Positions 1 to 64,000 of a stretch of DNA of 64,000 nt are shown piece after piece. The position numbers were made by a program, and so were the translations under genes. The stretch comes from Maribellus sp. YY47 (lineage in GTDB: Bacteria; Bacteroidota; Bacteroidia; Bacteroidales; Prolixibacteraceae), in contig NZ_JALGYW010000002.1 in assembly GCF_023111095.1 (NCBI RefSeq), positions 248,001-312,000 on the forward strand, given 5' to 3'. Below the pieces are notes generated by a model. It was given only the letters and a program-made list of their open reading frames with translations. It did no database searches and was not told the DNA's origin. Position 1 is the stretch's first letter, and each line of letters starts with the position of its first letter.

Positions 1-303
1 AGGAGCTTCACAATCGCCGGTATGCTCGCTTAACAAAAGTTCAAGCGCCATTTTCCGCGATTCAGACACCTCTTCCTCATCGGTAACAATGTCCATTCCC
101 TCCAGCGCCTTTACCGAGCACGAAGGCAGTAATCTCCCGGTTGAGCGGTCTTTCACCATGCACAACATGCACGATGTAAAATGCTCCAGCTCATCGTGCC
201 AGCACAAATTAGGTATATCGATGCCCAGTTGCTGCGCCGCCTTCATTACCGAAGTGCCTTCTTCAATCTGAATTTCCTTGTTATTTATTTTGAGTTTGAT
301 CAT
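1..303 (-). CDS. [2Fe-2S] ferredoxin-domain oxidoreductase subunit, partial (N-terminal 101 residues)
   Basis: The reading frame opens at an ATG at 303 and runs off the left edge. The visible part is a plant-type ferredoxin domain of the NuoG/HydA kind: after the opening beta strands come Cys34, Cys45, Cys48 and Cys62, the expected four ligands of a [2Fe-2S] cluster, followed by the helix LALELLLSEHTGDCEAP-like segment that precedes the next cluster in such proteins. The HTGDC spacing differs from NuoG (HPLDC) and from [FeFe] hydrogenases. That recalls 2Fe-2S/FAD pyridine-nucleotide oxidoreductases, but the catalytic part is outside the window. It follows the NuoE-F fusion gene and the esterase gene on the same strand, so it is probably the partner of the NADH-oxidising fusion. 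Identity beyond the 2Fe-2S domain is undetermined. Confidence 0.75.
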   Translation of the reverse strand, partial: MIKLKINNKEIQIEEGTSVMKAAQQLGIDIPNLCWHDELEHFTSCMLCMVKDRSTGRLLPSCSVKALEGMDIVTDEEEVSESRKMALELLLSEHTGDCEAP

Positions 304-304
304 C

Positions 305-340
305 TTTTTCTCGCAAAGGCGCAAAACCGCCAAGTCTAAT
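305..340. repeat. Bacteroidota intergenic repeat (CTTTGCGCC family)
   Basis: Read on the minus strand this is TTGGCGGTTTTGCGCCTTTGCGAGAAA-like sequence. Shorter or longer relatives occur at 3851-3875 and 28041-28140, always outside genes and next to a start or stop codon. Related sequences are common in Bacteroidota intergenic regions. Function unknown. Confidence 0.6.
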
Positions 341-412
341 TATGCTCTTTTTCGTATTTCAACTTCAACCTTCCTTCGATTATGATCAGGATGACGTTCT
401 CTCAACTTTGAA

Positions 413-1489
413 CTATTTCACATGCTTCTTCAAAACCGGGTAAAGCTGGTCCGCCAGCTGTACAAAACCAAAATCAGTCAGGTGAACGCCGTCAACTGTT
501 GCTTCCTGACTGTGCCCGATTAGATCATCCGCTTTTACATAATAGATATTCCGGTCGCCTTTCTTTTTCTGTGCATCGAAGATTTGTTTCAGGGTAATGT
601 TCTTATCCACTACTGCCTGATGCACGCTTTGATCGAAATACATGTGCGGATACAATATATTCTCAACCATAATTATGGGTGTTGCCGGCTTTTTCTCTCT
701 TATGATTTCCAGGAACCGGACATACTTTTCCTTCATTAAATCGGCAGTAACATTGGGCAAACAGTCAATGACAAAACACGATGCATCGATGGTTGCCATT
801 GCTTCAGCTACCTCGTAATCGAGTTTGCCGTTTCCGCTAAAACCAAGATTGATGATCTCGCGATCCAGCATGCGGGACAAAATATTTGGATAGGACATTC
901 CGGCCCGTGAAGCGCATCCTCCCTGTGTAATGCTGGTTCCGTAAAACACAACCGGCTTCCCCGTTTGAGGCGAATTCACCTCCGGCACTTTTATATTTGC
1001 TGAAGGAAGCACTCCAATCTCCAATTGGGCAAGGCCATCGTACAACGGAAGGTACAACATATACTCTTTTTCACCTTCCGGCATATTTTGAATGATCACT
1101 ACCTGCGAGGTTTTCCCGGTAGGACGAGCAGAATTCACAAACTGCCACTTGCCGTTTTCCAGGCAATACAAATCAAGTCCCTTGATTCCCGTCATCGTAA
1201 AATGATTCATAACCACATCTCCGGTAACTTCCCATTTGGCACCAATTGCCGTTGAGTTGGTCCGGAAACGAATCGCCAGTCCACTGCTGTTTTTAGATAA
1301 ATTCCAAACCGGAGGACGGGTTACATCCTGCAAAGTGGCAGGTAAGCGCTCGTAACGGTTTTGGGTATCTTCAAATCCCTTTCCAATAACTGGCAAAGTG
1401 GAAGCGTCCACGTATTTCAGGCTGTCGGCGGTAATGGCCATTGCAGCCATGGGGAAAACTACTATCAGAAATATCAATAAATGTCTCAT
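413..1489 (-). CDS. SGNH/GDSL hydrolase with GxDLY N-terminal domain, secreted
   Basis: A predicted periplasmic or secreted esterase of 358 residues. An N-terminal signal peptide (about residues 1-18, ending AMA) is followed by a beta-sandwich region carrying the GLDLY motif that names the GxDLY domain, and then the SGNH catalytic domain. Block I reads GTSITQGG with the nucleophile Ser, block II has NLGFSGNG, and block V has DGVHLTDFG with the catalytic Asp and His. Relatives deacetylate or de-esterify glycans, but the substrate cannot be told from sequence. It lies 18 bp after the NuoE-F fusion gene on the same strand, an odd place for an esterase, so co-transcription need not mean shared function. 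Confidence 0.85.
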   Translation of the reverse strand: MRHLLIFLIVVFPMAAMAITADSLKYVDASTLPVIGKGFEDTQNRYERLPATLQDVTRPPVWNLSKNSSGLAIRFRTNSTAIGAKWEVTGDVVMNHFTMTGIKGLDLYCLENGKWQFVNSARPTGKTSQVVIIQNMPEGEKEYMLYLPLYDGLAQLEIGVLPSANIKVPEVNSPQTGKPVVFYGTSITQGGCASRAGMSYPNILSRMLDREIINLGFSGNGKLDYEVAEAMATIDASCFVIDCLPNVTADLMKEKYVRFLEIIREKKPATPIIMVENILYPHMYFDQSVHQAVVDKNITLKQIFDAQKKKGDRNIYYVKADDLIGHSQEATVDGVHLTDFGFVQLADQLYPVLKKHVK

Positions 1490-1507
1490 GTTATACTTTT
1501 AAAAATT

Positions 1508-3850
1508 TTATTTCACGTCAATTGCATCAACCGGACAGGCGGCTCTGCAAGCATCGCATTTAATACACAGTTCGGTATTGATGCTGTGCTTTTCGTGCGG
1601 GGTGAACGGAATCGCGTCAACCGGGCATTTCTGCACACATTTGGTACATCCGATACAATTATCGTTGACCGAATAGGTGATCAAATCGGCACATTTCCCG
1701 GTCGGACAAACACCGTTGATATGCGCTTCGTATTCGTCGCGGAAATATTTCAATGTACTCAACACCGGATTCGGGGCTGTTCTTCCCAAACCGCACAAAC
1801 TTCCTTTTTTAGTCCACTCTGCCAGTTTTTCCAGCTCTTCAATATCGCCTTGTTTCCCTTTTCCTTTCGTGATGTTTTCGAGGATATCCAGCATTCGGCG
1901 CGTACCCACCCGGCAAAAAGTACATTTTCCGCATGATTCTTCCTGTGTAAACGACAGGAAATAGCGGGCAATATCAACCATACAATCGGTTTCGTCGAGC
2001 ACCACCAATCCACCCGATCCCATCATCGCTCCCATTTCCTGCAGCGACTCAAAATTGATCGGGGTTTCCGCATATTCAGCCGGAATACAACCGCCGGACG
2101 GTCCGCCGATTTGAACGGCCTTAAACTTTTTGCCGTTGGCAATTCCACCGCCAATCTCCTCAATCACTTCACGAATGGTTATTCCCATCGGCACCTCGAT
2201 CAATCCGCCGCGTGCCACTTTACCAGCCAGCGCAAAAACCTTTGTTCCGGTACTTCGGGCAGTGCCGATCTCGGCAAATTTCTCCCATCCTTCGCGTAAA
2301 ATATAGGCAATCTGGGCAAAAGTCTCGGTATTGTTGACAAGAGTTGGCTTTCCGAACAAACCACTTTCAGCCGGAAATGGCGGACGAATCCTCGGGAAAC
2401 CGCGGCTTCCCTCAATCGATGCAATCAATGCCGTTTCTTCGCCACACACAAATGCTCCGGCACCTTCATAAATCTGAAGATCAAGACTAAACGAAGTCCC
2501 CAGTATATTTTCGCCCAGCAGATTATTCTCTTTGCAGATTTTTAATGCTTCGCGAATACGGGTAACTGCCAGCGGATACTCAGCCCGAATGTAAAAGTAG
2601 CCGTGGTGAATACCCGTAGCATAAGCCGCGATGGCCATTCCTTCGATGATTCGGTAAGGATAGGATTCGAGCAGCATCCGATCCATAAAGGCGCCGGGGT
2701 CACCCTCGTCGCCATTACAAATCAGGTATTTAATCTCACTTTTCTGTTTTTTTACGGCCTCCCATTTTATACCACTGGGAAAACCGCCGCCACCACGACC
2801 TCGGATGCCACTTTTCTTAATCTGATCCACGACATCGTCTGGCGACAAGGTATCGAAAACCTTTTGCAGAGCTGAAAAACCACCCCGCTTTTTGTACTCA
2901 TTTATATCCAGCGGATTGATCATTCCCCGGTATTCGGTTGCAATGGGCAACTGATTTCCAAGAAACGACGCCACCGGTTTCTCACGCATGCTAATTTCGT
3001 AGCGCTGCACCCCTTCCCAGTTACGGTCGGTCTGGATGGTTTCAACAGTGTGAATCAGTTTATTTTTTAAGCGGGTGAGCAGCCCCGGTGCATCAAAGTG
3101 ATTTTCTACAATACCTTTTACATCTTCAGGTTTTACCTTGGCGTATAAAGTTGGTTCGCCTTCATTCGGGACCACTTCCACCAAAGGCACCTGGTGACAC
3201 ATCCCCACGCAACCGACGTGTTTCAGATTCACACGCAGCCCACTTTCGTTGACCACATGCTCTACTTCCTCCTGAATCTCTTTACTGCCACTGGCTACAC
3301 AGCATGAACCCAGTCCGATCCGAATTTCGCCCTGAATTTCAGTGCCGTCGGCTTTTCGTGCCTTCTTCAGGTCGCGCTTTCCCTTTATGCTTTCAAAATC
3401 TTCAATGATCTGCCCCACCTGATCGGATGCCACATGACCGTAAGTCGTTCCATCGATCTGAACAACGGGAGCCAGCGTACAACAGCCAAGACAGGCCACT
3501 TTTTCAATTGTATATTTTCCAACAGAATCGGTATTAATTCCATCAGCTAATTTTAATTCCCTCCGAAAAGCATCGTACACCTGAACTGCACCTTTTACAT
3601 GGCAAGCAGTACCCACACAAACCTTGATCATGTGCTCGCCAACCGGGTGCAGTCGAAACTGCGAGTAAAAACTTGCCACCCCGATTATCTCTGCTGCGGT
3701 GATCTCCGACTTTTCAGCCAGGTAACGCAATGCCTCTTCCGGAAGATAGTTATACTCCTTCTGAATAGCCTGCAAAATCGGAATCAGACTCTTTTTTGAA
3801 GCGCCTTTTTCTGTAATCAGGTGGTCAATATATTGATTGTATTCTGTCAT
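1508..3850 (-). CDS. Fused NADH-oxidising subunit: NuoE + [2Fe-2S] ferredoxin + NuoF + 2[4Fe-4S]
   Basis: One 780-residue polypeptide that joins what are separate HydC and HydB (or NuoE and NuoF) subunits elsewhere. Residues about 1-155 are NuoE-like, with the Cys pattern of a thioredoxin-fold [2Fe-2S] protein (CVGTAC, CLGCC). Residues about 165-260 are a second thioredoxin-like ferredoxin (GSCC, CVGMC). Residues about 310-690 are NuoF, with the FMN/NADH loop GRGGGGFPSG, the segment GAGAFVCGEETAL and the N3-cluster cysteines ESCGKCTFC...CGLG. The C-terminus has two [4Fe-4S] motifs (CIGCTKC..CP, CIKCDAC..CP). The frame stays open 39 codons upstream, but ATG 3850 begins the homologous sequence and the extra codons lie in repeat DNA. 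Expected role: NAD(P)H-ferredoxin electron exchange with the partial Fe-S protein at the left edge. Confidence 0.9.
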   Translation of the reverse strand: MTEYNQYIDHLITEKGASKKSLIPILQAIQKEYNYLPEEALRYLAEKSEITAAEIIGVASFYSQFRLHPVGEHMIKVCVGTACHVKGAVQVYDAFRRELKLADGINTDSVGKYTIEKVACLGCCTLAPVVQIDGTTYGHVASDQVGQIIEDFESIKGKRDLKKARKADGTEIQGEIRIGLGSCCVASGSKEIQEEVEHVVNESGLRVNLKHVGCVGMCHQVPLVEVVPNEGEPTLYAKVKPEDVKGIVENHFDAPGLLTRLKNKLIHTVETIQTDRNWEGVQRYEISMREKPVASFLGNQLPIATEYRGMINPLDINEYKKRGGFSALQKVFDTLSPDDVVDQIKKSGIRGRGGGGFPSGIKWEAVKKQKSEIKYLICNGDEGDPGAFMDRMLLESYPYRIIEGMAIAAYATGIHHGYFYIRAEYPLAVTRIREALKICKENNLLGENILGTSFSLDLQIYEGAGAFVCGEETALIASIEGSRGFPRIRPPFPAESGLFGKPTLVNNTETFAQIAYILREGWEKFAEIGTARSTGTKVFALAGKVARGGLIEVPMGITIREVIEEIGGGIANGKKFKAVQIGGPSGGCIPAEYAETPINFESLQEMGAMMGSGGLVVLDETDCMVDIARYFLSFTQEESCGKCTFCRVGTRRMLDILENITKGKGKQGDIEELEKLAEWTKKGSLCGLGRTAPNPVLSTLKYFRDEYEAHINGVCPTGKCADLITYSVNDNCIGCTKCVQKCPVDAIPFTPHEKHSINTELCIKCDACRAACPVDAIDVK

Positions 3851-3897
3851 ATTTTCTCGCAAAGTCGCCAAGATGCTATATTTTTTCAATCTACTTT

Positions 3898-4025
3898 CAG
3901 TTTTGCGGCGTATAGAACTTTCTTTTTCAATGTTTCGAATGTGGATACGCCTTTCTGCTAGTTTCAATCCCCGGGTTAAAACCCGTGGTTATCCGTCAGC
4001 TGACGGATTTAACTCCTCCGAAGTT
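3898..4025. repeat. Intercistronic hairpin repeat, copy 1
   Basis: Contains TTTTGCGGCG, then CCCCGGGTTAAAACCCGTGG (3969-3988), the perfect 18-bp palindrome ATCCGTCAGCTGACGGAT (3991-4008) and AACTCCTCCGAAGTT (4011-4025). The last element supplies the stop codon region of the upstream propeller gene (its TAA is at 4024-4026). Same architecture as copies at 5998, 8344, 9490 and 36545. Confidence 0.75.
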
Positions 4026-5898
4026 ATTTTCCGATACAGTACAAATTCTTGTCTCCCCGGATATAAATTCTGCCGTCGGCAAATGCCGGAGTTGGCCCCG
4101 AATGTTCGCCCAATTTGTTATCACTGATCTTTTTCAATTCCTTGCCAAATTCGTACACGTGCATTACACCGTCGTTATCCATCATAAACAGCTTGCCATC
4201 AGCCGTTACCGGCGATGAATACAAAGTTGTCCCCAGATCGTCCTCCCAATATTGTTCTCCGGTTTTAGTATCGTAGCAAACCAGCACGCCATAACTTGTG
4301 GCAACAAACAACAATCCATTGTATGCCAGCGGACTGGAAGCTTCGGGAAGATACTCATCGTTTTCCCATACAACCGATGCTGTTTTTGGATCAATCGCCA
4401 CCAGACGGGCGTATTCATTGGCAGCAAAAATCAATCCGTCGGAAAAAGCCACCGAAGGCCCGACTTCGCCCATCATACATTCAACTTTCCAGAGCTCATC
4501 GCCTGATTCAACATCGTAACCGGCCACAATCGGATCTGCGGTTAGTATAACCTCGTATTTTCCGTTAATTTCTGCCAAAACAGGGCTTGCCCATGAAATT
4601 TTCGATTCACGCTGTTTATCCCAAACCGTTTCACCCGTAGCGGTATTTAATGCCAGTAAGCGTCCTCCGCTGTTGGTATCGTACTGAACAAAGAGTTTTC
4701 CACCCCAAGTAATCAGCGACGAGGAATGTCCGTAATGGTTGTTCGGAACGCCCAGGTTTCGCGCCCACAAACGTTTACCGTTCATATCAAAAGCGATTAC
4801 GTCGCCGCTGGCAAAAATGGCAAAAACGGCTTTCCCATCGGTAGTTAACGAAGGAGCTGAAAGCCCCGTATCGGGTGTAACCTTGGGCATTGCAGCTGGC
4901 GATCCCTGAATATTATTGGCAACGCCTGTCCAAAGGAGTTTACCGGTGTTCCGGTCGTAACAATATACTTCGCGTGCATTGTTATCAGCGCCGGCGATAA
5001 AAATCTTGTCACCCCAAATGATCGGCGAATTGAATCCCGGTTTTGGAATCGGAGATTTCCACAAAACATTGGTTCCGGCAGATGCATCCCATTCGGTCGG
5101 GATATTTTTGGCGTAACTAACTCCCTGTCCGAGCGGTCCTCGTAATGAATTATGATTTGCTTTTAATGCCGTCAACGTCAATCCGGAAGATGCCGGAGCA
5201 GTTCTTTCAGGTGCTTTTGTTTCCACCGTTTCCTTCTGCGCTTCCGCTTTCTGCTCTGTCTCTGCTGCGGGTGTCGTTTCAGATTGTTTCACCGGCTCTG
5301 CGGCTGGTTCGGCTTCAGGTTCTGATGGCTCACTTTCAGTCACGGGATTTTGACCGACTTCAATTACTTCGATCTGCTCTTCCGGCTGATTGGTTTCATT
5401 TTCAGCCACCAAACTGACAGCGTCGTAATCTTTGAGATGATTTACCGTGGCAAAACCGGCCACAACTGCCAGCGCCATCACAAGTACGCCAACAATGATA
5501 ATCCCTTTTTGAGCCAAAATACGGCTGGCGATTTCATTTTCCAGTTTTGCATCCGGTTCTTCTATTTTACTTTTGGCGGAATAGTAAACCCGCAGAGCAA
5601 ACACCAGAACAACAGCGCCGAACAGAATCAGATACGCACCGGTTTTCACCTGCCACTGACTGTTGAAATATGCCTTTCTGGCCAGGAGATCAAAAGCACG
5701 GATCTCCGCTTTTAATTCTTCGTTGTTGGGCTCCTGTTTCAACCTTTGCACAAGTGCTTCGAGAGCCTTGCTTTCAATGGGATCGCTTTTGGATACCTGC
5801 CAGAAGTTCAGCAACAAAAGGATGGCCACTGCCGTGCAGAATATTCCGGCAATCAACGCGATGTTTTGTGCTAATTTTAATTTGTCGTTATTGGTCAT
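4024..5898 (-). CDS. Membrane-anchored PQQ-like beta-propeller protein
   Basis: A 624-residue protein with three predicted transmembrane helices (about residues 13-35, 85-105 and 133-155), a linker of roughly 75 residues that is very rich in Glu, Pro, Thr and Ala, and then a propeller of about 370 residues. The blades show the PQQ-like repeat signature, for example CYDRNTGKLLW, ALNTATGETVW, YDVESGDELW and CYDTKTGEQYW. Such propellers are scaffolds (BamB type) or parts of quinoprotein dehydrogenases; I see no dehydrogenase active-site evidence and no PQQ biosynthesis genes here. The anchor suggests a propeller held on the periplasmic face next to the NapH-like protein encoded upstream. It is probably the last propeller of the operon. 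Confidence 0.85.
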   Translation of the reverse strand: MTNNDKLKLAQNIALIAGIFCTAVAILLLLNFWQVSKSDPIESKALEALVQRLKQEPNNEELKAEIRAFDLLARKAYFNSQWQVKTGAYLILFGAVVLVFALRVYYSAKSKIEEPDAKLENEIASRILAQKGIIIVGVLVMALAVVAGFATVNHLKDYDAVSLVAENETNQPEEQIEVIEVGQNPVTESEPSEPEAEPAAEPVKQSETTPAAETEQKAEAQKETVETKAPERTAPASSGLTLTALKANHNSLRGPLGQGVSYAKNIPTEWDASAGTNVLWKSPIPKPGFNSPIIWGDKIFIAGADNNAREVYCYDRNTGKLLWTGVANNIQGSPAAMPKVTPDTGLSAPSLTTDGKAVFAIFASGDVIAFDMNGKRLWARNLGVPNNHYGHSSSLITWGGKLFVQYDTNSGGRLLALNTATGETVWDKQRESKISWASPVLAEINGKYEVILTADPIVAGYDVESGDELWKVECMMGEVGPSVAFSDGLIFAANEYARLVAIDPKTASVVWENDEYLPEASSPLAYNGLLFVATSYGVLVCYDTKTGEQYWEDDLGTTLYSSPVTADGKLFMMDNDGVMHVYEFGKELKKISDNKLGEHSGPTPAFADGRIYIRGDKNLYCIGK

Positions 5899-5997
5899 AT
5901 TTTTTGGTTTGAAGCAGGGAGTACGAAGTCGGAAGTTTGTGTCCGAATTTCATAGCTGCCTGGCATCTTTTTTATTTGCGTTTCAATCTTGCTCCTC

Positions 5998-6130
5998 TTT
6001 TGCGGCGCATACATCTTTCTGTTTCAATGCTTCGGTCGTGAATGCGCCTTTTATTCGCTTTGCTCATTTCCGCCCGGTTAAAACCGGGGGTTATCCGTCA
6101 GTTGACGGATCCAACTCCTACGGAGTTTTT
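5998..6130. repeat. Intercistronic hairpin repeat, copy 2
   Basis: The fullest copy: CTTTTGCGGCGCATAC, then GCGCCTTTTATTCGCTTTGC, then CCCGGTTAAAACCGGGGG (6073-6090), ATCCGTCAGTTGACGGAT (6093-6110) and AACTCCTACGGAGTT (6113-6127). It occupies the 275-bp gap between the NapH-like gene and the membrane propeller gene. Confidence 0.8.
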
Positions 6131-6173
6131 ATTTCATTTCAAATCTTTTTCAATTTGATCATTTATCCATTCT

Positions 6174-7559
6174 TCATTTTTCCACCGGACAGTAATCCAC
6201 ACACCGTGCACAGCTAAAACAATTTCCTCGGTGAGGCTCGTAATCCTGCCGTTTACGGAAAACCACCGTGTTTAATAAAGTCATGCCAATTACCAATCCC
6301 ATAAAACCACCGGCGATCATGCTTCCTATATAAAACTTATCGCGGATGACTTCTGCTTCTTCCACGAGCTGCTCCATTGATTTTCCGGAAGCACGGAAAG
6401 TCTGCACATCTATGTTATCGAGATCTTCTTTGATCTCCGGTTTTGAAATCATAAGCTCCGCCAGGTAAATCGTGGGATTGGCTTTTGACAAAAAGGTATG
6501 TGATTGTGCACCTACAAAAACTCCCAGTACCATCCACAAAGGAATGATCAGTGCATAGGTAATAAAACGTTTCGGTCCTAAACCCGACTTCACTACTTCC
6601 TTCTCGTTGGTTGGAAAATCGATCGCATCAAAAGGACAAGAGTTGGTACACAATTTACACTGAATACATTTTGACGGAGTGATGCTTAAATGCCATTTTG
6701 AAAAACGTGACATCCAGCTTAAAAGAACGCCGTACGGACATAAAAAGCGACAATACGGACGTGCCACAAACATTCCCATCAGTAAAAAAGCTACGCCTAA
6801 AACTACCATATGAAACTTGGCATCCATCCTGAAAATTCCGACAAAAGGATCATAACGACAGATGATAAAATCGGTACCTGTGGCGGCAAACAATACTGCC
6901 AGCGAGAGATATAGGTAAGGAATCAACCCCAGCGTTTTATTCAGCCATTTGGGGAGACTGATCGGTTTCATTACCACCAGATCCTGGATGGCTCCCAAGG
7001 GACATGCTCCGGCACAAAAAGTTCTTCCAAAAAACAGTGTAAACAACAATGGCAACAGAAAAAACAAAAGTGCAGTCAGCGAAATCGCATAGGTTGCATC
7101 AAACAGTGTCAGCGTTACATTTTGTATGGAACCAATACTGCAAATACAACCGTTCCGGTAAAATCCAAAGTAAGCCAGCGTAAAAATCGACAGCCACAGG
7201 ATTCCTTGCCGCGACCGGCTTTTTAATGCAAACCAGGTAGCGGCTGAAAGTACCAGTAATAGAACCAGTACATCAAAATATTCAAGGGACAAAGCACGGG
7301 GCTCGGGTGTTACCGGAGAAGGTTGTGTATAGCCACTGTCGAACTCAGGCTTTGGAAAGCGTTGCTGTTGTGCCGTCAAGGAAAAAGTAGAAAGGAAAAA
7401 GGCAAAGGTGAACAGTGCAAACTTTGCATACTTCAATACGGCAAGTTTCCAGTCGCAGTATTCAGTATCTTTCACTAATGACTGATGACTGCTGACTAAT
7501 GACTCGCAACTCGTGGCTCGCGGCTCGTAGCTGATCTCTATATCAGTTTTTTGATTCAT
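6174..7559 (-). CDS. NapH/NosR-like polytopic 4Fe-4S membrane protein
   Basis: A 461-residue membrane Fe-S protein of the NapH/NosR C-terminal/CcoG-like group, which pass electrons from quinol toward periplasmic redox proteins. It has about five or six hydrophobic helices, two Cys motifs at helix ends (CAGACPLGA and CRFLCPYG), one complete [4Fe-4S] motif (CIQCKLCTNSCPFDAI) and a last one at the C-terminus (CFSCARCVDYCP). The ATG at 7559 puts about 35 residues in front that are encoded by a dispersed repeat. An in-frame TTG at 7436 would instead give a clean signal peptide ending LTAQ, so the true start is probably TTG 7436. It sits 12 bp after the NapG-like gene, as napG and napH do. Confidence 0.85.
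   Translation of the reverse strand: MNQKTDIEISYEPRATSCESLVSSHQSLVKDTEYCDWKLAVLKYAKFALFTFAFFLSTFSLTAQQQRFPKPEFDSGYTQPSPVTPEPRALSLEYFDVLVLLLVLSAATWFALKSRSRQGILWLSIFTLAYFGFYRNGCICSIGSIQNVTLTLFDATYAISLTALLFFLLPLLFTLFFGRTFCAGACPLGAIQDLVVMKPISLPKWLNKTLGLIPYLYLSLAVLFAATGTDFIICRYDPFVGIFRMDAKFHMVVLGVAFLLMGMFVARPYCRFLCPYGVLLSWMSRFSKWHLSITPSKCIQCKLCTNSCPFDAIDFPTNEKEVVKSGLGPKRFITYALIIPLWMVLGVFVGAQSHTFLSKANPTIYLAELMISKPEIKEDLDNIDVQTFRASGKSMEQLVEEAEVIRDKFYIGSMIAGGFMGLVIGMTLLNTVVFRKRQDYEPHRGNCFSCARCVDYCPVEK
7441..7533. repeat. Dispersed repeat inside the 5' end of the NapH-like reading frame
   Basis: The stretch CTCGTGGCTCGCGGCTCGTAG (7510-7530), preceded by CTAATGACTGATGACTGCTGAC-type simple runs, recurs in reverse orientation at 39649-39680 as CTACGAGCCCCGAGCCACTAG. 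In this frame it encodes the low-complexity segment SYEPRATSCESLVSSHQSLV. Elements of this style are frequent between genes in Bacteroidota. Confidence 0.7.
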
Positions 7560-7571
7560 TTGTCTTTCAAT

Positions 7572-8144
7572 CTATGCTGGATTTGTCCAGCTACCTTTTA
7601 CTTTGTAGGCTTCGCTTGCCGGAACCCGGCTGATGGCATCAGAAGGGCACAACCGGGCAATGGAACACTCGTTACAATTCACACAAATGTGATGCATAAT
7701 TTGTAAATGCATCGAACCATTACCAAACGAAGTACATCCGGCCACACACTTGGCGCAACCGATGCACAGTTCCTCGTTGATATGGTATTCAAAATAAGGT
7801 TCTTCAATAAAACGACGTTCGATGGCTGCTGTTGGGCAAAGCTGGTTTTCGGCAGCCGTACTCCGTGCATTGGAATCGGGTTTCAGATAACCGCCACACA
7901 GATCGCAATATCCGCAAAGATCAAAAGCATGTATACATTTCACTGCCGATGGCGACATCACACACTCGGTTGCACAACGACTGCATTGAGTACATTTGAA
8001 AGGATCGATCTGCCAAACATATTCACCGGTAGTTACGCGGCGCAAGGCTGATGCACTCACCACTCCCAGCGAGAGCAGCAAAGAAGCCCTCACCCCGTTT
8101 TGAATGAATTTTCGCCGGCTTTGTGCTTTATTTTTCTCTTCCAT
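7572..8144 (-). CDS. NapG-like periplasmic polyferredoxin with Tat-type signal
   Basis: A 190-residue protein with a twin-arginine leader (SRRKFIQNGVR followed by a hydrophobic stretch), so it is likely folded before export and held at the membrane. Four Cys clusters follow: CTQCSRCATEC, CGYCDLCGG...CPTAAI, CIGCAKCVAGC, and CVNCNECSIARLCPSDAI, as in NapG/MauM-type ferredoxins with four [4Fe-4S] centres. In nitrate reductase systems NapG takes electrons from NapH. Here the next gene is NapH-like, so the pair probably forms a quinol-oxidising relay, but no NapA or NosZ is nearby. Its start overlaps the end of the upstream small Tat gene by 17 bp, which indicates translational coupling. Confidence 0.88.
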   Translation of the reverse strand: MEEKNKAQSRRKFIQNGVRASLLLSLGVVSASALRRVTTGEYVWQIDPFKCTQCSRCATECVMSPSAVKCIHAFDLCGYCDLCGGYLKPDSNARSTAAENQLCPTAAIERRFIEEPYFEYHINEELCIGCAKCVAGCTSFGNGSMHLQIMHHICVNCNECSIARLCPSDAISRVPASEAYKVKGSWTNPA

Positions 8145-8325
8145 CTCTCACCTCCTTTGCCTGCGGAAGTTCACATTTCACAAACTTTCCGCAATTCTTA
8201 CATGTTGGAGAAACCGAACAGCTGGCGGTTACTTTCTTATTTAGGATCAGGTAACCGGATGTTGCGGTCAATCCTCCCAACAAGAGAAGTCTGCCTCCTT
8301 TTTGTATGAATTTTCGTCTATCCAT
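8128..8325 (-). CDS. Small twin-arginine, Cys-rich membrane protein (65 aa)
   Basis: A 65-residue protein that begins MDRRKFIQKGGR, a twin-arginine leader very like that of the next gene, followed by one hydrophobic helix (about residues 12-29). Its C-terminal part holds four cysteines in CSVSPTCKNCGKFVKC, spaced well enough for a metal or Fe-S site. I do not recognise a named family. The gene is real by context: 17-bp overlap with the NapG-like gene, same strand, same style of leader, and a conserved-looking Cys motif. It could be a small extra electron carrier or an assembly factor for the NapGH-like pair. Confidence 0.7.
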   Translation of the reverse strand: MDRRKFIQKGGRLLLLGGLTATSGYLILNKKVTASCSVSPTCKNCGKFVKCELPQAKEVRDGREK

Positions 8326-8343
8326 TGTTCTAATCAGCCTTTG

Positions 8344-8467
8344 TTTGTGCGGCGCCTGGTTAGCCTGCTTTGCAATCAGCTTTACCGCTAGCGCCTTTTA
8401 CTCGCTTCGCTCATTACCCCGGGGTTAAAACCCCGGGCTATTAAAATCAAACTCCTACAGAGTTTTT
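8344..8467. repeat. Intercistronic hairpin repeat, copy 3
   Basis: TTTGTGCGGCGC, GCGCCTTTTACTCGCTTCGC, the perfect dyad CCCCGGGGTTAAAACCCCGGG (8417-8437, written here as two arms CCCCGGGG and CCCCGGG around TTAAAA) and AACTCCTACAGAGTT (8450-8464). The last hairpin overlaps the 3' end of the next gene upstream, supplying its final codons and TAG stop. Confidence 0.78.
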
Positions 8468-9426
8468 TTCTCAAACATCCTTAACAGCTTTCTGTCAAGA
8501 TCCAGTGCATAGACGTTTCCATCCTTATCCACTGAAACATCGGGAGCCTCACCTTCCAGCTTATCATCAAACTTTGTTGGCGGAGCCACTACTCCTAAAA
8601 ACTCACCCGAAGGTTTGTAGATTTTCACGCGCACCAATCCTTTTTCACTGGTAACAAAACTACCATCAGGCAAAAAACAGAAATATGCAGGATTACAGCA
8701 CCCGCTGAAACTTTCGGTTTGGGCACCGCTTGCACGCCAGTGCTCCCGTAGGTTACCGTCTTCGGTATATTGTTCCAATGTGTGCAATCCCGGATTCACC
8801 ACCCACAACTCGTCGTACTCCGTAACGTCCATATCGAAATAAGGACTCGGGATAATAAAACCGTGAAGGTCGTCGGCACTTGCTTTTCCCTCAAACTCGC
8901 CAATCAACTCGCCATCTTTTGAATATCTAACGATTCTTCTATTTCCGGCATCAGCCACAAAAACATTGTTTTGATCTGCAGCGATAGCCGTGATAAAAGT
9001 ATTCTCTCCCGCCAAAGACCATTCTTTTTGAAGTTCTCCACGCATATTCAACACCTGAATATGATTCTGAAAACCGATAAAAATCATTTTGTCTTTTACT
9101 TCCACGGTAGTTGGTTCATCCTGAAAACCGATTTCCAGCAAAAGCTTACCCGAGGGCTCAATCAACTTTAAATTTTTGTCGCCCACCAGGTAAATAGTAT
9201 CGCCAGAGATGGTTATTCCGGCAGGTGTTTCAAAGCCTACTTTAAAATTCTTGGTTTCTTTATACAAAACCATTTCTTCCGGAACATTTTTAAAGGCATC
9301 AACATTGAATTCGAATTTATTCGGCTCCATTTTATCGGGGCGTTTCGATATCCAATCTCCCACCATAACAGCGATAATTACCACTGCCAACACGATCAGA
9401 AATATGACAATACCTTTATTCTTCAT
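8455..9426 (-). CDS. Membrane-anchored NHL-type six-bladed propeller protein
   Basis: A 323-residue protein with one N-terminal membrane helix (about residues 5-25) and then a propeller of NHL-like blades, e.g. VFVADAGNRRIVRYSKDGEL, LWVVNPGLHTLEQYTEDG and VYALDLDRKLLRMF. A conserved-looking SGCCNPAYFCFLPDGS segment carries paired cysteines. NHL propellers bind proteins or act as scaffolds; some are lyases or phosphatases, but nothing here indicates catalysis. It sits between the PQQ-like propeller genes and the Tat/NapGH-like genes. The final residues and stop lie within the hairpin repeat at 8344-8467, so the C-terminus seems to have been set by repeat insertion. Confidence 0.82.
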   Translation of the reverse strand: MKNKGIVIFLIVLAVVIIAVMVGDWISKRPDKMEPNKFEFNVDAFKNVPEEMVLYKETKNFKVGFETPAGITISGDTIYLVGDKNLKLIEPSGKLLLEIGFQDEPTTVEVKDKMIFIGFQNHIQVLNMRGELQKEWSLAGENTFITAIAADQNNVFVADAGNRRIVRYSKDGELIGEFEGKASADDLHGFIIPSPYFDMDVTEYDELWVVNPGLHTLEQYTEDGNLREHWRASGAQTESFSGCCNPAYFCFLPDGSFVTSEKGLVRVKIYKPSGEFLGVVAPPTKFDDKLEGEAPDVSVDKDGNVYALDLDRKLLRMFEKKTL

Positions 9427-9489
9427 TTTTGTAGACTAATAGATTTTGAGATGTGAGTAATGAAACTCATTCATTTCAAATTAACTTTC

Positions 9490-9620
9490 CAGCTCTTTCG
9501 TCCGGAATCGCTTTTGTGCTTCTGTCAACTTTCGTCGCCGGACGAGTTTTTTCTATTCCTGTTTCCCGGGTTAAAATCCCGAGTTATTTTTTTGACACTT
9601 TCAGTGTCTCTTCTGCAAAT
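9490..9620. repeat. Intercistronic hairpin repeat, copy 4 (divergent)
   Basis: TTTCCCGGGTTAAAATCCCGAG (9562-9583, two arms CCCGGG and CCCGAG) followed by GACACTTTCAGTGTC (9594-9608), a hairpin that replaces the AACTCCTACGGAGTT one of the other copies. It fills the 229-bp gap between the 474-residue propeller gene and the NHL gene. Confidence 0.6.
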
Positions 9621-9655
9621 CCAATTCTCAATTTGTCGGTTCTTCAATTTGATAT

Positions 9656-11080
9656 TTAGATATTCAAATCGATACAAACCATTGTTTTCGAATCGCGCAT
9701 TAACAGATAACCATCGGCTAATGCAAATGGAGCCCATGCGTCGTGCGCATCTTCAATCACTTTCACCTGATCGAGCTGAATATATTCCTTGGTGCTCGGC
9801 CGTGCTATGGTAAGTGTTCCGTCATCGTTCAGAATAAACATCTTGTTATCGGCAATAAAAAATGGACCAAGTCCAAAGCGTGTTTCCTTACCACTCGACC
9901 ACACCACTTTTTTAGTATCCGCCGGATTCACACAAATCAGCTGATTGCGCAGTGCTCCCCCGTCTTTTGGCAAAATACCAAACAAGAAGCCGTTCCAGTA
10001 AATGGGAGTTTGCTGTTCGCACGCCAAACCATCCTTCGGACTGTATTCATCAATGGGCGCAATACTAAATTTGCCGCCACTTTCTGAGAGTTGCAAAACC
10101 ATGCTTCCTGCTCCGTAGCCGGCCGTCATAAAAATTTTCCCATCGGGCAAGCAAACCGGCGACGGCGCTACAACAGAGTGGGTCCACGCATTGGTTTCCC
10201 ACAAAATTGATCCGGCATCCGGCCCATCGGCAGCAACTCCCAAAATTCCGTTGATGGAACTGTAAACGTACATTTTTCTCCCGCCAAAAGTAAAAGGCAT
10301 GATCGAAGAATGCGACATTTGCCATCCATTCGGATTGGGAGTTTCCCAAAGCTTTTCGCCGGTGGCACAATCAACGGCCACCATCATTTTTGATCCGCCG
10401 GCAGCCAGAATAGCCACGCCATTATCGATAATCGGACATTGCCCCGTGTACCAAAACGGAATTTCGGTTCCGTATTCCTTTACAATATCCAACCCCCAGC
10501 GAAAACTGCCGGTTTTTCGGTCTAAACACATCACATGGCATTTGGGGCCAATTGTAACAATATAATCTTCGGTTACTGCCGGAATGGTTCGCGACATTCC
10601 ATGATTTCTTTTTACGGCAACGTCGTATCCGCGCATCCACTGCTCTTTGCCATCGACCAGCGAAAAACAACGCAGGCGATCAGCACGCTCTTCTTCGTCG
10701 TAATCCATTACGTAAGCCAACCCTTTGTAGATGGCAGCTCCCGAATGGCCTTCTCCCAACTCAACCGACCATAAAATTTTTGGTCCTTCTGCCGGAAATT
10801 TATCAATTAGTTTAACGGGGGATTTTGAAATATTGTCGTAATCGGCTCCCCTGAAATTGGTCCAGCTCTCTTTTAACTCGGTATAATCAGTGGCGTACTC
10901 TTCGAATAGTTCACCGATTTTCACATCCTGAACAAAGGCATTTCCTTCTCCCCTGTTATCGGCACCTTCCAGATTCACCGTAAAATCCCGCGTTGGATCA
11001 TTATTCATCCACCAGAACAGTGCGACGAAACCTACCACTCCAACTGAAAACAGGATAATATTTATCGTTCTTTTTGTCAA
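9656..11080 (-). CDS. PQQ-like beta-propeller protein, single membrane anchor
   Basis: 474 residues. One hydrophobic helix (about residues 7-25) anchors a propeller that starts around residue 70 with the WTNFRGADYDN motif found at the start of this family. Blades include CFSLVDGKEQW, CLDRKTGSFRW and AVDCATGEKLW. It is longer and more divergent than the three propellers encoded upstream, and it has an acidic segment between anchor and propeller. The gap to the preceding propeller gene is 9 bp. Probable periplasmic or membrane-facing scaffold of the same complex; substrate and cofactor are not shown by the sequence. Confidence 0.85.
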   Translation of the reverse strand: MTKRTINIILFSVGVVGFVALFWWMNNDPTRDFTVNLEGADNRGEGNAFVQDVKIGELFEEYATDYTELKESWTNFRGADYDNISKSPVKLIDKFPAEGPKILWSVELGEGHSGAAIYKGLAYVMDYDEEERADRLRCFSLVDGKEQWMRGYDVAVKRNHGMSRTIPAVTEDYIVTIGPKCHVMCLDRKTGSFRWGLDIVKEYGTEIPFWYTGQCPIIDNGVAILAAGGSKMMVAVDCATGEKLWETPNPNGWQMSHSSIMPFTFGGRKMYVYSSINGILGVAADGPDAGSILWETNAWTHSVVAPSPVCLPDGKIFMTAGYGAGSMVLQLSESGGKFSIAPIDEYSPKDGLACEQQTPIYWNGFLFGILPKDGGALRNQLICVNPADTKKVVWSSGKETRFGLGPFFIADNKMFILNDDGTLTIARPSTKEYIQLDQVKVIEDAHDAWAPFALADGYLLMRDSKTMVCIDLNI

Positions 11081-11089
11081 TGTTTTGAA

Positions 11090-12340
11090 TCAATTATCTG
11101 CTTTTATATCAAAAACCTTTAGCACATCTCCGTGGCGTACGAACAACATTCCATCATAAACTGCCGGATGCGCCCAATGAGGACCGGCACCTTCATCAAA
11201 TTTAAAACTACTTACTATTTTCAGGCTGTCGGTTGAAGGCGCAACAAGGGCAATATTTCCGCGCTTTTCTTCATAAAGATAAAGCATGTTATCAGCGGCA
11301 ATGATTGAGCCTTTGTTTTCCCATTCCTGTTCCCATTTCGTTTCACCGGTATTCCAATTTATACAGGCCCATTTCCCATTTGAATTGTTGGTCCAGGTGG
11401 CGCCGTAAATGTTGCCATCCACCAAAACATCTCCACCGTGATGTGTATCCAATATGTCGTTTTTCCATTTCAGGGAAACAGATGATCCGTCAGGCGAAAG
11501 ACTGAACAAGAGAGCCGGGTGCTCATAACCACTGGATACAAAAATCTCCCCGTTTTGATACAGCGGAGGATTGGTATTTCCACCTTTTCCCTGGCTATGC
11601 AAATGATATTGCATAAGATTATGGTTCCACAATAGCTCTCCTGTTTTCGCATCAATCCCGATTAGGTTTTCTGCTGTTTGTGTGAGTATAATCTGGTGGC
11701 CGTTTTGCTCAATCAGAGTTGGAGAAGCGTAAGATTTATTCCCTCCTAAACTTCGGGCTTTCCACACCGTTTCGCCACTTATTTTATTGAAAGCAACCAT
11801 CGTATATTTTTCACCACCGGTAGTGAATACAACCAGATCGCTTACGATCAATGGTGCTTCAGCATCGCCATGCGTATGGATTGATCCTCCATATTTTTCC
11901 ACCGCATCCACCTGCCACAAAATGTTGCCCGAATTGGCGTCAATACAATTCAACTGGCCGGTTCCGCTTGCTACGTACAACCGTCCATCCTGGTAAGTTG
12001 GCGTACTTCTGCTATCGATGTATGATCCGGTCCATGACCTTCCATAGGGAACGTCCCAAAGAAGCTTGCCATCCAAATCAAAAGCAGAAAGAACATCAGT
12101 TGTATCATCTTTGATACCGGTCACGAATATTTTTGACTCAGCGAGAATACACTGAGAATAACCTTTTCCAATACCTTCGATCCTGAGGATTACTTTTGGT
12201 CCGTTTTTTTCCGGCCATTCTTTCAGCAAGTTCTTTTCATTATAACAACCGCTTCTGTTTTCGCCCCGAAACTCAACGATTTTCTGAGCTGAAACTCCAA
12301 GCGAGCAAACAAAAAATAATATGGCAATTAACGTTCTCAA
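11090..12340 (-). CDS. Secreted PQQ-like beta-propeller protein, tandem paralogue
   Basis: 416 residues with a signal peptide (cleavage after VSA, about residue 18). It shares with the two genes upstream an opening block (FRGENRSGCYNEKNLLKEWP) and a closing block (GAGPHWAHPAVYDGMLFVRH, then GDVLKVFDIKA), so the three arose by tandem duplication. Blades carry the TGE/W signatures (AKTGELLWNH, NTGETKWEQ). The stop and the next start upstream abut directly (12340/12341), consistent with coupled translation. No catalytic residue can be named. Confidence 0.86.
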   Translation of the reverse strand: MRTLIAILFFVCSLGVSAQKIVEFRGENRSGCYNEKNLLKEWPEKNGPKVILRIEGIGKGYSQCILAESKIFVTGIKDDTTDVLSAFDLDGKLLWDVPYGRSWTGSYIDSRSTPTYQDGRLYVASGTGQLNCIDANSGNILWQVDAVEKYGGSIHTHGDAEAPLIVSDLVVFTTGGEKYTMVAFNKISGETVWKARSLGGNKSYASPTLIEQNGHQIILTQTAENLIGIDAKTGELLWNHNLMQYHLHSQGKGGNTNPPLYQNGEIFVSSGYEHPALLFSLSPDGSSVSLKWKNDILDTHHGGDVLVDGNIYGATWTNNSNGKWACINWNTGETKWEQEWENKGSIIAADNMLYLYEEKRGNIALVAPSTDSLKIVSSFKFDEGAGPHWAHPAVYDGMLFVRHGDVLKVFDIKADN

Positions 12341-13579
12341 TTATTTTGCTTTAATATCGTAAACCATCAACACATCGCCGTGACGCATAAACAGTTTTCC
12401 ATCGGCAATAAACGGATGTGCCCAATGCGGGCCTGCTCCTTTTGTTATTTTGAATTCGCTGATCACCTTAAAAGCATCCGGATCGGGCTGAATCAATCCA
12501 ACATTCCCGCGTTCATTGTAAGCATAAAGTAAACCGTCGGCCATTACCAACGCACCTTTGGTATCCCAATCGGCAACGTACTTAATTTCACCTGTATCCC
12601 ATTTCATGCAAACCCAACGCCCGCGTTTGTTATCAAACCAGTTTGAGCCGTATAAATGGCCGTCGTGCAAAATCACGCCGTGATGATGGTTATCAAAAGT
12701 GTGATCCACAAATTTTTCGCTCACCGATGTTCCGGTAGAATCCATTTCAAGCATTACCGCGGGATAATCGTATCCCATAGTCAGGAAAATATTGTTGTCT
12801 TTGAAAACGGGGGTATTTGTCCAAATCAATCCATTCTGATCCCAATGTTTTGGATTCCAATACCTGTAACTCCATACGATTTCGCCTGTTTCAGGTGCAA
12901 TTGCCATGATGTCGGTTCCGATAACTGCGAGGATATAACGTAATCCGTTCCACTCGTAAATTGTCGCGGAAGCATAAGCACGCGGCCCTCCAAGTGATTT
13001 GGTTTGCCACACTTCTTTTCCGGTCATTTTATCGAGTGCAACAACGCTTGTTTCCTTCCCTCCCGGGGATACAATAACTTTATCGTCGCAGATTAAAACG
13101 GTTTCAGAATTTCCCCAAATATGATATTCTCCGTGAAAATCTTTGTCAACATCAACTTCCCAAATTGTAGAACCATCTTCTTTACTGATACAGGAAACCT
13201 GGCCTGTTCCACTTTGCACATAAATCCGATCGGCTTCCACCACCGGAGTACTGCGCGTATCGGGGAACGACTGATTCCAGGAACGGCCGTAAGGAACCTG
13301 CCATTTTACCGATCCATCCAGATTGATCGCGGTTAAATAATCGAGCGTATCAATCATTCCGGTGGTATAAATCATGCCGTCAACAAAAATGGGCGATGAC
13401 CAGCCTTTTCCAATATTTTCTACTTCCAATAGTTGCTCGGGGCCATTTTCGGGCCATTGCTTTAACAGACCGGTTTCAGCAAAAATCCCATCACGATTAG
13501 GACCTCGCCACTGAACGACCTGTGCACTAAGATCGATTCCCAACAAAATAGAAAATAGCAGGATAAATAAAAACTTCAT
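12341..13579 (-). CDS. Secreted PQQ-like beta-propeller protein, tandem paralogue
   Basis: 412 residues, signal peptide ending LSA (about residue 19), then the family opening WRGPNRDGIFAETGLLKQWP and the close GAGPHWAHPFIADGKLFMRH. Its blades (NLDGSVKW, SKEDGSTIWE, KMTGKEVWQ, PETGEIVWSY, DTGEIKYV) give a probable seven- or eight-bladed propeller. It is clearly a sister of the genes on both sides, and the products probably work in the same periplasmic compartment. 123 bp separates it from the preceding paralogue, which could hold an extra promoter, but I see no clear TAnnTTTG box there. Confidence 0.86.
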   Translation of the reverse strand: MKFLFILLFSILLGIDLSAQVVQWRGPNRDGIFAETGLLKQWPENGPEQLLEVENIGKGWSSPIFVDGMIYTTGMIDTLDYLTAINLDGSVKWQVPYGRSWNQSFPDTRSTPVVEADRIYVQSGTGQVSCISKEDGSTIWEVDVDKDFHGEYHIWGNSETVLICDDKVIVSPGGKETSVVALDKMTGKEVWQTKSLGGPRAYASATIYEWNGLRYILAVIGTDIMAIAPETGEIVWSYRYWNPKHWDQNGLIWTNTPVFKDNNIFLTMGYDYPAVMLEMDSTGTSVSEKFVDHTFDNHHHGVILHDGHLYGSNWFDNKRGRWVCMKWDTGEIKYVADWDTKGALVMADGLLYAYNERGNVGLIQPDPDAFKVISEFKITKGAGPHWAHPFIADGKLFMRHGDVLMVYDIKAK

Positions 13580-13702
13580 GGTTTCTTGGTTCTGGTTAAT
13601 TAATTATTTCTCAAAAAAAGTATATCTCAAACTTAGCACATGCACACATACCACTCAATCTACAGAGAGAAAATACTGTGTTGATGCGGTGTTAAGCTAA
13701 TT

Positions 13703-14914
13703 TCATCTTATTTTATAAGCAATCAGCGCATTTCCGTGACGCACTAATAAACGGCCATCATTGATTACCGGATGCGCCCAGTGCTGAGCCGATCCCAGCT
13801 CCACTTTTGTCTGACTGATTACCTTAAATTCTTTGGGGTCGGCCTTTACCAGCGCCAATTCTCCCCGCTCGCTGTAACAGTACAACATTCCCTCACCGGC
13901 AATCACCACTCCTTTGGCAATGTCTTTGGCTGCATAAGTCTCTTCTCCGGTTTCCCAGTTCACACAACGCCATTCGCGGGCATTATCTCCCGATCCGTAC
14001 AAGTAGCCGTCCAACACAACCATACCTCCCATCCGGCTGTCCAGCTCTGTTTTTGTCCACGCTTTGCTTACGCTGCTACCGTCGGCACTCAAATCGAGTT
14101 TTACCCCGCCTTGCCCGTAACCGCTAAAACAAAAAAGTCCTCCGTTAGAATAAACGGGGGTATTCGGATGTACTTTCCAGCGATTGGTGTGCGGATAGTT
14201 CCACAACAGATCACCGCTTTTTGCATCAATACCAATTACATGATCGGCGGTGTGGGTCACCAATAATTTACGGGTTGGCAGCTCCACCAAAAGCGGTGTA
14301 CAATAGGCCGACAATTCGCCTTTACCGGGCGAACTCCAAACCAGATTCCCGCTGAAACGATTTAAAGCCACCACGTTATGCTGTTTGCCTCCCGGAGTTA
14401 CATAAACTAAGTCACCATCAATCACTACAGTTTCAGTAACTCCCCAGGTGATGTTTCCGCCATCGAATTCTTTCAGCACGTTTTTGCTCCATTTCTTTTC
14501 ACCGTTGGCAGAACTCATACAAACCAATTCACCCAGTCCGCTGTACATGTACAAAAGATCGCCGGCTACCACTACACTCGAGCGTGCTCCCGGATAACTT
14601 TCAGCAAACTCTTTTCCGTAAGTCGCTTTCCATTTCAACTTTCCGTCCTGCGACAAAGCAAAAACAAAGCCTATGCTATCCGCCATTCCCGACACATAAA
14701 TTGTATTGTTGGCGACTACCGGAGATGCATGCCCGTCGCCGAGTTCTTCGAACGACCACAGGATTTCAGGACCGTTTGCAGGCCATTCTTTCAGCAGCCC
14801 GGTTTCGTGGTAAACGCCACTTCCGTCGCCGCGCCACATGGTTGGATTTTGTGCCAGCAAATTTATGGTTAACAAGAAGGTAGGTAAAAGGAGAGAAAAT
14901 GCTTTTTTAGTCAT
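13703..14914 (-). CDS. Secreted PQQ-like beta-propeller protein, first gene of the propeller operon
   Basis: 403 residues from the ATG at 14914. The frame stays open 18 codons further, but the upstream residues are not signal-like, while the chosen start gives a good signal peptide ending LLAQ. The mature protein begins with MWRGDGSGVYHETGLLKEWP, matching the two paralogues downstream, and ends with the AQHWAHPVINDGRLLVRHG block. Blades show NGEKKWS, RFSGNLVWS, AKSGDLLWNY and ETGEETY. It is the promoter-proximal gene of the operon. No cofactor-binding claim can be made from sequence alone. Confidence 0.86.
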   Translation of the reverse strand: MTKKAFSLLLPTFLLTINLLAQNPTMWRGDGSGVYHETGLLKEWPANGPEILWSFEELGDGHASPVVANNTIYVSGMADSIGFVFALSQDGKLKWKATYGKEFAESYPGARSSVVVAGDLLYMYSGLGELVCMSSANGEKKWSKNVLKEFDGGNITWGVTETVVIDGDLVYVTPGGKQHNVVALNRFSGNLVWSSPGKGELSAYCTPLLVELPTRKLLVTHTADHVIGIDAKSGDLLWNYPHTNRWKVHPNTPVYSNGGLFCFSGYGQGGVKLDLSADGSSVSKAWTKTELDSRMGGMVVLDGYLYGSGDNAREWRCVNWETGEETYAAKDIAKGVVIAGEGMLYCYSERGELALVKADPKEFKVISQTKVELGSAQHWAHPVINDGRLLVRHGNALIAYKIR

Positions 14915-14978
14915 AACACAGCTTTTTGATCGAGCTCTAAAAATAGAATCAATCCGCCATATTACCAATGGCTTAAGT

Positions 14979-15001
14979 CTATTTAGTAACCATCTAAATA
15001 G
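14979..15001. promoter_or_regulatory. 8-bp inverted repeat upstream of the propeller operon
   Basis: CTATTTAG, a 7-base spacer and CTAAATAG form a perfect inverted repeat about 65 bp before the first propeller gene. It may be an operator or a weak stem-loop at the end of the NTPase gene; no poly-T run follows it. Confidence 0.35.
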
Positions 15002-15032
15002 TAAGCTATGTTTACATTTTATTCAGAATTCG

Positions 15033-16760
15033 TTAACATTTTGCCGAAGATAAATCCGGGTAAAAAATGTTTAAAATAGCGGCACAAACTTCCGCTGACG
15101 ACTGGCTATCAACATCAAAAACACGAGCATCAGCCAAACCGAATTTCCGCAACAACTCATTTAACAAATCTTTTCTGAACGATAGAATTAAGTGATTGTT
15201 CCTTTTCCTGATCAGCTCCTCCAGCGAACCAGACCAGCCCTCACCTCTGTTTTCGAGCTTTCCAATTTCATCCAGCACCACCAGCTGATGATCTGCGCCC
15301 TGAAGCAATATTTCTCCCCATTCAAAAGCTGACGTATTAATGGCATATTTACCGACACCTTTCGATGACGGCTCTTTGGCGGTCCGAAGAAATTCAACTT
15401 TCTCTTTCGTGCTTACATTTACGAGATCGTAACCCGTGGTTTCTCCATTCTCTATTAATCGTTCAGAATAAAACCCGGTAACCGGAATATTCTTTTTCTG
15501 CAAAGCACCAAGAAGTTCTTTAAGACAGCTTGTTTTTCCTGAACCTACAGCCCCGGTTATGATAATGATTTTTGCTGTTGAGTCGGGCGAGCTTAATTGC
15601 TGCAAGCGGTAATCAGCAAAACCCATTATCTGCTGAACAAAAAGCAGTGGATTTTTGAAAACGGTTTTCAGATCAGGCGTATTGGCGATCATTACCGGCA
15701 GGCTTTCCACCGATAGTTCCAGTGCCAGGGGAAGTTGCTTAAAATAGCTTTTGGCAAAATATTCCCTGATTTTTGGATTGTACAACTCGGTTCCGAGCAC
15801 CGCAAAACCCATGATCAGCACAATGGCTCGCAGGTTCATTTCAACGCCGATCAGCAAAGCATCTGTGATTGTTTTTGTATCGGACGACAGCTTTGTAAAT
15901 ACAAAAGCGGTTACAAGGGTAATCAGCACAAAGAATATCCAGAATTTGGGACGAACCAGTTGCCGCAACGCCCGTTTGTAGCGATAAGCCCACATTGCTG
16001 CGATTATTATCACCATTGCAACCCAGATGGCAAACGGAATCCGGTTGATGGAAAATAAAGCGCCGATCAGCAACACGACATCCAGCAAAAGCCATAAACC
16101 GGAATATGGAAATGTCCCTTTTTTTCTACCAAAATCTATGTTGTTTGCCTCGCCCTTAAATACCGATACCGGCAATGCACTTTGCTTTTTCAACTTCCGC
16201 CCGGTTCTGATTCCCACCAATGCCGACGATGCTCCAAACAGCGCATAAACTGCCAACAGTATGAGAATGGGTGTCCACACAGCATCGAATGTGAGCCCCA
16301 ATTGTTTTTCCGCGTAAATCATCAGGTTTTTATACACTTCCACGATGTTGTACCCGTAAAAAATAATGTAGTTGAAAATCTTCTGAAAAAGATTCCAGCT
16401 CATCGCCAGCACCGACCCAAGAACAAATCCGGCAACGGTTCGACCCAGAATTCGAACGGAAAATTCCAACAACAGTGCTTCGCTGAAAATGGCGATCATC
16501 GGGCCAAAAATCACAGCACTGGGCGACATGGTTTTCATCAGTGCACAAATAAGGCCAGCCCGCCAGAAAAGCCCTTTTTCATCCCACTTGTAATTAGCCG
16601 AAATAAGAATAACAATACCTATGGCAGTTAGAATATTTCCGCTGAAAGGAATACGAAGGTTGTGCAAAAAGCTCCCTAATACGATTTCTGAGGATGCCCA
16701 AACGGTGCCCAGTATCGAAGCTTTAATCCATTTGCTGTTAAGTTGGGTAATTTTATTCAT
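15033..16760 (-). CDS. Polytopic membrane protein fused to a THEP1-type NTPase
   Basis: 575 residues. The first about 350 hold ten or so hydrophobic helices in two blocks separated by a basic loop. The first block looks like a small substrate-binding (S-type) membrane unit; the second (VEMNLRAIVLIMGFAVLGTE, then KQLPLALELSVESLP) is reminiscent of the coupling region of ECF T proteins. That resemblance is by eye only. The C-terminal about 175 residues are a THEP1-family nucleoside-triphosphatase: Walker A GAVGSGKTS near residue 400 and Walker B LVVLDEIGKLE near residue 495. Known THEP1 proteins are soluble NTPases of unclear role. A fused transporter-like part would make this an unusual one-chain transporter or a membrane-tethered NTPase. 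It is separate from the propeller operon by 118 bp. Confidence 0.75.
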   Translation of the reverse strand: MNKITQLNSKWIKASILGTVWASSEIVLGSFLHNLRIPFSGNILTAIGIVILISANYKWDEKGLFWRAGLICALMKTMSPSAVIFGPMIAIFSEALLLEFSVRILGRTVAGFVLGSVLAMSWNLFQKIFNYIIFYGYNIVEVYKNLMIYAEKQLGLTFDAVWTPILILLAVYALFGASSALVGIRTGRKLKKQSALPVSVFKGEANNIDFGRKKGTFPYSGLWLLLDVVLLIGALFSINRIPFAIWVAMVIIIAAMWAYRYKRALRQLVRPKFWIFFVLITLVTAFVFTKLSSDTKTITDALLIGVEMNLRAIVLIMGFAVLGTELYNPKIREYFAKSYFKQLPLALELSVESLPVMIANTPDLKTVFKNPLLFVQQIMGFADYRLQQLSSPDSTAKIIIITGAVGSGKTSCLKELLGALQKKNIPVTGFYSERLIENGETTGYDLVNVSTKEKVEFLRTAKEPSSKGVGKYAINTSAFEWGEILLQGADHQLVVLDEIGKLENRGEGWSGSLEELIRKRNNHLILSFRKDLLNELLRKFGLADARVFDVDSQSSAEVCAAILNIFYPDLSSAKC

Positions 16761-16886
16761 TGCTAAAAATGAAAGCTGCCGGTTTTTGCAACCCCTGTTT
16801 TATCGGTATAAAGCACATAATTAGCTTTATTTGTTCATTGCATTAGCTAAAATTCGGGATTTAATCGGGTTCAATAATTTTTAGTG

Positions 16887-16956
16887 TAAAAAAACGTAGT
16901 GTCTCTTTTTAAAAAACACAGCATCTTTTTATAAAAACGTAGTGTCCTTTTTTTAA
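16887..16956. repeat. Three imperfect tandem units of about 22 bp
   Basis: Units AAAAACGTAGTGTCTC (16890), AAAAAACACAGCATC (16911) and TAAAAACGTAGTGTCC (16932), each followed by a T run, lie in the 312-bp gap between typA and the NTPase gene. The rest of the gap is AT-rich and holds the typA terminator. Confidence 0.55.
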
Positions 16957-17017
16957 AATATACGCCAGGTTTTTATAATCATTCAATAAACGCCCGGCCA
17001 GCATGATTTTCAGCAAA

Positions 17018-17048
17018 ATAAAAAAGCCTCATCAAAAGATGAAGCTTT
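17018..17048 (-). terminator. Rho-independent terminator of typA
   Basis: On the minus strand AAAGCTTCATC, a TTTT loop and GATGAGGCTTT form a stem followed by TTTTTTATTTT. It lies 25 bp after the typA stop codon. Confidence 0.85.
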
Positions 17049-17072
17049 CTGTATTTTATGTTGATTGTATAG

Positions 17073-18884
17073 CTATTCTCCAACCGATTTTGCCATACGT
17101 TTCCGGTCGTGTTCATTCAAATAGATCTTGCGGATACGCATGTGATTCGGAGTAACTTCAATGTATTCGTCGTTGCGGATGTACTCCATCGCTTCTTCAA
17201 GTGAAAACTTAATGGCGGGTGCAATGCTTGTTTTGTCATCTGAACCCGAAGCACGCATGTTGGTCAATTTCTTTGTTTTAACGATATTCAGTGTCAAATC
17301 ATCCAAACGGGTATTCTCACCAACTACTTGTCCCATATAAACGTCTTCGCCCGGATCCACAAAGAAACGTCCGCGATCCTGCATTTTGTCAATGGAATAA
17401 GCAATTGCAGTTCCTGTTTCCAACGAAATCAATGCCCCGTTACGTTTGATTCCCAGGTCGCCTTTCCAGGGTTCGTAACCTTTCAGACGGTGAGCCATAA
17501 TGGCTTCTCCTTCGGTGGCAGTCAACATCTGGTTACGCAAACCGATCAATCCGCGCGACGGAATGAAAAACTCGAGGTGCGAGCGCTCATCGTTTACTTC
17601 GATGTTGGCAATTTCACCTTTGCGGGCTGTTACCAGTTCAATTACTTTTCCAGAGAATACTTCGGGTACCTGAACCGTAAGTGCTTCCACCGGCTCACAT
17701 TTCACACCGTCAATCTCTTTGATGATTACTTTGGGCTGTCCCAATTGTATTTCGTAGCCCTCGCGGCGCATGGTTTCCACCAAAATCGACAAGTGAAGAA
17801 TACCGCGGCCGTACACCAAAAACGAGTCGGCAGAGTTGGTTTCTTCCACCCGCAAAGCCAGGTTTTTTTCGGTCTCTTTGTACAAGCGGTCGCGCAACTG
17901 ACGTGAGGTAACAAACTTTCCGTCTTTTCCGAAGAAGGGCGAATTGTTGGCCACAAACATCATGCTCATGGTAGGCTCGTCGATCTGAATTGCTTTTAAT
18001 CCTTCGGGATTTTCGATATCGGCAATCGTATCGCCAATATCAAAACCTTCCAAACCAAGCACCGCACAAATTTCACCCGACGGTACCGGTTCTTTTGTTT
18101 TTTCCTTGCCCAGACCTTCAAACAAATAGATTTCCTTTGCCACTGATTTCACAACAGTTCCATCGCGTTTTACCAGCGAAACAGGAGCCCCCGGAATCAA
18201 TTGTCCGCGGCTTATTTTTCCCACGGCAATCCTTCCCGTGTAGGAAGAATAATCGAGCGAAGTAATACGCATTTGTACGGTTCCTTCTTTGTGTGAGGCT
18301 GCCGGAATGTGTTCCAGAATGGTATCGAGCAGGTAAATAAAATCTTCTGTAGGTGTTTGCCAGTCAGGTCCCATCCAGCCGGCTTTGGCAGATCCGTAAA
18401 CAGTTGGGAAATCAAGCTGGTCTTCGGTGGCATCCAGGCTAAACATCAGGTCGAAAACTTTTTCCTGAGCAATATCAGGAGTACAGTTTTCCTTGTCTAC
18501 TTTATTAACCACCACAATCGGTTTCAGCCCAAGCTCAATGGCTTTCTGCAACACAAAACGGGTTTGTGGCATCGGGCCCTCAAACGCGTCAACGATGAGC
18601 AAAACACCATCGGCCATATTTAACACACGTTCCACTTCGCCCCCAAAGTCGCTGTGCCCGGGAGTATCGATGATGTTGATTTTGGTGTCTTTGTAACGTA
18701 CTGATACGTTTTTCGAAAGAATGGTAATTCCGCGTTCCCTTTCCAGATCGTTGTTATCGAGCAACAACTCCTGAACTTCCTGGTTCTCGCGAAACAGTTT
18801 TACCTGATGTAGAATGCGGTCAACCAGCGTAGTTTTTCCGTGGTCAACGTGCGCGATGATCGCAATATTTCTGATTTCTGCCAT
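17073..18884 (-). CDS. typA: Ribosome-associated GTPase TypA/BipA
   Basis: 603 residues, the usual length. The GTPase domain shows G1 [10 protein letters not shown], the switch I threonine in RERGITI, G3 [10 protein letters not shown] and G4 NKVD. Domains II, III, V and the TypA-specific C-terminal domain follow ([11 protein letters not shown]...GEAIMAHR). TypA binds the ribosome near the A site and supports ribosome assembly and growth under cold or other stress. The gene is monocistronic: a strong terminator follows and a TACTTTTG -7 box lies about 100 bp upstream. Nothing unusual in it. Confidence 0.97.
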
Positions 18885-18986
18885 TTTCTATTTTTATAAT
18901 CCATTCAACCAACAGCCAAATGAGTGAAAAGTTTTCGTTGTCAATAATTTACCTTCGAAAAAACACCTTCCTTGGGAATTGGCGCG

Positions 18987-18994
18987 CAAAAGTA
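18987..18994 (-). promoter_or_regulatory. Candidate Bacteroidota -7 box (TACTTTTG) for typA
   Basis: On the minus strand TACTTTTG is followed by GCGCGCC and matches the TAnnTTTG consensus. The -33 TTTG element is not evident at the expected distance, so confidence is moderate. It implies a 5' leader of about 95 nt. Confidence 0.5.
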
Positions 18995-19381
18995 AGAAAG
19001 TTTTGCGGTGTAACATGATGGCAGCTACGAATTAAACGAATATTGTGACGTAATTTAATATCGGGAAGCCAAACTTTGCTGTCTGCGCTTTTCGGAAAAT
19101 AACAATGCTCCAAAATCTTCCTTTAATCGAACTTCCTCAAACAAAAAGACAGAGCCCATTAAGGATGACAAAAGCTGGACTAATAGAAATAGAAAAGGAC
19201 GACATCCCACAAGATAAAAGCATAGGACCTAGTCCTGTTTATTTATCGAAATAAGGAGAAAAGGGGAAGTCCTGACAGGTGTTTCATGTTAATAGAATAT
19301 TTGAAAATATTCTCTCATAGTGCCCTTCGTTCGCAATGCTGTCATATAGGCTAATGATTGAAGCTTATTCAATAGTTGAAT
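18995..19381. other. Non-coding gap upstream of typA and downstream of the archaemetzincin gene
   Basis: About 390 bp with no supported gene. A perfect 8-bp stem AGAATATT-TGAA-AATATTCT lies at 19294-19313 but has no poly-T tail. A 29-codon ORF at 19165-19254 is too short and unrelated to anything I recognise. I see no RNA gene. Confidence 0.5.
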
Positions 19382-19927
19382 TCAATATTGCTTGAGCGCT
19401 GCCTCCAACTCGGCATAGCATTTATTGCAAAACTGATGTTTTTTCTGGTCGATGTCTTCCACATACGTTCCTGGACGCATCACACAAATCGGGACGTGAC
19501 AGTGAATCAGCCCAAAAGCATGCCCCAGTTCATGGATAATCACCTTTCGGAACCGCTCACGCAAAAGCCGCTCGTTTCCTGCCATGCCGTATTGTTCGTT
19601 TCGTAAACGGTACACCGAAGCAATCCCTGTACTTCCGTTGTATTGTGCCTGCCCAAAAATATAGGTGAGAATGGGGATAAACAGATCGACCTGAAAAAGT
19701 CCAATGGTTTTTAACGAGTTTGCAGAGTATTCGGCATGCACGAGTTGCAGCAAACGGTTGGCATCGTATTGTTTCCGGGCAGCATCGAAATAGGGAACGA
19801 TATCGTGGGTTAAAGGAACCACCGAAACCGGCCACTCAAAGGCGGTTTCTACATCGCGGGCAATTTGATCGATAAACGTTTTTTCAAACCTGCCCTGAAC
19901 AACCAGTGTTATCCCTTTTTCTTTCAA
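19382..19927 (-). CDS. amzA: Archaemetzincin-type zinc metalloprotease
   Basis: 181 residues. The signature HELGHAFGLIHC gives the HExxHxxGxxH zinc site, and it is followed by the archaemetzincin-specific cysteines in CHVPICVM and CNKCYAELE, which form a second zinc site. That combination separates the family from other metzincins. Start: the frame is closed by a TGA two codons upstream, and a TTG at 19927 is the only usable start; the sequence after it (EKGITLVVQGRF) matches the usual family beginning, so TTG is likely. Family members are soluble, probably cytosolic, aminopeptidase-like or of unknown substrate. Its short distance to the regulator gene (54 bp, same strand) does not prove co-transcription, because the regulator lies downstream of its own kinase gene. 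Confidence 0.88.
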   Translation of the reverse strand: MKEKGITLVVQGRFEKTFIDQIARDVETAFEWPVSVVPLTHDIVPYFDAARKQYDANRLLQLVHAEYSANSLKTIGLFQVDLFIPILTYIFGQAQYNGSTGIASVYRLRNEQYGMAGNERLLRERFRKVIIHELGHAFGLIHCHVPICVMRPGTYVEDIDQKKHQFCNKCYAELEAALKQY

Positions 19928-19990
19928 AAATCAATGTTTTTTGCACGCGAAGCTGTGGGCTACACGCATTGATGAAAGTACTCCATCACC

Positions 19991-21334
19991 TTATTTTCCA
20001 GGTGAACGAAGCTGATGTTTCTTAATTTTGTTATACAATGTAACCCGATCGATCTGAAGCGCCTTGGCCGAGCGACTGATGTTCCAGTCGTACTTCTCCA
20101 GGGTTTTCTGAATGTATTTTTTTTCCAGCTCCGTCAGACTGTCGTTCGAATCGGCTACCATATCGGTTTCCAGCGGAAGATCTTTCATCCTGATTTCTTT
20201 CCCGTTTCCAACCACAATGGCACGTTCAATCATGTTTTCGAGTTCGCGCACATTTCCCGGAAAGTGGTACTCTTCGATTCGTTTCAAAGCTGCCTGATCG
20301 ATGGTAATCAAGTCGCGGCTCATCGAAGTACAGTACTTTTTAATGAAATAAGTAACCAGCATCGGAATGTCTTCTTTTCGGTCGCGAAGCGGTGGAATAT
20401 TGATGTTCACCACATTCAGTCGGTAGTAAAGATCCTCGCGGAAAGAACCATCGGCCACCATTTTTTTCAGATCCTTATTGGTAGCACAAATGATCCTGAA
20501 ATCCGATTTTATCTCTTTGTTTCCCCCCACCCGCGTAAAGCTTTTCGATTCGAGCACCCGCAAAAGTTCGATCTGCATTTTCATTGAAATGGTCGCAATT
20601 TCATCCAGAAAAACCGTACCGCCATCCGCCATTTCGAAACGCCCTTTGCGGTTAAACATGGCTCCGGTAAATGCTCCCTTTTCGTGCCCGAACAACTCAC
20701 TCTCCAGCAAATCTTCCGACAAAGCGCCACAATGAACCGTTACCAGCGGAAAAAACTTACGCGGAGAATTGGAATGAATTGCCCTCGCAATCAACTCCTT
20801 TCCGGTTCCGCTTTCGCCTGTAATAATTACCGACGACTGTGTTGGCGCCACATTCTCCACTTCCTTCAGCACACGGATCATTCCATCACTGTTTCCAACT
20901 ATATCCTCAATATTTTCGAGCGTAACAATCTTATTTTTTAATGTTTCATTTTCATCGCGAAGAGAAATTTGACGGGCTGCATTTCGGATCAGATGGGTCA
21001 GATCATCCGGATCGAAAGGCTTGGTAATGTAATCGAACGCACCGTCTTTCAGTGCCTGAACCGCGGTTTCGACCGATGCAAAAGCCGTCATTACAATTAC
21101 GATCGCCGAGCTGTCGAATGCCTTAATGCGGCGATGCATTTCCAGTCCGTCCATCCCGGGCATTTTTATATCTGCCAGAATGATGTCGAATTTCCCCGAT
21201 TCGATTTTGACCAGCGCTTCTTTGGCGTTGGCTGCGCAATCCACTTCGTAACCGTCTTCAATAAACCAGTTGTACAACGAATCTCTGACCGATTCTTCAT
21301 CGTCAACGATTAATATGGAAATCGTCGTCTTCAT
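19991..21334 (-). CDS. NtrC-family sigma-54-dependent response regulator
   Basis: 447 residues in three domains. The receiver domain (1-120) has the acidic pair in VDDEE, phospho-acceptor Asp in ILADIKMPGMDG and the Lys in YITKPFD. The AAA+ domain has Walker A GESGTGKELIARAIH, the sigma-54-contacting GAFTGA loop (GHEKGAFTGAMFN), Walker B GGTVFLDEI and the arginine-finger region. The C-terminal Fis-type HTH ends at KALQIDRVTLYNKIKKH. It starts 1 bp after the sensor kinase gene, so the two form a two-component system. The best target in this window is the -24/-12 promoter at 27745-27760 at the head of the same operon, which implies autoregulation. Confidence 0.95.
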   Translation of the reverse strand: MKTTISILIVDDEESVRDSLYNWFIEDGYEVDCAANAKEALVKIESGKFDIILADIKMPGMDGLEMHRRIKAFDSSAIVIVMTAFASVETAVQALKDGAFDYITKPFDPDDLTHLIRNAARQISLRDENETLKNKIVTLENIEDIVGNSDGMIRVLKEVENVAPTQSSVIITGESGTGKELIARAIHSNSPRKFFPLVTVHCGALSEDLLESELFGHEKGAFTGAMFNRKGRFEMADGGTVFLDEIATISMKMQIELLRVLESKSFTRVGGNKEIKSDFRIICATNKDLKKMVADGSFREDLYYRLNVVNINIPPLRDRKEDIPMLVTYFIKKYCTSMSRDLITIDQAALKRIEEYHFPGNVRELENMIERAIVVGNGKEIRMKDLPLETDMVADSNDSLTELEKKYIQKTLEKYDWNISRSAKALQIDRVTLYNKIKKHQLRSPGK

Positions 21335-21335
21335 A

Positions 21336-23036
21336 TTATTGATCTTCTTTTGTTATCAAATTAAACAACACCGACATGGTCGTTCCCTTTCCCTGTTCAG
21401 AAACCACTTCTATTTTTGCTTTATGACTTTGAACAATTCCGTGAACAATGGCCAGCCCCAGACCGATTCCGCTGGCCCGCTGTTTGGCCGAATAGAAAGG
21501 CTGAAAAATGCGGGAAATGTCTTCGGCAGCAATGCCAACTCCGTTGTCGCTAATGTCCATTCTTATGTGTTCTTCATCCGGATTCGAGGTTTTGATCAGA
21601 ATCTCTCCATTACTTGTAATGGCTTCCATGGCATTCACCAGCAAAGCCACACACACCTGTTTAATCTGGTTGTCGTTGCAATAAACCAGGTCTGCCGTGG
21701 CAGTAAAATCAGTATAAAAATGAACGCCGGCAATGTGCATCTGGTGTGCCATCAAACTGTACGACTCCTTGAGTACCTGATTCAGATGATGCTGTTCAAA
21801 ATTTTCCTGGTCTTTTCTGGAAAAATCAAGCAAGCCCCTTACAATGTTTCCGCATCGTTTCGATTCCGACTCAATCACTTTCAGATATTTCAGCATCGAA
21901 GCTTTTGATGTTTCGGGCATATCCAGTTTAGTCAGTTGCTTGGCCACCAACTTACTGTAGGTCAGAATTCCGGAAAGCGGATTATTGATTTCGTGGGCTA
22001 CCGACGATGATAATTTCCCCAGCGAAGTGATCCGTTCGATATGAATGAGTTCGTTCTGAATTTCTGCCAGTTCTTCCGATTTCCGCTGCACTTTGTATTC
22101 CAGCTGATGCGACCAGTTTTCCAGTTCGCGGTTGGCGGCATCCAGGTTATCGAGCATGTTGTTAATAGCGAGCGATACCGAGCGCATGTCTTCCAATAAA
22201 TACGGTTTAATTTCAAGGCGGCGGCTTCGGTCGCCTTTCGACACGGCCTCACTGGCAACGATAATTTCGTTCAGCGGTTTCTGAATTTTATTCTTTGTGA
22301 AAAAGATCAGCACCGACATCAGAATAATCGTCACAACAATTGCCAGTAAAAAGAACTCGGTTGACGACTTTGTTACAGCTGAATCGAGCTCCGAAAGTGG
22401 AACTTTTATGATCAACGATCCCAGTATCTCTTCGTCCTCGCTATGCGCATGACAAGCGCTGACATAACACGAGCGTTCGTTTAAAATAGGAGTCCGCACC
22501 AACAACTGCCGGTGTCCCATATCTTTTTGATCCAGGTTACAGGGACTTTTGAAATCGATGATCCGATATGCTTTTTGCTTGGTGGGAAACAATTCGGAGA
22601 AATTCGTGTGACAACTGGCGCAATTGGGTCCGTTTTTCAGAAGAGAGTCAGCCGAAAATGAAGTCGAATACACCAGACTGTCGCGGCTATCGTACATGTT
22701 TACCTCATCAATTCCCGGCATCGCATTAATGATGTCGAGAGTGCTCTGCAGCGCACTTTTATCGTTCTTTAACATTGAATGATAAAGCGATCCTTCCACT
22801 ATCGATCCGATATTATCTCCCTGCTGACGAATCGCTGTTCGAAGATAACCCTCATAAACCGACTTGAAGATCAGACTGTATGAAATAAATAAAAACAGCG
22901 ACAGTATGCCGATAATATATACTACCCGGGCATAAATGGAAGAACGAAAACTAAGGTAATGCCTGATAAATTGGGTGAATGAATTACGCTGCTTTCGTTC
23001 GGACGCAGTTCTTCTGTTGTCATCGTTTTTTTTCAT
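21336..23036 (-). CDS. Sensor histidine kinase with a periplasmic c-type heme sensor domain
   Basis: 566 residues. A first membrane helix (about 38-60) and a second (about 227-247) bracket a periplasmic domain with two c-heme attachment motifs, CASCH near residue 138 and CYVSACH (CX4CH spacing) near 192. After a HAMP-like region and coiled coil comes HisKA with the phospho-His in SSVAHEINNPLSG near residue 350, then HATPase_c with DNGVGIA and GIGLGLAIVHG. A heme in the sensor suggests it detects redox state, NO, O2 or CO in the periplasm. It is the fifth gene of the NrfD operon and pairs with the NtrC-type regulator. The 83-bp gap before it has no terminator-like structure. Confidence 0.92.
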   Translation of the reverse strand: MKKNDDNRRTASERKQRNSFTQFIRHYLSFRSSIYARVVYIIGILSLFLFISYSLIFKSVYEGYLRTAIRQQGDNIGSIVEGSLYHSMLKNDKSALQSTLDIINAMPGIDEVNMYDSRDSLVYSTSFSADSLLKNGPNCASCHTNFSELFPTKQKAYRIIDFKSPCNLDQKDMGHRQLLVRTPILNERSCYVSACHAHSEDEEILGSLIIKVPLSELDSAVTKSSTEFFLLAIVVTIILMSVLIFFTKNKIQKPLNEIIVASEAVSKGDRSRRLEIKPYLLEDMRSVSLAINNMLDNLDAANRELENWSHQLEYKVQRKSEELAEIQNELIHIERITSLGKLSSSVAHEINNPLSGILTYSKLVAKQLTKLDMPETSKASMLKYLKVIESESKRCGNIVRGLLDFSRKDQENFEQHHLNQVLKESYSLMAHQMHIAGVHFYTDFTATADLVYCNDNQIKQVCVALLVNAMEAITSNGEILIKTSNPDEEHIRMDISDNGVGIAAEDISRIFQPFYSAKQRASGIGLGLAIVHGIVQSHKAKIEVVSEQGKGTTMSVLFNLITKEDQ

Positions 23037-23119
23037 TACGAGTCAGTCAATCGGTGTTTTTTTTAAAGGCACCGTAATGTACAAAAAAGAACAAAGGGGT
23101 TAACAAAGACTGTTTCTAA

Positions 23120-23836
23120 TTAGCTGTTTTGCTCCAAAAATTCATTTTGGAACTCGTTCCACACACCGGCATCGAGTTCAGCAAGCGGATTAACCACCAA
23201 CTCACCACCTTCCTGAAAGGCCAAAGCAGTTGAAACTCCTGCCTGGCGGGCCAGGTGGACATTAAGGAAATCCTTTAGCCGGATAATTTCATCTGAAAAC
23301 CATTTGGCAGCATCCACTCCCAGTAAAAAACCAGAAGTATCCTTTTGCCAACTGGCAGGAACTATTGAATACAGCCAATCCTCTTCAAGCTCAGTTGAAC
23401 GGCTATTTTCGGTTTCCAAATCAGAGGTATTAAAAGCTACAATTTCTCCTGAAAGTGGTGAGTGAAGACGCAATTGTTTTTCTCCCTGCCCGATCAGCGC
23501 CAGCACTTCTCCTTTTTTTACCGTATCGCCAGCCGTTTTTAGTGGCTGTACAGTTATTTCACCCAATACATTCTGAAGAAAATCGTCCAATCCGATTTTG
23601 GCCTGTCCTGATTTTTCAAGGTAAAGCCAGGTGTGATTACGGCTATAAAACAGCCCCTTCGGAACACGCAGAAAATGGGAAGCAAGTATCCGAATGCCTT
23701 GCTGAATATGCTGAACCGCAGTACCTTTTCCGGTTACCAGCAGCCAAAAAGGAATCAGCAACAAAAGAAACAGGATCACGATAATGTATTCAATTCCTTT
23801 TGTTTCGAACAGGTTTGTATATGTAAATCCTTCCAT
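23120..23836 (-). CDS. Membrane-anchored GcvH-like (lipoyl-fold) protein
   Basis: 238 residues. One N-terminal helix (about 17-37) is followed by a domain with the GcvH pattern: HTWLYLEKSGQAKIGLDDF, then LGEITVQPLKTAGDTVKKGE, then SPLSGEIVAFN, then a C-terminal extension RLKDFLNVHLA...LAFQEGGELVVNPL. The canonical lipoyl lysine seven residues before SP is a Glu here; a Lys sits one residue nearer (EKQLRLHSP). The same shifted Lys occurs in the other GcvH-like protein of this operon, so it may be functional. The C-terminal extension is also shared. It is not part of a glycine cleavage system, since no gcvT or gcvP lies near. Role unknown; plausibly a carrier or scaffold docking to the NrfD/ferredoxin pair. 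Confidence 0.8.
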   Translation of the reverse strand: MEGFTYTNLFETKGIEYIIVILFLLLLIPFWLLVTGKGTAVQHIQQGIRILASHFLRVPKGLFYSRNHTWLYLEKSGQAKIGLDDFLQNVLGEITVQPLKTAGDTVKKGEVLALIGQGEKQLRLHSPLSGEIVAFNTSDLETENSRSTELEEDWLYSIVPASWQKDTSGFLLGVDAAKWFSDEIIRLKDFLNVHLARQAGVSTALAFQEGGELVVNPLAELDAGVWNEFQNEFLEQNS

Positions 23837-23866
23837 TTTTTTCTTTTTTAATGATGATACAATTCT

Positions 23867-25093
23867 TTACGCGTGCTTATTTTTTGCCCACGACGGCGAC
23901 TCGCGCAATACCGGCAAACGATTGATTACCCAACGGAAAATCCAGATTTCGACAAATATGATTGAAACCGCAACCACTATTTCCATCCACGACGGAACAT
24001 AATGTACGGCTGCATCCCATCGAAAAGCAATAATGGACACATTTAGCCGGTTCAGGATTATTCCCAAAATAGTAAAAACCGCAGCGACCTTTGCCAACAT
24101 AATGTTCGCCCTTTTAAAACTCAAAAGAAACAGCAACATGGGAAGCACAACAAAACCAAATATTTCGATTAAAAACCAATACCCCATCGGTGTATTTATG
24201 TATTCCCAGCGATGACCATGGGCAAAAACAAGAATCTGCATAAACAGGTACACAAACATGCTGAACGCACAGACCCGGGAAAGGATCAGAATGATATCTT
24301 TTCGCTGTTTTTTATTTTCGCTGGTGATCTGGTCGGCAAAAACCCGTTCGCTGATCGATCCTTCAAAAATCACCATCGACAAACCGGCAAAGACGCTGGA
24401 CATCAGAAATAACAGAGGAATAAATTCGGAATACCACAACGGGTGAATTTTCTCTTTAGCCATCAGGAAAAGCGCCCCCAGTCCAGATTGATGTAAAGTT
24501 GACAGGGTAATGCCAAAAATAACAGCCCCCAGTGTTAATCCGGATAAAATTTTATGCGCCCGGCGGGCATTTAGCCACTCTGCAACGGCAGGCGAGAACT
24601 CAATAGCCTGCGCTATGATGTACAATAAAAAATGCCAGGCAACCAGAAACAACACCGAATTTGCCCCAAAATTATTTCCGATAATCGGGTTAAAAATATT
24701 CCAGGGTTTCCCAAGGTCGAGCACCAAAGCACCGGCATAAAACACATAGGCCAAAAAACCATTCAACACGGTCACCCTTACTATTGAATGAAATTTTTCG
24801 ACTTTTAGCACATACACCACAAAAGTGAGGATATAAGCGCCACCGGCGAATGCAACCCCTGTAATCACATTAAATCCTTTCCACACTCCCCACGGAATAT
24901 CTTGATTGACGTTGGAAACAGCGCCAATGCCGTTGATAAAACGGATGATAATAATTGCCGCTCCAACCAGCATTACCGGAATTGAAATAACATTAAACGG
25001 TGTTATCCATTTGCCGCGGGGCTTTAACTCGCTTAGTAAAAAGCGCCAAACGGACCTCTTTTCTTTTTTTAAAGGAAATGCTGAGCTAGTCAT
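23867..25093 (-). CDS. NrfD/HybB-type polytopic quinol oxidoreductase subunit
   Basis: 408 residues with about ten transmembrane helices. Family features include the N-terminal NVNQDIPWGVWKGFNVITGV segment and the conserved helices AGGAYILTF and YAGALVLDLGKPW. NrfD proteins oxidise or reduce menaquinol in the membrane and always work with a ferredoxin-like partner. Here the partner gene lies directly upstream and overlaps by 8 bp. No molybdoenzyme, hydrogenase or multiheme cytochrome catalytic subunit is encoded with it, so the electron donor or acceptor is unknown. Confidence 0.92.
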   Translation of the reverse strand: MTSSAFPLKKEKRSVWRFLLSELKPRGKWITPFNVISIPVMLVGAAIIIIRFINGIGAVSNVNQDIPWGVWKGFNVITGVAFAGGAYILTFVVYVLKVEKFHSIVRVTVLNGFLAYVFYAGALVLDLGKPWNIFNPIIGNNFGANSVLFLVAWHFLLYIIAQAIEFSPAVAEWLNARRAHKILSGLTLGAVIFGITLSTLHQSGLGALFLMAKEKIHPLWYSEFIPLLFLMSSVFAGLSMVIFEGSISERVFADQITSENKKQRKDIILILSRVCAFSMFVYLFMQILVFAHGHRWEYINTPMGYWFLIEIFGFVVLPMLLFLLSFKRANIMLAKVAAVFTILGIILNRLNVSIIAFRWDAAVHYVPSWMEIVVAVSIIFVEIWIFRWVINRLPVLRESPSWAKNKHA

Positions 25094-25949
25094 GTTGATT
25101 GTTTTTATCGAGGTTAGACTTGGTTGCTTTATGTATACCTAAGAGAACAGAAGGCACGAGAACAAAAACTGCAGGTACACTGTATAAAAATCCTTTTGTA
25201 AGAGCCGGATAAGAGGCATTCTGAATAGTTGTACTAAATCCAATTTCCTCAAAAGGAACCGGCGACAAATACAGAAAAGATGTTCCTCCAGCTTCGTTTT
25301 CACCGTAAATATGAGGGTAGTAGGCATCCGGGTTTTCAACGATTCTGCGGCGTGCCTCCGCAATTAATTCGCGGCGGGTTCCAAACACTAATGCTTCTCC
25401 CGGACAGTTTTCCACACAAGCCGGCAACTTTCCTTCTTGCTGCCGTTCAAAACACATGTTGCATTTTGTGATCTTCGGATTCGGGCTGTTGTATTCGAAC
25501 TTTGGAACATCAAACGGACAGGAAATCATGCAATACCGGCAGCCCATACATTTGTCTTCGCGCCAGATCACCGGCCCTTCCTTGGTTTTCTGCATCGCCT
25601 GTGTTAAACAAGCTGCCCCGCAAGCCGGATGATTACAATGCATACACTGGCGTTTTACATACACTTCTCCTGCCGATGTATCATAAGCATTCACTACCGT
25701 GCGGCGTTTTTCACTGGTCTTCCGGATAACTCCCACTTCCGGAAAGTCTTCCGGTGCAGGTAAATTATGTGCTTCTGCACACGAGAACTCGCAGGTTTGG
25801 CAACCTACACAACGGGTCGAATCGTACAAGATGGCTTTAAACTCCGTCACTTCTTCGCTGGCGGATTTAGCCTGTGCTTCCTGTCCCAAGGCAATTGTTG
25901 CCCCGGTAACTCCAAGCACTTTGAAGAAATTTCTCCTATTGATACTCAT
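25086..25949 (-). CDS. Tat-exported four-cluster ferredoxin (HybA/DmsB/NrfC type) with C-terminal anchor
   Basis: 287 residues. The leader INRRNFFKVLGVTGATIALG is twin-arginine type and ends at QAKA-like sequence. Four Cys groups follow: CVGCQTCEFSC, CMHCNHPACGAAC, CMGCRYCMISCP and CNMCFERQQ...CVENCPG, matching four [4Fe-4S] clusters. A helix near the C-terminus (LYSVPAVFVLVPSVLLGI) anchors it, as in HybA. It would pass electrons between NrfD and a periplasmic partner. Gene spacing is 27 bp after the PstS/GcvH-like fusion and an 8-bp overlap with nrfD. Confidence 0.93.
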   Translation of the reverse strand: MSINRRNFFKVLGVTGATIALGQEAQAKSASEEVTEFKAILYDSTRCVGCQTCEFSCAEAHNLPAPEDFPEVGVIRKTSEKRRTVVNAYDTSAGEVYVKRQCMHCNHPACGAACLTQAMQKTKEGPVIWREDKCMGCRYCMISCPFDVPKFEYNSPNPKITKCNMCFERQQEGKLPACVENCPGEALVFGTRRELIAEARRRIVENPDAYYPHIYGENEAGGTSFLYLSPVPFEEIGFSTTIQNASYPALTKGFLYSVPAVFVLVPSVLLGIHKATKSNLDKNNQHD

Positions 25950-25976
25950 GGTTCTTTGGTTTTATGGTTGCACGCT

Positions 25977-27668
25977 TCAATACATGTCGGCTGTATTGAT
26001 GAAGTAGTTTTGAAAATCTTCCCAAACTTTTGGTTCAAGATCTTTCAAGGGATGAAGCATGAGTTCACCACCTTCCTGAAAGGCCAGTTTTCCCTCCTCC
26101 ATGTTCTTAATATTTAACGAACAGGCCAGAAAATCTTTCAAACGGATAAATTCTCCACTGATCCACTGCCGGTAGCTATCTCCCATTTTGAAGAACTGGA
26201 TCTCGCGCAGCCAGTTCGATGGTTCAATTTTATACACCCACCCTTCTCCATAAGGCTCATTATTGATATTAAACGGATCGGCCACCAGGCTTTCATTAAT
26301 TTCTTTGATGGTGCCTGAAACCGGAGAATTCAGCGTAATCTGCTTTCCTTTTCGAATCAGGGTAACCACCGGCTCCATACGTTTTACCTTTTCTCCCGGA
26401 CTTTTCATGATCACCCGGGTATAATCGCCGGTAACGTTGGAAATAAAATCATCGACCCCCAAACGGACACGGCCACCTTTTTCCATAAAAACCCAGGTGT
26501 GCGATTTATCAAAATACAAACCGTTCGGAAAGGTAAGTGCCTGTTCACTGAAAAGCTTAACAAGCCTCGTTTTACTCAATAAAGGCGCTTTTGCCTTTCT
26601 TCTTCGACTGGTAAAAACCACTACCGCCACCAACAAACCAAGTGCAAGTACGGTCAATATTGCCCAAAGCAGCACTGCCGACCGCGTATTTTCGCCTGTC
26701 TGATTCTCAGCCAACAACACGGGGGGAATAAGTTTTTCAAGGTTCGATTGTTTCTCGCCATACACCAAATCTGTAAAACCGCTTTCTTCAACTGTTGTTT
26801 GCCCTGAAGTGGTAAGCCAGCTCAGAAAATCACTCAACTCACTGTTTTCGAGGAAAGCAGGAGCTACGGCATAAATGCTGTGTACCAACGCACGCGGGTA
26901 TTTTCCAATCCAGACAGAGCGTTCAAACTGCTCGGCACTGGCATAAAAATTTTCGCTGTAATCCAAACGTCCGTTGCCATTTCTGTCAATCGGAAGTAAC
27001 TTGATTTTTTCAGCAAAAGTTTGTGTTTCTGAATTCAGGATTGTGGACAAACAGCAAAATCCTACCGCATACTTGTCTTTGCTTACCGAAGCCAAAAACT
27101 CCTCTTTGTTTACCGCCTTTTGACCGGCTATTATTGAAGGATCGGTTTCCAGGAACTTTGCTACCGAAAACTTTACTTCCGGTTCATCCAATATATAAAC
27201 ATCTACTGACTCGCGGTTTTCATTTCCGGCAAGAGTTCCCCAGTTTTTGTGTTTCCTGTTCAGAACAGTTGCCAGTTCCTCCGCAGAAACACCTTTTTCA
27301 AATAACTCTTTTGTAAACGGATTTTCTTCGTTGCAGACTGCCACAATCACTTCGCGCCCAAGCGTCATCATCCACATCGATCCGTCAGACATCGAAATGC
27401 CGGGCCGTTGCATCACAAATCCGACAGAGCGCTCGCCCACGATTTCACTGTTGATTTCAGCCATGCCAATGGAAGAAATTTCGTATTTCATCCCGGCGTT
27501 GCTTTTCAGGTATTCCGAAATCCACGAATCAACCAGATCACGTGTTTCCGGTGTCGTAAAAATTTTTACTGGTTCATCGCTTACAGCCGGAGTTCCGGCA
27601 TTTTGGCTGCTCACTCCGCCAAATACCAGCAGGAGCAGCACTACTGTCATTAAAATCCTGGTTTTCAT
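25977..27668 (-). CDS. PstS-like binding protein fused by a membrane helix to a GcvH-like domain
   Basis: 563 residues. Signal peptide (about 1-21), then about 290 residues that resemble a phosphate/tungstate-type periplasmic binding protein (KIFTTPETRDLVDSWISEYL, VGFVMQRPGISMSDG, ELFEKGVSAEELATVL). It includes an EF-hand-like calcium loop, DRNGNGRLDYSE. A membrane helix (about 330-350) follows, and then a cytosolic GcvH-like domain: HTWVFMEKGGRVRLGVDDF, KGKQITLNSPVSG, EGWVYKIEP, and the RLKDFL...LAFQEGGELMLHPL extension shared with the smaller GcvH-like protein. The canonical lipoyl Lys position is Gly, with a Lys one residue later. It is the first gene of the operon. I know no described function for this domain combination. 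Confidence 0.82.
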   Translation of the reverse strand: MKTRILMTVVLLLLVFGGVSSQNAGTPAVSDEPVKIFTTPETRDLVDSWISEYLKSNAGMKYEISSIGMAEINSEIVGERSVGFVMQRPGISMSDGSMWMMTLGREVIVAVCNEENPFTKELFEKGVSAEELATVLNRKHKNWGTLAGNENRESVDVYILDEPEVKFSVAKFLETDPSIIAGQKAVNKEEFLASVSKDKYAVGFCCLSTILNSETQTFAEKIKLLPIDRNGNGRLDYSENFYASAEQFERSVWIGKYPRALVHSIYAVAPAFLENSELSDFLSWLTTSGQTTVEESGFTDLVYGEKQSNLEKLIPPVLLAENQTGENTRSAVLLWAILTVLALGLLVAVVVFTSRRRKAKAPLLSKTRLVKLFSEQALTFPNGLYFDKSHTWVFMEKGGRVRLGVDDFISNVTGDYTRVIMKSPGEKVKRMEPVVTLIRKGKQITLNSPVSGTIKEINESLVADPFNINNEPYGEGWVYKIEPSNWLREIQFFKMGDSYRQWISGEFIRLKDFLACSLNIKNMEEGKLAFQEGGELMLHPLKDLEPKVWEDFQNYFINTADMY

Positions 27669-27744
27669 TGTTGAATTGATTTAAACGTTTTTTTCCGGGC
27701 TCTGAATCCAAATTCCGGATTCCTTTTCAGCCCGATATATCTAA

Positions 27745-27760
27745 TCCAACTTTGATGCCA
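27745..27760 (-). promoter_or_regulatory. Candidate sigma-54 (-24/-12) promoter
   Basis: The minus strand reads TGGCATCAAAGTTGGA: GG, ten bases, then GG, against the consensus GG-N10-GC in TGGCAC-N5-TTGCA. It lies 77-92 bp before the ATG of the PstS/GcvH-like gene. The operon itself encodes an NtrC-type activator, which makes the match more credible. The -12 element deviates by one base. Confidence 0.55.
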
Positions 27761-27805
27761 CACTCACAACGCACTGACTAACTGCAACTTACACAACAAA
27801 CTGAC

Positions 27806-27930
27806 TAATATTCAAACAATTAAAGTGTTGAATATCTTTACACTTATTTCCACAATCGATCCAATTGGCTGATTTTCTACAACTTACCATTGTGTTGAAT
27901 ATTTATACAGCTGTTGCATTTTTCAACACT
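27806..27930. promoter_or_regulatory. Repeated GTGTTGAATAT sites, candidate enhancer (UAS) for the NtrC-type regulator
   Basis: GTGTTGAATATCTTTACAC at 27825-27843 and GTGTTGAATATTTATACAG at 27892-27910 are near-identical 19-mers with GTGT...ACAC ends. Partial copies in reverse orientation occur at 27806-27816 (GTTTGAATATT) and 27920-27929 (GTGTTGAAAA). They lie about 50-170 bp upstream of the -24/-12 element, the usual place for enhancer sites. Confidence 0.5.
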
Positions 27931-28040
27931 CACCGAAGTAAGAACTGAGCTACAAGGAAATTGGAGCCTATTCTTTTTGAAAATAATTGAATATCGGTAT
28001 TTGGAGTAATAATAAAACAGGAGGTCCTTCAAAAAATATT

Positions 28041-28140
28041 CTTCACGCAAAGTACGCTAAGTTTTACCCAAAAGAACGCAAAAACAAAAACTCACAGTAA
28101 ATCTTTGCGGCCTTTGCGCTTCTTCCTTTCTTTGCGAGGA
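28041..28140. repeat. Long copy of the CTTTGCG intergenic repeat
   Basis: CACGCAAAGTACGCTAAG at the left and TCTTTGCGGCCTTTGCGC plus TTCTTTGCGAGGA at the right face each other, so the element can fold on itself. It lies in the 539-bp gap between the blaR1-like gene and the NrfD operon; the rest of the gap holds the promoter and enhancer candidates. Confidence 0.6.
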
Positions 28141-28207
28141 CTAAATTCAACTGTCTTTATTGAAGATAGTCTTCTCTATACTGTTCCAGACCTAATGAAA
28201 TGAATAA

Positions 28208-31200
28208 CTAATTGCAATCGCAAAATTCAGAATTGTAAAACTGCACCAACTCCCCTTGCTGAACATCGCTCAATTTAAGATCGGTTTTCAGAAGTTTCGC
28301 ATTTGTTAAATCGAGACGATAGATTTCATTCACGGACGAATCTTTGGAAATGTAGTATTCCCTATTTAAGTAATACCAATTGACAGGACGTATTTCCGTT
28401 TCCTTATCCATTTTCACTTTTCTGTCTTTCAAATCGTAGATGGTAATTCCTGCCAGATCGGAATGCCATGGCGAAACAATGTAACGCTGATCTTTGGTAA
28501 TGAAGAAGAAACCTCCCCGGTGGTTTTGAATTTTGCCTGTTTCGTCGATCAGGATTAAGCGGCCTTCGTAATCGCCAAACTTTGTACCGATTACCATTCC
28601 GTTAACCGGTTGCGAACTAAAATTCAATCCGTAGCGGTCGCCCACTGCCTCCATATCGTTAAAATTTAAACTATCAACAGGCAGGTTATTTTTGTAACTG
28701 ACTATCCTACCACGGCACAGGAAGTCATTACCCATTCTCCAGCCCGAGTTATTTAACTGATAAACTTTTACCAACACATCCCCAATTTCAAAATATCGTG
28801 TGTTTTCATTTTTGTAATTTTCCCACCATTCTTTTAACTCCTGAACCAGGTCGGGGTTGTTAGTTGAAACGGCAGCCAAAGGATGAAAAAGTTGATTTTT
28901 CCTGTAATAATCCAGAAACATGGCAGCAAAGCCACCGATTGTACTTTCCACATCTGGTCTCTGACTGGAAAAGACATTCATCATACTCTTACAAGGCTCC
29001 TGAGATTCCAGGTTACTCATTAAAAATTTGAGGTCGTTGTACGATAGCCATTTTCGGACATCGAGTCTTATTCCACTTGTTAAATCGTTACCGTAAATTT
29101 CTCCATAAGTAATAAATTTTTCTTCATCCGGATCGGCCATAAAATTTGCAGGTTGCTTAAAACGCAGGCGCGCAAAAAGCGTTTGTACATTCATTTTACG
29201 CAAGTCGCCAACATGGTTTTTACTCAGCGGCGGCTGATTGGGGATTTCATTGTTTTTCGATCTTAAAACAGGACTTTTGAAGTCATCATTTTCTACTCGG
29301 CATCTTAACTGAAATAACCCGTCTTTTCCAATATTTACAAACAATGGAATTTCATTGCTATTATCAACCAACTGCAAAGTTGTAAACGCTTCATTTTTTT
29401 CATTGTCTATTTCCGTTTTACCTTCTAGAAAAAAAGAAGCTTGCAATTCAGCTATACCCGTATATTGTTTCTGAGGCTCACCATTTTGACTTACCTGAAC
29501 AACATAATCAATGCTGCTGTATGTATTTTGTGTAAATGAAAGCTCTACCTGCATTTTATCATCCTTTCCCTCCATCTGATACGTTTTACCCGAACCAAGA
29601 TATTCAGGTAATATCTCGAAAATCGTATCGTTCAAAATAAGGATCTCTCCTCTTAGCTCTATCTTTTTATACTCTTCCGGTAAATTATATAACCCGGCAA
29701 TGAAATTTGAGGAATAGTCATCCGGACCATGAACTATTACTTCTGCATTTCCTGAACCACTGTTGTTTTCCTTTCCCGTATCTTGCTGATTATCCTTTTC
29801 CTGCCCGGTTGTGGTTTCTGTTCTTAAAACCGGACATTTAAAATTTCCGGTCTCAATTGTACCTCTTAATTTTCCGGGACCGTCTTCCCCAATCTTAATA
29901 TTGATCCACTCCCCTTCTTTATCGTTAAGAAACTGCTCAGCAGCAAATGTTTCATTTTTCCGATCATCTTTCACCCATTCTTTTCCGAAGAAAAATGATG
30001 ATAACATTTCAGCTTCCCCTGTGTACTGTTTTTTAGGTTCTCCTTTTTGCTTCACATTAACCAGAAATTTAATACTGCTGTATGTATTTCGAGTAAATGT
30101 AACATCAACCTGAACATTATCATCTTCCCCTACCATTTGATACTTTTTATCCAAATCAATATAATCAGGCAGTGAATAAATTTCGGTATCGTTTAAAATA
30201 AGCTGGTTACCTTTTAGTTCAATCCTTCTATAATATGGAGATGTATTATAGATCCCTTTCAAAAAGTTCTTTGAATACTCTTCCGGGTGTTGTACAATAA
30301 TCTCTACATTACGGTGGAATAGATCGTTTATATTCTGATTCCGCAAATCAAATAACGCTTTTTCTCTCGTGTAATTCTTAGCTCCTTCAATAAGCTTCGA
30401 CCGATCAGGGTATTCTTTTTTTAAGACATCGTACAGTTTCGTGCCCTTTTCAACATTACCCATAAGAATATACAATGAAGCCAGATTTATTTTCGCTATA
30501 TATAATTCATCATTGTCGTTTGAATTCAACATTTTATCATAAATATGAAAGCTCTTTTCGTACATTTTCATGGCGTTTTGAGTATCGCCTTCCAGATCAT
30601 AAACCAATCCTAATACCCGCCAATATTCAGGTTCTTCAGGACGAAGTTCTGTCAGCTTTTGTAACTGCTGTTTTGCTTTTTCAAATTCATGTAATTTGAT
30701 ATAGATATTTGCGGAATTCATTAAAGCCGTTGGCAAATCGGGTTGAATTTCCAAAGCCTGGTTGAATAGATCCAAAGCCCCCTCTGGATCGTTTAGTATC
30801 ATTGCGGCGCCACTTTTGTTTAATTCAACTGCTTTTGAATCGTATGTTGTCTCATTCCTGCCAATTATCTTATTACTCAAAAAACCGTAAATCATCGAAG
30901 CATAAAGCCGTTCAGCTTCGCTTTCCATATTGTATTTGCCCGGTTCCTTTATAAACGATGAAATATTTGAAGGTGAAATATCCCCGGCGATTTCAATCCC
31001 CTCGAGAACTTTCTTGTAGAATTCACTTTCTTTCGATAATTCCTGTAAAAACTGCATTACTTTTCCTTCGAGGTTCAGCGAGAAATTCATAGTTGGAGCA
31101 TTAGAAACTTCGTAAATTTGCAAAAGCGCAGGATTGGATTTCGCCAAAGTAACCAATGAATCATGAGGCAGGGTTATCTTCTCCTTAACTTCTTCCCCTG

Positions 31201-32323
31201 TGTTTCTCGACGACAGCAATTCATTAAACTTCTGATAGGCAATCTTTGTGTCAGACTCGCCGGTTGTATTCACCACCATATCATCAGTCATCAACCGCAG
31301 TTCTACCAAATCTTTTATTTCGTCTTTTGAAAATACTTTGCTGATTACAGGATCCTTTTTGAGATTACGGTACAGAACCTTTCGCTGGTTCAGTCCATTA
31401 ACTCCTGCAATAAATAAAAACAAAACAAGAGCCACCGGAGCTAACACCAAAATCTTGTACTTCGCCTTTTTATACAAACGGCTGTTAGCAATCATTTTTA
31501 TGCGCTGGCTTAACATCGACTTATTAAAATGCGAGGTTACGCTAACAATGTTTGCCTCTGCAACCTGATTAACCATCAAGGCCTGGTAGTGCAAACTGTC
31601 AATCCCCGACTGAATGGCGCCCTCATCGGCCAGAAATTCGTGCGTTAGATTGATGGAGCGACGCATCATCCACACAATCGGGTTGAACCACATAAAAATG
31701 CAGAGTAGTTCAAAAAATACAGCGTCGAAAGAGTGCCTTTGTTTCACATGTACGCTTTCGTGTGCAATAATTTTTCCCAAATCGGTTTCAGGCAGCTTTT
31801 TATCTGTCAGAAAAATCCAACTAAAAAAAGAAAAGGGAGTGGAAAAACGTTCGTGAAACAAAAGCGTAAACAGGGGTTGTTTTACTTTTCGCGACCTGTT
31901 GTACCAAACATTAATGGTTACAAGCTGCACAATAAAACGCAGTAGCAGAACAGCAAGTCCGGCAAAATACAGGTAGGGTAAAACCTGTAACAGATTGATT
32001 GAACTCCTCTTTTTTAAGGGCTCTATATCAGGAACGAACATCGGGTTAACAGGATAAAAGTCGGTTGTAGAGACTTGTTGAGTTGGTCTTTCCAAAACCG
32101 GAGGCGGCGCGAGAACTTCTGTTTGTTCTTCTGCTTTCGTAGTTAAAGGCAAAAGAATATAATAACTCCCCGTTGGGAGAAGCAAGGAAAAAATTGCCGC
32201 AAAAATAAGGAAGAAGCGGCGCTGCCTGAAATTGGTTTCTTTTCTGAAAAACAGGAGATAAATAAGATAGGCAAATGCCAGACAAACGGACGTGGCGATT
32301 AGGTAATTAGTTGGGGTATCCAT
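28208..32323 (-). CDS. Giant BlaR1/MecR1-type M56 sensor-protease with TPRs and a duplicated domain
   Basis: 1371 residues, against about 600 for classical BlaR1. The N-terminal part has four or so membrane helices and the M56 zinc-protease site HESVH near residue 188, with a downstream HEFLADEGAI ligand helix. Instead of a penicillin-binding domain the periplasmic part has an all-helical region, TPR-like repeats (about 505-640), then two copies of a domain of about 160 residues (about 675-835 and 860-1020; shared NTYSS and QYTG motifs, closing PVLR). A C-terminal about 330 residues includes beta-rich YDLKDRKVKMD-type sequence. It is 3 bp downstream of a BlaI-type repressor gene, so signal-dependent cleavage of the repressor is likely. 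The ligand is unknown; a beta-lactam is not indicated. Confidence 0.85.
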   Translation of the reverse strand: MDTPTNYLIATSVCLAFAYLIYLLFFRKETNFRQRRFFLIFAAIFSLLLPTGSYYILLPLTTKAEEQTEVLAPPPVLERPTQQVSTTDFYPVNPMFVPDIEPLKKRSSINLLQVLPYLYFAGLAVLLLRFIVQLVTINVWYNRSRKVKQPLFTLLFHERFSTPFSFFSWIFLTDKKLPETDLGKIIAHESVHVKQRHSFDAVFFELLCIFMWFNPIVWMMRRSINLTHEFLADEGAIQSGIDSLHYQALMVNQVAEANIVSVTSHFNKSMLSQRIKMIANSRLYKKAKYKILVLAPVALVLFLFIAGVNGLNQRKVLYRNLKKDPVISKVFSKDEIKDLVELRLMTDDMVVNTTGESDTKIAYQKFNELLSSRNTGEEVKEKITLPHDSLVTLAKSNPALLQIYEVSNAPTMNFSLNLEGKVMQFLQELSKESEFYKKVLEGIEIAGDISPSNISSFIKEPGKYNMESEAERLYASMIYGFLSNKIIGRNETTYDSKAVELNKSGAAMILNDPEGALDLFNQALEIQPDLPTALMNSANIYIKLHEFEKAKQQLQKLTELRPEEPEYWRVLGLVYDLEGDTQNAMKMYEKSFHIYDKMLNSNDNDELYIAKINLASLYILMGNVEKGTKLYDVLKKEYPDRSKLIEGAKNYTREKALFDLRNQNINDLFHRNVEIIVQHPEEYSKNFLKGIYNTSPYYRRIELKGNQLILNDTEIYSLPDYIDLDKKYQMVGEDDNVQVDVTFTRNTYSSIKFLVNVKQKGEPKKQYTGEAEMLSSFFFGKEWVKDDRKNETFAAEQFLNDKEGEWINIKIGEDGPGKLRGTIETGNFKCPVLRTETTTGQEKDNQQDTGKENNSGSGNAEVIVHGPDDYSSNFIAGLYNLPEEYKKIELRGEILILNDTIFEILPEYLGSGKTYQMEGKDDKMQVELSFTQNTYSSIDYVVQVSQNGEPQKQYTGIAELQASFFLEGKTEIDNEKNEAFTTLQLVDNSNEIPLFVNIGKDGLFQLRCRVENDDFKSPVLRSKNNEIPNQPPLSKNHVGDLRKMNVQTLFARLRFKQPANFMADPDEEKFITYGEIYGNDLTSGIRLDVRKWLSYNDLKFLMSNLESQEPCKSMMNVFSSQRPDVESTIGGFAAMFLDYYRKNQLFHPLAAVSTNNPDLVQELKEWWENYKNENTRYFEIGDVLVKVYQLNNSGWRMGNDFLCRGRIVSYKNNLPVDSLNFNDMEAVGDRYGLNFSSQPVNGMVIGTKFGDYEGRLILIDETGKIQNHRGGFFFITKDQRYIVSPWHSDLAGITIYDLKDRKVKMDKETEIRPVNWYYLNREYYISKDSSVNEIYRLDLTNAKLLKTDLKLSDVQQGELVQFYNSEFCDCN

Positions 32324-32326
32324 CGA

Positions 32327-32701
32327 TTACGGTTTTTGTTTTTTGATTTCATCTTCAATCGAAGCTTTCAGGGCTTCCAATTCATCGAGACTCACCTTTT
32401 TGCTTTTCATAAAATGAGATACCATTTGGGTGAGTGAATTGTTGTAAAGGTTTTTTAGCGTACTGGTAAAAATTTGTTTCCCGTACTCTTTTTGACTGAT
32501 TAACGGGTAGTACACAAAGGTTTTTCCGTATTTATTATAGGAAACGTATTTCTTTTTCTCCAGCACTTTAATAACTGTCGCAACCGTGTTATATGCCGGT
32601 TTGGGATCGGGCAGTGCATTAAGAATGTCACTTACGGCACCTCTTTCTATTGTCCAGAGGGCCTTTAAGATTTCTTCCTGAGCTTTGGTTATTTCCTGCA
32701 T
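32327..32701 (-). CDS. BlaI/MecI/CopY-family transcriptional repressor
   Basis: 124 residues, a usual length. The winged helix (about 1-75) reads ITKAQEEILKALWTIERGAV then PAYNTVATVIKVLEKKKYVS, the recognition region of the family; the C-terminal helices (about 85-120) serve dimerisation. These repressors bind TACA-TGTA dyads and are inactivated by cleavage when the partner BlaR1-type protease is triggered. A perfect ACTACATTTGTAGT dyad lies about 58 bp upstream, so the gene pair is probably autorepressed. Confidence 0.93.
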   Translation of the reverse strand: MQEITKAQEEILKALWTIERGAVSDILNALPDPKPAYNTVATVIKVLEKKKYVSYNKYGKTFVYYPLISQKEYGKQIFTSTLKNLYNNSLTQMVSHFMKSKKVSLDELEALKASIEDEIKKQKP

Positions 32702-32731
32702 AACTACGCTGTATTAATTTCAATTACGAAT

Positions 32732-32739
32732 CAAATATA
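32732..32739 (-). promoter_or_regulatory. Candidate -7 box (TATATTTG) of the blaI-blaR1 operon
   Basis: Minus strand TATATTTG matches TAnnTTTG. The BlaI-type dyad lies 19 bp upstream of it, in the place of the -33 element, as expected for repression by occlusion. Confidence 0.5.
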
Positions 32740-32758
32740 TCAAATAATTTAACTAAAT

Positions 32759-32772
32759 ACTACATTTGTAGT
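32759..32772. promoter_or_regulatory. BlaI-type operator dyad
   Basis: ACTACATTTGTAGT is a perfect 14-bp palindrome of the TACAnnTGTA class recognised by BlaI/MecI. It lies in the intergenic region directly upstream of the repressor gene. Confidence 0.75.
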
Positions 32773-32815
32773 TTTTATTTTAAAAACAAGAAATATATCT
32801 ATGGCAATACATGAG

Positions 32816-34087
32816 TTATTTTATCAGGTAAAGATTGTCTTTTGTGCGTAATATCATTTGATCGCCCACAAAAGCAGGTATGGCTTTAACGGTTTCGTTA
32901 ATGCTGTTTTCTGCCACTTTTTGAAAGGTTTCACCGGGCTTAATGATGGTGCAGTCGCCTTTCACATTAATGAAGTAGATATTTCCGGCTGCATAAATGG
33001 GCGAAGCGTTGAAGTTGCCTTTTAGTTTTTCTTTCCACACCGGCTTTCCTGTCATCGCATCCAAACAGGTTACCATGCCGCGATCATGAACCATGTACAT
33101 CTTGCCATCAACAATAACAGGAGTTGGAATTTGCGGAACTTCATCCTCACACATCCACACCATTTTGGAGTTCGTTACATCGCCTTTTCCGGTTGGATTA
33201 ATAGCATACTGACGGGTAAAAAACGGTGTGTTGTCCAGGAAAATCCAACCCGAATTCACAAACACCAGCCCATTCCAGTACAAAGGCTGGCTAACGGTTG
33301 AGTCATATCCGTAGGTAAAAGTCCAGATCACTTCGCCAGTATTTACATCGTGGGCAAAACACATGTAAGCAGAATTACTGATCAGCAACTCTTTCCCATC
33401 CGCACTTATCACAATCGGAGTCTGGTACGATTTCCGGTAAACGGGCTCCAGCGGATCATAAATTTCTTTGGGCCGCACACTTTTCCATATCGTTTCGCCT
33501 GTGGCTTTATCCAGCGCCACCACATACGGATCTTTAGTACCTTCCAGATGAACGATCAGCATATTCTTGTAAATAATCGGTGAAGAAGCCGGCCCCTGCA
33601 TATGATCGCACGGCAGATCTTCACGTTTCCAGATCAGTTCAAAATTTTTAGTATCGATACAAGCCGTTCCAAAAGTTCCGTAATGCACGTAAACACGTCC
33701 CTTTTCAATACACGGAGTTGGCGTTGCATACGAGTTGGTGCTGTGAATACGCTGAGGATCTTCAGCGGTGAAAAGGATTTTCTCGTCCAAAAGTTTACCC
33801 GTTTTTAAGTCAAAACAAAAGGTGTAAAACTTTGTACCATCTTCTTCGGCCGAAGTCAGCCAAACCTGATTACCGAAAACTACCGGAGAAGACCAACCTA
33901 CGCCTTTTACCGGAACCTTCCAAACTACATTTTCAGTGTCACTCCAATGAAGTGGAGCTTTTTCTACGTTGGCGTGCCCGTTCATATCCGAACCTCTAAA
34001 ATGTGTCCAGTTCTGCGTATTCGAACTACAAGAAAAAAGAATCAGGAAAACAATCACAAAAGGAATGGCAATTAAGAAACGCTTCAT
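32816..34087 (-). CDS. PQQ-like beta-propeller lipoprotein
   Basis: 423 residues from the ATG at 34087; the open frame reaches 27 codons further, but the chosen start gives a lipoprotein signal ending LFSC. The mature part opens with NWTHFRGSDMNGHANVEKAP and has blades CFDLKTGKLL, ALDKATGETIW, DVNTGEVIW and CLDAMTGKPVW. It resembles the propellers of the 4-15 kb operon but lies alone, 17 kb away, and is more distant from them than they are from each other. As a lipoprotein it would be on an outer or inner membrane surface. Its divergent neighbour is a phosphatase-family gene with a 97-bp shared promoter region. Confidence 0.87.
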   Translation of the reverse strand: MKRFLIAIPFVIVFLILFSCSSNTQNWTHFRGSDMNGHANVEKAPLHWSDTENVVWKVPVKGVGWSSPVVFGNQVWLTSAEEDGTKFYTFCFDLKTGKLLDEKILFTAEDPQRIHSTNSYATPTPCIEKGRVYVHYGTFGTACIDTKNFELIWKREDLPCDHMQGPASSPIIYKNMLIVHLEGTKDPYVVALDKATGETIWKSVRPKEIYDPLEPVYRKSYQTPIVISADGKELLISNSAYMCFAHDVNTGEVIWTFTYGYDSTVSQPLYWNGLVFVNSGWIFLDNTPFFTRQYAINPTGKGDVTNSKMVWMCEDEVPQIPTPVIVDGKMYMVHDRGMVTCLDAMTGKPVWKEKLKGNFNASPIYAAGNIYFINVKGDCTIIKPGETFQKVAENSINETVKAIPAFVGDQMILRTKDNLYLIK

Positions 34088-34184
34088 TGGATAAGGTTTA
34101 AGTTGATCTGTCTCAAAGTTAATCGAAAAAAGGAATTTGAGAATGAAATCGCTACATTTGGTGCTCATTTAAAAATTATATGCT
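34088..34184. promoter_or_regulatory. Divergent promoter region with two -7 boxes
   Basis: Plus-strand TACATTTG at 34153-34160 faces the phosphatase gene, and minus-strand TAACTTTG at 34114-34121 faces the propeller gene. Both fit TAnnTTTG; neither has an obvious -33 TTTG at 19 bp. Confidence 0.42.
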
Positions 34185-34985
34185 GTGAGAACTTTTACAA
34201 CTACAACCTTAATTTCTATTTTTTTATTGGTCTGTCTTTTGGGCAATGCGCAGGAATACGGACAAAAAGCAAACACCGTTCGCGTACTTACTTTCAACCT
34301 CTTACATGGAGCCACCACAAAAGGAGATTTTGATCTGGACAAGCTGGCAGCGGTAATAAAAGACGCTGACGCAGATATTGTTGCCATGCAGGAAGTAGAC
34401 TACAAAACAACGCGGGCAAAGGGATACGATTTGGCAACTGAACTAGGCTGGCGCACAAAAATGGCCCCTATTTTTGGTATTGCCATGCCCTTCAACGGCG
34501 GTGCATATGGCGATGGAATACTCTGCAAAATGCCTATACTGGAAAGTAAAAACCTGGCTCTTCCGCATTCCGCCAACAGCGAACCCCGGACAGCGCTTTC
34601 GGTGTTAATTCAACTTAACTCAGGCGATACAATCCGTTTTGTTGCCACTCACCTTGAGCACAGTAAAAATTCGACTGACCGCATTGATCAGATCAATACT
34701 ATCAATGCAGAATTTGCAAACGACCGCTTTCCAACCATTCTGGCGGGTGATTTAAACGACACTCCCGAAAGTAAAGCCATTTCTACGCTGAAAGAATACT
34801 GGAAAGACAGTTCAGCTGCAACTTCGTTTCTCACGTTTCCATCGCATGCGCCAAATCGTAAGATCGATTACATCACGTATAGTCCGGCCAAGAGTTGGGA
34901 GGTCATCGAAAGCCGAGCGATCTGCGACAGCATCGCCTCCGATCACTGTGCTGTTCTTTCCGTTCTGCGATTAACAGAAAACTAA
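34185..34985 (+). CDS. Endonuclease/exonuclease/phosphatase-family protein, secreted
   Basis: 266 residues from a GTG at 34185, the only start that keeps the signal peptide (ending GNAQ near residue 22). Motifs of the DNase I-like fold are present: LTFNLLHG, the metal-binding Glu in MQEVD, GDLNDTPES, and the final SDHCAV with the catalytic Asp-His pair. Family members cut phosphodiesters or phosphomonoesters of nucleic acids, lipids or inositol phosphates; the substrate cannot be assigned. A second, longer family member is encoded at 52740-53573. A strong terminator follows. Confidence 0.88.
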   Translation: MRTFTTTTLISIFLLVCLLGNAQEYGQKANTVRVLTFNLLHGATTKGDFDLDKLAAVIKDADADIVAMQEVDYKTTRAKGYDLATELGWRTKMAPIFGIAMPFNGGAYGDGILCKMPILESKNLALPHSANSEPRTALSVLIQLNSGDTIRFVATHLEHSKNSTDRIDQINTINAEFANDRFPTILAGDLNDTPESKAISTLKEYWKDSSAATSFLTFPSHAPNRKIDYITYSPAKSWEVIESRAICDSIASDHCAVLSVLRLTEN

Positions 34986-35056
34986 TCAGCAAAGTCGGTA
35001 CTCTCCCTTCCAATAAAAGGGATAAAGCGAATAAGATATTTTCAAGTTTTAGTATA

Positions 35057-35105
35057 AGAGGATTTGTTCTAGGGTCGATCCCAAACACAAATCCTCTCCT
35101 TTTTA
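35057..35105 (+). terminator. Rho-independent terminator after the phosphatase-family gene
   Basis: AGAGGATTTGT (35057-35067) pairs with ACAAATCCTCT (35087-35097), with an inner GGG/CCC stem, followed by CCTTTTT. It lies 72 bp after the stop codon, and on the other strand it could also end nothing upstream, so it serves the plus-strand gene. Confidence 0.85.
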
Positions 35106-35150
35106 AAAGCAATTCAAGTATGAATTTAACTTCTGAGGATCTGACCGAAA

Positions 35151-36500
35151 CTAATAATAAACGAGCTCTGTTTCCAACGATTCTGCCTCCTGAAAAGTGA
35201 TTTCAAAATCCTCCAGTTCTTTTAAAATCGGTTCATAGATTTCAGGAATAATTGGAATATACATGCCTTTCAGGTTTAGCTGCCCGGTAAGTACCAGTTT
35301 TGCAGCAACGGCAAGCGGCAAACCAACTGTTTTCGCCATAGCCGTTTTGGTTGCGTTTTCACCGGTAACCACCAGCGAACTGGTTTTCCGATACAACTCA
35401 CCATCAGGCTCTTTTCGATAGACAAATTTGTGCCACATCACGATCATGTCTTTGTCGTCGGCTTGCAACTGCCACTTTTGTTTCAGAATATGTTCGAGCA
35501 CCTGCGCGGGTGTCGCTTTTTTTAAACCAATCGGCGTTTTATCAAAAATGCCCATCCATTTTAGTTTGTAAACGATCTCCGAATCCTGCGGAATATTCAG
35601 ATAATGAAAAAGCTTCAGTTCCACCGAATCGGTTGGATGATAAGGCAGAAATGAGTTGATGAATTCCCGGTACGTCATATTCTCGACGTTTTCAAGATAA
35701 TAGGAATCGTCGGTAGCGCCAAGCTGAACAAAAACATTCCAGGCCTTGCTGAATCCGGGTCTTCGGAGAGTTCCGCGATAAATAGTCGGAATTTCCTGAA
35801 GGTTGTATTTCTGAATATAGTACAGCGAATCGCGGTTGGCATAACCTTCAAACATCCCGAATTTTCCGAGATCAATCATTTCTGTTCGCCGAAACAAACG
35901 GTTATAAGGAATGTATTTGATTTTACCATTCTGAATAAAACGAGCCGGGCCTCCCTGTCCGGCCAACACCACATTTCGCGGATTCCAGCTGAATTTGTAA
36001 TTCCACGGGTTATCGTCCGATTCGGGCGCCACCAAACCGCCGGTGAACGATTCGAAGCACTCCATCACACAGCCGTCGTTTTTTAACTGGTTGATAATTT
36101 TCATAGCCGACATGTGATCGAGCCCCGGATCAAGTCCGCATTCGTTTAGAAAGAACAAGCCTTTTTCGTTTACTTCAGCCTCAAAGGCTTTCAGGTCTGC
36201 CGTTTCATAAGATGCGGTAAGCAGATTTTTTGAAAATTTCACACACGACTGTGCCACATATTTATGAAACCTTGCCGGGAGCAGCGAAATCACCAGATCG
36301 GCTTCTTTAACTTCAGCTTCGCGGGCAAACTCATCGTGTACATCCAGCAGGGCAAAAGCCAAACCAAGCGAGTGCACCAGTTCGCTTTCCTGGGTATCGG
36401 CAACTTTAATCCGCCAACTGTATTTCAATGCATTTTCAGCCAAATAAGTGAGCAGAAAGATACTGGATCTGCCGGCTCCGAAAATCAAAATGTTCTTCAT
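35151..36500 (-). CDS. Saccharopine dehydrogenase-like protein, divergent paralogue
   Basis: 449 residues with a Rossmann motif GAGRSS near residue 8 and the family blocks VISLLPARFH, LNECGLDPGLDHMSA and NPWNYKFSWNPR. Its closest relative in the window is the 443-residue protein at 44418-45746, but it departs from the Lys9-type sequence in the nucleotide loop (GAGRSSIF instead of GAGMVAKP) and in the TGGLVAPESDDNP block. In the saccharopine pathway such enzymes release glutamate and 2-aminoadipate semialdehyde. A related step on another amino acid, or the lysine-condensing step, is possible. It is the last gene of the catabolic cluster, 221 bp after the aldehyde dehydrogenase gene, a gap that holds a hairpin repeat. 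Confidence 0.85.
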   Translation of the reverse strand: MKNILIFGAGRSSIFLLTYLAENALKYSWRIKVADTQESELVHSLGLAFALLDVHDEFAREAEVKEADLVISLLPARFHKYVAQSCVKFSKNLLTASYETADLKAFEAEVNEKGLFFLNECGLDPGLDHMSAMKIINQLKNDGCVMECFESFTGGLVAPESDDNPWNYKFSWNPRNVVLAGQGGPARFIQNGKIKYIPYNRLFRRTEMIDLGKFGMFEGYANRDSLYYIQKYNLQEIPTIYRGTLRRPGFSKAWNVFVQLGATDDSYYLENVENMTYREFINSFLPYHPTDSVELKLFHYLNIPQDSEIVYKLKWMGIFDKTPIGLKKATPAQVLEHILKQKWQLQADDKDMIVMWHKFVYRKEPDGELYRKTSSLVVTGENATKTAMAKTVGLPLAVAAKLVLTGQLNLKGMYIPIIPEIYEPILKELEDFEITFQEAESLETELVYY

Positions 36501-36544
36501 TCCTTAATTCTCTGGTTTATATTTTCGTCTCAACGATCAACTTC

Positions 36545-36652
36545 AGCGCATTTCGGCGCAAAACAGGCCGGATTTTCAAACGGCCTTTTCCGGTGCGCCT
36601 ATTTTCATTCGCGCTTTCTACCCCGGGTTAAAACCTTGGGCTTACAGGGGTC
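36545..36652. repeat. Intercistronic hairpin repeat, copy 5 (partial)
   Basis: TTTCGGCGCAAAAC, GGTGCGCCTATTTTCATTCGC and CCCCGGGTTAAAACCTTGGG (36620-36639). The terminal AACTCCTACGGAGTT hairpin is missing. It lies between the ALDH7 and saccharopine dehydrogenase-like genes, so the family is not confined to the redox operon. Confidence 0.65.
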
Positions 36653-36721
36653 CATCATGCCAACTATCACTTTCTTGTTCAATCCGTTGAACTCTGAACC
36701 CTGAACTTTAAACTGATCTCT

Positions 36722-38269
36722 TTATACATTAAACTCGATCCCTTGTGCCAGGGGTAGCTCTGTACTATAATTAATGGTGTTTGTTTGACGGCGCATGTAC
36801 GCTTTCCAGGCGTCGGAACCCGATTCTCGACCGCCACCCGTATCTTTTTCGCCACCAAAAGCGCCGCCAATTTCGGCGCCCGAAGTACCGATGTTCACAT
36901 TGGCAATTCCACAATCAGAGCCTTCATGCGACAGAAATTTTTCGGTTTCCAGAATGTTCCGCGAGAAGATGGCCGAAGACAATCCCTGTGGCACATCGTT
37001 ATGAATTTGAATTGCTTCTTCCAGTGTTTTGTATTTGATTAAATAAAGGAGCGGCGCAAAGGTTTCTTCCTGTACAATTTCGTAATGATTTTCAACCTCA
37101 GCAATACATGGTTTTACATAAGTTCCGGTGCTGAAACCTTCTACTTCCAACACGTCGCCGCCTGTAATAATTTTTCCACCTTCGTGTTTCACACGTTCAA
37201 CCGAATTCAGAAAATTCTTAACCGCCCATTTATCTACCAGCGGGCCAACCAGCGTTTTAGAATCCAGCGCATGACCGATCGGCAGTTTCTGATAAATAGC
37301 CACCAGCTTTTGTTTGAACTCTTCATAAACCGACTCGTGCAAAATAATTCGCCGGGTAGAAGTACAACGTTGTCCGCAGGTTCCAACCGCACCAAAAACC
37401 ACTGCACGAAGTGCCATTTCCATATCGGCATCCGGCGTGATGATGATGGCATTGTTTCCGCCCAGTTCCAGAATCGAACGTCCTAGGCGCTCGCCCACCA
37501 AACGCCCGACTTTCTGCCCGATCCGCGTAGAACCGGTAAACGAAACCAGCGGAATATTCCGGTCGGAAAACATGGTATCGCCAAGCACTTTTGACTCGGC
37601 TGCCACCAGGCTCAGTACACCTTCCGGCACATCGTTTTCTTTTAGCACATTGGCTACAATTTTATGGACAGCCACCGCGCACAAATACACTTTCGAAGAG
37701 GGCTTCCAAACCACCACATCACCAGCTATCAGTGCAATCATGGCATTCCATGCCCACACTGCCACCGGAAAGTTAAATGCAGAAACCACCCCTACAATTC
37801 CAAGTGGATGATACTGATCGTACATGCGATGCCGGGCTCTTTCGGAATGCATGGTGAAGCCATACAACTGCCGCGATTGACCCACTGCAAAGTCGCAGAT
37901 ATCGATCATTTCCTGTACTTCGCCCAAACCTTCCTGAAGGATTTTACCCATTTCGTACGACACCAGTTTACCCAGCGGTTCTTTGTATTTCCTTAGCTCC
38001 AATCCTATTTGCCGGACAATTTCACCTCGTTTAGGTGCCGGAACCATCCGCCATGTTTTAAAGGCCTCTTTGGCGGTTTCAATCACTTCCTGGTAATCTT
38101 CAATGCCGCATTGCTGCACTCCGGCAATCAGTTTTCCGTCAGAAGGCGAATACGATTCCATAAATTTCCCCGTGGTTGATTTCCACTTTGTTCCCGTGCA
38201 AACTCCCGGGTTCACCGACTCAATTCCAAGTTCTTTTAATACTGTTTTAAAATCTATTTCCTGTGTCAT
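36722..38269 (-). CDS. Antiquitin-type aldehyde dehydrogenase (2-aminoadipate semialdehyde dehydrogenase, ALDH7)
   Basis: 515 residues, family length. The catalytic region reads FTGSTRIGQKVG, LELGGNNAIII (general base Glu) and GTCGQRCTSTRR with the nucleophile Cys. The C-terminal block CGIANVNIGTSGAEIGGAFG, then GGEKDTGGGRESGSDAWK and INYSTELPLAQGI is diagnostic of ALDH7A1/antiquitin, which oxidises 2-aminoadipate semialdehyde (or its cyclic imine) to 2-aminoadipate in lysine breakdown. The neighbouring saccharopine dehydrogenase-like genes supply that substrate in known pathways, which supports the call. The nearby repeat at 38331-38390 separates it from the thiolase gene. Confidence 0.93.
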   Translation of the reverse strand: MTQEIDFKTVLKELGIESVNPGVCTGTKWKSTTGKFMESYSPSDGKLIAGVQQCGIEDYQEVIETAKEAFKTWRMVPAPKRGEIVRQIGLELRKYKEPLGKLVSYEMGKILQEGLGEVQEMIDICDFAVGQSRQLYGFTMHSERARHRMYDQYHPLGIVGVVSAFNFPVAVWAWNAMIALIAGDVVVWKPSSKVYLCAVAVHKIVANVLKENDVPEGVLSLVAAESKVLGDTMFSDRNIPLVSFTGSTRIGQKVGRLVGERLGRSILELGGNNAIIITPDADMEMALRAVVFGAVGTCGQRCTSTRRIILHESVYEEFKQKLVAIYQKLPIGHALDSKTLVGPLVDKWAVKNFLNSVERVKHEGGKIITGGDVLEVEGFSTGTYVKPCIAEVENHYEIVQEETFAPLLYLIKYKTLEEAIQIHNDVPQGLSSAIFSRNILETEKFLSHEGSDCGIANVNIGTSGAEIGGAFGGEKDTGGGRESGSDAWKAYMRRQTNTINYSTELPLAQGIEFNV

Positions 38270-38330
38270 TTTTCTATTTTTTTGATTGATTTTCTATTTC
38301 AAAACCTCAAATAATGAGTTAAACCCAAAT

Positions 38331-38390
38331 TACCCCTAACTCCCCCAAAGGGAGACCTTTTCTCCCCTCTGGGGAGATAAAGAGGGGTCA
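38331..38390. repeat. Bacteroidota CCCCTAACTCCCC-type hairpin repeat
   Basis: ACCCCTAACTCCCCCAAAGG and TCTCCCCTCTGGGGAGA with a closing AGAGGGGT. The outer ACCCCT/AGGGGT arms pair as well. It sits in the 166-bp gap between the thiolase and ALDH7 genes. Such elements are widespread between genes in this phylum. Confidence 0.65.
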
Positions 38391-38435
38391 GATTGTTAAA
38401 TCCAAAGGCATTCTTCATTATTTTTTCTCTATATC

Positions 38436-39638
38436 TTAAACTTTTTCGATGACCATTGAGATTCCTTGTCCAACTCCAATGCACATGGTGCAAAGCGCAT
38501 ATTTTGAACGAGTGTGCTGAAGTTGATGAAACGCGGTAGTTACCAGTCGTGCCCCCGACATACCCAGCGGATGCCCCAATGCGATCGCTCCACCCAAGGG
38601 ATTGATTCGCGGATCGAGATCATCCAGTCCCCACTGACGGATACAGGCCAGCGATTGCGCGGCAAATGCCTCATTCAGCTCAATAATATCCATTTGCCCC
38701 ATTGACAAACTCAGTAGTTTGAACAGTTTTTCGGTTGCGGGAACAGGCCCAATTCCCATGATCCTTGGAGGTACCCCAGCCGACTGGGCTCCCAAAATTC
38801 GCGCTTTCGGAACCAGGTTGAAACGCTTAACAGCTTCTGCTGAAGCAATAATCAAGGCCGCTGCTCCGTCGTTTATTCCCGAGGCATTTCCTGCAGTTAC
38901 CGTTCCGTCTGCCCCCATCACCGGTTTTAGCGAAGCCAGTTTCTCAGGCGAAGTCAGTCTTGGATGTTCGTCTGTATTCACGACAATGGGATCGCCTTTT
39001 TGCTGCGGAATAACAACCGGAACAATCTCGTGAGCCAACGCACCGTTCTTTTGTGCATCGTCGGCTTTTTGCTGACTGTGATGCGCAAAACGGTCCTGAT
39101 CCTCCCGGCTTATCTTGAATTCTTCGGCCAGGTTTTCAGCCGTGCAAATCAGCGCATCGGTTCCAAATTGTTTCTGAAATTCCGGGTTGATAAAACGCCA
39201 GCCGATAGTTGAGTCGAAAATCTCGGCATCCCGTGAAAACGCGCTGGTGGGTTTGGGCATCACAAAAGGTGAACGCGACATGCTTTCCACGCCGCCAGCT
39301 ATCACCAGTTCTGCCTCACCTGCCCGGATAGCACGAGCTGCCATAGCCACCGCTTCCATTCCCGAGCCACACAAGCGGTTTACGGTTACTCCGGGCACCG
39401 ATTCCGGAAATCCGGCCAGCAGAAGTCCCATTCGAGCTACATTGCGGTTGTCTTCTCCCGCCTGATTGGCGCATCCAAAAATCACATCGTCGATCGCCGA
39501 TTTATCCAGGTTTGGATTTCGCTCCAAAATGGCTTTTAAAGGAATTGCTGCAAGATCGTCGGCACGTACCGATGATAAAGCTCCTCCGTATTTACCAACC
39601 GGAGTACGAATGGCATCGCATATAAAAACTTCTTTCAT
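38436..39638 (-). CDS. pcaF: 3-oxoadipyl-CoA thiolase-type acetyl-CoA acyltransferase (PcaF/PaaJ-like)
   Basis: 400 residues. Thiolase catalytic residues are seen in NRLCGSGMEA (nucleophile Cys), GGAIALGHPLG (His) and CTMCIGVGQG (second Cys). Blocks that mark the PcaF/PaaJ branch are GGALSSVRADDLAAIPLKA, CANQAGEDNRNVARMGLLLA and IGWRFINPEFQKQFG. Those enzymes split 3-oxoadipyl-CoA to succinyl-CoA and acetyl-CoA. No aromatic-ring pathway genes lie nearby, so the substrate probably comes from another source, and PcaI/PcaJ are encoded 1.4 kb upstream in the same operon. The 41-bp gap to the aminotransferase gene indicates co-transcription. Confidence 0.88.
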   Translation of the reverse strand: MKEVFICDAIRTPVGKYGGALSSVRADDLAAIPLKAILERNPNLDKSAIDDVIFGCANQAGEDNRNVARMGLLLAGFPESVPGVTVNRLCGSGMEAVAMAARAIRAGEAELVIAGGVESMSRSPFVMPKPTSAFSRDAEIFDSTIGWRFINPEFQKQFGTDALICTAENLAEEFKISREDQDRFAHHSQQKADDAQKNGALAHEIVPVVIPQQKGDPIVVNTDEHPRLTSPEKLASLKPVMGADGTVTAGNASGINDGAAALIIASAEAVKRFNLVPKARILGAQSAGVPPRIMGIGPVPATEKLFKLLSLSMGQMDIIELNEAFAAQSLACIRQWGLDDLDPRINPLGGAIALGHPLGMSGARLVTTAFHQLQHTRSKYALCTMCIGVGQGISMVIEKV

Positions 39639-39648
39639 TTTTTTAATT

Positions 39649-39680
39649 AGCTACGAGCCCCGAGCCACTAGCTTCAAGCT
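39649..39680. repeat. Second copy of the CTACGAGCC dispersed repeat
   Basis: CTACGAGCCCCGAGCCACTAG, reverse complement of the core at 7510-7530. It lies in the short gap between the thiolase and aminotransferase genes. Confidence 0.6.
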
Positions 39681-41023
39681 CAATTTTTATTTATAGTATT
39701 CAGTTTATCAATTTTTGGTTTGAAGGCTTTGAAAGCCCTTAACAAACCTTCTGTCAAACGATCAATCTCCTTTTGCGCCATAACTGTGGAAAGCATGCAC
39801 GAAAAAGTATTGATCATTAAAATCTTTTCCTCATAATACATGTAGTCGAGCAGCTCTTTCACGACGCTGCCAGCTTCTTTCGACAGATAAGCTTCACGAT
39901 AAGTGTTCGGAGAAGTTGAACGCAAATGCATTCGAAACATAGATCCGGCGCCTGTTACCGATACCGGCACATCGGCCAGTTGAATGGCTTCGCGTATCTG
40001 ACCGACTGCTTTTTGAGTCAGTGCATTCAGTCTTATCACCGCTTTTTTGTCGAAATACTGCATGGCCTTGTAGCCGGCAGTCATGGTAATCGGATTGGCA
40101 GAAAAAGTTCCGGAATGCGGCAACAACAGATTCTTTTCGTGCGGATCAAAAACCTTCATCACATCTGCTCTTCCGGCTACCGCACCCACCGGAAAACCTC
40201 CGCCAATGATCTTCCCGAGCGAAGTAAGATCGGGCTTTACGGAATAATCTTCCTGTGCACCGCCATAGTTTACCCGGAAAGTGATCACCTCATCAAACAC
40301 CAGCAAAGCATCGTTTTTTCGCGTCCAGTTGTAAATGGCTTCAATAAAATCATTGGCTCCGCGCATCAATCCAACGCGGTGTGGAACCGGATCGATTATC
40401 ACACAGGCGATTTCATCGGCATGCCGGTCAAGAATTGTGAGTGTTCGCTCCGCATCGTTATAAGGGAAAATGATCACATCGCGCGATACACTTTTCGGTG
40501 TTCCGTGTGCCAGCAAAACACTGGCCGGATGATTAATGTCGCCCCAATTGGTGGGATTGGCCGTCTGGCTTACTTCTGCAAAATCATAGGTTCCGTGGTA
40601 GGTTCCCTCAGCTTTGGCAATCTTTGACCGCCCGGTAAATGCCCTCGATGCTTTAATCATCGCCATTACCGCCTCGGTTCCGGAATTTACAAAACGAATG
40701 CGTTCAAAGCTTTCCACCCGTTTGATCATGTGTTTCGCATAAGCCACTTCAATTTCGGAAGCCAGCGTATAAGCTGTTCCCTTTTTCAACTGTTCGATGA
40801 CGGCATCGATCACCGGTGGAAAAGAATGCCCGTGAATCAAGGCTGCCATATTGTTGGCAAAGTCAATTCGTGCGGTTCCCTCAATATCGGTAATGTAACA
40901 TCCCGAAGCTACATTGGCGTAATTCGGGAAAGGCTCGTGGTAAACCGTATTCCGGCTTACACCGCCAGCCAGAACCTTCTGCGCCTGTTTATACAGTTTT
41001 TCGCTGTTACTCTTTTTTGTCAT
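39680..41023 (-). CDS. Class III PLP aminotransferase (glutamate-semialdehyde-aminomutase / beta-aminotransferase-like)
   Basis: 447 residues. PLP-binding features are FVNSGTEAVMAMIKAS, LLVFDEVITFRVNYGG and the Schiff-base Lys in LTSLGKIIGGGFPVGA. The overall pattern is that of glutamate-1-semialdehyde aminomutase relatives, a group that includes beta-amino acid aminotransferases. The heme-pathway HemL is unlikely because the gene sits in a catabolic operon and the sequence departs from HemL. Possible roles here are moving the 3-amino group of 3-aminoadipate (or beta-lysine) to 2-oxoglutarate, or an omega-amino group. The start overlaps the end of pcaJ by 17 bp, so translation is coupled. Confidence 0.85.
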   Translation of the reverse strand: MTKKSNSEKLYKQAQKVLAGGVSRNTVYHEPFPNYANVASGCYITDIEGTARIDFANNMAALIHGHSFPPVIDAVIEQLKKGTAYTLASEIEVAYAKHMIKRVESFERIRFVNSGTEAVMAMIKASRAFTGRSKIAKAEGTYHGTYDFAEVSQTANPTNWGDINHPASVLLAHGTPKSVSRDVIIFPYNDAERTLTILDRHADEIACVIIDPVPHRVGLMRGANDFIEAIYNWTRKNDALLVFDEVITFRVNYGGAQEDYSVKPDLTSLGKIIGGGFPVGAVAGRADVMKVFDPHEKNLLLPHSGTFSANPITMTAGYKAMQYFDKKAVIRLNALTQKAVGQIREAIQLADVPVSVTGAGSMFRMHLRSTSPNTYREAYLSKEAGSVVKELLDYMYYEEKILMINTFSCMLSTVMAQKEIDRLTEGLLRAFKAFKPKIDKLNTINKN

Positions 41024-41693
41024 GACCTTCCATTTCTTGAATTAGATGAATTTCTGCGCCGGTTTGCTGTTGCAGCGATTCGAATGTCACCCCCGGTGCC
41101 ATCTCTCTTACAAATAATTTTTCATTTTGAACATCGATAATCGCCAGATCGGTATAAATGCGGCTTACTACCTTTTTCCCCGTTAAAGGATAATTGCATT
41201 CCTTAACAATTTTTGCCTCGCCCGATTTGGTGCAATGCTTTGTGATCACAAAAACTGAAGGCACTCCGGCCACCAGGTCCATCGCGCCACCCACTGCCGG
41301 AATATCCTCCGGATTACCGGTCGACCAGTTCGCAAGATCACCTTCCTGCGAAACCTGGTAAGCCCCAAGTACACAAATATCGATGTGCCCGCCGCGGATC
41401 ATCGCAAAACTATCGGCATGATGAAAATAGGCAGCTCCCGGAATGGCAGTAACGTATTTTTTACCTGCATTCACCAGTTCGGGATCCTCACTTCCCGATG
41501 CAGCCACCGCGCCCATTCCAAGCAGCCCGTTTTCGGTGTGATAAATTACCTCGCGGCCTTCAGGAATAAAGCCGGCCACCATTTCAGGCATTCCAATTCC
41601 CAAATTCACATAAGCGCCGTCGTGAATATCTCGGGCTACATTCTGAGCCATTTCCGTAAGGCTCCACCCCTCTTTTTGTGCTGCTAATTCCAT
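41007..41693 (-). CDS. pcaJ: 3-oxoacid CoA-transferase subunit B (PcaJ-like)
   Basis: 228 residues. The catalytic Glu is in YHTENGLLGMG. Blocks MAQNVARDIHDGAYVNLGIG, AYFHHADSFAMIRGGHIDIC, LGAYQVSQEGDLANWSTG and AVGGAMDLVAG match the PcaJ / ScoB group, with PcaJ the closer by eye. With the PcaI-like subunit it moves CoA from succinyl-CoA to a 3-oxoacid such as 3-oxoadipate. It overlaps the subunit A gene by 10 bp and the aminotransferase gene by 17 bp. ScoAB (acetoacetate) specificity cannot be excluded from sequence alone. Confidence 0.9.
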   Translation of the reverse strand: MELAAQKEGWSLTEMAQNVARDIHDGAYVNLGIGMPEMVAGFIPEGREVIYHTENGLLGMGAVAASGSEDPELVNAGKKYVTAIPGAAYFHHADSFAMIRGGHIDICVLGAYQVSQEGDLANWSTGNPEDIPAVGGAMDLVAGVPSVFVITKHCTKSGEAKIVKECNYPLTGKKVVSRIYTDLAIIDVQNEKLFVREMAPGVTFESLQQQTGAEIHLIQEMEGHDKKE

Positions 41694-42400
41694 GGATACC
41701 TCCTTTCTTCGGCTACCAGTTTTGATTCGTCAGCCGGATTGGAAACTTCCACAATCCGGTGCACAAAAATGCCGGGTGTAACCACACATTCGGGATCAAT
41801 CTCTCCCAACTCCACTATTTTACGTGCCTGAACGATCGTGGTTTTGGCCGCCATACACATCACCGGTCCGAAATTGCGGGCGGTTTTATTGTAAACCAGG
41901 TTCCCGTATTTATCCGCCATATGACATTTCACCAATGAGAAATCGGCTTTTATGGCATGTTCCAACACATAATCGCGGCCATTAAATCTCCGGACTTCTT
42001 TTCCTTCCGCCAGCGGCGTATTCACCGAAGTTGGTGTATAAAAAGCAGGAATTCCGGCACCGCCTGCACGAATACGTTCGGCCAATGTGCCTTGCGGCAC
42101 CAGCTCGAGTTCGATTTCACCCCGGCGGTACATTTCCGGAAAAACCACAGAAATGGTCGTTCGGGGAAAAGAACAGATGATTTTGCTTACCTGGCGGTTT
42201 TCAATCAAAGCTGCAAGTCCCACATGTCCGCTACCTGCATTATTGCTGACAACGGTGAGATTTTTTGCCCTCTGATCCACCAAAGCATGAATCAGCTCTA
42301 CCGGACTACCGGCCTCCCCAAATCCGCTGATCATTACCGTGGCCCCGTCAAAAATACCTGCCACGGCTTCTGCTGCCGATTCAACGATTTTATTGATCAT
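41684..42400 (-). CDS. pcaI: 3-oxoacid CoA-transferase subunit A (PcaI-like)
   Basis: 238 residues. Blocks VMISGFGEAGSPVELIHAL, NNAGSGHVGLAALIENRQV, SKIICSFPRTTISVVFPEMY and NKTARNFGPVMCMAAKTTIV are typical of PcaI, and the C-terminus has VVTPGIFVHRIVEV. It forms a dimer of subunits with PcaJ. Overlaps: 11 bp with the kamA-like gene upstream and 10 bp with pcaJ downstream, so the four genes are translated in one run. The combination with a PcaF-type thiolase points to 3-oxoadipate as the compound activated. Confidence 0.9.
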   Translation of the reverse strand: MINKIVESAAEAVAGIFDGATVMISGFGEAGSPVELIHALVDQRAKNLTVVSNNAGSGHVGLAALIENRQVSKIICSFPRTTISVVFPEMYRRGEIELELVPQGTLAERIRAGGAGIPAFYTPTSVNTPLAEGKEVRRFNGRDYVLEHAIKADFSLVKCHMADKYGNLVYNKTARNFGPVMCMAAKTTIVQARKIVELGEIDPECVVTPGIFVHRIVEVSNPADESKLVAEERRYPWN

Positions 42401-43976
42401 GATCTGCTGCCAATTTCATTTCTTTCTCCAAAGCTTTCGAAAGCTGCTCTTCAATTTTTACCAGTTCATCTTCGTAGAAATACCTGTCGCTTCCATACGG
42501 AACCAACTTTTCGATCGTATTTTCCTGTTCGTCGTATTTGGCGAAGAATGTTGTGTCCATCCACTCCATGTTTCGTGCTTCATTGAATTTCAGCGCAAAA
42601 ACCTTTTCGCCATTAATCTCGGCAGTTCCCATCAACGAAGTTTTTCCCGCCGAAGAAGTCATCGTAATGTAACGTGAAGGCCTGTTGATCGAAGCCAGGC
42701 TCCGGTATACTTTATTGAATATCTTTGAAATATCAGCCAGCGGCGCTGTAAAATAATGGTGTTCTCCGGTTGGCCGAGCGCAGTACATCGAGTGAAAACC
42801 GATGCCCAGCATAGCCAGCACATTCCCCAAGTCAATCCAGTTTTGGGCCGATCGGTCAATGTCTACTTTCCCGTTTTCGTCGTAAAACAAGCTGATGTGA
42901 TTCATGATCGGACTTTGGCTCTTTACCGCCACTCCGTATTTTTTTAAACGCCGGATGGCTGCCACAGAAGCAGGATTCATCACATCGTGAGGTGTGGAAA
43001 TGTGTGCCACCCAAACGGCCTGAATTCCGTTTTCCGTAAGTTTTTGCAGCAATTCGAGAATCCGCTTAAAGGCATCGGTCAGCAACCATTCGGGATGAAA
43101 GTTGATGGCCCGAGAACCTATCCGCACCGTGCGAATGTGCATCAGTTCGGGATCGTCGATCAAAGGCTGCACATACTCCAGCAATCTTTCGTAAGGAATA
43201 TAACCGCCGTCGCCGCCTGTTATCAGAATATCGCTCACTTCCTTATGGCGTTTCAGGTATTCGTGCACCTGCGAAACTTCGCGCTGTACAAACATATCTT
43301 CGTCGCCGCGCACCTGTGCATGCCGGAAACAATAGGTACAAAACGAAAAACAGGTTTGCGTGGTCTTGTCCAAAATAAGCTTTACTGGCGGATATTTGTG
43401 CTGGCTGCCTTCCAGAATTTCCAGATGTCCCTCGTCGTTGATGTACCAGGGTTTGTTCAGCTTTTGTTTTCCGTCGTGCGGATTGGTTTTTTGCATGTAA
43501 GCCTCCACCACACGTTTTCTTGCTTCCTCATCAGGAGCATCGGCATATTTCTTTACTTCTTCGGATGAAATCATTCCCGGCTGCGGGAAAACCAACTGGT
43601 AATTGGAGTCGGTCTCATAATTCTTCCAATCGATGGTATTCAGCACGTAGCGGGTAGCCATAAACCGGTAGACTTCGATAAAAAACTCACGGTCTTTCAG
43701 ATGGCTCAATTCAACTCCTTGTTGCTTCAATTTCTGAACAATTTCACGAAATCCGTTTAATCCCGAATAATGCTGTTTATCGTTAAAAATAACCTCGTCT
43801 TCATAAAAAAAACCGGAATACTTCGGGTAATTGTTATGAAGTCTCTGAATTAGTCCCGGAGGTAATAACTTTTCGTTTTCAATGGTACGAACAGACTCGG
43901 AACCGAGCTGATACCTTTTCATCATTTGCTGAATATCAGACGGTTCAACCTTTGTTTTAAATTCCTTTACGTTCAT
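42390..43976 (-). CDS. KamA-family radical SAM 2,3-aminomutase, divergent
   Basis: 528 residues, longer than lysine 2,3-aminomutase (about 416), with extra N- and C-terminal parts. The radical SAM motif CFSFCTYC (CX3CX2C) is followed by FRHAQVRGDED, and the PLP Lys appears as SSAGKTSLMG where the classical enzyme has PGGGGK. The two aspartates that hold the lysine side-chain amino group in clostridial KamA appear to be missing: the block is CARPTGEHHYF instead of CDLVPGVEHF, and the residue before the PLP loop is not Asp. So lysine is an unlikely substrate; another 2-amino acid such as 2-aminoadipate fits the cluster better. First gene of the five-gene minus-strand unit. Confidence 0.85.
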   Translation of the reverse strand: MNVKEFKTKVEPSDIQQMMKRYQLGSESVRTIENEKLLPPGLIQRLHNNYPKYSGFFYEDEVIFNDKQHYSGLNGFREIVQKLKQQGVELSHLKDREFFIEVYRFMATRYVLNTIDWKNYETDSNYQLVFPQPGMISSEEVKKYADAPDEEARKRVVEAYMQKTNPHDGKQKLNKPWYINDEGHLEILEGSQHKYPPVKLILDKTTQTCFSFCTYCFRHAQVRGDEDMFVQREVSQVHEYLKRHKEVSDILITGGDGGYIPYERLLEYVQPLIDDPELMHIRTVRIGSRAINFHPEWLLTDAFKRILELLQKLTENGIQAVWVAHISTPHDVMNPASVAAIRRLKKYGVAVKSQSPIMNHISLFYDENGKVDIDRSAQNWIDLGNVLAMLGIGFHSMYCARPTGEHHYFTAPLADISKIFNKVYRSLASINRPSRYITMTSSAGKTSLMGTAEINGEKVFALKFNEARNMEWMDTTFFAKYDEQENTIEKLVPYGSDRYFYEDELVKIEEQLSKALEKEMKLAADHDQ

Positions 43977-44417
43977 GCAGATTTAAGTTCTGATTATGAT
44001 TTATATGCTGAATAATGGCAGGCGACTACCACCCGCAGGTTATGTAAACCCCGGTTACCGAATCCGGCGATCCCGTTCATGAATCAATCAGAAACTATCA
44101 GGAAATGACACCGGCATTCAAAAACCGGAAGTTGATTAAAGCAGAATAAATGTAGTAGCTGCGGCTGCAGCTAATGTGAAACCGAATCGTCGTCGAGACA
44201 CTCTGGCATCCCGGGATAAAAAAACACCGGACAATAATACGATTGTACCATAGCCTTAAAGTTAACAAATGTGATTGAGACAAATTCTGACAACAAACAT
44301 ATTTCATAACATCTATACAAATCAAAAATTTTCACCACCTTTAAAGCAGAAAGCTGACAACTACTCCTGGTAAAACCGAACAACTGGTTGACTAGTGATG
44401 TGACAAGGAAATTTAAA
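43977..44417. other. Divergent regulatory region between kamA-like and saccharopine dehydrogenase genes
   Basis: 441 bp without a gene. It holds the 18-bp inverted repeat TAGCTGCGGCTGCAGCTA at 44156-44173 (7-bp arms, GGCT loop) and a smaller GTAAACCCCGGTTAC hairpin near 44043-44057. No TAnnTTTG box is clear on either strand and I could not fold a lysine riboswitch. Its position between the two arms of the catabolic cluster makes it the likely control point. Confidence 0.5.
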
Positions 44418-45746
44418 ATGAAGAAAGTATTGTTACTGGGCGCCGGAATGGTAGCCAAACCTTTGGTCGACTATTTATTAGACAATCAAATTGAATTAAC
44501 CATAGCCACCCGAACGGTAGCAAAGGCAGTAAAACTGATTAAAGACCGAAGCCACGGAAAAGCTGTTTCGTGGACCGTAGACGACATGCAGGCATTGAGT
44601 ATGCTGATTGCCGACCATGATCTGGTGGTTAGTCTGCTTCCCTACACTTATCATGTTGCAGTGGGCAAGCTGTGTGTAAAGCACAAAAAAAATATGGTAA
44701 CTACCTCGTATGTTTCGGATAAGATGAAAGCGCTGGATAAAGCAGCCCGCGAAGCTGGAGTTCTTTTACTAAACGAGATTGGAGTAGATCCGGGTTTTGA
44801 CCACATGACAGCCATGCGTATTATTGATAAAGTGCAGGCAGAGGGGGGAAAAGTAAAGCAATTTTATTCGTTGTGTGGCGCATTGGCTGCTCCGGAAGAA
44901 GCAGACAATCCTTTTCATTACAAATTTACCTGGTCGCCACGGGGCGTTATCATGGCTGGTAACAACAGCGCCAAATATTTAAAAAACGGTGCAACGGTAG
45001 AGATTTCATCCGACGATTTGTTTAAAAATCCGTTAATTATCGATTTCCCCGAAGTGGGTGAAATGGAAGTATATCCCAACCGCGATTCATTGTCGTACAT
45101 CAACAAATATGGTCTTGCAGGTATTGAAACCATGTACCGGGGTACTTTTCGTTATAAAAACTGGTGCGAAATAATGAATGCATTAAAAGCGCTGGATATG
45201 CTGAGCTACGACCGGAAAAGCTTTGAAGGAAAGACCTACCGCAAAATAATGGCGCGCCGGCTTCAGGTTTATCCGGCGAATATCAAGGAAAAAGTTGCAG
45301 AACGTCTGGGACTCGAAGCCGAAAGTCCGGCCATTGTTGCCATGGAGTGGCTCGGCCTGTTTAGCGACGATCTGGTTCGGATGAACGAAGGCTCCAATTT
45401 TGATCTGACCACCGACCTGATGCTTGAAAAAATGATGCTTCCGGACGGAGCCCGTGACATGGTAATTATGTTACATGCTTTTGGGGTTGAAAATGCCGAC
45501 GGAAGCAAACAGGTTGTCAAATCCAGTCTGCTTGATTTTGCTACAAAAGAAGACACTTCGATTGCACGTACCGTTGGACTTCCGGCCGGGATTGCCGTAA
45601 AAATGATCCTCGATGGAAAATTCAGCGAAACCGGAGTTCATATCCCAAATACCAAAAGCATTTACGAGCCTGTTCTCAACGAACTACAAAAGCTTGGAAT
45701 TGCGATGAAAGAACAATGGGGCCTACCCGAAAGTGAAATGTTGTAA
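44418..45746 (+). CDS. Saccharopine dehydrogenase, NADP+, glutamate-forming (Lys9-like)
   Basis: 443 residues from the ATG at 44418; a TTG ten codons upstream is in frame but the family sequence starts with MKKVLLLGAG. The Rossmann loop GAGMVAKP, VVSLLPYTYHVAVGKLC, LNEIGVDPGFDHMTAM, CGALAAPEEADNPFHYKFTW and YPNRDSLSYI match the eukaryotic-type Lys9/SDH domain closely. The enzyme splits saccharopine to glutamate and 2-aminoadipate semialdehyde, the substrate of the ALDH7 protein of this cluster. It is transcribed away from the kamA-like operon. The lysine-ketoglutarate reductase of the first step was not found in this window. Confidence 0.92.
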   Translation: MKKVLLLGAGMVAKPLVDYLLDNQIELTIATRTVAKAVKLIKDRSHGKAVSWTVDDMQALSMLIADHDLVVSLLPYTYHVAVGKLCVKHKKNMVTTSYVSDKMKALDKAAREAGVLLLNEIGVDPGFDHMTAMRIIDKVQAEGGKVKQFYSLCGALAAPEEADNPFHYKFTWSPRGVIMAGNNSAKYLKNGATVEISSDDLFKNPLIIDFPEVGEMEVYPNRDSLSYINKYGLAGIETMYRGTFRYKNWCEIMNALKALDMLSYDRKSFEGKTYRKIMARRLQVYPANIKEKVAERLGLEAESPAIVAMEWLGLFSDDLVRMNEGSNFDLTTDLMLEKMMLPDGARDMVIMLHAFGVENADGSKQVVKSSLLDFATKEDTSIARTVGLPAGIAVKMILDGKFSETGVHIPNTKSIYEPVLNELQKLGIAMKEQWGLPESEML

Positions 45747-45771
45747 TAAAATCGATCCTCCGGAGTGAAAG

Positions 45772-46329
45772 CTAAGCCGGTGTTCCAAGGAATCCTGCTG
45801 CCATGCCGGCAAACAGCATCACTACAAACATCATGGCATAAAGCGCCAGGCCAACGATCATCATAATACCGATGAAACGGTAATGCGCTTTTAAATTCAT
45901 AAACGCAGAAGATAGTTTTTCCTGATCCTTAAATCGTAAAGCTTGTTTTATTCTGGATGAAAACCGGAATAGATAAAGAATCGGGAAAAAATATACAGCA
46001 CCAATGATCAGGTAAAGAAAACCTATCAAAAACATTGGAAATGGAAATATACTGTGGCCGCCAAATGCAGAAGATGGAATAAAAGCAAACACCAGGCTCA
46101 TTACAAATCCACCCATTACGATCAGTCCAATGAATATAAATCCAAGAACGGACAGGAAACTCGCCCACTTTCCGGCATCCGTCAGGTGAACGTTGATATC
46201 GCCTGTGATTTCCAGATTTTTTACTTCCGGCTGATTTATTTTGTTTTCGGGTTGAGGAACCTGTTGCTCCTGATTTTGATCTTCGTTCTGTGGATTTAAG
46301 GCCTCTTGATTTTCAGTGTTCATTGACAT
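45772..46329 (-). CDS. DUF5362-like membrane protein
   Basis: 185 residues. A Gln/Asn/Glu/Pro-rich N-terminal tail of about 50 residues (cytosolic) is followed by four predicted helices, with MALE-like amphipathic loops between (RIKQALRFKDQEKLSSAFMN). The pattern fits DUF5362 of Bacteroidota, which has no known function. It is convergent with the saccharopine dehydrogenase gene (25-bp gap) and does not obviously belong with it. Confidence 0.72.
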   Translation of the reverse strand: MSMNTENQEALNPQNEDQNQEQQVPQPENKINQPEVKNLEITGDINVHLTDAGKWASFLSVLGFIFIGLIVMGGFVMSLVFAFIPSSAFGGHSIFPFPMFLIGFLYLIIGAVYFFPILYLFRFSSRIKQALRFKDQEKLSSAFMNLKAHYRFIGIMMIVGLALYAMMFVVMLFAGMAAGFLGTPA

Positions 46330-46416
46330 GTGGTTTACAATTCGTTTTTAAATGTAGCATTTATTGGAGATCATCCGGAAACCTGCGGCAATTTATAAAG
46401 GTTCTTCTCAATAATT

Positions 46417-47127
46417 TTAAGACACCAGCAATAAAAAGCTGGCAAGCAGTGTGACTGCAATATTGATTTTTCGGAAAGTATGAACCGAGATCGAAGTATT
46501 CAGGCGCTTCCCTAAAATGGTTCCCAGCAAAAGAATGGGAACAAAAACCAAAGCCATTTTTAAAGACTGCAGTGTCAGCAAGCCGGTTTGACTATAACCT
46601 GCGATGGCAATAACTGCAGTAACAATACTAAACCAGGCAAATATCTCGCGAAACTCGCGGTTATCTACTTTTGAAATATTCAGGAATAAAGCCAGCGGCG
46701 GGCCACTTACCGAAATAGCACCGGTTATAAAACCGATAACTGCCCCTGCCAGAGAAAAAGCAATGGGTGGTAATTTCACTTCGGGAAGTTTTCGCCACGA
46801 AAAAAGAGTTAGAACAATAAAAACCGCCCCGGTAATATGTACCAGCATCTGTTCCGAAACGGTTTTGAGCGTTACAACACCTAAAATCGTAAACAGTCCG
46901 CCACTAATGATTAGCGACTTATACGGACCACTGACCAGTATGTGTTGTTTCTTTTGCATAACGATGAAGAGAGAAGCGATCAGGTTACAGATCATTAATA
47001 CCGGAATAATCTCGCGGGGCGAATACCACATCAAAAGGATGGGAAACGATATCAACGCAAACCCAAAACCGGTTACTCCCTTTAGCAAACTTGAAAAAAT
47101 AATAACCAGAATAACCCAAATATTCAT
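46417..47127 (-). CDS. TauE/SafE-family sulfite/anion exporter
   Basis: 236 residues with about seven or eight hydrophobic helices and the conserved opening SSLLKGVTGFGFALISFPIL. The internal block IGFITGAISVSGPPLALFLN carries the family SGPP motif. Members export sulfite, sulfoacetate or related anions. It lies 18 bp after a YeiH-type gene, so the two probably share a transcript and a substrate class. Substrate not provable here. Confidence 0.85.
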   Translation of the reverse strand: MNIWVILVIIFSSLLKGVTGFGFALISFPILLMWYSPREIIPVLMICNLIASLFIVMQKKQHILVSGPYKSLIISGGLFTILGVVTLKTVSEQMLVHITGAVFIVLTLFSWRKLPEVKLPPIAFSLAGAVIGFITGAISVSGPPLALFLNISKVDNREFREIFAWFSIVTAVIAIAGYSQTGLLTLQSLKMALVFVPILLLGTILGKRLNTSISVHTFRKINIAVTLLASFLLLVS

Positions 47128-47145
47128 ACCATCAATTTTGAAGAT

Positions 47146-48069
47146 TTAAAAATTTAGAACCCACAAGGAAGAAACAGCGGTTATTACCCACAGCGAAATT
47201 CCCAATGCAAAGCTTCTGACTCCCGATTGTTTCATCTCCTGTATCGAAATATTGGAACCGATCAGAAAAAGGGCGACCATCATTCCGCGTTTTCCCAACC
47301 AGCTAAAATGTGAGTAGCTTGGACTAAATCCGGGAAATACGTTGGCAAAAACAATGGCCAGCACAAAAAACAGGATGAACCAGGGAAACTGAATCGATTT
47401 TCGGGTGCTGTTTTTATTCAACACCGCGACAACAATGGAAAGCGGGATGATCCAAAGCGCCCGGATGAGTTTTACAGTGGTGGCAATTTGCAGTGCCTTT
47501 TCGCCATAAGTTGCGCCCGCTCCTACCACAGAACTGGTGTCGTGAATGGCAATGGCCGCCCAGTTTCCAAACGTTTCCTGGCTCAGTCCAAGTTTCCATC
47601 CGATAAACGGAAACAGCATCAAAGCCAGTCCATTCAAAACAAATACAACAATCAGCGCAAATGAGTTCTGATAATCTTTGCTGTTCAATATCGGACTGAT
47701 AGCGGCGATGGCACTTCCGCCACAAATGGCAGTACCGGCAGCAATCAGCACGGTAATGTTTTTCTCCACTTTGAATAGTTTTCCCAGCAAAAGCCCGGTT
47801 GCCATCACCAGCGTTACGGAAATTGCTGTTTCTACAAAACCACTTTTCGAAGCCGTGATCACTTCCCCGAGGTTCATTCCAAAGCCCATCAGCACAATGG
47901 AAATCTGCAAAACCCTGGCTGTGTACTTGTGCGCACTATCCGATTTTATTCCCAACAGCGAAAGCACAATGCCTGTTCCGAGTGCCATTACAGGCGAAAC
48001 AAAAGGCAAAAAGCAAACAAAAATGAGAACACGGTATAACCCATTTAATTTTTTGACTTCGATATTCAT
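47146..48069 (-). CDS. YeiH-family (putative sulfate exporter) membrane protein
   Basis: 307 residues, about nine or ten helices. Features include AGTAICGGSAIAAISPILNS and WAAIAIHDTSSVVGAGATYG, the two most conserved blocks of the family. In Escherichia coli yeiH is controlled by the LysR protein YeiE, and related genes are linked to sulfite stress and cysteine. A LysR regulator gene lies 75 bp upstream on the same strand, and a TauE/SafE gene is 18 bp downstream, so a sulfite-responsive unit is a reasonable inference. Confidence 0.88.
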   Translation of the reverse strand: MNIEVKKLNGLYRVLIFVCFLPFVSPVMALGTGIVLSLLGIKSDSAHKYTARVLQISIVLMGFGMNLGEVITASKSGFVETAISVTLVMATGLLLGKLFKVEKNITVLIAAGTAICGGSAIAAISPILNSKDYQNSFALIVVFVLNGLALMLFPFIGWKLGLSQETFGNWAAIAIHDTSSVVGAGATYGEKALQIATTVKLIRALWIIPLSIVVAVLNKNSTRKSIQFPWFILFFVLAIVFANVFPGFSPSYSHFSWLGKRGMMVALFLIGSNISIQEMKQSGVRSFALGISLWVITAVSSLWVLNF

Positions 48070-48144
48070 ACCAACTTCATTTGATGCGACAAAGGTATCT
48101 TCACATCATAATCAAGTCAAATACTAAATAACTATACTGAATAA

Positions 48145-49032
48145 CTAAAAGTTATACGAAAGCAGGAAGCTTTCAAATAATTCCACCTGTTTACTTTCGT
48201 ATCCCTGGCGAAGTGCAATTCTGAATTTTCGGGGAATGGAAATGCCCGTTACGTTGAGTTTTATCAGGCTGTTCAGATACAGTTCGGTGGTAGCTGCCTT
48301 TTCAGAAATAACCGCTATTCCGTCAAAATCCTGCAGGAAACTTTTGATGGATTCGGTGCTGCCCAGATGTATGAGTGTGTTTAATCCGTCAAAATCAACA
48401 TTTTGCTTTTCGAGTGTGCGTTTTACCACTTCCAATGTACCCGAACCGTGTTCGCGAAGTACAATCGGAAACTTTGTAAAATCCTCAACACTGATATTTT
48501 TCCGCTTGGCATACACGCTTTTCGCACCCGTGACAACAATTAGTTCGTCGTCAAGAAAACTCTTGTACCGGATTCCTGCCTGTGCCGATTCGTTCTCCAC
48601 CAATGCCAGATCAACCTTGTTCTCCAGCAGTAATTGTTCCATCTCAAACGAGTTGCCATTTACCAGGTGGATCATGATTTTCGGATAGCGCTTATGAAAC
48701 GAAGCAATAACTTTTGGAATAACATATTGCGAAATGGTAGAACTTGCGCCGATGACAAATTCTCCGGAAACCGTGTTGTTCATCTGCCCGATTTCAAAAG
48801 TGAGATCGCGGTAAAGCTGTTCGATTTTTTTGAGTGAATTGTACACCGTTTTCCCGGCTCGCGTGAGGTAAACCTTATTTCCTTTCCGCTCAAACAAGCT
48901 AATGTTGTATTTGCTTTCCAGCTCTTTAATATGTTTGGTTACAGCCGGCTGACTAATGTGCAACTCTTCGGCAGCCTTTGAAAAGCTCAGGTTTTCTGCA
49001 ACAGCTATAAAAACAGTGTCTCTGTAATCCAT
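48145..49032 (-). CDS. LysR-family transcriptional regulator (CysL/YeiE-like)
   Basis: 295 residues. The N-terminal HTH reads AENLSFSKAAEELHISQPAV followed by TKHIKELE, and the effector domain (about 88-295) has FVIGASSTISQYVIPKVIAS, a periplasmic-binding-protein-like fold. The gene is just upstream of the YeiH and TauE-type exporter genes, on the same strand, where LysR regulators are usually divergent. The 75-bp gap to yeiH has no terminator. It probably controls the exporters. Confidence 0.9.
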   Translation of the reverse strand: MDYRDTVFIAVAENLSFSKAAEELHISQPAVTKHIKELESKYNISLFERKGNKVYLTRAGKTVYNSLKKIEQLYRDLTFEIGQMNNTVSGEFVIGASSTISQYVIPKVIASFHKRYPKIMIHLVNGNSFEMEQLLLENKVDLALVENESAQAGIRYKSFLDDELIVVTGAKSVYAKRKNISVEDFTKFPIVLREHGSGTLEVVKRTLEKQNVDFDGLNTLIHLGSTESIKSFLQDFDGIAVISEKAATTELYLNSLIKLNVTGISIPRKFRIALRQGYESKQVELFESFLLSYNF

Positions 49033-49146
49033 TTCTACATTTTTTCCCGGGAAGACCTTAATCGACCACCATAAAGATACTGTTTATGGCTTTGAGAAGC
49101 GAGAGAATATAAAATTCGCAGACATTTGTAATGTATAATTCAGTTA

Positions 49147-49752
49147 CTATGGCAGCATTAACTTTAGGTGGTCAGTTGAAGAATCTTCGCCATACTTTTT
49201 GATGTATTCACTCAGCCTCTTTTGTGCTTCCTGGCAATTCTTCCCTAATTTTTTGCACTCGTAAACATAACTGGCCGCCATTCCGTAAACTGCCATTTTA
49301 TTTTGTGGCCGAACTTCAAGCACCCGTTCAAACTGGAAACGTGCGTTTTTGTAATGATCCTTGTTCAGCCAACTATAACCTGAATTTAGCAAATAATCGA
49401 TCTGTTCAGCAGAAAGTGTTGCCTCCACGACCTCTGCCTTTTTAGGACTACCATTAATTCGATCAGGATTAAAGAAAAACTCAAACAAAATCAGGGTTAC
49501 AACCGGAAGAATCACAACGACCGATAAAATAACTGCCCGGTAGCTTCTTCTTTGTTCCCGTTCTGTTTCGAGCTTGTTCTGTGCTTTTATTTCGGCCAGC
49601 TTTTCGGCAGAAACTTTTTTAAAGAATACCTGAGGATTGTTGGAATAACGCCTGTTTTCAGTTTTTGTCCAATCCTGATAAGCTTTGTGTTTGGGCCTCG
49701 CATTGGCCCGAAGCGACTGAATCATTGCCAGAACTGAACCGCCGAATCCCAT
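49147..49752 (-). CDS. Membrane-anchored TPR-like protein with MGFGGS N-terminus
   Basis: 201 residues. The N-terminus MGFGGSVLAMIQSLRANARP is a short motif I associate with small Bacteroidota proteins of unknown role. A charged coiled-coil segment (about 45-70), one membrane helix (VILSVVVILPVVTLILFEFF, about 73-92) and two TPR-like helix pairs (NSGYSWLNKDHYKNARFQFE, about 122-185) follow. No enzyme signature. Neighbours: LysR gene upstream in map order, YkgJ-type gene 45 bp away on the same strand. Confidence 0.65.
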   Translation of the reverse strand: MGFGGSVLAMIQSLRANARPKHKAYQDWTKTENRRYSNNPQVFFKKVSAEKLAEIKAQNKLETEREQRRSYRAVILSVVVILPVVTLILFEFFFNPDRINGSPKKAEVVEATLSAEQIDYLLNSGYSWLNKDHYKNARFQFERVLEVRPQNKMAVYGMAASYVYECKKLGKNCQEAQKRLSEYIKKYGEDSSTDHLKLMLP

Positions 49753-49797
49753 AGGAAAAATGATATGGAGTGATTAACCAGTTTGTCAACGATGAAT

Positions 49798-50457
49798 TTA
49801 CATTAATTTTTCTTCGATCCGAAATTCCCTGGCAATAATTCCATTGGCTTTTAAAGCGGCTTTAAAACCCTCGTTCATCATTCTCCCCAAACGCATGGGA
49901 AAATCGAGTAAAGCCGGATAGTTGTTTTTATCATCGGGCGACTTATAAAATTTTTGACATGAATTTACACTCGATGAAAGATAGATGCGACAGGCCACCG
50001 GACGCGCTTCATAAGCCATGCAAGCTCCGTTCATCAGAAGCGGGCACGGATGTTTCGCATTTAAAAGATCGTTTCCTTTTAGCGGTTTTAACCGCTCATT
50101 TTTCTCTCCGGCACGGCGCTTTATGGCGGTTTGTTCCTGAAGTGCAAAGTTGCCTGCGATGAAGTTTCGCAGGTATTTTAATTCGTAATCCATGGCAAAA
50201 ACCGGCTGATGACAACACCAGTGACAACCTTTTTTGCATTCGATCGACTTTCCCTGTTGCCTGGCGTACACAAAAAGATTATCCGTCAGCTCGTCAATAT
50301 TCCGGTACATTTCAGCCAGGGCGGCAGATAAATTCTCGTCCGAAGACTGATCTTTACAGGCTTTCATTCCCAGTTGATAACCGTCGTGATAAAATGCTTT
50401 TTCGAAATTTCCGGATGATGTGCTCACGCTGTTTTTGTTAAAGGATTTTGCCGGCAA
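49798..50457 (-). CDS. YkgJ-family Cys-cluster protein (zinc/iron-chelating)
   Basis: 219 residues. The signature CKKGCHWCCHQPVF near residue 75 and later cysteines in CPLLMNGACMAYEARPVACR (about 137-156) form the zinc/iron-chelating domain. Function in the cell is not established for the family; a metal- or Fe-S-binding role or tRNA/protein modification has been considered. It is a soluble protein with no signal peptide. Gene order gives no strong hint. Confidence 0.82.
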   Translation of the reverse strand: MPAKSFNKNSVSTSSGNFEKAFYHDGYQLGMKACKDQSSDENLSAALAEMYRNIDELTDNLFVYARQQGKSIECKKGCHWCCHQPVFAMDYELKYLRNFIAGNFALQEQTAIKRRAGEKNERLKPLKGNDLLNAKHPCPLLMNGACMAYEARPVACRIYLSSSVNSCQKFYKSPDDKNNYPALLDFPMRLGRMMNEGFKAALKANGIIAREFRIEEKLM

Positions 50458-50532
50458 AATAGATCATTTTTGAATTATATTCAATGAATTCGCCCAACAT
50501 TATTTCAAAAATAAATGCGTGAAAATCCGGGG

Positions 50533-51906
50533 TTATCTTCTGACTTTTTCCAGTTTCAACCGGGCAAAATAGTCTTTTGATGCCCTTTTAACATGAGGCG
50601 AAAGCAGAACCGTGGCAATTACATTGGGGAAAGCCATCAATGCAAAAGCAATATCGATTAACCCGATGATCACCCGAAGATCGGAAACCGCACCAATAAT
50701 GATTACCGCGACGAACACATAATTATACAGATGTTGGTATTTTACACCGGCTACAAATCCCAAACATTTTACGCCATAGTATGGAAACGCAAACATGGTT
50801 GACATGGAAAAGAAAATCACAGAAATGATCAGGATGTATTTTCCAAACACGGGAATGGCCGAATCAAAAGCCTGAGCAGTCAGGGTAATTCCGTCGGCAT
50901 CGCTCACCAGCCAGGTATCTGTAATAATCAGCGCCAGTGCGGTCATGGTACATACAATGATGGTATCGATGATCGGGCCCAGCATAGCCACCAGTCCTTC
51001 GCGAATGGGTTCATTGGTTTTGGCAGCTCCATGTGCCATTGGTGCAGTTCCCAGTCCGGCTTCGTTGGAAAAAGCTGCCCGCCGAACGCCGGTTATAATC
51101 ACTGCGCCCATTGCTCCTCCCATAACCGCCTTTCCCGAAAAGGCATCCTCTAAAATAGTTTGGAACGCCGGAATAATATGCGTTGGATTAGAAAAAATGA
51201 TATACAAAACAGTTACGGTATACACCACCACCATGGTTGGCACCAGGCTACCGGTAACACTGCCAATTCGTTTAATACCACCAATAACCACCAGCCCGAC
51301 AATAACTGAAATTATAATTCCGATGATCAGGTTAGTGGTAAATGAAACCGGAATATTATTCGGAGCCAGCAACACATCGCCAATCATCTGGGTGAGCTGG
51401 TTGGCCTGAAACAAAGGAGAAACGCCAATCATTGCCATTAGGGCAAAGAAAATGGCCACCGGTTTCCAGTTTTTCCCAAGACCTTCGGTAATGTAATACA
51501 TCGGGCCTCCCTGAATTTCTCCGGCAGAATCTTTACCCCGAAACATTACGGCCAGCGAACAGGTAAAAAACTTGGTACTGACCCCCAACAAAGCGGAAAC
51601 CCACATCCAGAAAATAGCTCCCGGACCTCCCATGGTAATGGCAACCGCAACTCCGCTAACATTTCCCATCCCCACTGTTCCGGCCAGCGCAGTTGATAAG
51701 GCCTGGTAATGACGCAATTGCCCGGGTTCATCAGGGTCGTCGTATTTTCCGGTGAGAATTTTTAGTGCATGACCAAGGTATCGCAAAGGGGCCAGCCGCG
51801 AATAAATAAGAAAATAAAAACCACCGCCCAAAAGCAGTATTAAAATGGGTGCTCCCCAAATTCCATCTGAAACAGATATAATGAGCTGACCGAGTTTTTC
51901 AAACAT
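50533..51906 (-). CDS. Alanine/glycine:cation symporter (AGCS family)
   Basis: 457 residues with about eleven helices. The signature GTVGMGNVSGVAVAITMGGP near residue 75 and NEAGLGTAPMAHGAAKTNEP near 280 are typical of AgcS/AlsT sodium-coupled transporters. It imports alanine, glycine or D-alanine with Na+. It is the only obvious amino-acid transporter near the lysine-type cluster, but AGCS proteins do not carry lysine as far as known. Monocistronic as seen. Confidence 0.92.
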   Translation of the reverse strand: MFEKLGQLIISVSDGIWGAPILILLLGGGFYFLIYSRLAPLRYLGHALKILTGKYDDPDEPGQLRHYQALSTALAGTVGMGNVSGVAVAITMGGPGAIFWMWVSALLGVSTKFFTCSLAVMFRGKDSAGEIQGGPMYYITEGLGKNWKPVAIFFALMAMIGVSPLFQANQLTQMIGDVLLAPNNIPVSFTTNLIIGIIISVIVGLVVIGGIKRIGSVTGSLVPTMVVVYTVTVLYIIFSNPTHIIPAFQTILEDAFSGKAVMGGAMGAVIITGVRRAAFSNEAGLGTAPMAHGAAKTNEPIREGLVAMLGPIIDTIIVCTMTALALIITDTWLVSDADGITLTAQAFDSAIPVFGKYILIISVIFFSMSTMFAFPYYGVKCLGFVAGVKYQHLYNYVFVAVIIIGAVSDLRVIIGLIDIAFALMAFPNVIATVLLSPHVKRASKDYFARLKLEKVRR

Positions 51907-52023
51907 CTCACTAAGAAAGAAGAAAACATGTTAAAAAACAAATTACGCAAGAAAATGTAAAGAAAACTTGACTAATAAAGAAATGTAAAGTATGTTTAAC
52001 ATATTAAAACAAAATATACAACA

Positions 52024-52500
52024 ATGACTTGGTTTACTCTTCTTATTTTTTTCTCTTATCTGATATTAATTATCGCCATCATTCCCAAGTCTGCTTTTGA
52101 ATTTGACCTCCTTCAGATAAAATTCAACTTGCTTCCATATTGGAGTAAACTGATTTCATTGACTATTATTATTTCCGCAATTATCGCTTTTGTTTCAAAC
52201 AGGACTGCAGACAAAGCTTTAGAATATTTGGTAGCAACAATCAACCTTGCCCTATTTATTTTCCTTTTTTCGAGACAGAAAACAGAAGATGAATTCACAG
52301 AGCAGATTCGATTTAAATCCTTTACTTATTCCTTTGTATCATTTGTTGGAATGATTGGAGCTTTCAGTTCTTTGGGGCTTGCTAGTAAAGATGACAACTT
52401 TTTTTTGAATAATTTTTTGCTCAGTATACTTATTGGTACATCTATGCTTATGGCATTGATTTATTTTAACATTACAGTTTACAAGTCAAGAAAGGTCTGA
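52024..52500 (+). CDS. Small polytopic membrane protein, AT-rich
   Basis: 158 residues with four or five hydrophobic helices and short charged loops (SRQKTEDEFTEQIRFKS). It has no recognised motif. Such proteins (DUF2178-like) are often encoded next to a small Cro/C1-type regulator, and an XRE gene starts 38 bp downstream on the same strand. The gene is visibly richer in A+T than its neighbours, so it may have been gained by transfer. Confidence 0.6.
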   Translation: MTWFTLLIFFSYLILIIAIIPKSAFEFDLLQIKFNLLPYWSKLISLTIIISAIIAFVSNRTADKALEYLVATINLALFIFLFSRQKTEDEFTEQIRFKSFTYSFVSFVGMIGAFSSLGLASKDDNFFLNNFLLSILIGTSMLMALIYFNITVYKSRKV

Positions 52501-52538
52501 TTATTCCGAAGTACTTTACTCTGCCAAAACAAGCAAAA

Positions 52539-52739
52539 TTGAAAAATAGGATAAAAACAGAACGTGCTGTAAAAAACCTCACCCAAGACGACTTGGCTAA
52601 ACTAATACGTGTTTCCCGACAAACTATTAACTCAATTGAAACCGGTCGATATGTTCCATCTACTGTTTTAGCACTGAAAATCTCAGAGATATTTGAAAAG
52701 ACAGTAAATGAAATTTTTGAATTGGAGGATTCTGATTAA
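52539..52739 (+). CDS. Small XRE/Cro-C1 helix-turn-helix regulator (YozG-like)
   Basis: 66 residues: KNLTQDDLAKLIRVSRQTIN and SIETGRYVPSTVLALKISEI make up almost the whole protein, typical of stand-alone Cro/C1 regulators. The first codon is TTG at 52539; family members start with MKNRIKELR-type sequence, so this start is right. It probably regulates the membrane protein gene 38 bp upstream. Its stop is adjacent to the stop of the convergent phosphatase-family gene. Confidence 0.85.
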   Translation: MKNRIKTERAVKNLTQDDLAKLIRVSRQTINSIETGRYVPSTVLALKISEIFEKTVNEIFELEDSD

Positions 52740-53573
52740 TTACTTCAAAACGATTTTTACCAACACCGGAAAATGATCAGAAGGAAAACGATGATCTTTA
52801 AAATCAGCCAGCACTCCGTATTTCAACACTTTCACCTTGCTGTTTACAAACACATAGTCGATCCGGTCTTTCATCGGCGCATCCATTTTAAATCCCTGGA
52901 AAGTTCCAATCGGGCCAAATGGTGGTTCTTCGCTTAGTTCGCGGCTATCGGCCATGTATTTTTTGATCATTGCGATAGGTTCACTTTCGGGTGTCAGGTT
53001 AAAATCGCCCATCAGAATCACCGGAAAACCACTATTCCTTGCTATTTCCTTTATTTTATCGCGAATCAGTAAGGCTGAATTTTTGCGCGCTTCCACTCCC
53101 TGATGATCGAAATGCGTATTAAAAACAAAGAATTTCTTTCCGCTCACCTTCGATTGAAATTTCCCCCAGATGACAATGCGGTTACAGGCGGCATCCCAAC
53201 CCAATCCGGGCTTATCGCAGTTTTCCGAAAGCCAGAAATGGCCGTTATCCAAAAGAATAAATTTTGCAGTATTAAAAAAAAGGGGTGAAAATTCGCCTGC
53301 TTTGTCACCGTCGTCGCGGCCAACACCGATCCATTCAAAACCGGGTAAACCGCCTTCAACATCCTTAATCTGTCCGATAAAAGCTTCCTGCAAACCAAAG
53401 ATGTCTGCATCGTAATAGTCCAGCAATCCGTTTACCATGGTAACCCTGTTGGGCCAGGCATTTTCTCCGTCAGCCGGAGTGTTTAACCGTATGTTAAAAG
53501 TCATGATATTCATTTCCTGAGCTAAAAGAGTAAACGGAATCAGCAGAAAAATGAATGCAAATGCTTTCTTCAT
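52740..53573 (-). CDS. Endonuclease/exonuclease/phosphatase-family protein, secreted
   Basis: 277 residues from the ATG at 53573; six further codons are open but the chosen start gives a signal peptide (ending TLLA, near residue 18). Motifs: MNIMTFNIRLN, FGLQEAF with the metal Glu, VFNTHFDHQG, LMGDFNLTPESEP and RFPSDHFPV. This spacing is that of the sphingomyelinase/CCR4-like, Mg-dependent branch. It is only loosely related to the protein at 34185-34985. It is 5 bp downstream of an esterase gene and probably in the same transcript. Confidence 0.88.
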   Translation of the reverse strand: MKKAFAFIFLLIPFTLLAQEMNIMTFNIRLNTPADGENAWPNRVTMVNGLLDYYDADIFGLQEAFIGQIKDVEGGLPGFEWIGVGRDDGDKAGEFSPLFFNTAKFILLDNGHFWLSENCDKPGLGWDAACNRIVIWGKFQSKVSGKKFFVFNTHFDHQGVEARKNSALLIRDKIKEIARNSGFPVILMGDFNLTPESEPIAMIKKYMADSRELSEEPPFGPIGTFQGFKMDAPMKDRIDYVFVNSKVKVLKYGVLADFKDHRFPSDHFPVLVKIVLK

Positions 53574-53578
53574 AAAAA

Positions 53579-54538
53579 TTAATCCTCGCAAAAATCAAAC
53601 TGCTCGTATTTCGGATCTTTTTGAACTCCAGGTACAATTGTACGTCTGGATTCCTGCACTCCTTTAATTACGAAATCATAACAAAAATCGACGACTTCAT
53701 CCACATAATCAGTCATGGGCTTATTGGCGATTTCGTGAGCGGCGCCACAACTTGTGTGCAGCCAGAATGGAACTCCCAGCTTCTCCAGCTTCTCCGCGAT
53801 AGTGTATGATCCGTTCATCATGAGGTAGCCCGGATCATCTTGACCACAGTAGCGATGAGGAGCCGTAGCATAGGGAACAAGATTGTCGTCGGTTCCGTGA
53901 AATAAAAGCGAAGGCACGGCCGATTCATCATAGAGAACGGTAGTATCAGCAATTGCACCAGCCATACTGATTACTCCGGCAAACGACACCGGGCCGGAAT
54001 CAAGACCATAGCAGTAAGGAGGCTTATAGGCTGCCGCCAGCACCGTTTCGGCACCGGCACTGCTCCCCGCCAGTATTATTCGTTGAGGATCGATGGCATA
54101 TTGTTCCCGGTTTTCAATCAAAAAGAAAGTCGCATCCTGAAGATCTTCAACCGCAGCATCAATAGTATTCAACTTCACATTTGCCGGACATAGACAGCCA
54201 AAACCTTCGGGTGTTCCTTTTCGCAAAAGACGATACGAAATGGAAGCGACAACATATCCGTGACTGGCCATCTCATTGCAAAAATTCACGACTTTTTCCG
54301 AGTTCCGTGTTCCTCCTGAAAAACCACCACCGTGCACAAAAATAATTGTCGCACGTTCTGTTTCTGCATCACCTTGCGGCAGATAAATATCCAAATCCAG
54401 GTTTTCTCCGTCTTTGGTGGCATAGGTTACGGTTTCAGTCGATATTTCATCGAACGCAACACTTTGGTACCTGCCCTGTGCATGTGTAAGAATTGAGAGT
54501 GCAATGAAGACAAAACTTACCAACCAGTATCTTCTCAT
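53579..54538 (-). CDS. Secreted alpha/beta-hydrolase (carboxylesterase-like)
   Basis: 319 residues from the ATG at 54538; the open frame runs 64 codons further, but those codons cross a terminator-like hairpin and are not family sequence. Signal peptide about 1-19 (ending THA). Oxyanion block HGGGFSGG, nucleophile elbow GSSAGA, Asp in LFHGTDDNLVP and His in CGAAHEIA complete the triad. Two cysteine pairs suggest disulfides. It resembles feruloyl/acetyl-xylan esterase-type enzymes; substrate unknown. Followed at 5 bp by the phosphatase-family gene. Confidence 0.87.
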   Translation of the reverse strand: MRRYWLVSFVFIALSILTHAQGRYQSVAFDEISTETVTYATKDGENLDLDIYLPQGDAETERATIIFVHGGGFSGGTRNSEKVVNFCNEMASHGYVVASISYRLLRKGTPEGFGCLCPANVKLNTIDAAVEDLQDATFFLIENREQYAIDPQRIILAGSSAGAETVLAAAYKPPYCYGLDSGPVSFAGVISMAGAIADTTVLYDESAVPSLLFHGTDDNLVPYATAPHRYCGQDDPGYLMMNGSYTIAEKLEKLGVPFWLHTSCGAAHEIANKPMTDYVDEVVDFCYDFVIKGVQESRRTIVPGVQKDPKYEQFDFCED

Positions 54539-54586
54539 GTCTTTTTTCTGGTGAATATAATCATTTCGTGCGAAGGAGTGCAAATG

Positions 54587-54617
54587 AAAAATGGAATCCG
54601 TTTTAGATTCCATTTTT
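54587..54617. terminator. Bidirectional terminator-like hairpin
   Basis: AAAAATGGAATC, a 7-base loop and GATTCCATTTTT. Twelve-bp perfect stem that ends in T5 on both strands. It lies 160 bp after the ogt stop and just before the esterase start. Confidence 0.7.
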
Positions 54618-54777
54618 CCAGGGAGGTCCCTATTTCTTATCTTTTTATCTTCCTGATTTCGTGTTCCATTAAAACAAACGCTGAACCAAAACCACAAAAC
54701 CTCTGATTTATAGCAAACTAGAAAGTACATTGTTTAAAAATGATGTTCATACTGGGTTTCGCAGTCTCGATATGGGA

Positions 54778-55266
54778 CTAAAACAGAAGACTATTCTTGC
54801 CGCCGTAACGAAGTTCGTGCTGCAGCAACCACCGCTTTTTATCCAATCCTCCGGCATACCCGGTCAACTTTCCATTGGACCCGATAATGCGGTGACAGGG
54901 AATAATAACGGGAATGGGATTTTTGCCGTTTGCCAGACCAACGGCACGTGTATTTTTCTCCGAACCCGACAGAATGGCGATATCCAGGTAAGAAACGGTT
55001 TCCCCAAACGGAACTATTGAAACCAGCTGCCAAACTTTTTTCTGAAAATCAGTCCCTTCGGGATCTAAAGGAATATCAAAGACCAAACGTGTTCCGTCAA
55101 AATATTCATTTAGCTGAAGGATCACTTCCTCCATTACTGCAGGTTGCGACGTTGAAGATTTCCCTTCTTCTTCGACAAAAGAAATGGAAACAAGCGCTTT
55201 CTGAGTGGTGCTGATTTTGAGCCAGCCCACCGGAGAAAAAATGTATTGATCAAAAGTTTCTGGCAT
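54778..55266 (-). CDS. ogt: Methylated-DNA-[protein]-cysteine S-methyltransferase
   Basis: 162 residues. The methyl-accepting Cys lies in VIIPCHRIIGSNG, the helix-turn-helix region in VSIVPFGETVSYLDIA, and the C-terminal YAGGLDKKRWLLQHE completes the family signature. It removes the alkyl group from O6-methylguanine by self-alkylation. No Ada domain is present, so it is the Ogt form. It is separated from hydA by a strong terminator hairpin, so it has its own transcript. Confidence 0.95.
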   Translation of the reverse strand: MPETFDQYIFSPVGWLKISTTQKALVSISFVEEEGKSSTSQPAVMEEVILQLNEYFDGTRLVFDIPLDPEGTDFQKKVWQLVSIVPFGETVSYLDIAILSGSEKNTRAVGLANGKNPIPVIIPCHRIIGSNGKLTGYAGGLDKKRWLLQHELRYGGKNSLLF

Positions 55267-55274
55267 AACCTGAA

Positions 55275-55303
55275 AAATCCGGTACCACGAAGATACCGGA
55301 TTT
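55275..55303 (-). terminator. Rho-independent terminator of the hyd operon
   Basis: AAATCCGGTA, a 9-base loop and TACCGGATTT. On the minus strand the stem runs into TTTTTC. It lies 24 bp after the hydA stop codon. Confidence 0.85.
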
Positions 55304-55326
55304 CTCTGTTTTTTGATGTTTACCCA

Positions 55327-57117
55327 CTAATAACGTTCGCGTTTGGTATATTTCGTGTGTAATAAGTGATGCGACACTTCTCCCAACGGCTCTTTCAAGA
55401 AATCTTTATAGAGTTTGTGAACCTCCGGGTTTTCGTGAGATTTCCGTATTGGAAGCCCGCTGTCTTCGGCGTAAATAGCTTCAGCACGTTTTTGCCTGAT
55501 TTCGGCATTGGTTGGAATTGGTTGCCCTCCTCCTCCCAGGCATCCACCCGGACAGGCCATAAATTCAATAAAATGGTAATCGGCACTTCCGTTCTTCACC
55601 GAATCCATAACACTTTTTGCATTGATCAGGCCATGAGCAACCGCACATTTTAGCTCAACCCCATCCAGGAAAGCCCAGTCTTCCAATGGCTTCTCAATTT
55701 TCACAGAAGCTTCACGAACACCGTCCATCCCTCGCACTGGAATAATATTCAAATTTTCGAACGGCACTTCTCTGCCGGTAACAATCTCGTAAGCAGTCCT
55801 TAGCGCTGCTTCCATTACTCCGCCGGTTGCTCCAAAAATCACTGCTGCACCGCTTGACTCTCCCATTAAACGATCATATTTTGCCGGCTCCAGCTTTTTA
55901 AAGTCTAAACCGGCTTGTTTGATCAGAATGGCCAGTTCGCGGGTGGTCAATACATAATCCACATCGCGATAACCGCTGTCGTGCATTTCAGGGCGAAAAG
56001 CCTCATACTTTTTTGCGGTACACGGCATTATTGAAACCGACACTATTTTATCCGGCTCCAGGTTTCTGGCTTTGGCATAATAGGTTTTTGCCAGTGCACC
56101 AAACATCTGTTGCGGCGATTTACAGGTCGACAAATGTTTCAGATGATCGGGATACATATGCTCGATGTATTTGATCCATCCGGGCGAACAGGAAGTAGCC
56201 ATCGGTAGTTTCACTGTTTCATCTTTATCCACCAACGCTTTTTTCAAACGGGTCAACAGCTCGGTTCCTTCCTCCATAATGGTGAGGTCGGCGGTAAAAT
56301 CGGTATCGAGTACCGAGTCGAATCCCAATCGCTTTAATGCAGCGACCATCTTTCCCGTCACGCTTTCGCCGGGAGGCATGCCCAATTCTTCTCCCAAACC
56401 AACCCGCACCGCAGGAGCAGTCTGAACAATAACATGAAGATTGGGATTGGCAATGGCTTCCCATACTTCCTCAATGTAGTTCTTTTCGACCAGCGCACCG
56501 GTAGGACAATGGTTCACACATTGCCCGCAATTGGTGCAAACCACATCGCGCATCGCTTTTTCAAAGAAAGTAGTGATCTTCATTTGATCACCTTTGTGGG
56601 CCACAGTCAGCGCATTTACGCCCTGCAGCTCAGCACAGGTGCGCACACAACGCTGGCAGCGGATGCACTTGCTGTCATCTTTAATAATCGACGGCGAGTA
56701 CATATCGATCGAAAACTTCTTGAGCGGAACCAATTCGATAAATTCCTGTGTCATGATTTTGTATTCCGACGCCAGTGTTTGAAGTTCACAATTTCCGTTT
56801 CGGTAACATTTGGTACAATCTGCATTATGCTCCGCCAGCAAAAGCTCAATGATTTGTTTCCTTGAATTTCGAACTTTCAGGCTGTTGGTCAGGATCTCCA
56901 TCCCTTCTTCGCATGGCGTGGCGCAAGCCGCCGACAATCGTTTCTGCCCCACCACCTCGACCACACATACCCGGCAATTTCCGGCCACGCACAAATCTTT
57001 GTGATAACACAAAGTAGGAACTTTTATCCCCTGTGATTCAGCGGCTTCCAATATCGTTTTTCCCGCAAATATTTCAACGGGATATCCATTGATGGTTATA
57101 TTGACTTTTTTACTCAT
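55327..57117 (-). CDS. hydA: [FeFe] hydrogenase catalytic subunit of a NADH-linked trimeric enzyme
   Basis: 596 residues. Order: [2Fe-2S] domain with CYHKDLCVAGNCRVC, His-Cys3 [4Fe-4S] site HNADCTKCYRNGNC, two [4Fe-4S] motifs (CIRCQRCVRTC, CTNCGQCVNHCP), then the H-cluster domain with L1 TSCSPGWIKYIE, L2 MPCTAKKYEA and L3 FMACPGGCLGGGGQP. It reduces protons or oxidises H2. The genes for the NuoF- and NuoE-like subunits lie directly upstream (18 bp and 10 bp gaps), so this is the HydABC type, active in the cytosol. No hydEFG maturase genes are in the window. Confidence 0.96.
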   Translation of the reverse strand: MSKKVNITINGYPVEIFAGKTILEAAESQGIKVPTLCYHKDLCVAGNCRVCVVEVVGQKRLSAACATPCEEGMEILTNSLKVRNSRKQIIELLLAEHNADCTKCYRNGNCELQTLASEYKIMTQEFIELVPLKKFSIDMYSPSIIKDDSKCIRCQRCVRTCAELQGVNALTVAHKGDQMKITTFFEKAMRDVVCTNCGQCVNHCPTGALVEKNYIEEVWEAIANPNLHVIVQTAPAVRVGLGEELGMPPGESVTGKMVAALKRLGFDSVLDTDFTADLTIMEEGTELLTRLKKALVDKDETVKLPMATSCSPGWIKYIEHMYPDHLKHLSTCKSPQQMFGALAKTYYAKARNLEPDKIVSVSIMPCTAKKYEAFRPEMHDSGYRDVDYVLTTRELAILIKQAGLDFKKLEPAKYDRLMGESSGAAVIFGATGGVMEAALRTAYEIVTGREVPFENLNIIPVRGMDGVREASVKIEKPLEDWAFLDGVELKCAVAHGLINAKSVMDSVKNGSADYHFIEFMACPGGCLGGGGQPIPTNAEIRQKRAEAIYAEDSGLPIRKSHENPEVHKLYKDFLKEPLGEVSHHLLHTKYTKRERY

Positions 57118-57135
57118 TTTAATGTTCCGTTTTGG

Positions 57136-58320
57136 TTAATAGATCATTTCTTCCCGGAAATTCTCCACAATCGAAGAGAATGAATTAGCGACTGATTGTC
57201 CCAGGCCACACTTGGCAGTGTACTGCATGGTTTCAGTCAAACGCAACAATTTATCGAGATAAGCGGCCGGTTTGTCGCCCCGTTTTACCGCTTTAATTCC
57301 CAGCAAAAGCTGCTGACAACCCACCCGGCAAGGCGTACATTGCCCGCAAGATTCTTCCCGGAAGAATTCCAGGTAATTATCCAGCACATTGAACATCGAA
57401 CGCGAACTATTAAAAAGCATCATGGAACCTCCGGTCGGGAGTGAAATTCCGGTAAGTTTCCCTTTAAAACCAATAGCCGCATCTTTGAATTTTTTACGGG
57501 GCACCAGAAATCCCGATGCTCCACCAACCTGAACTGCTTTGGTATCTCCGTCTCCGAATTCATACACAAAATCCTGAAGACTCATACCCAGTTCCAATTC
57601 ATAAATTCCTGGTTTGGGAGTGTCTCCCGAAACCGAGAACAGTTTTGTCCCGCGGGAATATTGCACCCCCAGGTCATAAAATTTCTTAGCTCCGTATTTA
57701 AATATGGTAAACGTATGAACTAGTGTCTCCACGTTGTTGATCACCGTTGGTTTTCCGCGGTAACCCGATTGGGTTGGAAATGGCGGTTTATTACGCGGCT
57801 CTCCGCGTTTTCCTTCCATCGATTCCATCAACGCGGTTTCTTCGCCGCAAATGTAAGCGCCACTGCCCATAAAAACCCTGATCTTAAAATCGAGTTTTAT
57901 TTCGTTGCAGTAGTAATCAAATTCATCGAGCACTTTTTCAAGCTCTTCCTTTAAAAACTTGTATTCACCACGCAAGTAAATGTAGCCTTCGCGGGCGCCT
58001 GTGATGTATCCGCAAATGGCCATTGCGGTAAAAACCTTATACGGAACGCGCGAAAGAATCTCGCGGTCTTTGAACGTTCCCGGTTCTCCTTCATCTGCAT
58101 TACAAATCACATACTTTTCATCTGATTCGGCCTCTGCCGTAAGTTTCCATTTCAAACCGGTAGGAAAACCAGCTCCACCCCGCCCCTTCAATTCCGAGCT
58201 GATAAGTTCGTTGATCAGGTCCTGGGGAGTTTTTTTTATCGTGTTGGAAAGTACTTTCTCCCAATCGTTCTCATTTCTGAAAATGAAATCGACACGTTTT
58301 AATTGGTGTGAATTTGCCAT
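57136..58320 (-). CDS. hydB: NuoF-like flavoprotein subunit, short form (HydB)
   Basis: 394 residues. FMN/NADH loop GRGGAGFPTGLKW, NADH block GSGAYICGEETAL, and the N3-type cluster cysteines ESCGQCTPC...CGLG are intact. The usual HydB of bifurcating enzymes (about 600 residues) adds a thioredoxin-like ferredoxin at the front and two [4Fe-4S] motifs at the end; both are missing here, and the stop comes right after the cluster helix. The contrast with the fused protein at 1508-3850, which has both extras, is striking. It may therefore be a simple NADH-H2 enzyme rather than a ferredoxin-bifurcating one. Confidence 0.93.
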   Translation of the reverse strand: MANSHQLKRVDFIFRNENDWEKVLSNTIKKTPQDLINELISSELKGRGGAGFPTGLKWKLTAEAESDEKYVICNADEGEPGTFKDREILSRVPYKVFTAMAICGYITGAREGYIYLRGEYKFLKEELEKVLDEFDYYCNEIKLDFKIRVFMGSGAYICGEETALMESMEGKRGEPRNKPPFPTQSGYRGKPTVINNVETLVHTFTIFKYGAKKFYDLGVQYSRGTKLFSVSGDTPKPGIYELELGMSLQDFVYEFGDGDTKAVQVGGASGFLVPRKKFKDAAIGFKGKLTGISLPTGGSMMLFNSSRSMFNVLDNYLEFFREESCGQCTPCRVGCQQLLLGIKAVKRGDKPAAYLDKLLRLTETMQYTAKCGLGQSVANSFSSIVENFREEMIY

Positions 58321-58330
58321 GGATTTAATT

Positions 58331-58822
58331 TTAGTGGTACCCGTTACCGTTACTGCCGTTCTGTTTCAAGTACACCGAAAGTATTTCACGTACTTTTTCG
58401 GGAGTAAGCTCAGTATAAACGTCATCGTTTATGAGCATTGCCGGAGCTTTATGACACCACCCCAAACAATTGGTTTCCAGAAGTGTAAACAAATGATCGG
58501 GAGTAGTTTCGCCCAACTTAATTTTGAGCATGTCCTGGATGGCAAACAATACCTGGTTTTTCCCCTTCATGGCACAGGTAATGGTTTTACACACCCGAAT
58601 GGTGTACTTTCCGGTTGATTTGGTTTCAAGAAAGGAATAGAAAGTGGCCGTTCCGTAAACATCGGCAGCGGGAATATCCATTTCCCGGGCAATTTCTATC
58701 ATCGACAACTCAGAGAGGTATTTTTCCCTCTCCACCACTCCCTGCATAATCGGCAACAGACTTTCCCTTTTCCTACCGTGGATATCAGCCAGATCTTTGA
58801 TTAAAGTTTGGATCGGATCCAT
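58331..58822 (-). CDS. hydC: NuoE-like [2Fe-2S] subunit (HydC)
   Basis: 163 residues. The thioredoxin-fold cluster ligands are RVCKTITCAMKG and NCLGWCHKAP, with the expected spacing of about 40 residues between pairs. It carries electrons from the FMN subunit to the catalytic subunit. First gene of hydCBA (10-bp gap to hydB). Confidence 0.94.
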   Translation of the reverse strand: MDPIQTLIKDLADIHGRKRESLLPIMQGVVEREKYLSELSMIEIAREMDIPAADVYGTATFYSFLETKSTGKYTIRVCKTITCAMKGKNQVLFAIQDMLKIKLGETTPDHLFTLLETNCLGWCHKAPAMLINDDVYTELTPEKVREILSVYLKQNGSNGNGYH

Positions 58823-59235
58823 GAGTGAATTTTTTGGTTGTAAAATGGTTATTAGTTGTTATTGAGAAACAGAGCGCCCTGCGGGCCGGATCGGTCGTTG
58901 AATTCTGGTTGAATTTATTACAAAATATCGCAATCAGTCACTAACAAAAATAAGTAGGCAAAAACAAAAAAAACAGAAGATTTACATTATAATATAATGT
59001 TATTCAGCACCTTTCGCCATTTACAGAATAAATGAAGAATTTTTTCTTCAATTACCTAACATTTGTCATGTGAACATATGTTATACAATAGCTTTTCGGA
59101 GATTGATTTAACTATGCCTGAAGAACAGCTTCAATAATTAAAGATTTCTTAATCCTTTAAACAGAAAAATTGCAACCCCTTTCCATTTTTTTTGTTTAAA
59201 TTTATAGAGCCAGAAAACGAGAAAACAATTTTAAC
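58823..59235. other. Divergent promoter region upstream of hydC and the carboxypeptidase-regulatory-like gene
   Basis: 413 bp, very AT-rich in its middle part, without a supported gene. A TATTTTTG box on the minus strand at 58945-58952 fits TAnnTTTG for hydC, with a leader of about 120 nt; the -33 is weak. A perfect palindrome ATTATAATATAAT-type AT run lies near 58985-59000. I see no RNA structure. Confidence 0.4.
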
Positions 59236-59640
59236 ATGAAAACAGTTATCCTCACCCATGTCATTTTTATTTTGTGGATGCTACCAGGCCCGGGATGGGC
59301 ACAGGTGATTACCATTTCAGGGTATATTAATAACAGCATTAGCGGAAAAGCGATTGAAAATGTAAGTATCCTTGAAGCCAACTCGGGAGTCGGCACTATC
59401 TCGAATCAAAATGGATTTTACCGGCTTGTTCTAAAAGGAAAAGACATTGACCTGAAAATCTCAAACGATGGTTTTAAAGATTTCAGCAAACAGCTTTCGC
59501 TAAGCGCCGATACCACACTTGTTGTAAAACTTGTACCCAAAGCTGACGATAAACGCCGGCAGAAAAAAGCGGGCGAAATTCATGCCGAAGCAAAACCGGA
59601 AAAAAAATCGACGGATCAGCAAAATTGGAGTCCTTTTTGA
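59236..59640 (+). CDS. Secreted protein with carboxypeptidase D regulatory-like domain
   Basis: 134 residues. Signal peptide (ending WAQ near residue 22) followed by one beta-sandwich domain: ISGYINNSISGKAIENVSIL, ISNQNGFYRLVLKG and DLKISNDGFKDFSKQLSL fit the CarboxypepD_reg-like fold found at the N-terminus of SusC-type receptors and alone in small secreted proteins. The C-terminal 30 residues are highly charged (KRRQKKAGEIHAEAKPEKKS). No TonB plug follows. Function unknown. Confidence 0.75.
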   Translation: MKTVILTHVIFILWMLPGPGWAQVITISGYINNSISGKAIENVSILEANSGVGTISNQNGFYRLVLKGKDIDLKISNDGFKDFSKQLSLSADTTLVVKLVPKADDKRRQKKAGEIHAEAKPEKKSTDQQNWSPF

Positions 59641-59652
59641 GAGTCCTCCCGC

Positions 59653-61290
59653 TTAGTTCGAAATCATTTCTTTAATGATCTTTCCCTGGCATTTATCCGG
59701 AACGGGTATGCCCAATAACTGAGATAGTGTAGGCACAAGATCAACTCCTTCGTATTTGGTGCGAATGACCTGATGCTTTATTCCATTTCCGTAAAATACT
59801 AGCGGAATATGCGACTGGTCGTTGTAATTAACACGTTTGAATTTATAACCGGGCTGCCAGCCTTCCTTTAAGAGATAGAGAAAATCTCCAGAGCGGTTTT
59901 TGTAGTACGACGTATACAAGGGCTGAAGTAAACCGTTGGCCGAACTCCCCTGCTCCAACTGATGCGCGGGCAAGGATAACTGAACTCCCTCGAACTGGTT
60001 AATGAAATTGGCCGCTGATTCACTGATCTCATTCACATCCAAACCTTTCTTTTTTATCAACTCGTGATCGAGGTAAATTTGAAGATCGCTGGTATATTCG
60101 ATCCATTCTTCCGAACCGTAGGTATTGTTCAAATACAGGGTAAGCAATGCTACAGCACGTTCAATGTTGAAATAATCAACCGGGAAGTGAAACTCGTCTT
60201 TCAGGTATTCAACCGGATAGGAAGCCGAGTTATTCGATGTCAGATAAAACAATACATTTTCTTTCCCATACTTTTTTTCAACACCTTCAATAAATTCTGC
60301 CAGGTACTGATCAAGATACAGGTAAGAGTCTTCCATTTCGAGCGAAGCCGGGCCAAATGAACCGTTCTCGTAATCCATCGACGAGAAAACTACGCTTACA
60401 AAATCGGTAACATCATCGTCGCCAATCGCTTCGTTATCCATCAACTGCAAGGCAAAATCCTTGATCATCAGATTGGCGGAAGGAGTGGTTTTAAACGGCC
60501 TGAAATTCTCCGTTGTTTTGAGGTATTTATTCACGGCATGCGGGAAAGTATTGAACTCTCCAAAATATCCTCTTTCCAGCAAGTAATCATCGCGAGTCGA
60601 TTCGGTGTATTCAATTTCAGGTAACAACGTCACCCAGTTTCGGTAACCGTACCGCGCCGCATAGTTTTCACTGTTAAACAGGCGCACCCAGTCGGGAAAG
60701 TTGCTTACGTAAAAAGAGCTCGAAATCATTCGCCCCGAAACAATATCAAACCAGTAAGCCGCATCAGCTGTGTGCCCGGCGCTGAAAATAGCCGATTCGC
60801 GGTTCAGTCCAACGCTAAATACCTTTGCTTTACCCATCGTAAAAAGTTTCAGGCTGTTGGTGATGGTATTCGACAACAACTGAACCGGAGAAGCATTGCC
60901 CTCTTTGGTATCGGCACCCACTGTCATGTAATAATCATCTTCGGTACAATCAACTTCTTTTTTTCTGAGACGATCGTACCAGGTATTGTTTACAATCCCG
61001 TGAATGGAAGGAGTTACTCCGGTATACAAGGTTGCCATTCCACTGGCATAATTATGAGAATGCAGGGTAAGTTTTACATTGGTGCAAACTGCTCCGTTCG
61101 AATAAAGCTTTTTAAAACCTCCATCCTGAAATTTGTTCCAAAAACGTTGAACATAATCAGGACGCATGTTCTCGACCACAATGCCAACAACCACCTTGGG
61201 GCGCGTTTCCTGAAAAATTTGCTGAGTAAAACCTACTGATGTAAAAACGAACTGGATAAATACACCCAGAATAAATATCTTAATTCTCAT
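59653..61290 (-). CDS. PafA-like alkaline-phosphatase-superfamily protein, probably inactive
   Basis: 545 residues with a signal peptide (ending GFTQ). The fold-level match to the PafA phosphatase is good (VVVGIVVENMRPDYV, GIVNNTWYDR, SFGPASLEMEDSYLYLDQ, SHIPLVFYG). However, alignment by eye places Glu at metal Asp38, Tyr at nucleophile Thr79, and Asn and Glu at the phosphate-contact Lys162 and Arg164. Gly is at metal His309, and Asn-Asn at metal Asp352-His353. Asp305 and His486 remain. So catalysis by the usual two-zinc mechanism is very unlikely. It may have become a binding or scaffold protein. A perfect promoter TTTG-N19-TATTTTTG lies upstream. Numbering is that of Elizabethkingia PafA. 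Confidence 0.85.
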   Translation of the reverse strand: MRIKIFILGVFIQFVFTSVGFTQQIFQETRPKVVVGIVVENMRPDYVQRFWNKFQDGGFKKLYSNGAVCTNVKLTLHSHNYASGMATLYTGVTPSIHGIVNNTWYDRLRKKEVDCTEDDYYMTVGADTKEGNASPVQLLSNTITNSLKLFTMGKAKVFSVGLNRESAIFSAGHTADAAYWFDIVSGRMISSSFYVSNFPDWVRLFNSENYAARYGYRNWVTLLPEIEYTESTRDDYLLERGYFGEFNTFPHAVNKYLKTTENFRPFKTTPSANLMIKDFALQLMDNEAIGDDDVTDFVSVVFSSMDYENGSFGPASLEMEDSYLYLDQYLAEFIEGVEKKYGKENVLFYLTSNNSASYPVEYLKDEFHFPVDYFNIERAVALLTLYLNNTYGSEEWIEYTSDLQIYLDHELIKKKGLDVNEISESAANFINQFEGVQLSLPAHQLEQGSSANGLLQPLYTSYYKNRSGDFLYLLKEGWQPGYKFKRVNYNDQSHIPLVFYGNGIKHQVIRTKYEGVDLVPTLSQLLGIPVPDKCQGKIIKEMISN

Positions 61291-61313
61291 ACCTTTTTCA
61301 ACCGTTAAGCGAC

Positions 61314-61344
61314 CAAAAATACGAAATGAAATGGTTCACACAAA
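61314..61344 (-). promoter_or_regulatory. Bacteroidota promoter TTTG-N19-TATTTTTG
   Basis: Minus strand TTTG (61341-61344), 19 bp, then TATTTTTG (61314-61321). Both boxes match the sigma-70 (SigA) consensus of the phylum exactly. It lies 24 bp upstream of the ATG of the PafA-like gene, giving a very short leader. Confidence 0.75.
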
Positions 61345-61505
61345 AATGAATCCCCCTGTTTAAAAAATTTTCGGAAAATATATTTTTTTGGGTATCAATC
61401 GTTTCAGGAGCAAAAGAAAAATATTCGCAAAAAAAAGTATCGTGTCGGTAGGGTAAACGTTTCGGGCTGCGGTTTACTAACAAAACACTTTAATTTTTAA
61501 ATGTC

Positions 61506-62426
61506 ATGAAAAGAATTATTGGACTATCAGTATTTGCACTTGCAATGGTTATGTTCGCGTGCAATAACGAAGAAGTTGACACACCAAGCGTAAACGATGA
61601 ACTACTTTCAGAAAAATCGGCACAGGTTACGTTGAACGAAGTAAAAGTGGAAGCAGCCACCACCGAGTCGGAATACGAAGTCGAATTTTTTGCCAATATG
61701 GAAGGTCAGCTTTCCCGCTGGTATCGTTTTGGCCATCACTTTCAGTGGAACCCAAAACTCAGGTACACAGCCAGTCACTGCCCGAATATTGCAATCGCCA
61801 GCGAAGGTAACGACGAATATCCCAAAACAATTACGCTGGATTATGGCGACAGTACGCTTTTAAGAAACGGAAAAGTTCTGAGTGGAGTCATAGAGATCTA
61901 CTTTTCTGCGCCGCGTTACAGCCAGGATTTTGAAAAAACCGTTACCTACAACAATTTTTCGGTTGATTCTATCACCATTAACGGCTTTTCCACCATCATC
62001 ATCGACAAAGTGGATACGCTGTTCCGTCAGCACACTTCGGACCTTACGTTTACCCTGGCCGATGGAACGGTAATCGAACGATCTTCGGAACGGGTATGGC
62101 AATGGCTCGCCGGTATGGATACTGAAGACGACCAAAGCGACGATGTGTTTATTATTACAGGCGGAGCGAGCGCAACGATGACTAAAGACGGAGTCAGCGA
62201 CACCTACTCCAAAGAAATTATCAATCCGCTCAAGAAAATATACGACTGCCGTTACATTGTGGAAGGCACCATCTCCATTACACTTAACGGCACGGTAGTG
62301 AGTACATTGGATTATGGCGACGGAGAATGCGACGATATTGCAACAATGACAGACAGCGAAGGGAATGTAAGGGAAATAGATCTTGCAAGACACCAGTTTA
62401 GGAACATGCATCAATCCGGTAAATAA
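61506..62426 (+). CDS. Lipoprotein of unknown function
   Basis: 306 residues with a lipobox MVMFAC (Cys19). The mature part is acidic and beta-rich, with symmetrical-looking strand pairs such as IEIYFSAPRYSQDF, YNNFSVDSITINGFSTIII and GTISITLNGTVVSTLDYGDG. It resembles other Bacteroidota surface lipoproteins of DUF type by style, but I recognise no family. It precedes the ECF sigma operon and is separated from it by a terminator hairpin. Confidence 0.65.
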   Translation: MKRIIGLSVFALAMVMFACNNEEVDTPSVNDELLSEKSAQVTLNEVKVEAATTESEYEVEFFANMEGQLSRWYRFGHHFQWNPKLRYTASHCPNIAIASEGNDEYPKTITLDYGDSTLLRNGKVLSGVIEIYFSAPRYSQDFEKTVTYNNFSVDSITINGFSTIIIDKVDTLFRQHTSDLTFTLADGTVIERSSERVWQWLAGMDTEDDQSDDVFIITGGASATMTKDGVSDTYSKEIINPLKKIYDCRYIVEGTISITLNGTVVSTLDYGDGECDDIATMTDSEGNVREIDLARHQFRNMHQSGK

Positions 62427-62430
62427 AGTT

Positions 62431-62473
62431 AATAAAGAGTGCCCGGAAAGAACCTATTTCCGGGTGCTTTATT
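62431..62473 (+). terminator. Rho-independent terminator after the lipoprotein gene
   Basis: GTGCCCGGAAA and TTTCCGGGTGC with outer AATAAAG/CTTTATT. The stem is strong and the right arm ends TTTATT, so it stops transcription before the sigma operon. Confidence 0.75.
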
Positions 62474-62486
62474 CTGAATTCTGCTT

Positions 62487-62494
62487 TATCTTTG
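62487..62494 (+). promoter_or_regulatory. -7 box (TATCTTTG) of the sigma/FecR operon
   Basis: TATCTTTG fits TAnnTTTG. It covers the upstream TTG at 62492, so that TTG cannot be in the transcript; translation must start downstream, most likely at TTG 62516. Confidence 0.6.
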
Positions 62495-62515
62495 ATAGCC
62501 ACAAAGCATACCATT

Positions 62516-63007
62516 TTGACGCAACAGGAATTTAAAGAGCTATTCGACTTGCATTTTGCCCGGGTTCGCAATTATGTTTTCTACCGTTCGGGAGATACCG
62601 AAATTGCGACCGACATCGCCCAGGAAACTTTTATGAAAGTGTGGGAAAAGAATGGTTCTTTGAATGCTGACCGGATAAAAAGCCTGCTTTTTAAAATCGC
62701 CAACGATCTTTTTATTTCTTACTACCGCAAAGAGCAGCGTTCTTTCCAGTTTTTTAAACATTATCGGCCCGGGAACGAAAGTCGGTCGCCGGAAGACGAG
62801 CTGGCATTTGAACAATTAAAAAGCCGATACGACAAGGCTTTGCAAGCCATGCCGGAGCTCCAGCGAACCGTATTTTTAATGAGCCGCGTCGAAAATCTGA
62901 AATACACTGAAATTGCAGAAATGTGCAGGATCAGCGTAAAAGCAGTAGAGAAACGAATGAAAAAAGCACTTGAACACCTTCAGGTGAATCTGAAAACAAA
63001 TGAATAA
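62516..63007 (+). CDS. ECF-type RNA polymerase sigma factor
   Basis: 163 residues from TTG 62516, chosen because a -7 box at 62487-62494 covers an upstream in-frame TTG at 62492. Region 2 reads LFDLHFARVRNYVFYRSGDT and ATDIAQETFMKVWEKN; region 4 reads MPELQRTVFLMSRVENLKYT then EIAEMCRISVKAVEKRMKKA. It is of the FecI/SusC-linked type and is controlled by the anti-sigma gene that overlaps it by 8 bp. Target: the TonB receptor operon downstream. Confidence 0.92.
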   Translation: MTQQEFKELFDLHFARVRNYVFYRSGDTEIATDIAQETFMKVWEKNGSLNADRIKSLLFKIANDLFISYYRKEQRSFQFFKHYRPGNESRSPEDELAFEQLKSRYDKALQAMPELQRTVFLMSRVENLKYTEIAEMCRISVKAVEKRMKKALEHLQVNLKTNE

Positions 63008-63863
63008 TAATAAGAGACATAGCGAAGATATTTTGAACGGCGAAACTTCTGTTTTGGGAAAGGGAAAGATTACCTGGGAAAAATCGGAAACAGAGGTTTG
63101 GGCAGAACTGGAAAAGAAAATCTCTGCCCGCCCAGCTGGCAAATCGGTGAAATTACGCCCGCAAATCGTTAGCTGGTCAGTCGCAGCCATGGTTTTAATT
63201 CTTGTCGGGCTGGCCGGAATCGCAACTTTTTACACCAAAACCATTGAAAGCCTGTCCGGAGAGCACCTCGCTGCGCTATTGCCCGACGGTTCCAAAGTAG
63301 AATTAAATGCCGGCTCAACGCTGAGGTATCATCCGCTAACCTGGAAACTCCAACGAAAACTCACTTTTGAGGGAGAAGGATTTTTTAATGTAATGAAGGG
63401 TAAGAAATTCATGGTTCAATCGAATAACGGGACAACGCAGGTACTCGGAACTTCTTTTAATATTTATGCCCGCAACGAAAATTACCGCGTTACCTGCCTA
63501 ACCGGGAAAGTGGCCGTTAGCGCTGCTGCCGGAGAAAAAGTGATACTGTTACCCAATAATCATGTTGAACTCAAAGAAGGTAAGCTGGTCGTGAAAAAGA
63601 TGTTTGATCCGGAAAGAGCCATCGGCTGGAAAAACAATCAGTTCTTTTTTGCAGGCCGCCCGTTAAAAGAAGTAATCGACGAAATTGAACGACAATATGC
63701 CGTTACCATACAGCTCGATCCACAGTTAAATAATCGTAACTTTGGAAGCAATTTTTCAAAAAAGACCAACGTTGAAGATGTGTTGGATTTTGTTTGTAAA
63801 CCCATGAATCTGAAGTTTGTCAAACAATCGGAAAACGTTTACCGGATCGTTGAAAAAAGTTAA
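63000..63863 (+). CDS. FecR-family anti-sigma factor
   Basis: 287 residues. A cytosolic N-terminal part (about 1-55) is followed by one membrane helix (VSWSVAAMVLILVGLAGIAT), the FecR domain (LPDGSKVELNAGSTLRYHP, EGEGFFNVMKGKKFMVQSNN, VLGTSFNIYARNENYRVTCL), and the C-terminal DUF4974 domain (GRPLKEVIDEIERQYAVTIQ). It transmits a signal from a TonB-linked outer-membrane receptor to the sigma factor. It overlaps the sigma gene by 8 bp and the receptor gene start by 1 bp. Confidence 0.95.
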   Translation: MNNNKRHSEDILNGETSVLGKGKITWEKSETEVWAELEKKISARPAGKSVKLRPQIVSWSVAAMVLILVGLAGIATFYTKTIESLSGEHLAALLPDGSKVELNAGSTLRYHPLTWKLQRKLTFEGEGFFNVMKGKKFMVQSNNGTTQVLGTSFNIYARNENYRVTCLTGKVAVSAAAGEKVILLPNNHVELKEGKLVVKKMFDPERAIGWKNNQFFFAGRPLKEVIDEIERQYAVTIQLDPQLNNRNFGSNFSKKTNVEDVLDFVCKPMNLKFVKQSENVYRIVEKS

Positions 63864-64000
63864 TGGTAAAATTAAGTTGCCTGGGAATGTTGCTGCTCCT
63901 CGTTTTTCAACTGACAGCGCAAACTCCCGAAAAAATAAAAGTAACTGCCCGAAAAACCCCGCTAAATCAGGTTTTGCTTGATTTAAAAGAAAACTATGGC
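63863..64000 (+). CDS. TonB-dependent (SusC-type) receptor, N-terminal part
   Basis: 46 codons from ATG 63863 (overlapping TAATG with fecR) to the right edge. A signal peptide ending LTAQ is followed by KIKVTARKTPLNQVLLDLKE, which is the start of an STN (secretin/TonB short N-terminal) domain. That domain is typical of receptors that signal to a FecR anti-sigma factor. The remainder lies outside the window. Confidence 0.85.
   Translation, partial: MVKLSCLGMLLLLVFQLTAQTPEKIKVTARKTPLNQVLLDLKENYG

Follow-up and report, generated by a model that had tools for sequence, protein, structure and literature searches.

The gene cluster described here probably encodes a pathway of lysine degradation that leads via 3-oxoadipate to succinyl-CoA and acetyl-CoA, in which KamX, a divergent KamA-type protein, would act as a 2-aminoadipate 2,3-aminomutase; judging from sequence comparisons, we put the probability of this reading at roughly 80%. 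The pathway would comprise seven steps: (i) lysine and 2-oxoglutarate would give saccharopine by means of a lysine-ketoglutarate reductase (LKR) encoded away from the cluster, (ii) a Lys9-type enzyme, with its paralogue, would convert saccharopine into 2-aminoadipate semialdehyde and glutamate, (iii) ALDH7 would oxidize the semialdehyde to L-2-aminoadipate, (iv) KamX would transfer the C2 amino group to C3, yielding 3-aminoadipate, (v) a class III aminotransferase would convert this compound into 3-oxoadipate, (vi) a PcaIJ-type transferase would form 3-oxoadipyl-CoA, and (vii) a PcaF thiolase would cleave the latter into succinyl-CoA and acetyl-CoA. The substrate and product of KamX, the substrates of the aminotransferase and CoA-transferase, and the direction of flux are those that we infer. 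We consider it fairly likely that this pathway exists under 11 phylum labels, relying on a module of five genes that is portable and on a new radical SAM enzyme, a 2-aminoadipate 2,3-aminomutase. If true, it would represent a new degradation of a universal amino acid in which all six carbons are kept as succinyl-CoA and acetyl-CoA, add a substrate to those of the radical SAM aminomutases, and link the catabolism of amino acids with the beta-ketoadipate pathway through a portable module.

The window is a stretch of 64,000 nucleotides from Maribellus sp. YY47 (Prolixibacteraceae). Five genes follow each other on the minus strand, namely, those for KamX (42390..43976), a PcaI/ScoA-type CoA-transferase subunit A (41684..42400), a PcaJ/ScoB-type subunit B (41007..41693), a class III aminotransferase (39680..41023), and a PcaF/PaaJ-type 3-oxoadipyl-CoA thiolase (38436..39638). 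They are followed on this strand by genes for ALDH7, an L-piperideine-6-carboxylate/2-aminoadipate semialdehyde dehydrogenase (36722..38269), and for a second saccharopine dehydrogenase paralogue (35151..36500). The gene for the Lys9-type saccharopine dehydrogenase (NADP+, L-glutamate-forming type; 44418..45746) is on the plus strand, divergent from kamX. All eight genes of the original prediction are open frames at these coordinates; position 44418 is an ATG, and the first possible start of that frame is at 44388. The overlaps of 10 to 17 bp noted among the four upstream minus-strand genes were measured as 11 bp (KamX/PcaI), 10 bp (PcaI/PcaJ), and 17 bp (PcaJ/aminotransferase), and the subsequent gaps amount to 41 bp (aminotransferase/PcaF), 166 bp (PcaF/ALDH7), and 221 bp (ALDH7/second saccharopine dehydrogenase). 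Gene identities were settled to the family level using NCBIfam and Pfam profiles and PDB matches, and the scores agree with the families originally named, the KamA-like protein being a divergent relative below its family cut-off.

The genes for the entry into the pathway are complete in this genome, which contains LKR, saccharopine dehydrogenase, and ALDH7. The PDB matches of the Lys9-type protein include saccharopine reductase (1e5l, E = 6e-94) and AASS (5l78, E = 2e-80). It and its paralogue both contain the Sacchrp_dh_C domain (PF16653; 256 and 265 bits, respectively) and the NADP domain (PF03435; 83 and 35 bits, respectively). The paralogue belongs to a clade of its own in the tree, and its relatives adjoin LKR in other genomes. 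ALDH7 scored 800 bits with NF050084 (cut-off, 730). As had been predicted, LKR is located outside the cluster: its gene was found elsewhere in the genome, and the best PDB match is the mitochondrial alpha-aminoadipic semialdehyde synthase (E = 8e-42). The steps of LKR, saccharopine dehydrogenase, and ALDH7 that lead to 2-aminoadipate are those of the saccharopine pathway of animals and plants (LKR/SDH, ALDH7A1). The textbook route continues from 2-aminoadipate via 2-oxoadipate, glutaryl-CoA, and crotonyl-CoA, whereas the cluster would use an aminomutase toward 3-oxoadipate.

At the other end of the proposed pathway, the thiolase scored 677 bits with the PcaF equivalog model TIGR02430 (cut-off, 597), and all 11 cluster thiolases tested, 3 of which are gammaproteobacterial, exceed this cut-off (643 to 689 bits in the 10 further loci). 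Its first PDB match is 8gqh ("Thiolase") and the second is the beta-ketoadipyl-CoA thiolase 6pca (E = 6.5e-163). The presence of a PcaF-type thiolase points to 2-aminoadipate, since this is the alpha-amino acid that would yield 3-oxoadipate by 2,3-migration and transamination. PcaI and PcaJ, apart from which the genome yielded no PF01144 match, scored 361 bits with TIGR02429 (cut-off, 128.5) and 300 bits with TIGR02428 (cut-off, 243.6), respectively, but these models cover acetoacetate- and 3-oxoadipate-type transferases alike; the closest structures in the PDB are labeled succinyl-CoA:3-ketoacid transferases, and a succinyl-CoA:3-oxoadipate CoA-transferase is what we propose. The aminotransferase (Aminotran_3) is HemL-like, but identity with HemL was rejected because it scored below the cut-off of TIGR00713 (334.1 bits; cut-off, 527.3). 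Its top PDB match is 6k8h ("Aminotransferase class-III"), with the beta-phenylalanine aminotransferase 4ao9 and the beta-transaminase 2yku at lower positions, and it is proposed to be a 3-aminoadipate transaminase. The 3-oxoadipyl-CoA thiolase and the pcaI/pcaJ-type transferase are shared with the beta-ketoadipate (PcaIJF) and phenylacetate (PaaJ) pathways; however, 3-oxoadipate would here derive from an amino acid and not from aromatics, and the thiolase and transferase genes share an operon with those for an aminomutase and an aminotransferase. The proposed pathway may account for PcaIJF-like genes adjoining an aminomutase.

KamX scored 78 bits with the KamA-family model TIGR00238 (cut-off, 199.2), 62.5 bits with the lysine 2,3-aminomutase model TIGR03820 (cut-off, 525.4), and 52.4 bits with the glutamate 2,3-aminomutase model TIGR04368 (cut-off, 650). 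It reached none of the NCBIfam cut-offs for lysine, glutamate, or arginine aminomutases and no Pfam radical SAM cut-off; because of the TIGR00238 score, we classify it as a divergent KamA relative. The CX3CX2C motif (C209, C213, and C216, counting Met1), the PLP lysine K445, and the arginine R218 at the carboxylate-binding position are invariant in all 45 aligned orthologues; these roles we assume after the Clostridium subterminale enzyme. In the same 45 sequences, R401 fills the column of an aspartate of lysine 2,3-aminomutase, and the column of the second aspartate is occupied by threonine (34) or serine (11). In lysine 2,3-aminomutase, both aspartates bind the substrate ammonium; the pocket argument is based on an alignment that is ungapped between two anchor residues. 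An R401-type arginine is common to all 29 members of a second KamA-like family, and R401 therefore marks an acidic group at most. The AlphaFold2 model of KamX has a mean pLDDT of 85.3, with values below 50 at residues 167 to 171, 217 to 221, and 223 to 227 of the construct. Its top Foldseek match is the lysine 2,3-aminomutase 2a5h (E = 7e-14; TM scores, 0.52/0.65; rmsd, 8.5), and the overall fold of KamA-type radical SAM aminomutases is thus predicted to be shared. KamX resembles the lysine and glutamate 2,3-aminomutases in its fold, in the cysteines of the radical SAM motif, and in the lysine and arginine for PLP and carboxylate binding, but it differs in scoring far below their cut-offs, in the two substitutions at the side chain site, and in its length of 528 residues versus 434 for the lysine 2,3-aminomutase of the same genome. 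These data suggest that, within the radical SAM/PLP enzymes of the KamA family, it represents a branch not yet described.

The original prediction had considered an alternative in which KamX acts on lysine itself and saccharopine-type enzymes process beta-lysine; derivatives of the latter would be processed as well, prior to thiolysis. The distant relationship to lysine 2,3-aminomutase is in line with this idea, and another 6-carbon 3-oxo acid might fit the CoA-transferase and thiolase. We nevertheless consider it extremely unlikely, since the genome holds, elsewhere, a lysine 2,3-aminomutase and an adjacent AblB, both over their cut-offs. The replacement of both ammonium-binding aspartates, the low TIGR03820 score, the 3-oxoadipyl-CoA type of the thiolases, and the presence of LKR, which is linked to KamX in two Cloacimonadota, also argue against it.

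To define the distribution of the cluster, 80 named KamX loci were inspected, of which 58 had at least 4.5 kb downstream and were usable for gene order. The order KamX-PcaI-PcaJ-aminotransferase-PcaF is kept in all 58, which is more than chance. A KamX tree of 79 loci covers 11 phylum labels; Pseudomonadota and Cloacimonadota each form one clade, whereas Bacteroidota, Ignavibacteriota, and Balneolota are split, and as bin labels may be wrong, we do not claim horizontal transfer. Saccharopine pathway genes are found within 10 kb of KamX in 13 of the 80 loci, a limited linkage that counts against the pathway, in two separate settings: 11 Bacteroidota loci of Prolixibacteraceae and near kin, with Lys9, ALDH7, or the second saccharopine dehydrogenase, and two Cloacimonadota loci, the only ones with LKR nearby. 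In three Shewanella loci, an aldehyde dehydrogenase (23 to 25% identity) is near KamX; it was left out of the ALDH7 count.

In both Cloacimonadota loci, Lys9-LKR is upstream of KamX on the same strand; the two are directly adjacent in L097, and a single other ORF separates them in L082. In relatives that lack KamX, citrate-lyase-like genes are found behind Lys9-LKR, at the site where the carriers have the module, suggesting a module swap in which the five genes stand in for a different downstream route. Less certainly, the route replaced may be lysine breakdown via a reversed alpha-aminoadipate pathway with a homocitrate-lyase-like enzyme; such a route appears to be unreported, with no match in the open PMC literature.

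The co-occurrence check put forward with the original prediction was extended to whole genomes. LKR (E ≤ 1e-20, own-genome LKR as query) was found in 36 of the 40 non-gammaproteobacterial carriers, as compared to 76 of the 294 genomes without KamX that were sampled from the phylum (Cloacimonadota LKR as query), a difference (Fisher P = 3e-15) that ignores kinship and involves different queries. Compared with KamX-negative genomes of the window's class (55/72), the difference was not significant (P = 0.08); LKR was also present in 21 of 28 KamX-negative genomes searched together with the carriers and, within the Cloacimonadota, in 2 of 3 carriers versus 42 of 114 KamX-negative genomes (P = 0.56). 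Since KamX-negative genomes often have LKR, its enrichment was dropped as stand-alone proof. The class data show that LKR does not need KamX and, like the linkage at only 13 loci, would fit a scheme in which 2-aminoadipate enters the classical glutaryl-CoA route via 2-oxoadipate, with the module degrading some other beta-amino or 3-oxo acid and its adjacency being coincidental. We regard this as distinctly unlikely, given that linkage arose in two distant settings, that the Cloacimonadota module stands in place of another route behind Lys9-LKR, and that the thiolase type indicates 3-oxoadipate. The lysine-to-3-oxoadipate reading is supported by the conserved block, the linkage, the LKR distribution, the thiolase type, and the Asp-to-Arg exchange.

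Under this reading, the five genes from KamX to PcaF would form the portable module, and the supply of 2-aminoadipate would differ between hosts, through LKR/SDH or lysine 6-aminotransferase (LAT), perhaps with aldehyde:ferredoxin oxidoreductase (AFOR) replacing ALDH7 in anaerobes. A full-length SDH domain (at least 190 bits, our own threshold) is present in 33 of the 40 non-gammaproteobacterial carriers, and LAT exceeds its cut-off in two of the four that lack LKR. Counting against the pathway, the other two (G310 and G315) lack a LAT over the cut-off as well as LKR, and ALDH7 is absent or below its cut-off in 13 of the 40. An AFOR gene is present in 12 of these 13, which may reflect anaerobic life alone. 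Also counting against it, LKR was detected at E ≤ 1e-20 in none of the 11 gammaproteobacterial carriers, 9 of which lack any LKR-type gene searched; the other 2 have a LYS1-like/SDH-like pair. ALDH7 exceeds the cut-off in one of the 11 and LAT in none. This scarcity of lysine genes, together with a pocket arginine that suits any acidic side chain, would agree with KamX being a glutamate 2,3-aminomutase that acts on saccharopine-derived glutamate, the module yielding 3-oxoglutaryl-CoA or serving an osmolyte. That is very improbable in view of the TIGR04368 score and of thiolases above the 3-oxoadipyl-CoA cut-off, gammaproteobacterial ones included, and osmolyte synthesis is ill-matched with a CoA-transferase and thiolase. 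Residues, family scores, and thiolase type led us to reject glutamate and lysine-first readings as the main reading, in favor of 2-aminoadipate.

The pathway would offer a hypothesis that can be tested for the function of a conserved operon of five genes, the first of which exceeds neither a KamA-family nor a Pfam radical SAM cut-off, and it suggests enzymes for the production of 3-aminoadipate or 3-oxoadipate from lysine. Clostridial lysine fermentation (KamA-KamDE-Kdd-Kce-Kal) likewise has a KamA-type entry and CoA-transferase/thiolase-type end steps; none of the eight cluster genes matched kamDE, kdd, kce, or kal in NCBIfam or Pfam. A lysine route via 3-oxoadipate gave only incidental matches and no description in the open PMC literature, subscription journals being outside the scope of the search, and aminomutase substrate-binding residues gave no match there. 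A passage of PMC8706239 deals with other aminomutases. In a title cited by PMC9854754, the product of lysine 6-aminotransferase is printed as "beta-aminoadipic acid," which we take for a misprint of alpha.

The cluster opens with KamX (42390-43976, minus strand), a divergent KamA-type radical SAM/PLP aminomutase that scored 78 bits against a KamA family cut-off of 199 and lay far under the cut-offs for lysine, arginine, and glutamate aminomutases. It is followed on the same strand by (i) PcaI-type (41684-42400) and PcaJ-type (41007-41693) CoA-transferase subunits, each above its cut-off, (ii) a class III aminotransferase (39680-41023), hemL-like but rejected as hemL because it scored under that cut-off, (iii) a thiolase (38436-39638; 677 bits, pcaF cut-off 597), (iv) ALDH7, the L-piperideine-6-carboxylate/2-aminoadipate semialdehyde dehydrogenase (36722-38269; 800 bits, L-piperidine-6-carboxylate dehydrogenase cut-off 730), and (v) a saccharopine dehydrogenase paralogue (35151-36500). 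The first four genes overlap by 11 bp (KamX/PcaI), 10 bp (PcaI/PcaJ), and 17 bp (PcaJ/aminotransferase), in agreement with the 10 to 17 bp of the original prediction, and gaps of 41, 166, and 221 bp precede the thiolase, ALDH7, and the paralogue, respectively. Divergent from KamX lies a Lys9-type saccharopine dehydrogenase (44418-45746) with matches to both saccharopine reductase (1e5l, E 6e-94) and AASS. The two saccharopine dehydrogenases fall into separate clades (support 100/100), each with members that adjoin lysine-ketoglutarate reductase (LKR) in other genomes. The host genome is Prolixibacteraceae-like, its KamX being 94% identical to those of Maribellus luteus and Maribellus sp. CM-23. 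Beside the cluster, 46417-49032 (minus) encodes a TauE-type exporter, a YeiH-type putative sulfate exporter (101 bits, under its cut-off), and a LysR regulator. Elsewhere in the window, the three minus-strand genes at 55330-58822 encode Fe_hyd_lg_C/SSU, NuoF-like, and NuoE-like subunits and belong to a [FeFe] hydrogenase of the NADH-linked type.

The alpha-amino acid from which successive action of a 2,3-aminomutase and a transaminase would give 3-oxoadipate is 2-aminoadipate, and KamX and the class III aminotransferase would perform these two steps; PcaIJ would then convert 3-oxoadipate to its thioester, which PcaF would split. Judging from sequence, we consider this mechanism probable (roughly 80%). 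Beta-amino acid transaminases are among the solved relatives of the aminotransferase, though not its best match, and PcaIJ and acetoacetate transferase are indistinguishable by sequence. Searches of the open PMC literature, which excludes subscription journals, gave few incidental matches and no description of a 3-aminoadipate (beta-aminoadipate) intermediate of lysine breakdown, nor of an aminomutase leading to 3-oxoadipate.

The residues of KamX bear on its substrate. Across 45 aligned orthologues, the cluster cysteines C209, C213, and C216, the PLP lysine K445, R435, and R218, which corresponds to the Arg that binds the carboxylate in lysine 2,3-aminomutase, are invariant. In the Clostridium subterminale lysine 2,3-aminomutase, the Asp pair holding the lysine ammonium group is Asp293 and Asp330. 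With the lysine 2,3-aminomutase of the window's genome as reference, the first Asp column is Arg in KamX (R401, 45/45; the alignment is ungapped here between flanking anchors) and the second is T438 (Thr in 34, Ser in 11); glutamate 2,3-aminomutase has Lys and Asn at these positions. Given these replacements, the side-chain pocket, which binds a cation in lysine 2,3-aminomutase, is predicted to suit an anion in KamX. The closest structure to an AlphaFold2 model of KamX (mean pLDDT 85.3; <50 at 167-171, 217-221, and 223-227 in construct numbering, without Met1) is lysine 2,3-aminomutase (TM 0.52/0.65, rmsd 8.5). The R401-type Arg is common to a second KamA-like family (29/29 rows), which argues that it would point to an acidic group and not specifically to 2-aminoadipate, a specificity that the thiolase and the gene linkage would supply. 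This second family (L038:9612-10964, minus, and relatives in loci L009-L036) is ~31 to 37% identical to KamX, and its substrate is presumably acidic; its member in the window's genome (151 bits, under the KamA cut-off of 199) is not linked to the module operon. The same genome encodes a lysine 2,3-aminomutase (771 bits, cut-off 525) adjoining AblB (316 bits, cut-off 205), a pair known to produce an osmolyte; KamX is therefore not needed for beta-lysine.

Scanning 84,980 species genomes yielded 137 KamX relatives, and the 80 best were retained. Of these loci, 58 extend 4.5 kb or more beyond KamX on its downstream side, and in every one of them PcaI, PcaJ, the aminotransferase, and PcaF follow in order on the same strand; among the remaining 22, 5 are complete and 17 incomplete, with the order intact as far as the sequence runs. 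The thiolases of 10/10 diverse loci, 3 of them gammaproteobacterial, exceeded the PcaF cut-off of 597 (643 to 689 bits). KamX is rare, with orthologues in 2/296 genomes of a phylum sample (the window's and G070) and in 3/117 of a Cloacimonadota sample. The 79 loci in the tree carry 11 phylum labels, some of which may be wrong for metagenome bins, including Bacteroidota, Ignavibacteriota, Balneolota, Cloacimonadota, and Pseudomonadota (Shewanella, Pseudoalteromonas, Photobacterium, and Motiliproteus). Two kinds of putative regulator recur near KamX: a LysR-type protein in 11 gammaproteobacterial loci (e.g., L110:8858-9709; divergent in all four viewed) and, in 9 different loci, an XRE-like helix-turn-helix protein (e.g., L053:6590-7159; upstream of KamX in all five viewed).

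Lys9, ALDH7, or the second dehydrogenase lies within 10 kb of KamX in 13/80 loci, 11 of them from Prolixibacteraceae or close relatives and two from Cloacimonadota. One of the latter (L097) encodes on one strand Lys9, LKR, KamX, PcaI, PcaJ, the aminotransferase, PcaF, and a permease-like gene; the other (L082) differs in a single extra ORF of 680 codons, which separates LKR from KamX. Around the third Cloacimonadota KamX (G441), the available 3.6 kb show no lysine gene, and a search of that genome found no LKR. In the window's genome, LKR lies outside the cluster, as originally predicted, and was located at G000:C16:17634-18842; its best solved relative is the mitochondrial alpha-aminoadipic semialdehyde synthase (8dda, E 8e-42).

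We then examined 51 distinct KamX-positive genomes (50 from the 80 loci plus the window's), 11 gammaproteobacterial and 40 others. LKR (E <= 1e-20) is close to the rule among the latter (36/40), 33/40 of which have a full-length saccharopine dehydrogenase (SDH) domain (at least 190 bits, our own threshold). In these genomes the saccharopine genes are grouped away from KamX: by coordinates, LKR and this domain are direct neighbors in 17 of the 36 LKR carriers, and likewise in G313, where SDH is seen only as a fragment; ALDH7 adjoins LKR in G070, G305, and G324. Lysine 6-aminotransferase (LAT), another way to 2-aminoadipate semialdehyde, exceeded its cut-off in two of the four LKR-less genomes (G319 and G334), whereas G310 and G315 had neither LKR at this threshold nor LAT over its cut-off. 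KamX-negative genomes of the phylum sample, queried with a Cloacimonadota LKR and not, as the carriers were, with that of the window's genome, contained LKR in 21/222 cases outside the window's class and 55/72 inside; another 28, mostly of that class and searched alongside the carriers, in 21. With phylogeny ignored, enrichment was strong against the whole sample (Fisher p 3e-15) but not significant against the window's class alone (p 0.08) or within Cloacimonadota (2/3 versus 42/114, p 0.56). None of the 11 gammaproteobacterial carriers has LKR at E <= 1e-20. LKR is thus nearly general in non-gammaproteobacterial carriers, but KamX is one of several continuations from LKR.

ALDH7 exceeded its cut-off in 27/40 non-gammaproteobacterial carriers; the other 13 include G335, where a partial match was seen. 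An aldehyde:ferredoxin oxidoreductase-type gene was found in 12 of these 13 versus 10/27 of the others (p 0.002), and may substitute for ALDH7 or merely indicate anaerobes. The gammaproteobacterial carriers, with LAT over cut-off in 0/11, a LYS1-like/SDH-like pair in 2/11, and ALDH7 in 1/11, count against the proposed route, as the genes found do not account for their supply of 2-aminoadipate. In Shewanella (L187:5939-10732) and Pseudoalteromonas (L188:8226-12953), LYS1-like and SDH-like genes lie beside a phosphotransferase-class III aminotransferase fusion (APH + Aminotran_3 by family scan in L187), a combination reminiscent of hydroxylysine kinase and phospholyase that might likewise yield 2-aminoadipate semialdehyde.

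In KamX-negative Cloacimonadota, other genes occupy the position of the module. Behind Lys9-LKR, a CitD-like start, mostly of a CitD-CitE fusion, was read in 10/10 loci (L220-L222 and L224-L230, the best LKR matches among 42 genomes). Longer stretches from eight genomes (L231-L238) continue with CitF and, in 7/8, an isocitrate/homoisocitrate-type dehydrogenase; L231 and L233 have LKR without Lys9, and two aconitase-family proteins come next in L231, L233, and L235. These genes were identified by eye except in L231, where the family scan placed citE (271 bits, cut-off 443), citF (484, cut-off 501), and the homoisocitrate dehydrogenase AksF (270, cut-off 500) below and two members of the aconitase/isopropylmalate dehydratase large subunit family (401 and 485, cut-off 385) above their cut-offs. 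They would fit lysine breakdown through a reversed alpha-aminoadipate pathway ending in a homocitrate-lyase-like step; "homocitrate lyase" found no mention in the open PMC literature. That two unlike routes share one position behind Lys9-LKR favors reading the KamX module, too, as a means of disposing of the saccharopine cleavage product. In the Lys9 tree, two KamX-positive and two KamX-negative Cloacimonadota proteins are intermingled. Loci L239 and L240 of the Cloacimonadota sample, with neither the KamX module nor citrate-lyase-like genes beside LKR, represent a third neighborhood of the saccharopine pair: a class III aminotransferase-like gene (24 to 28% identical to the window's) precedes LKR-Lys9, and glycine-cleavage-looking genes follow.
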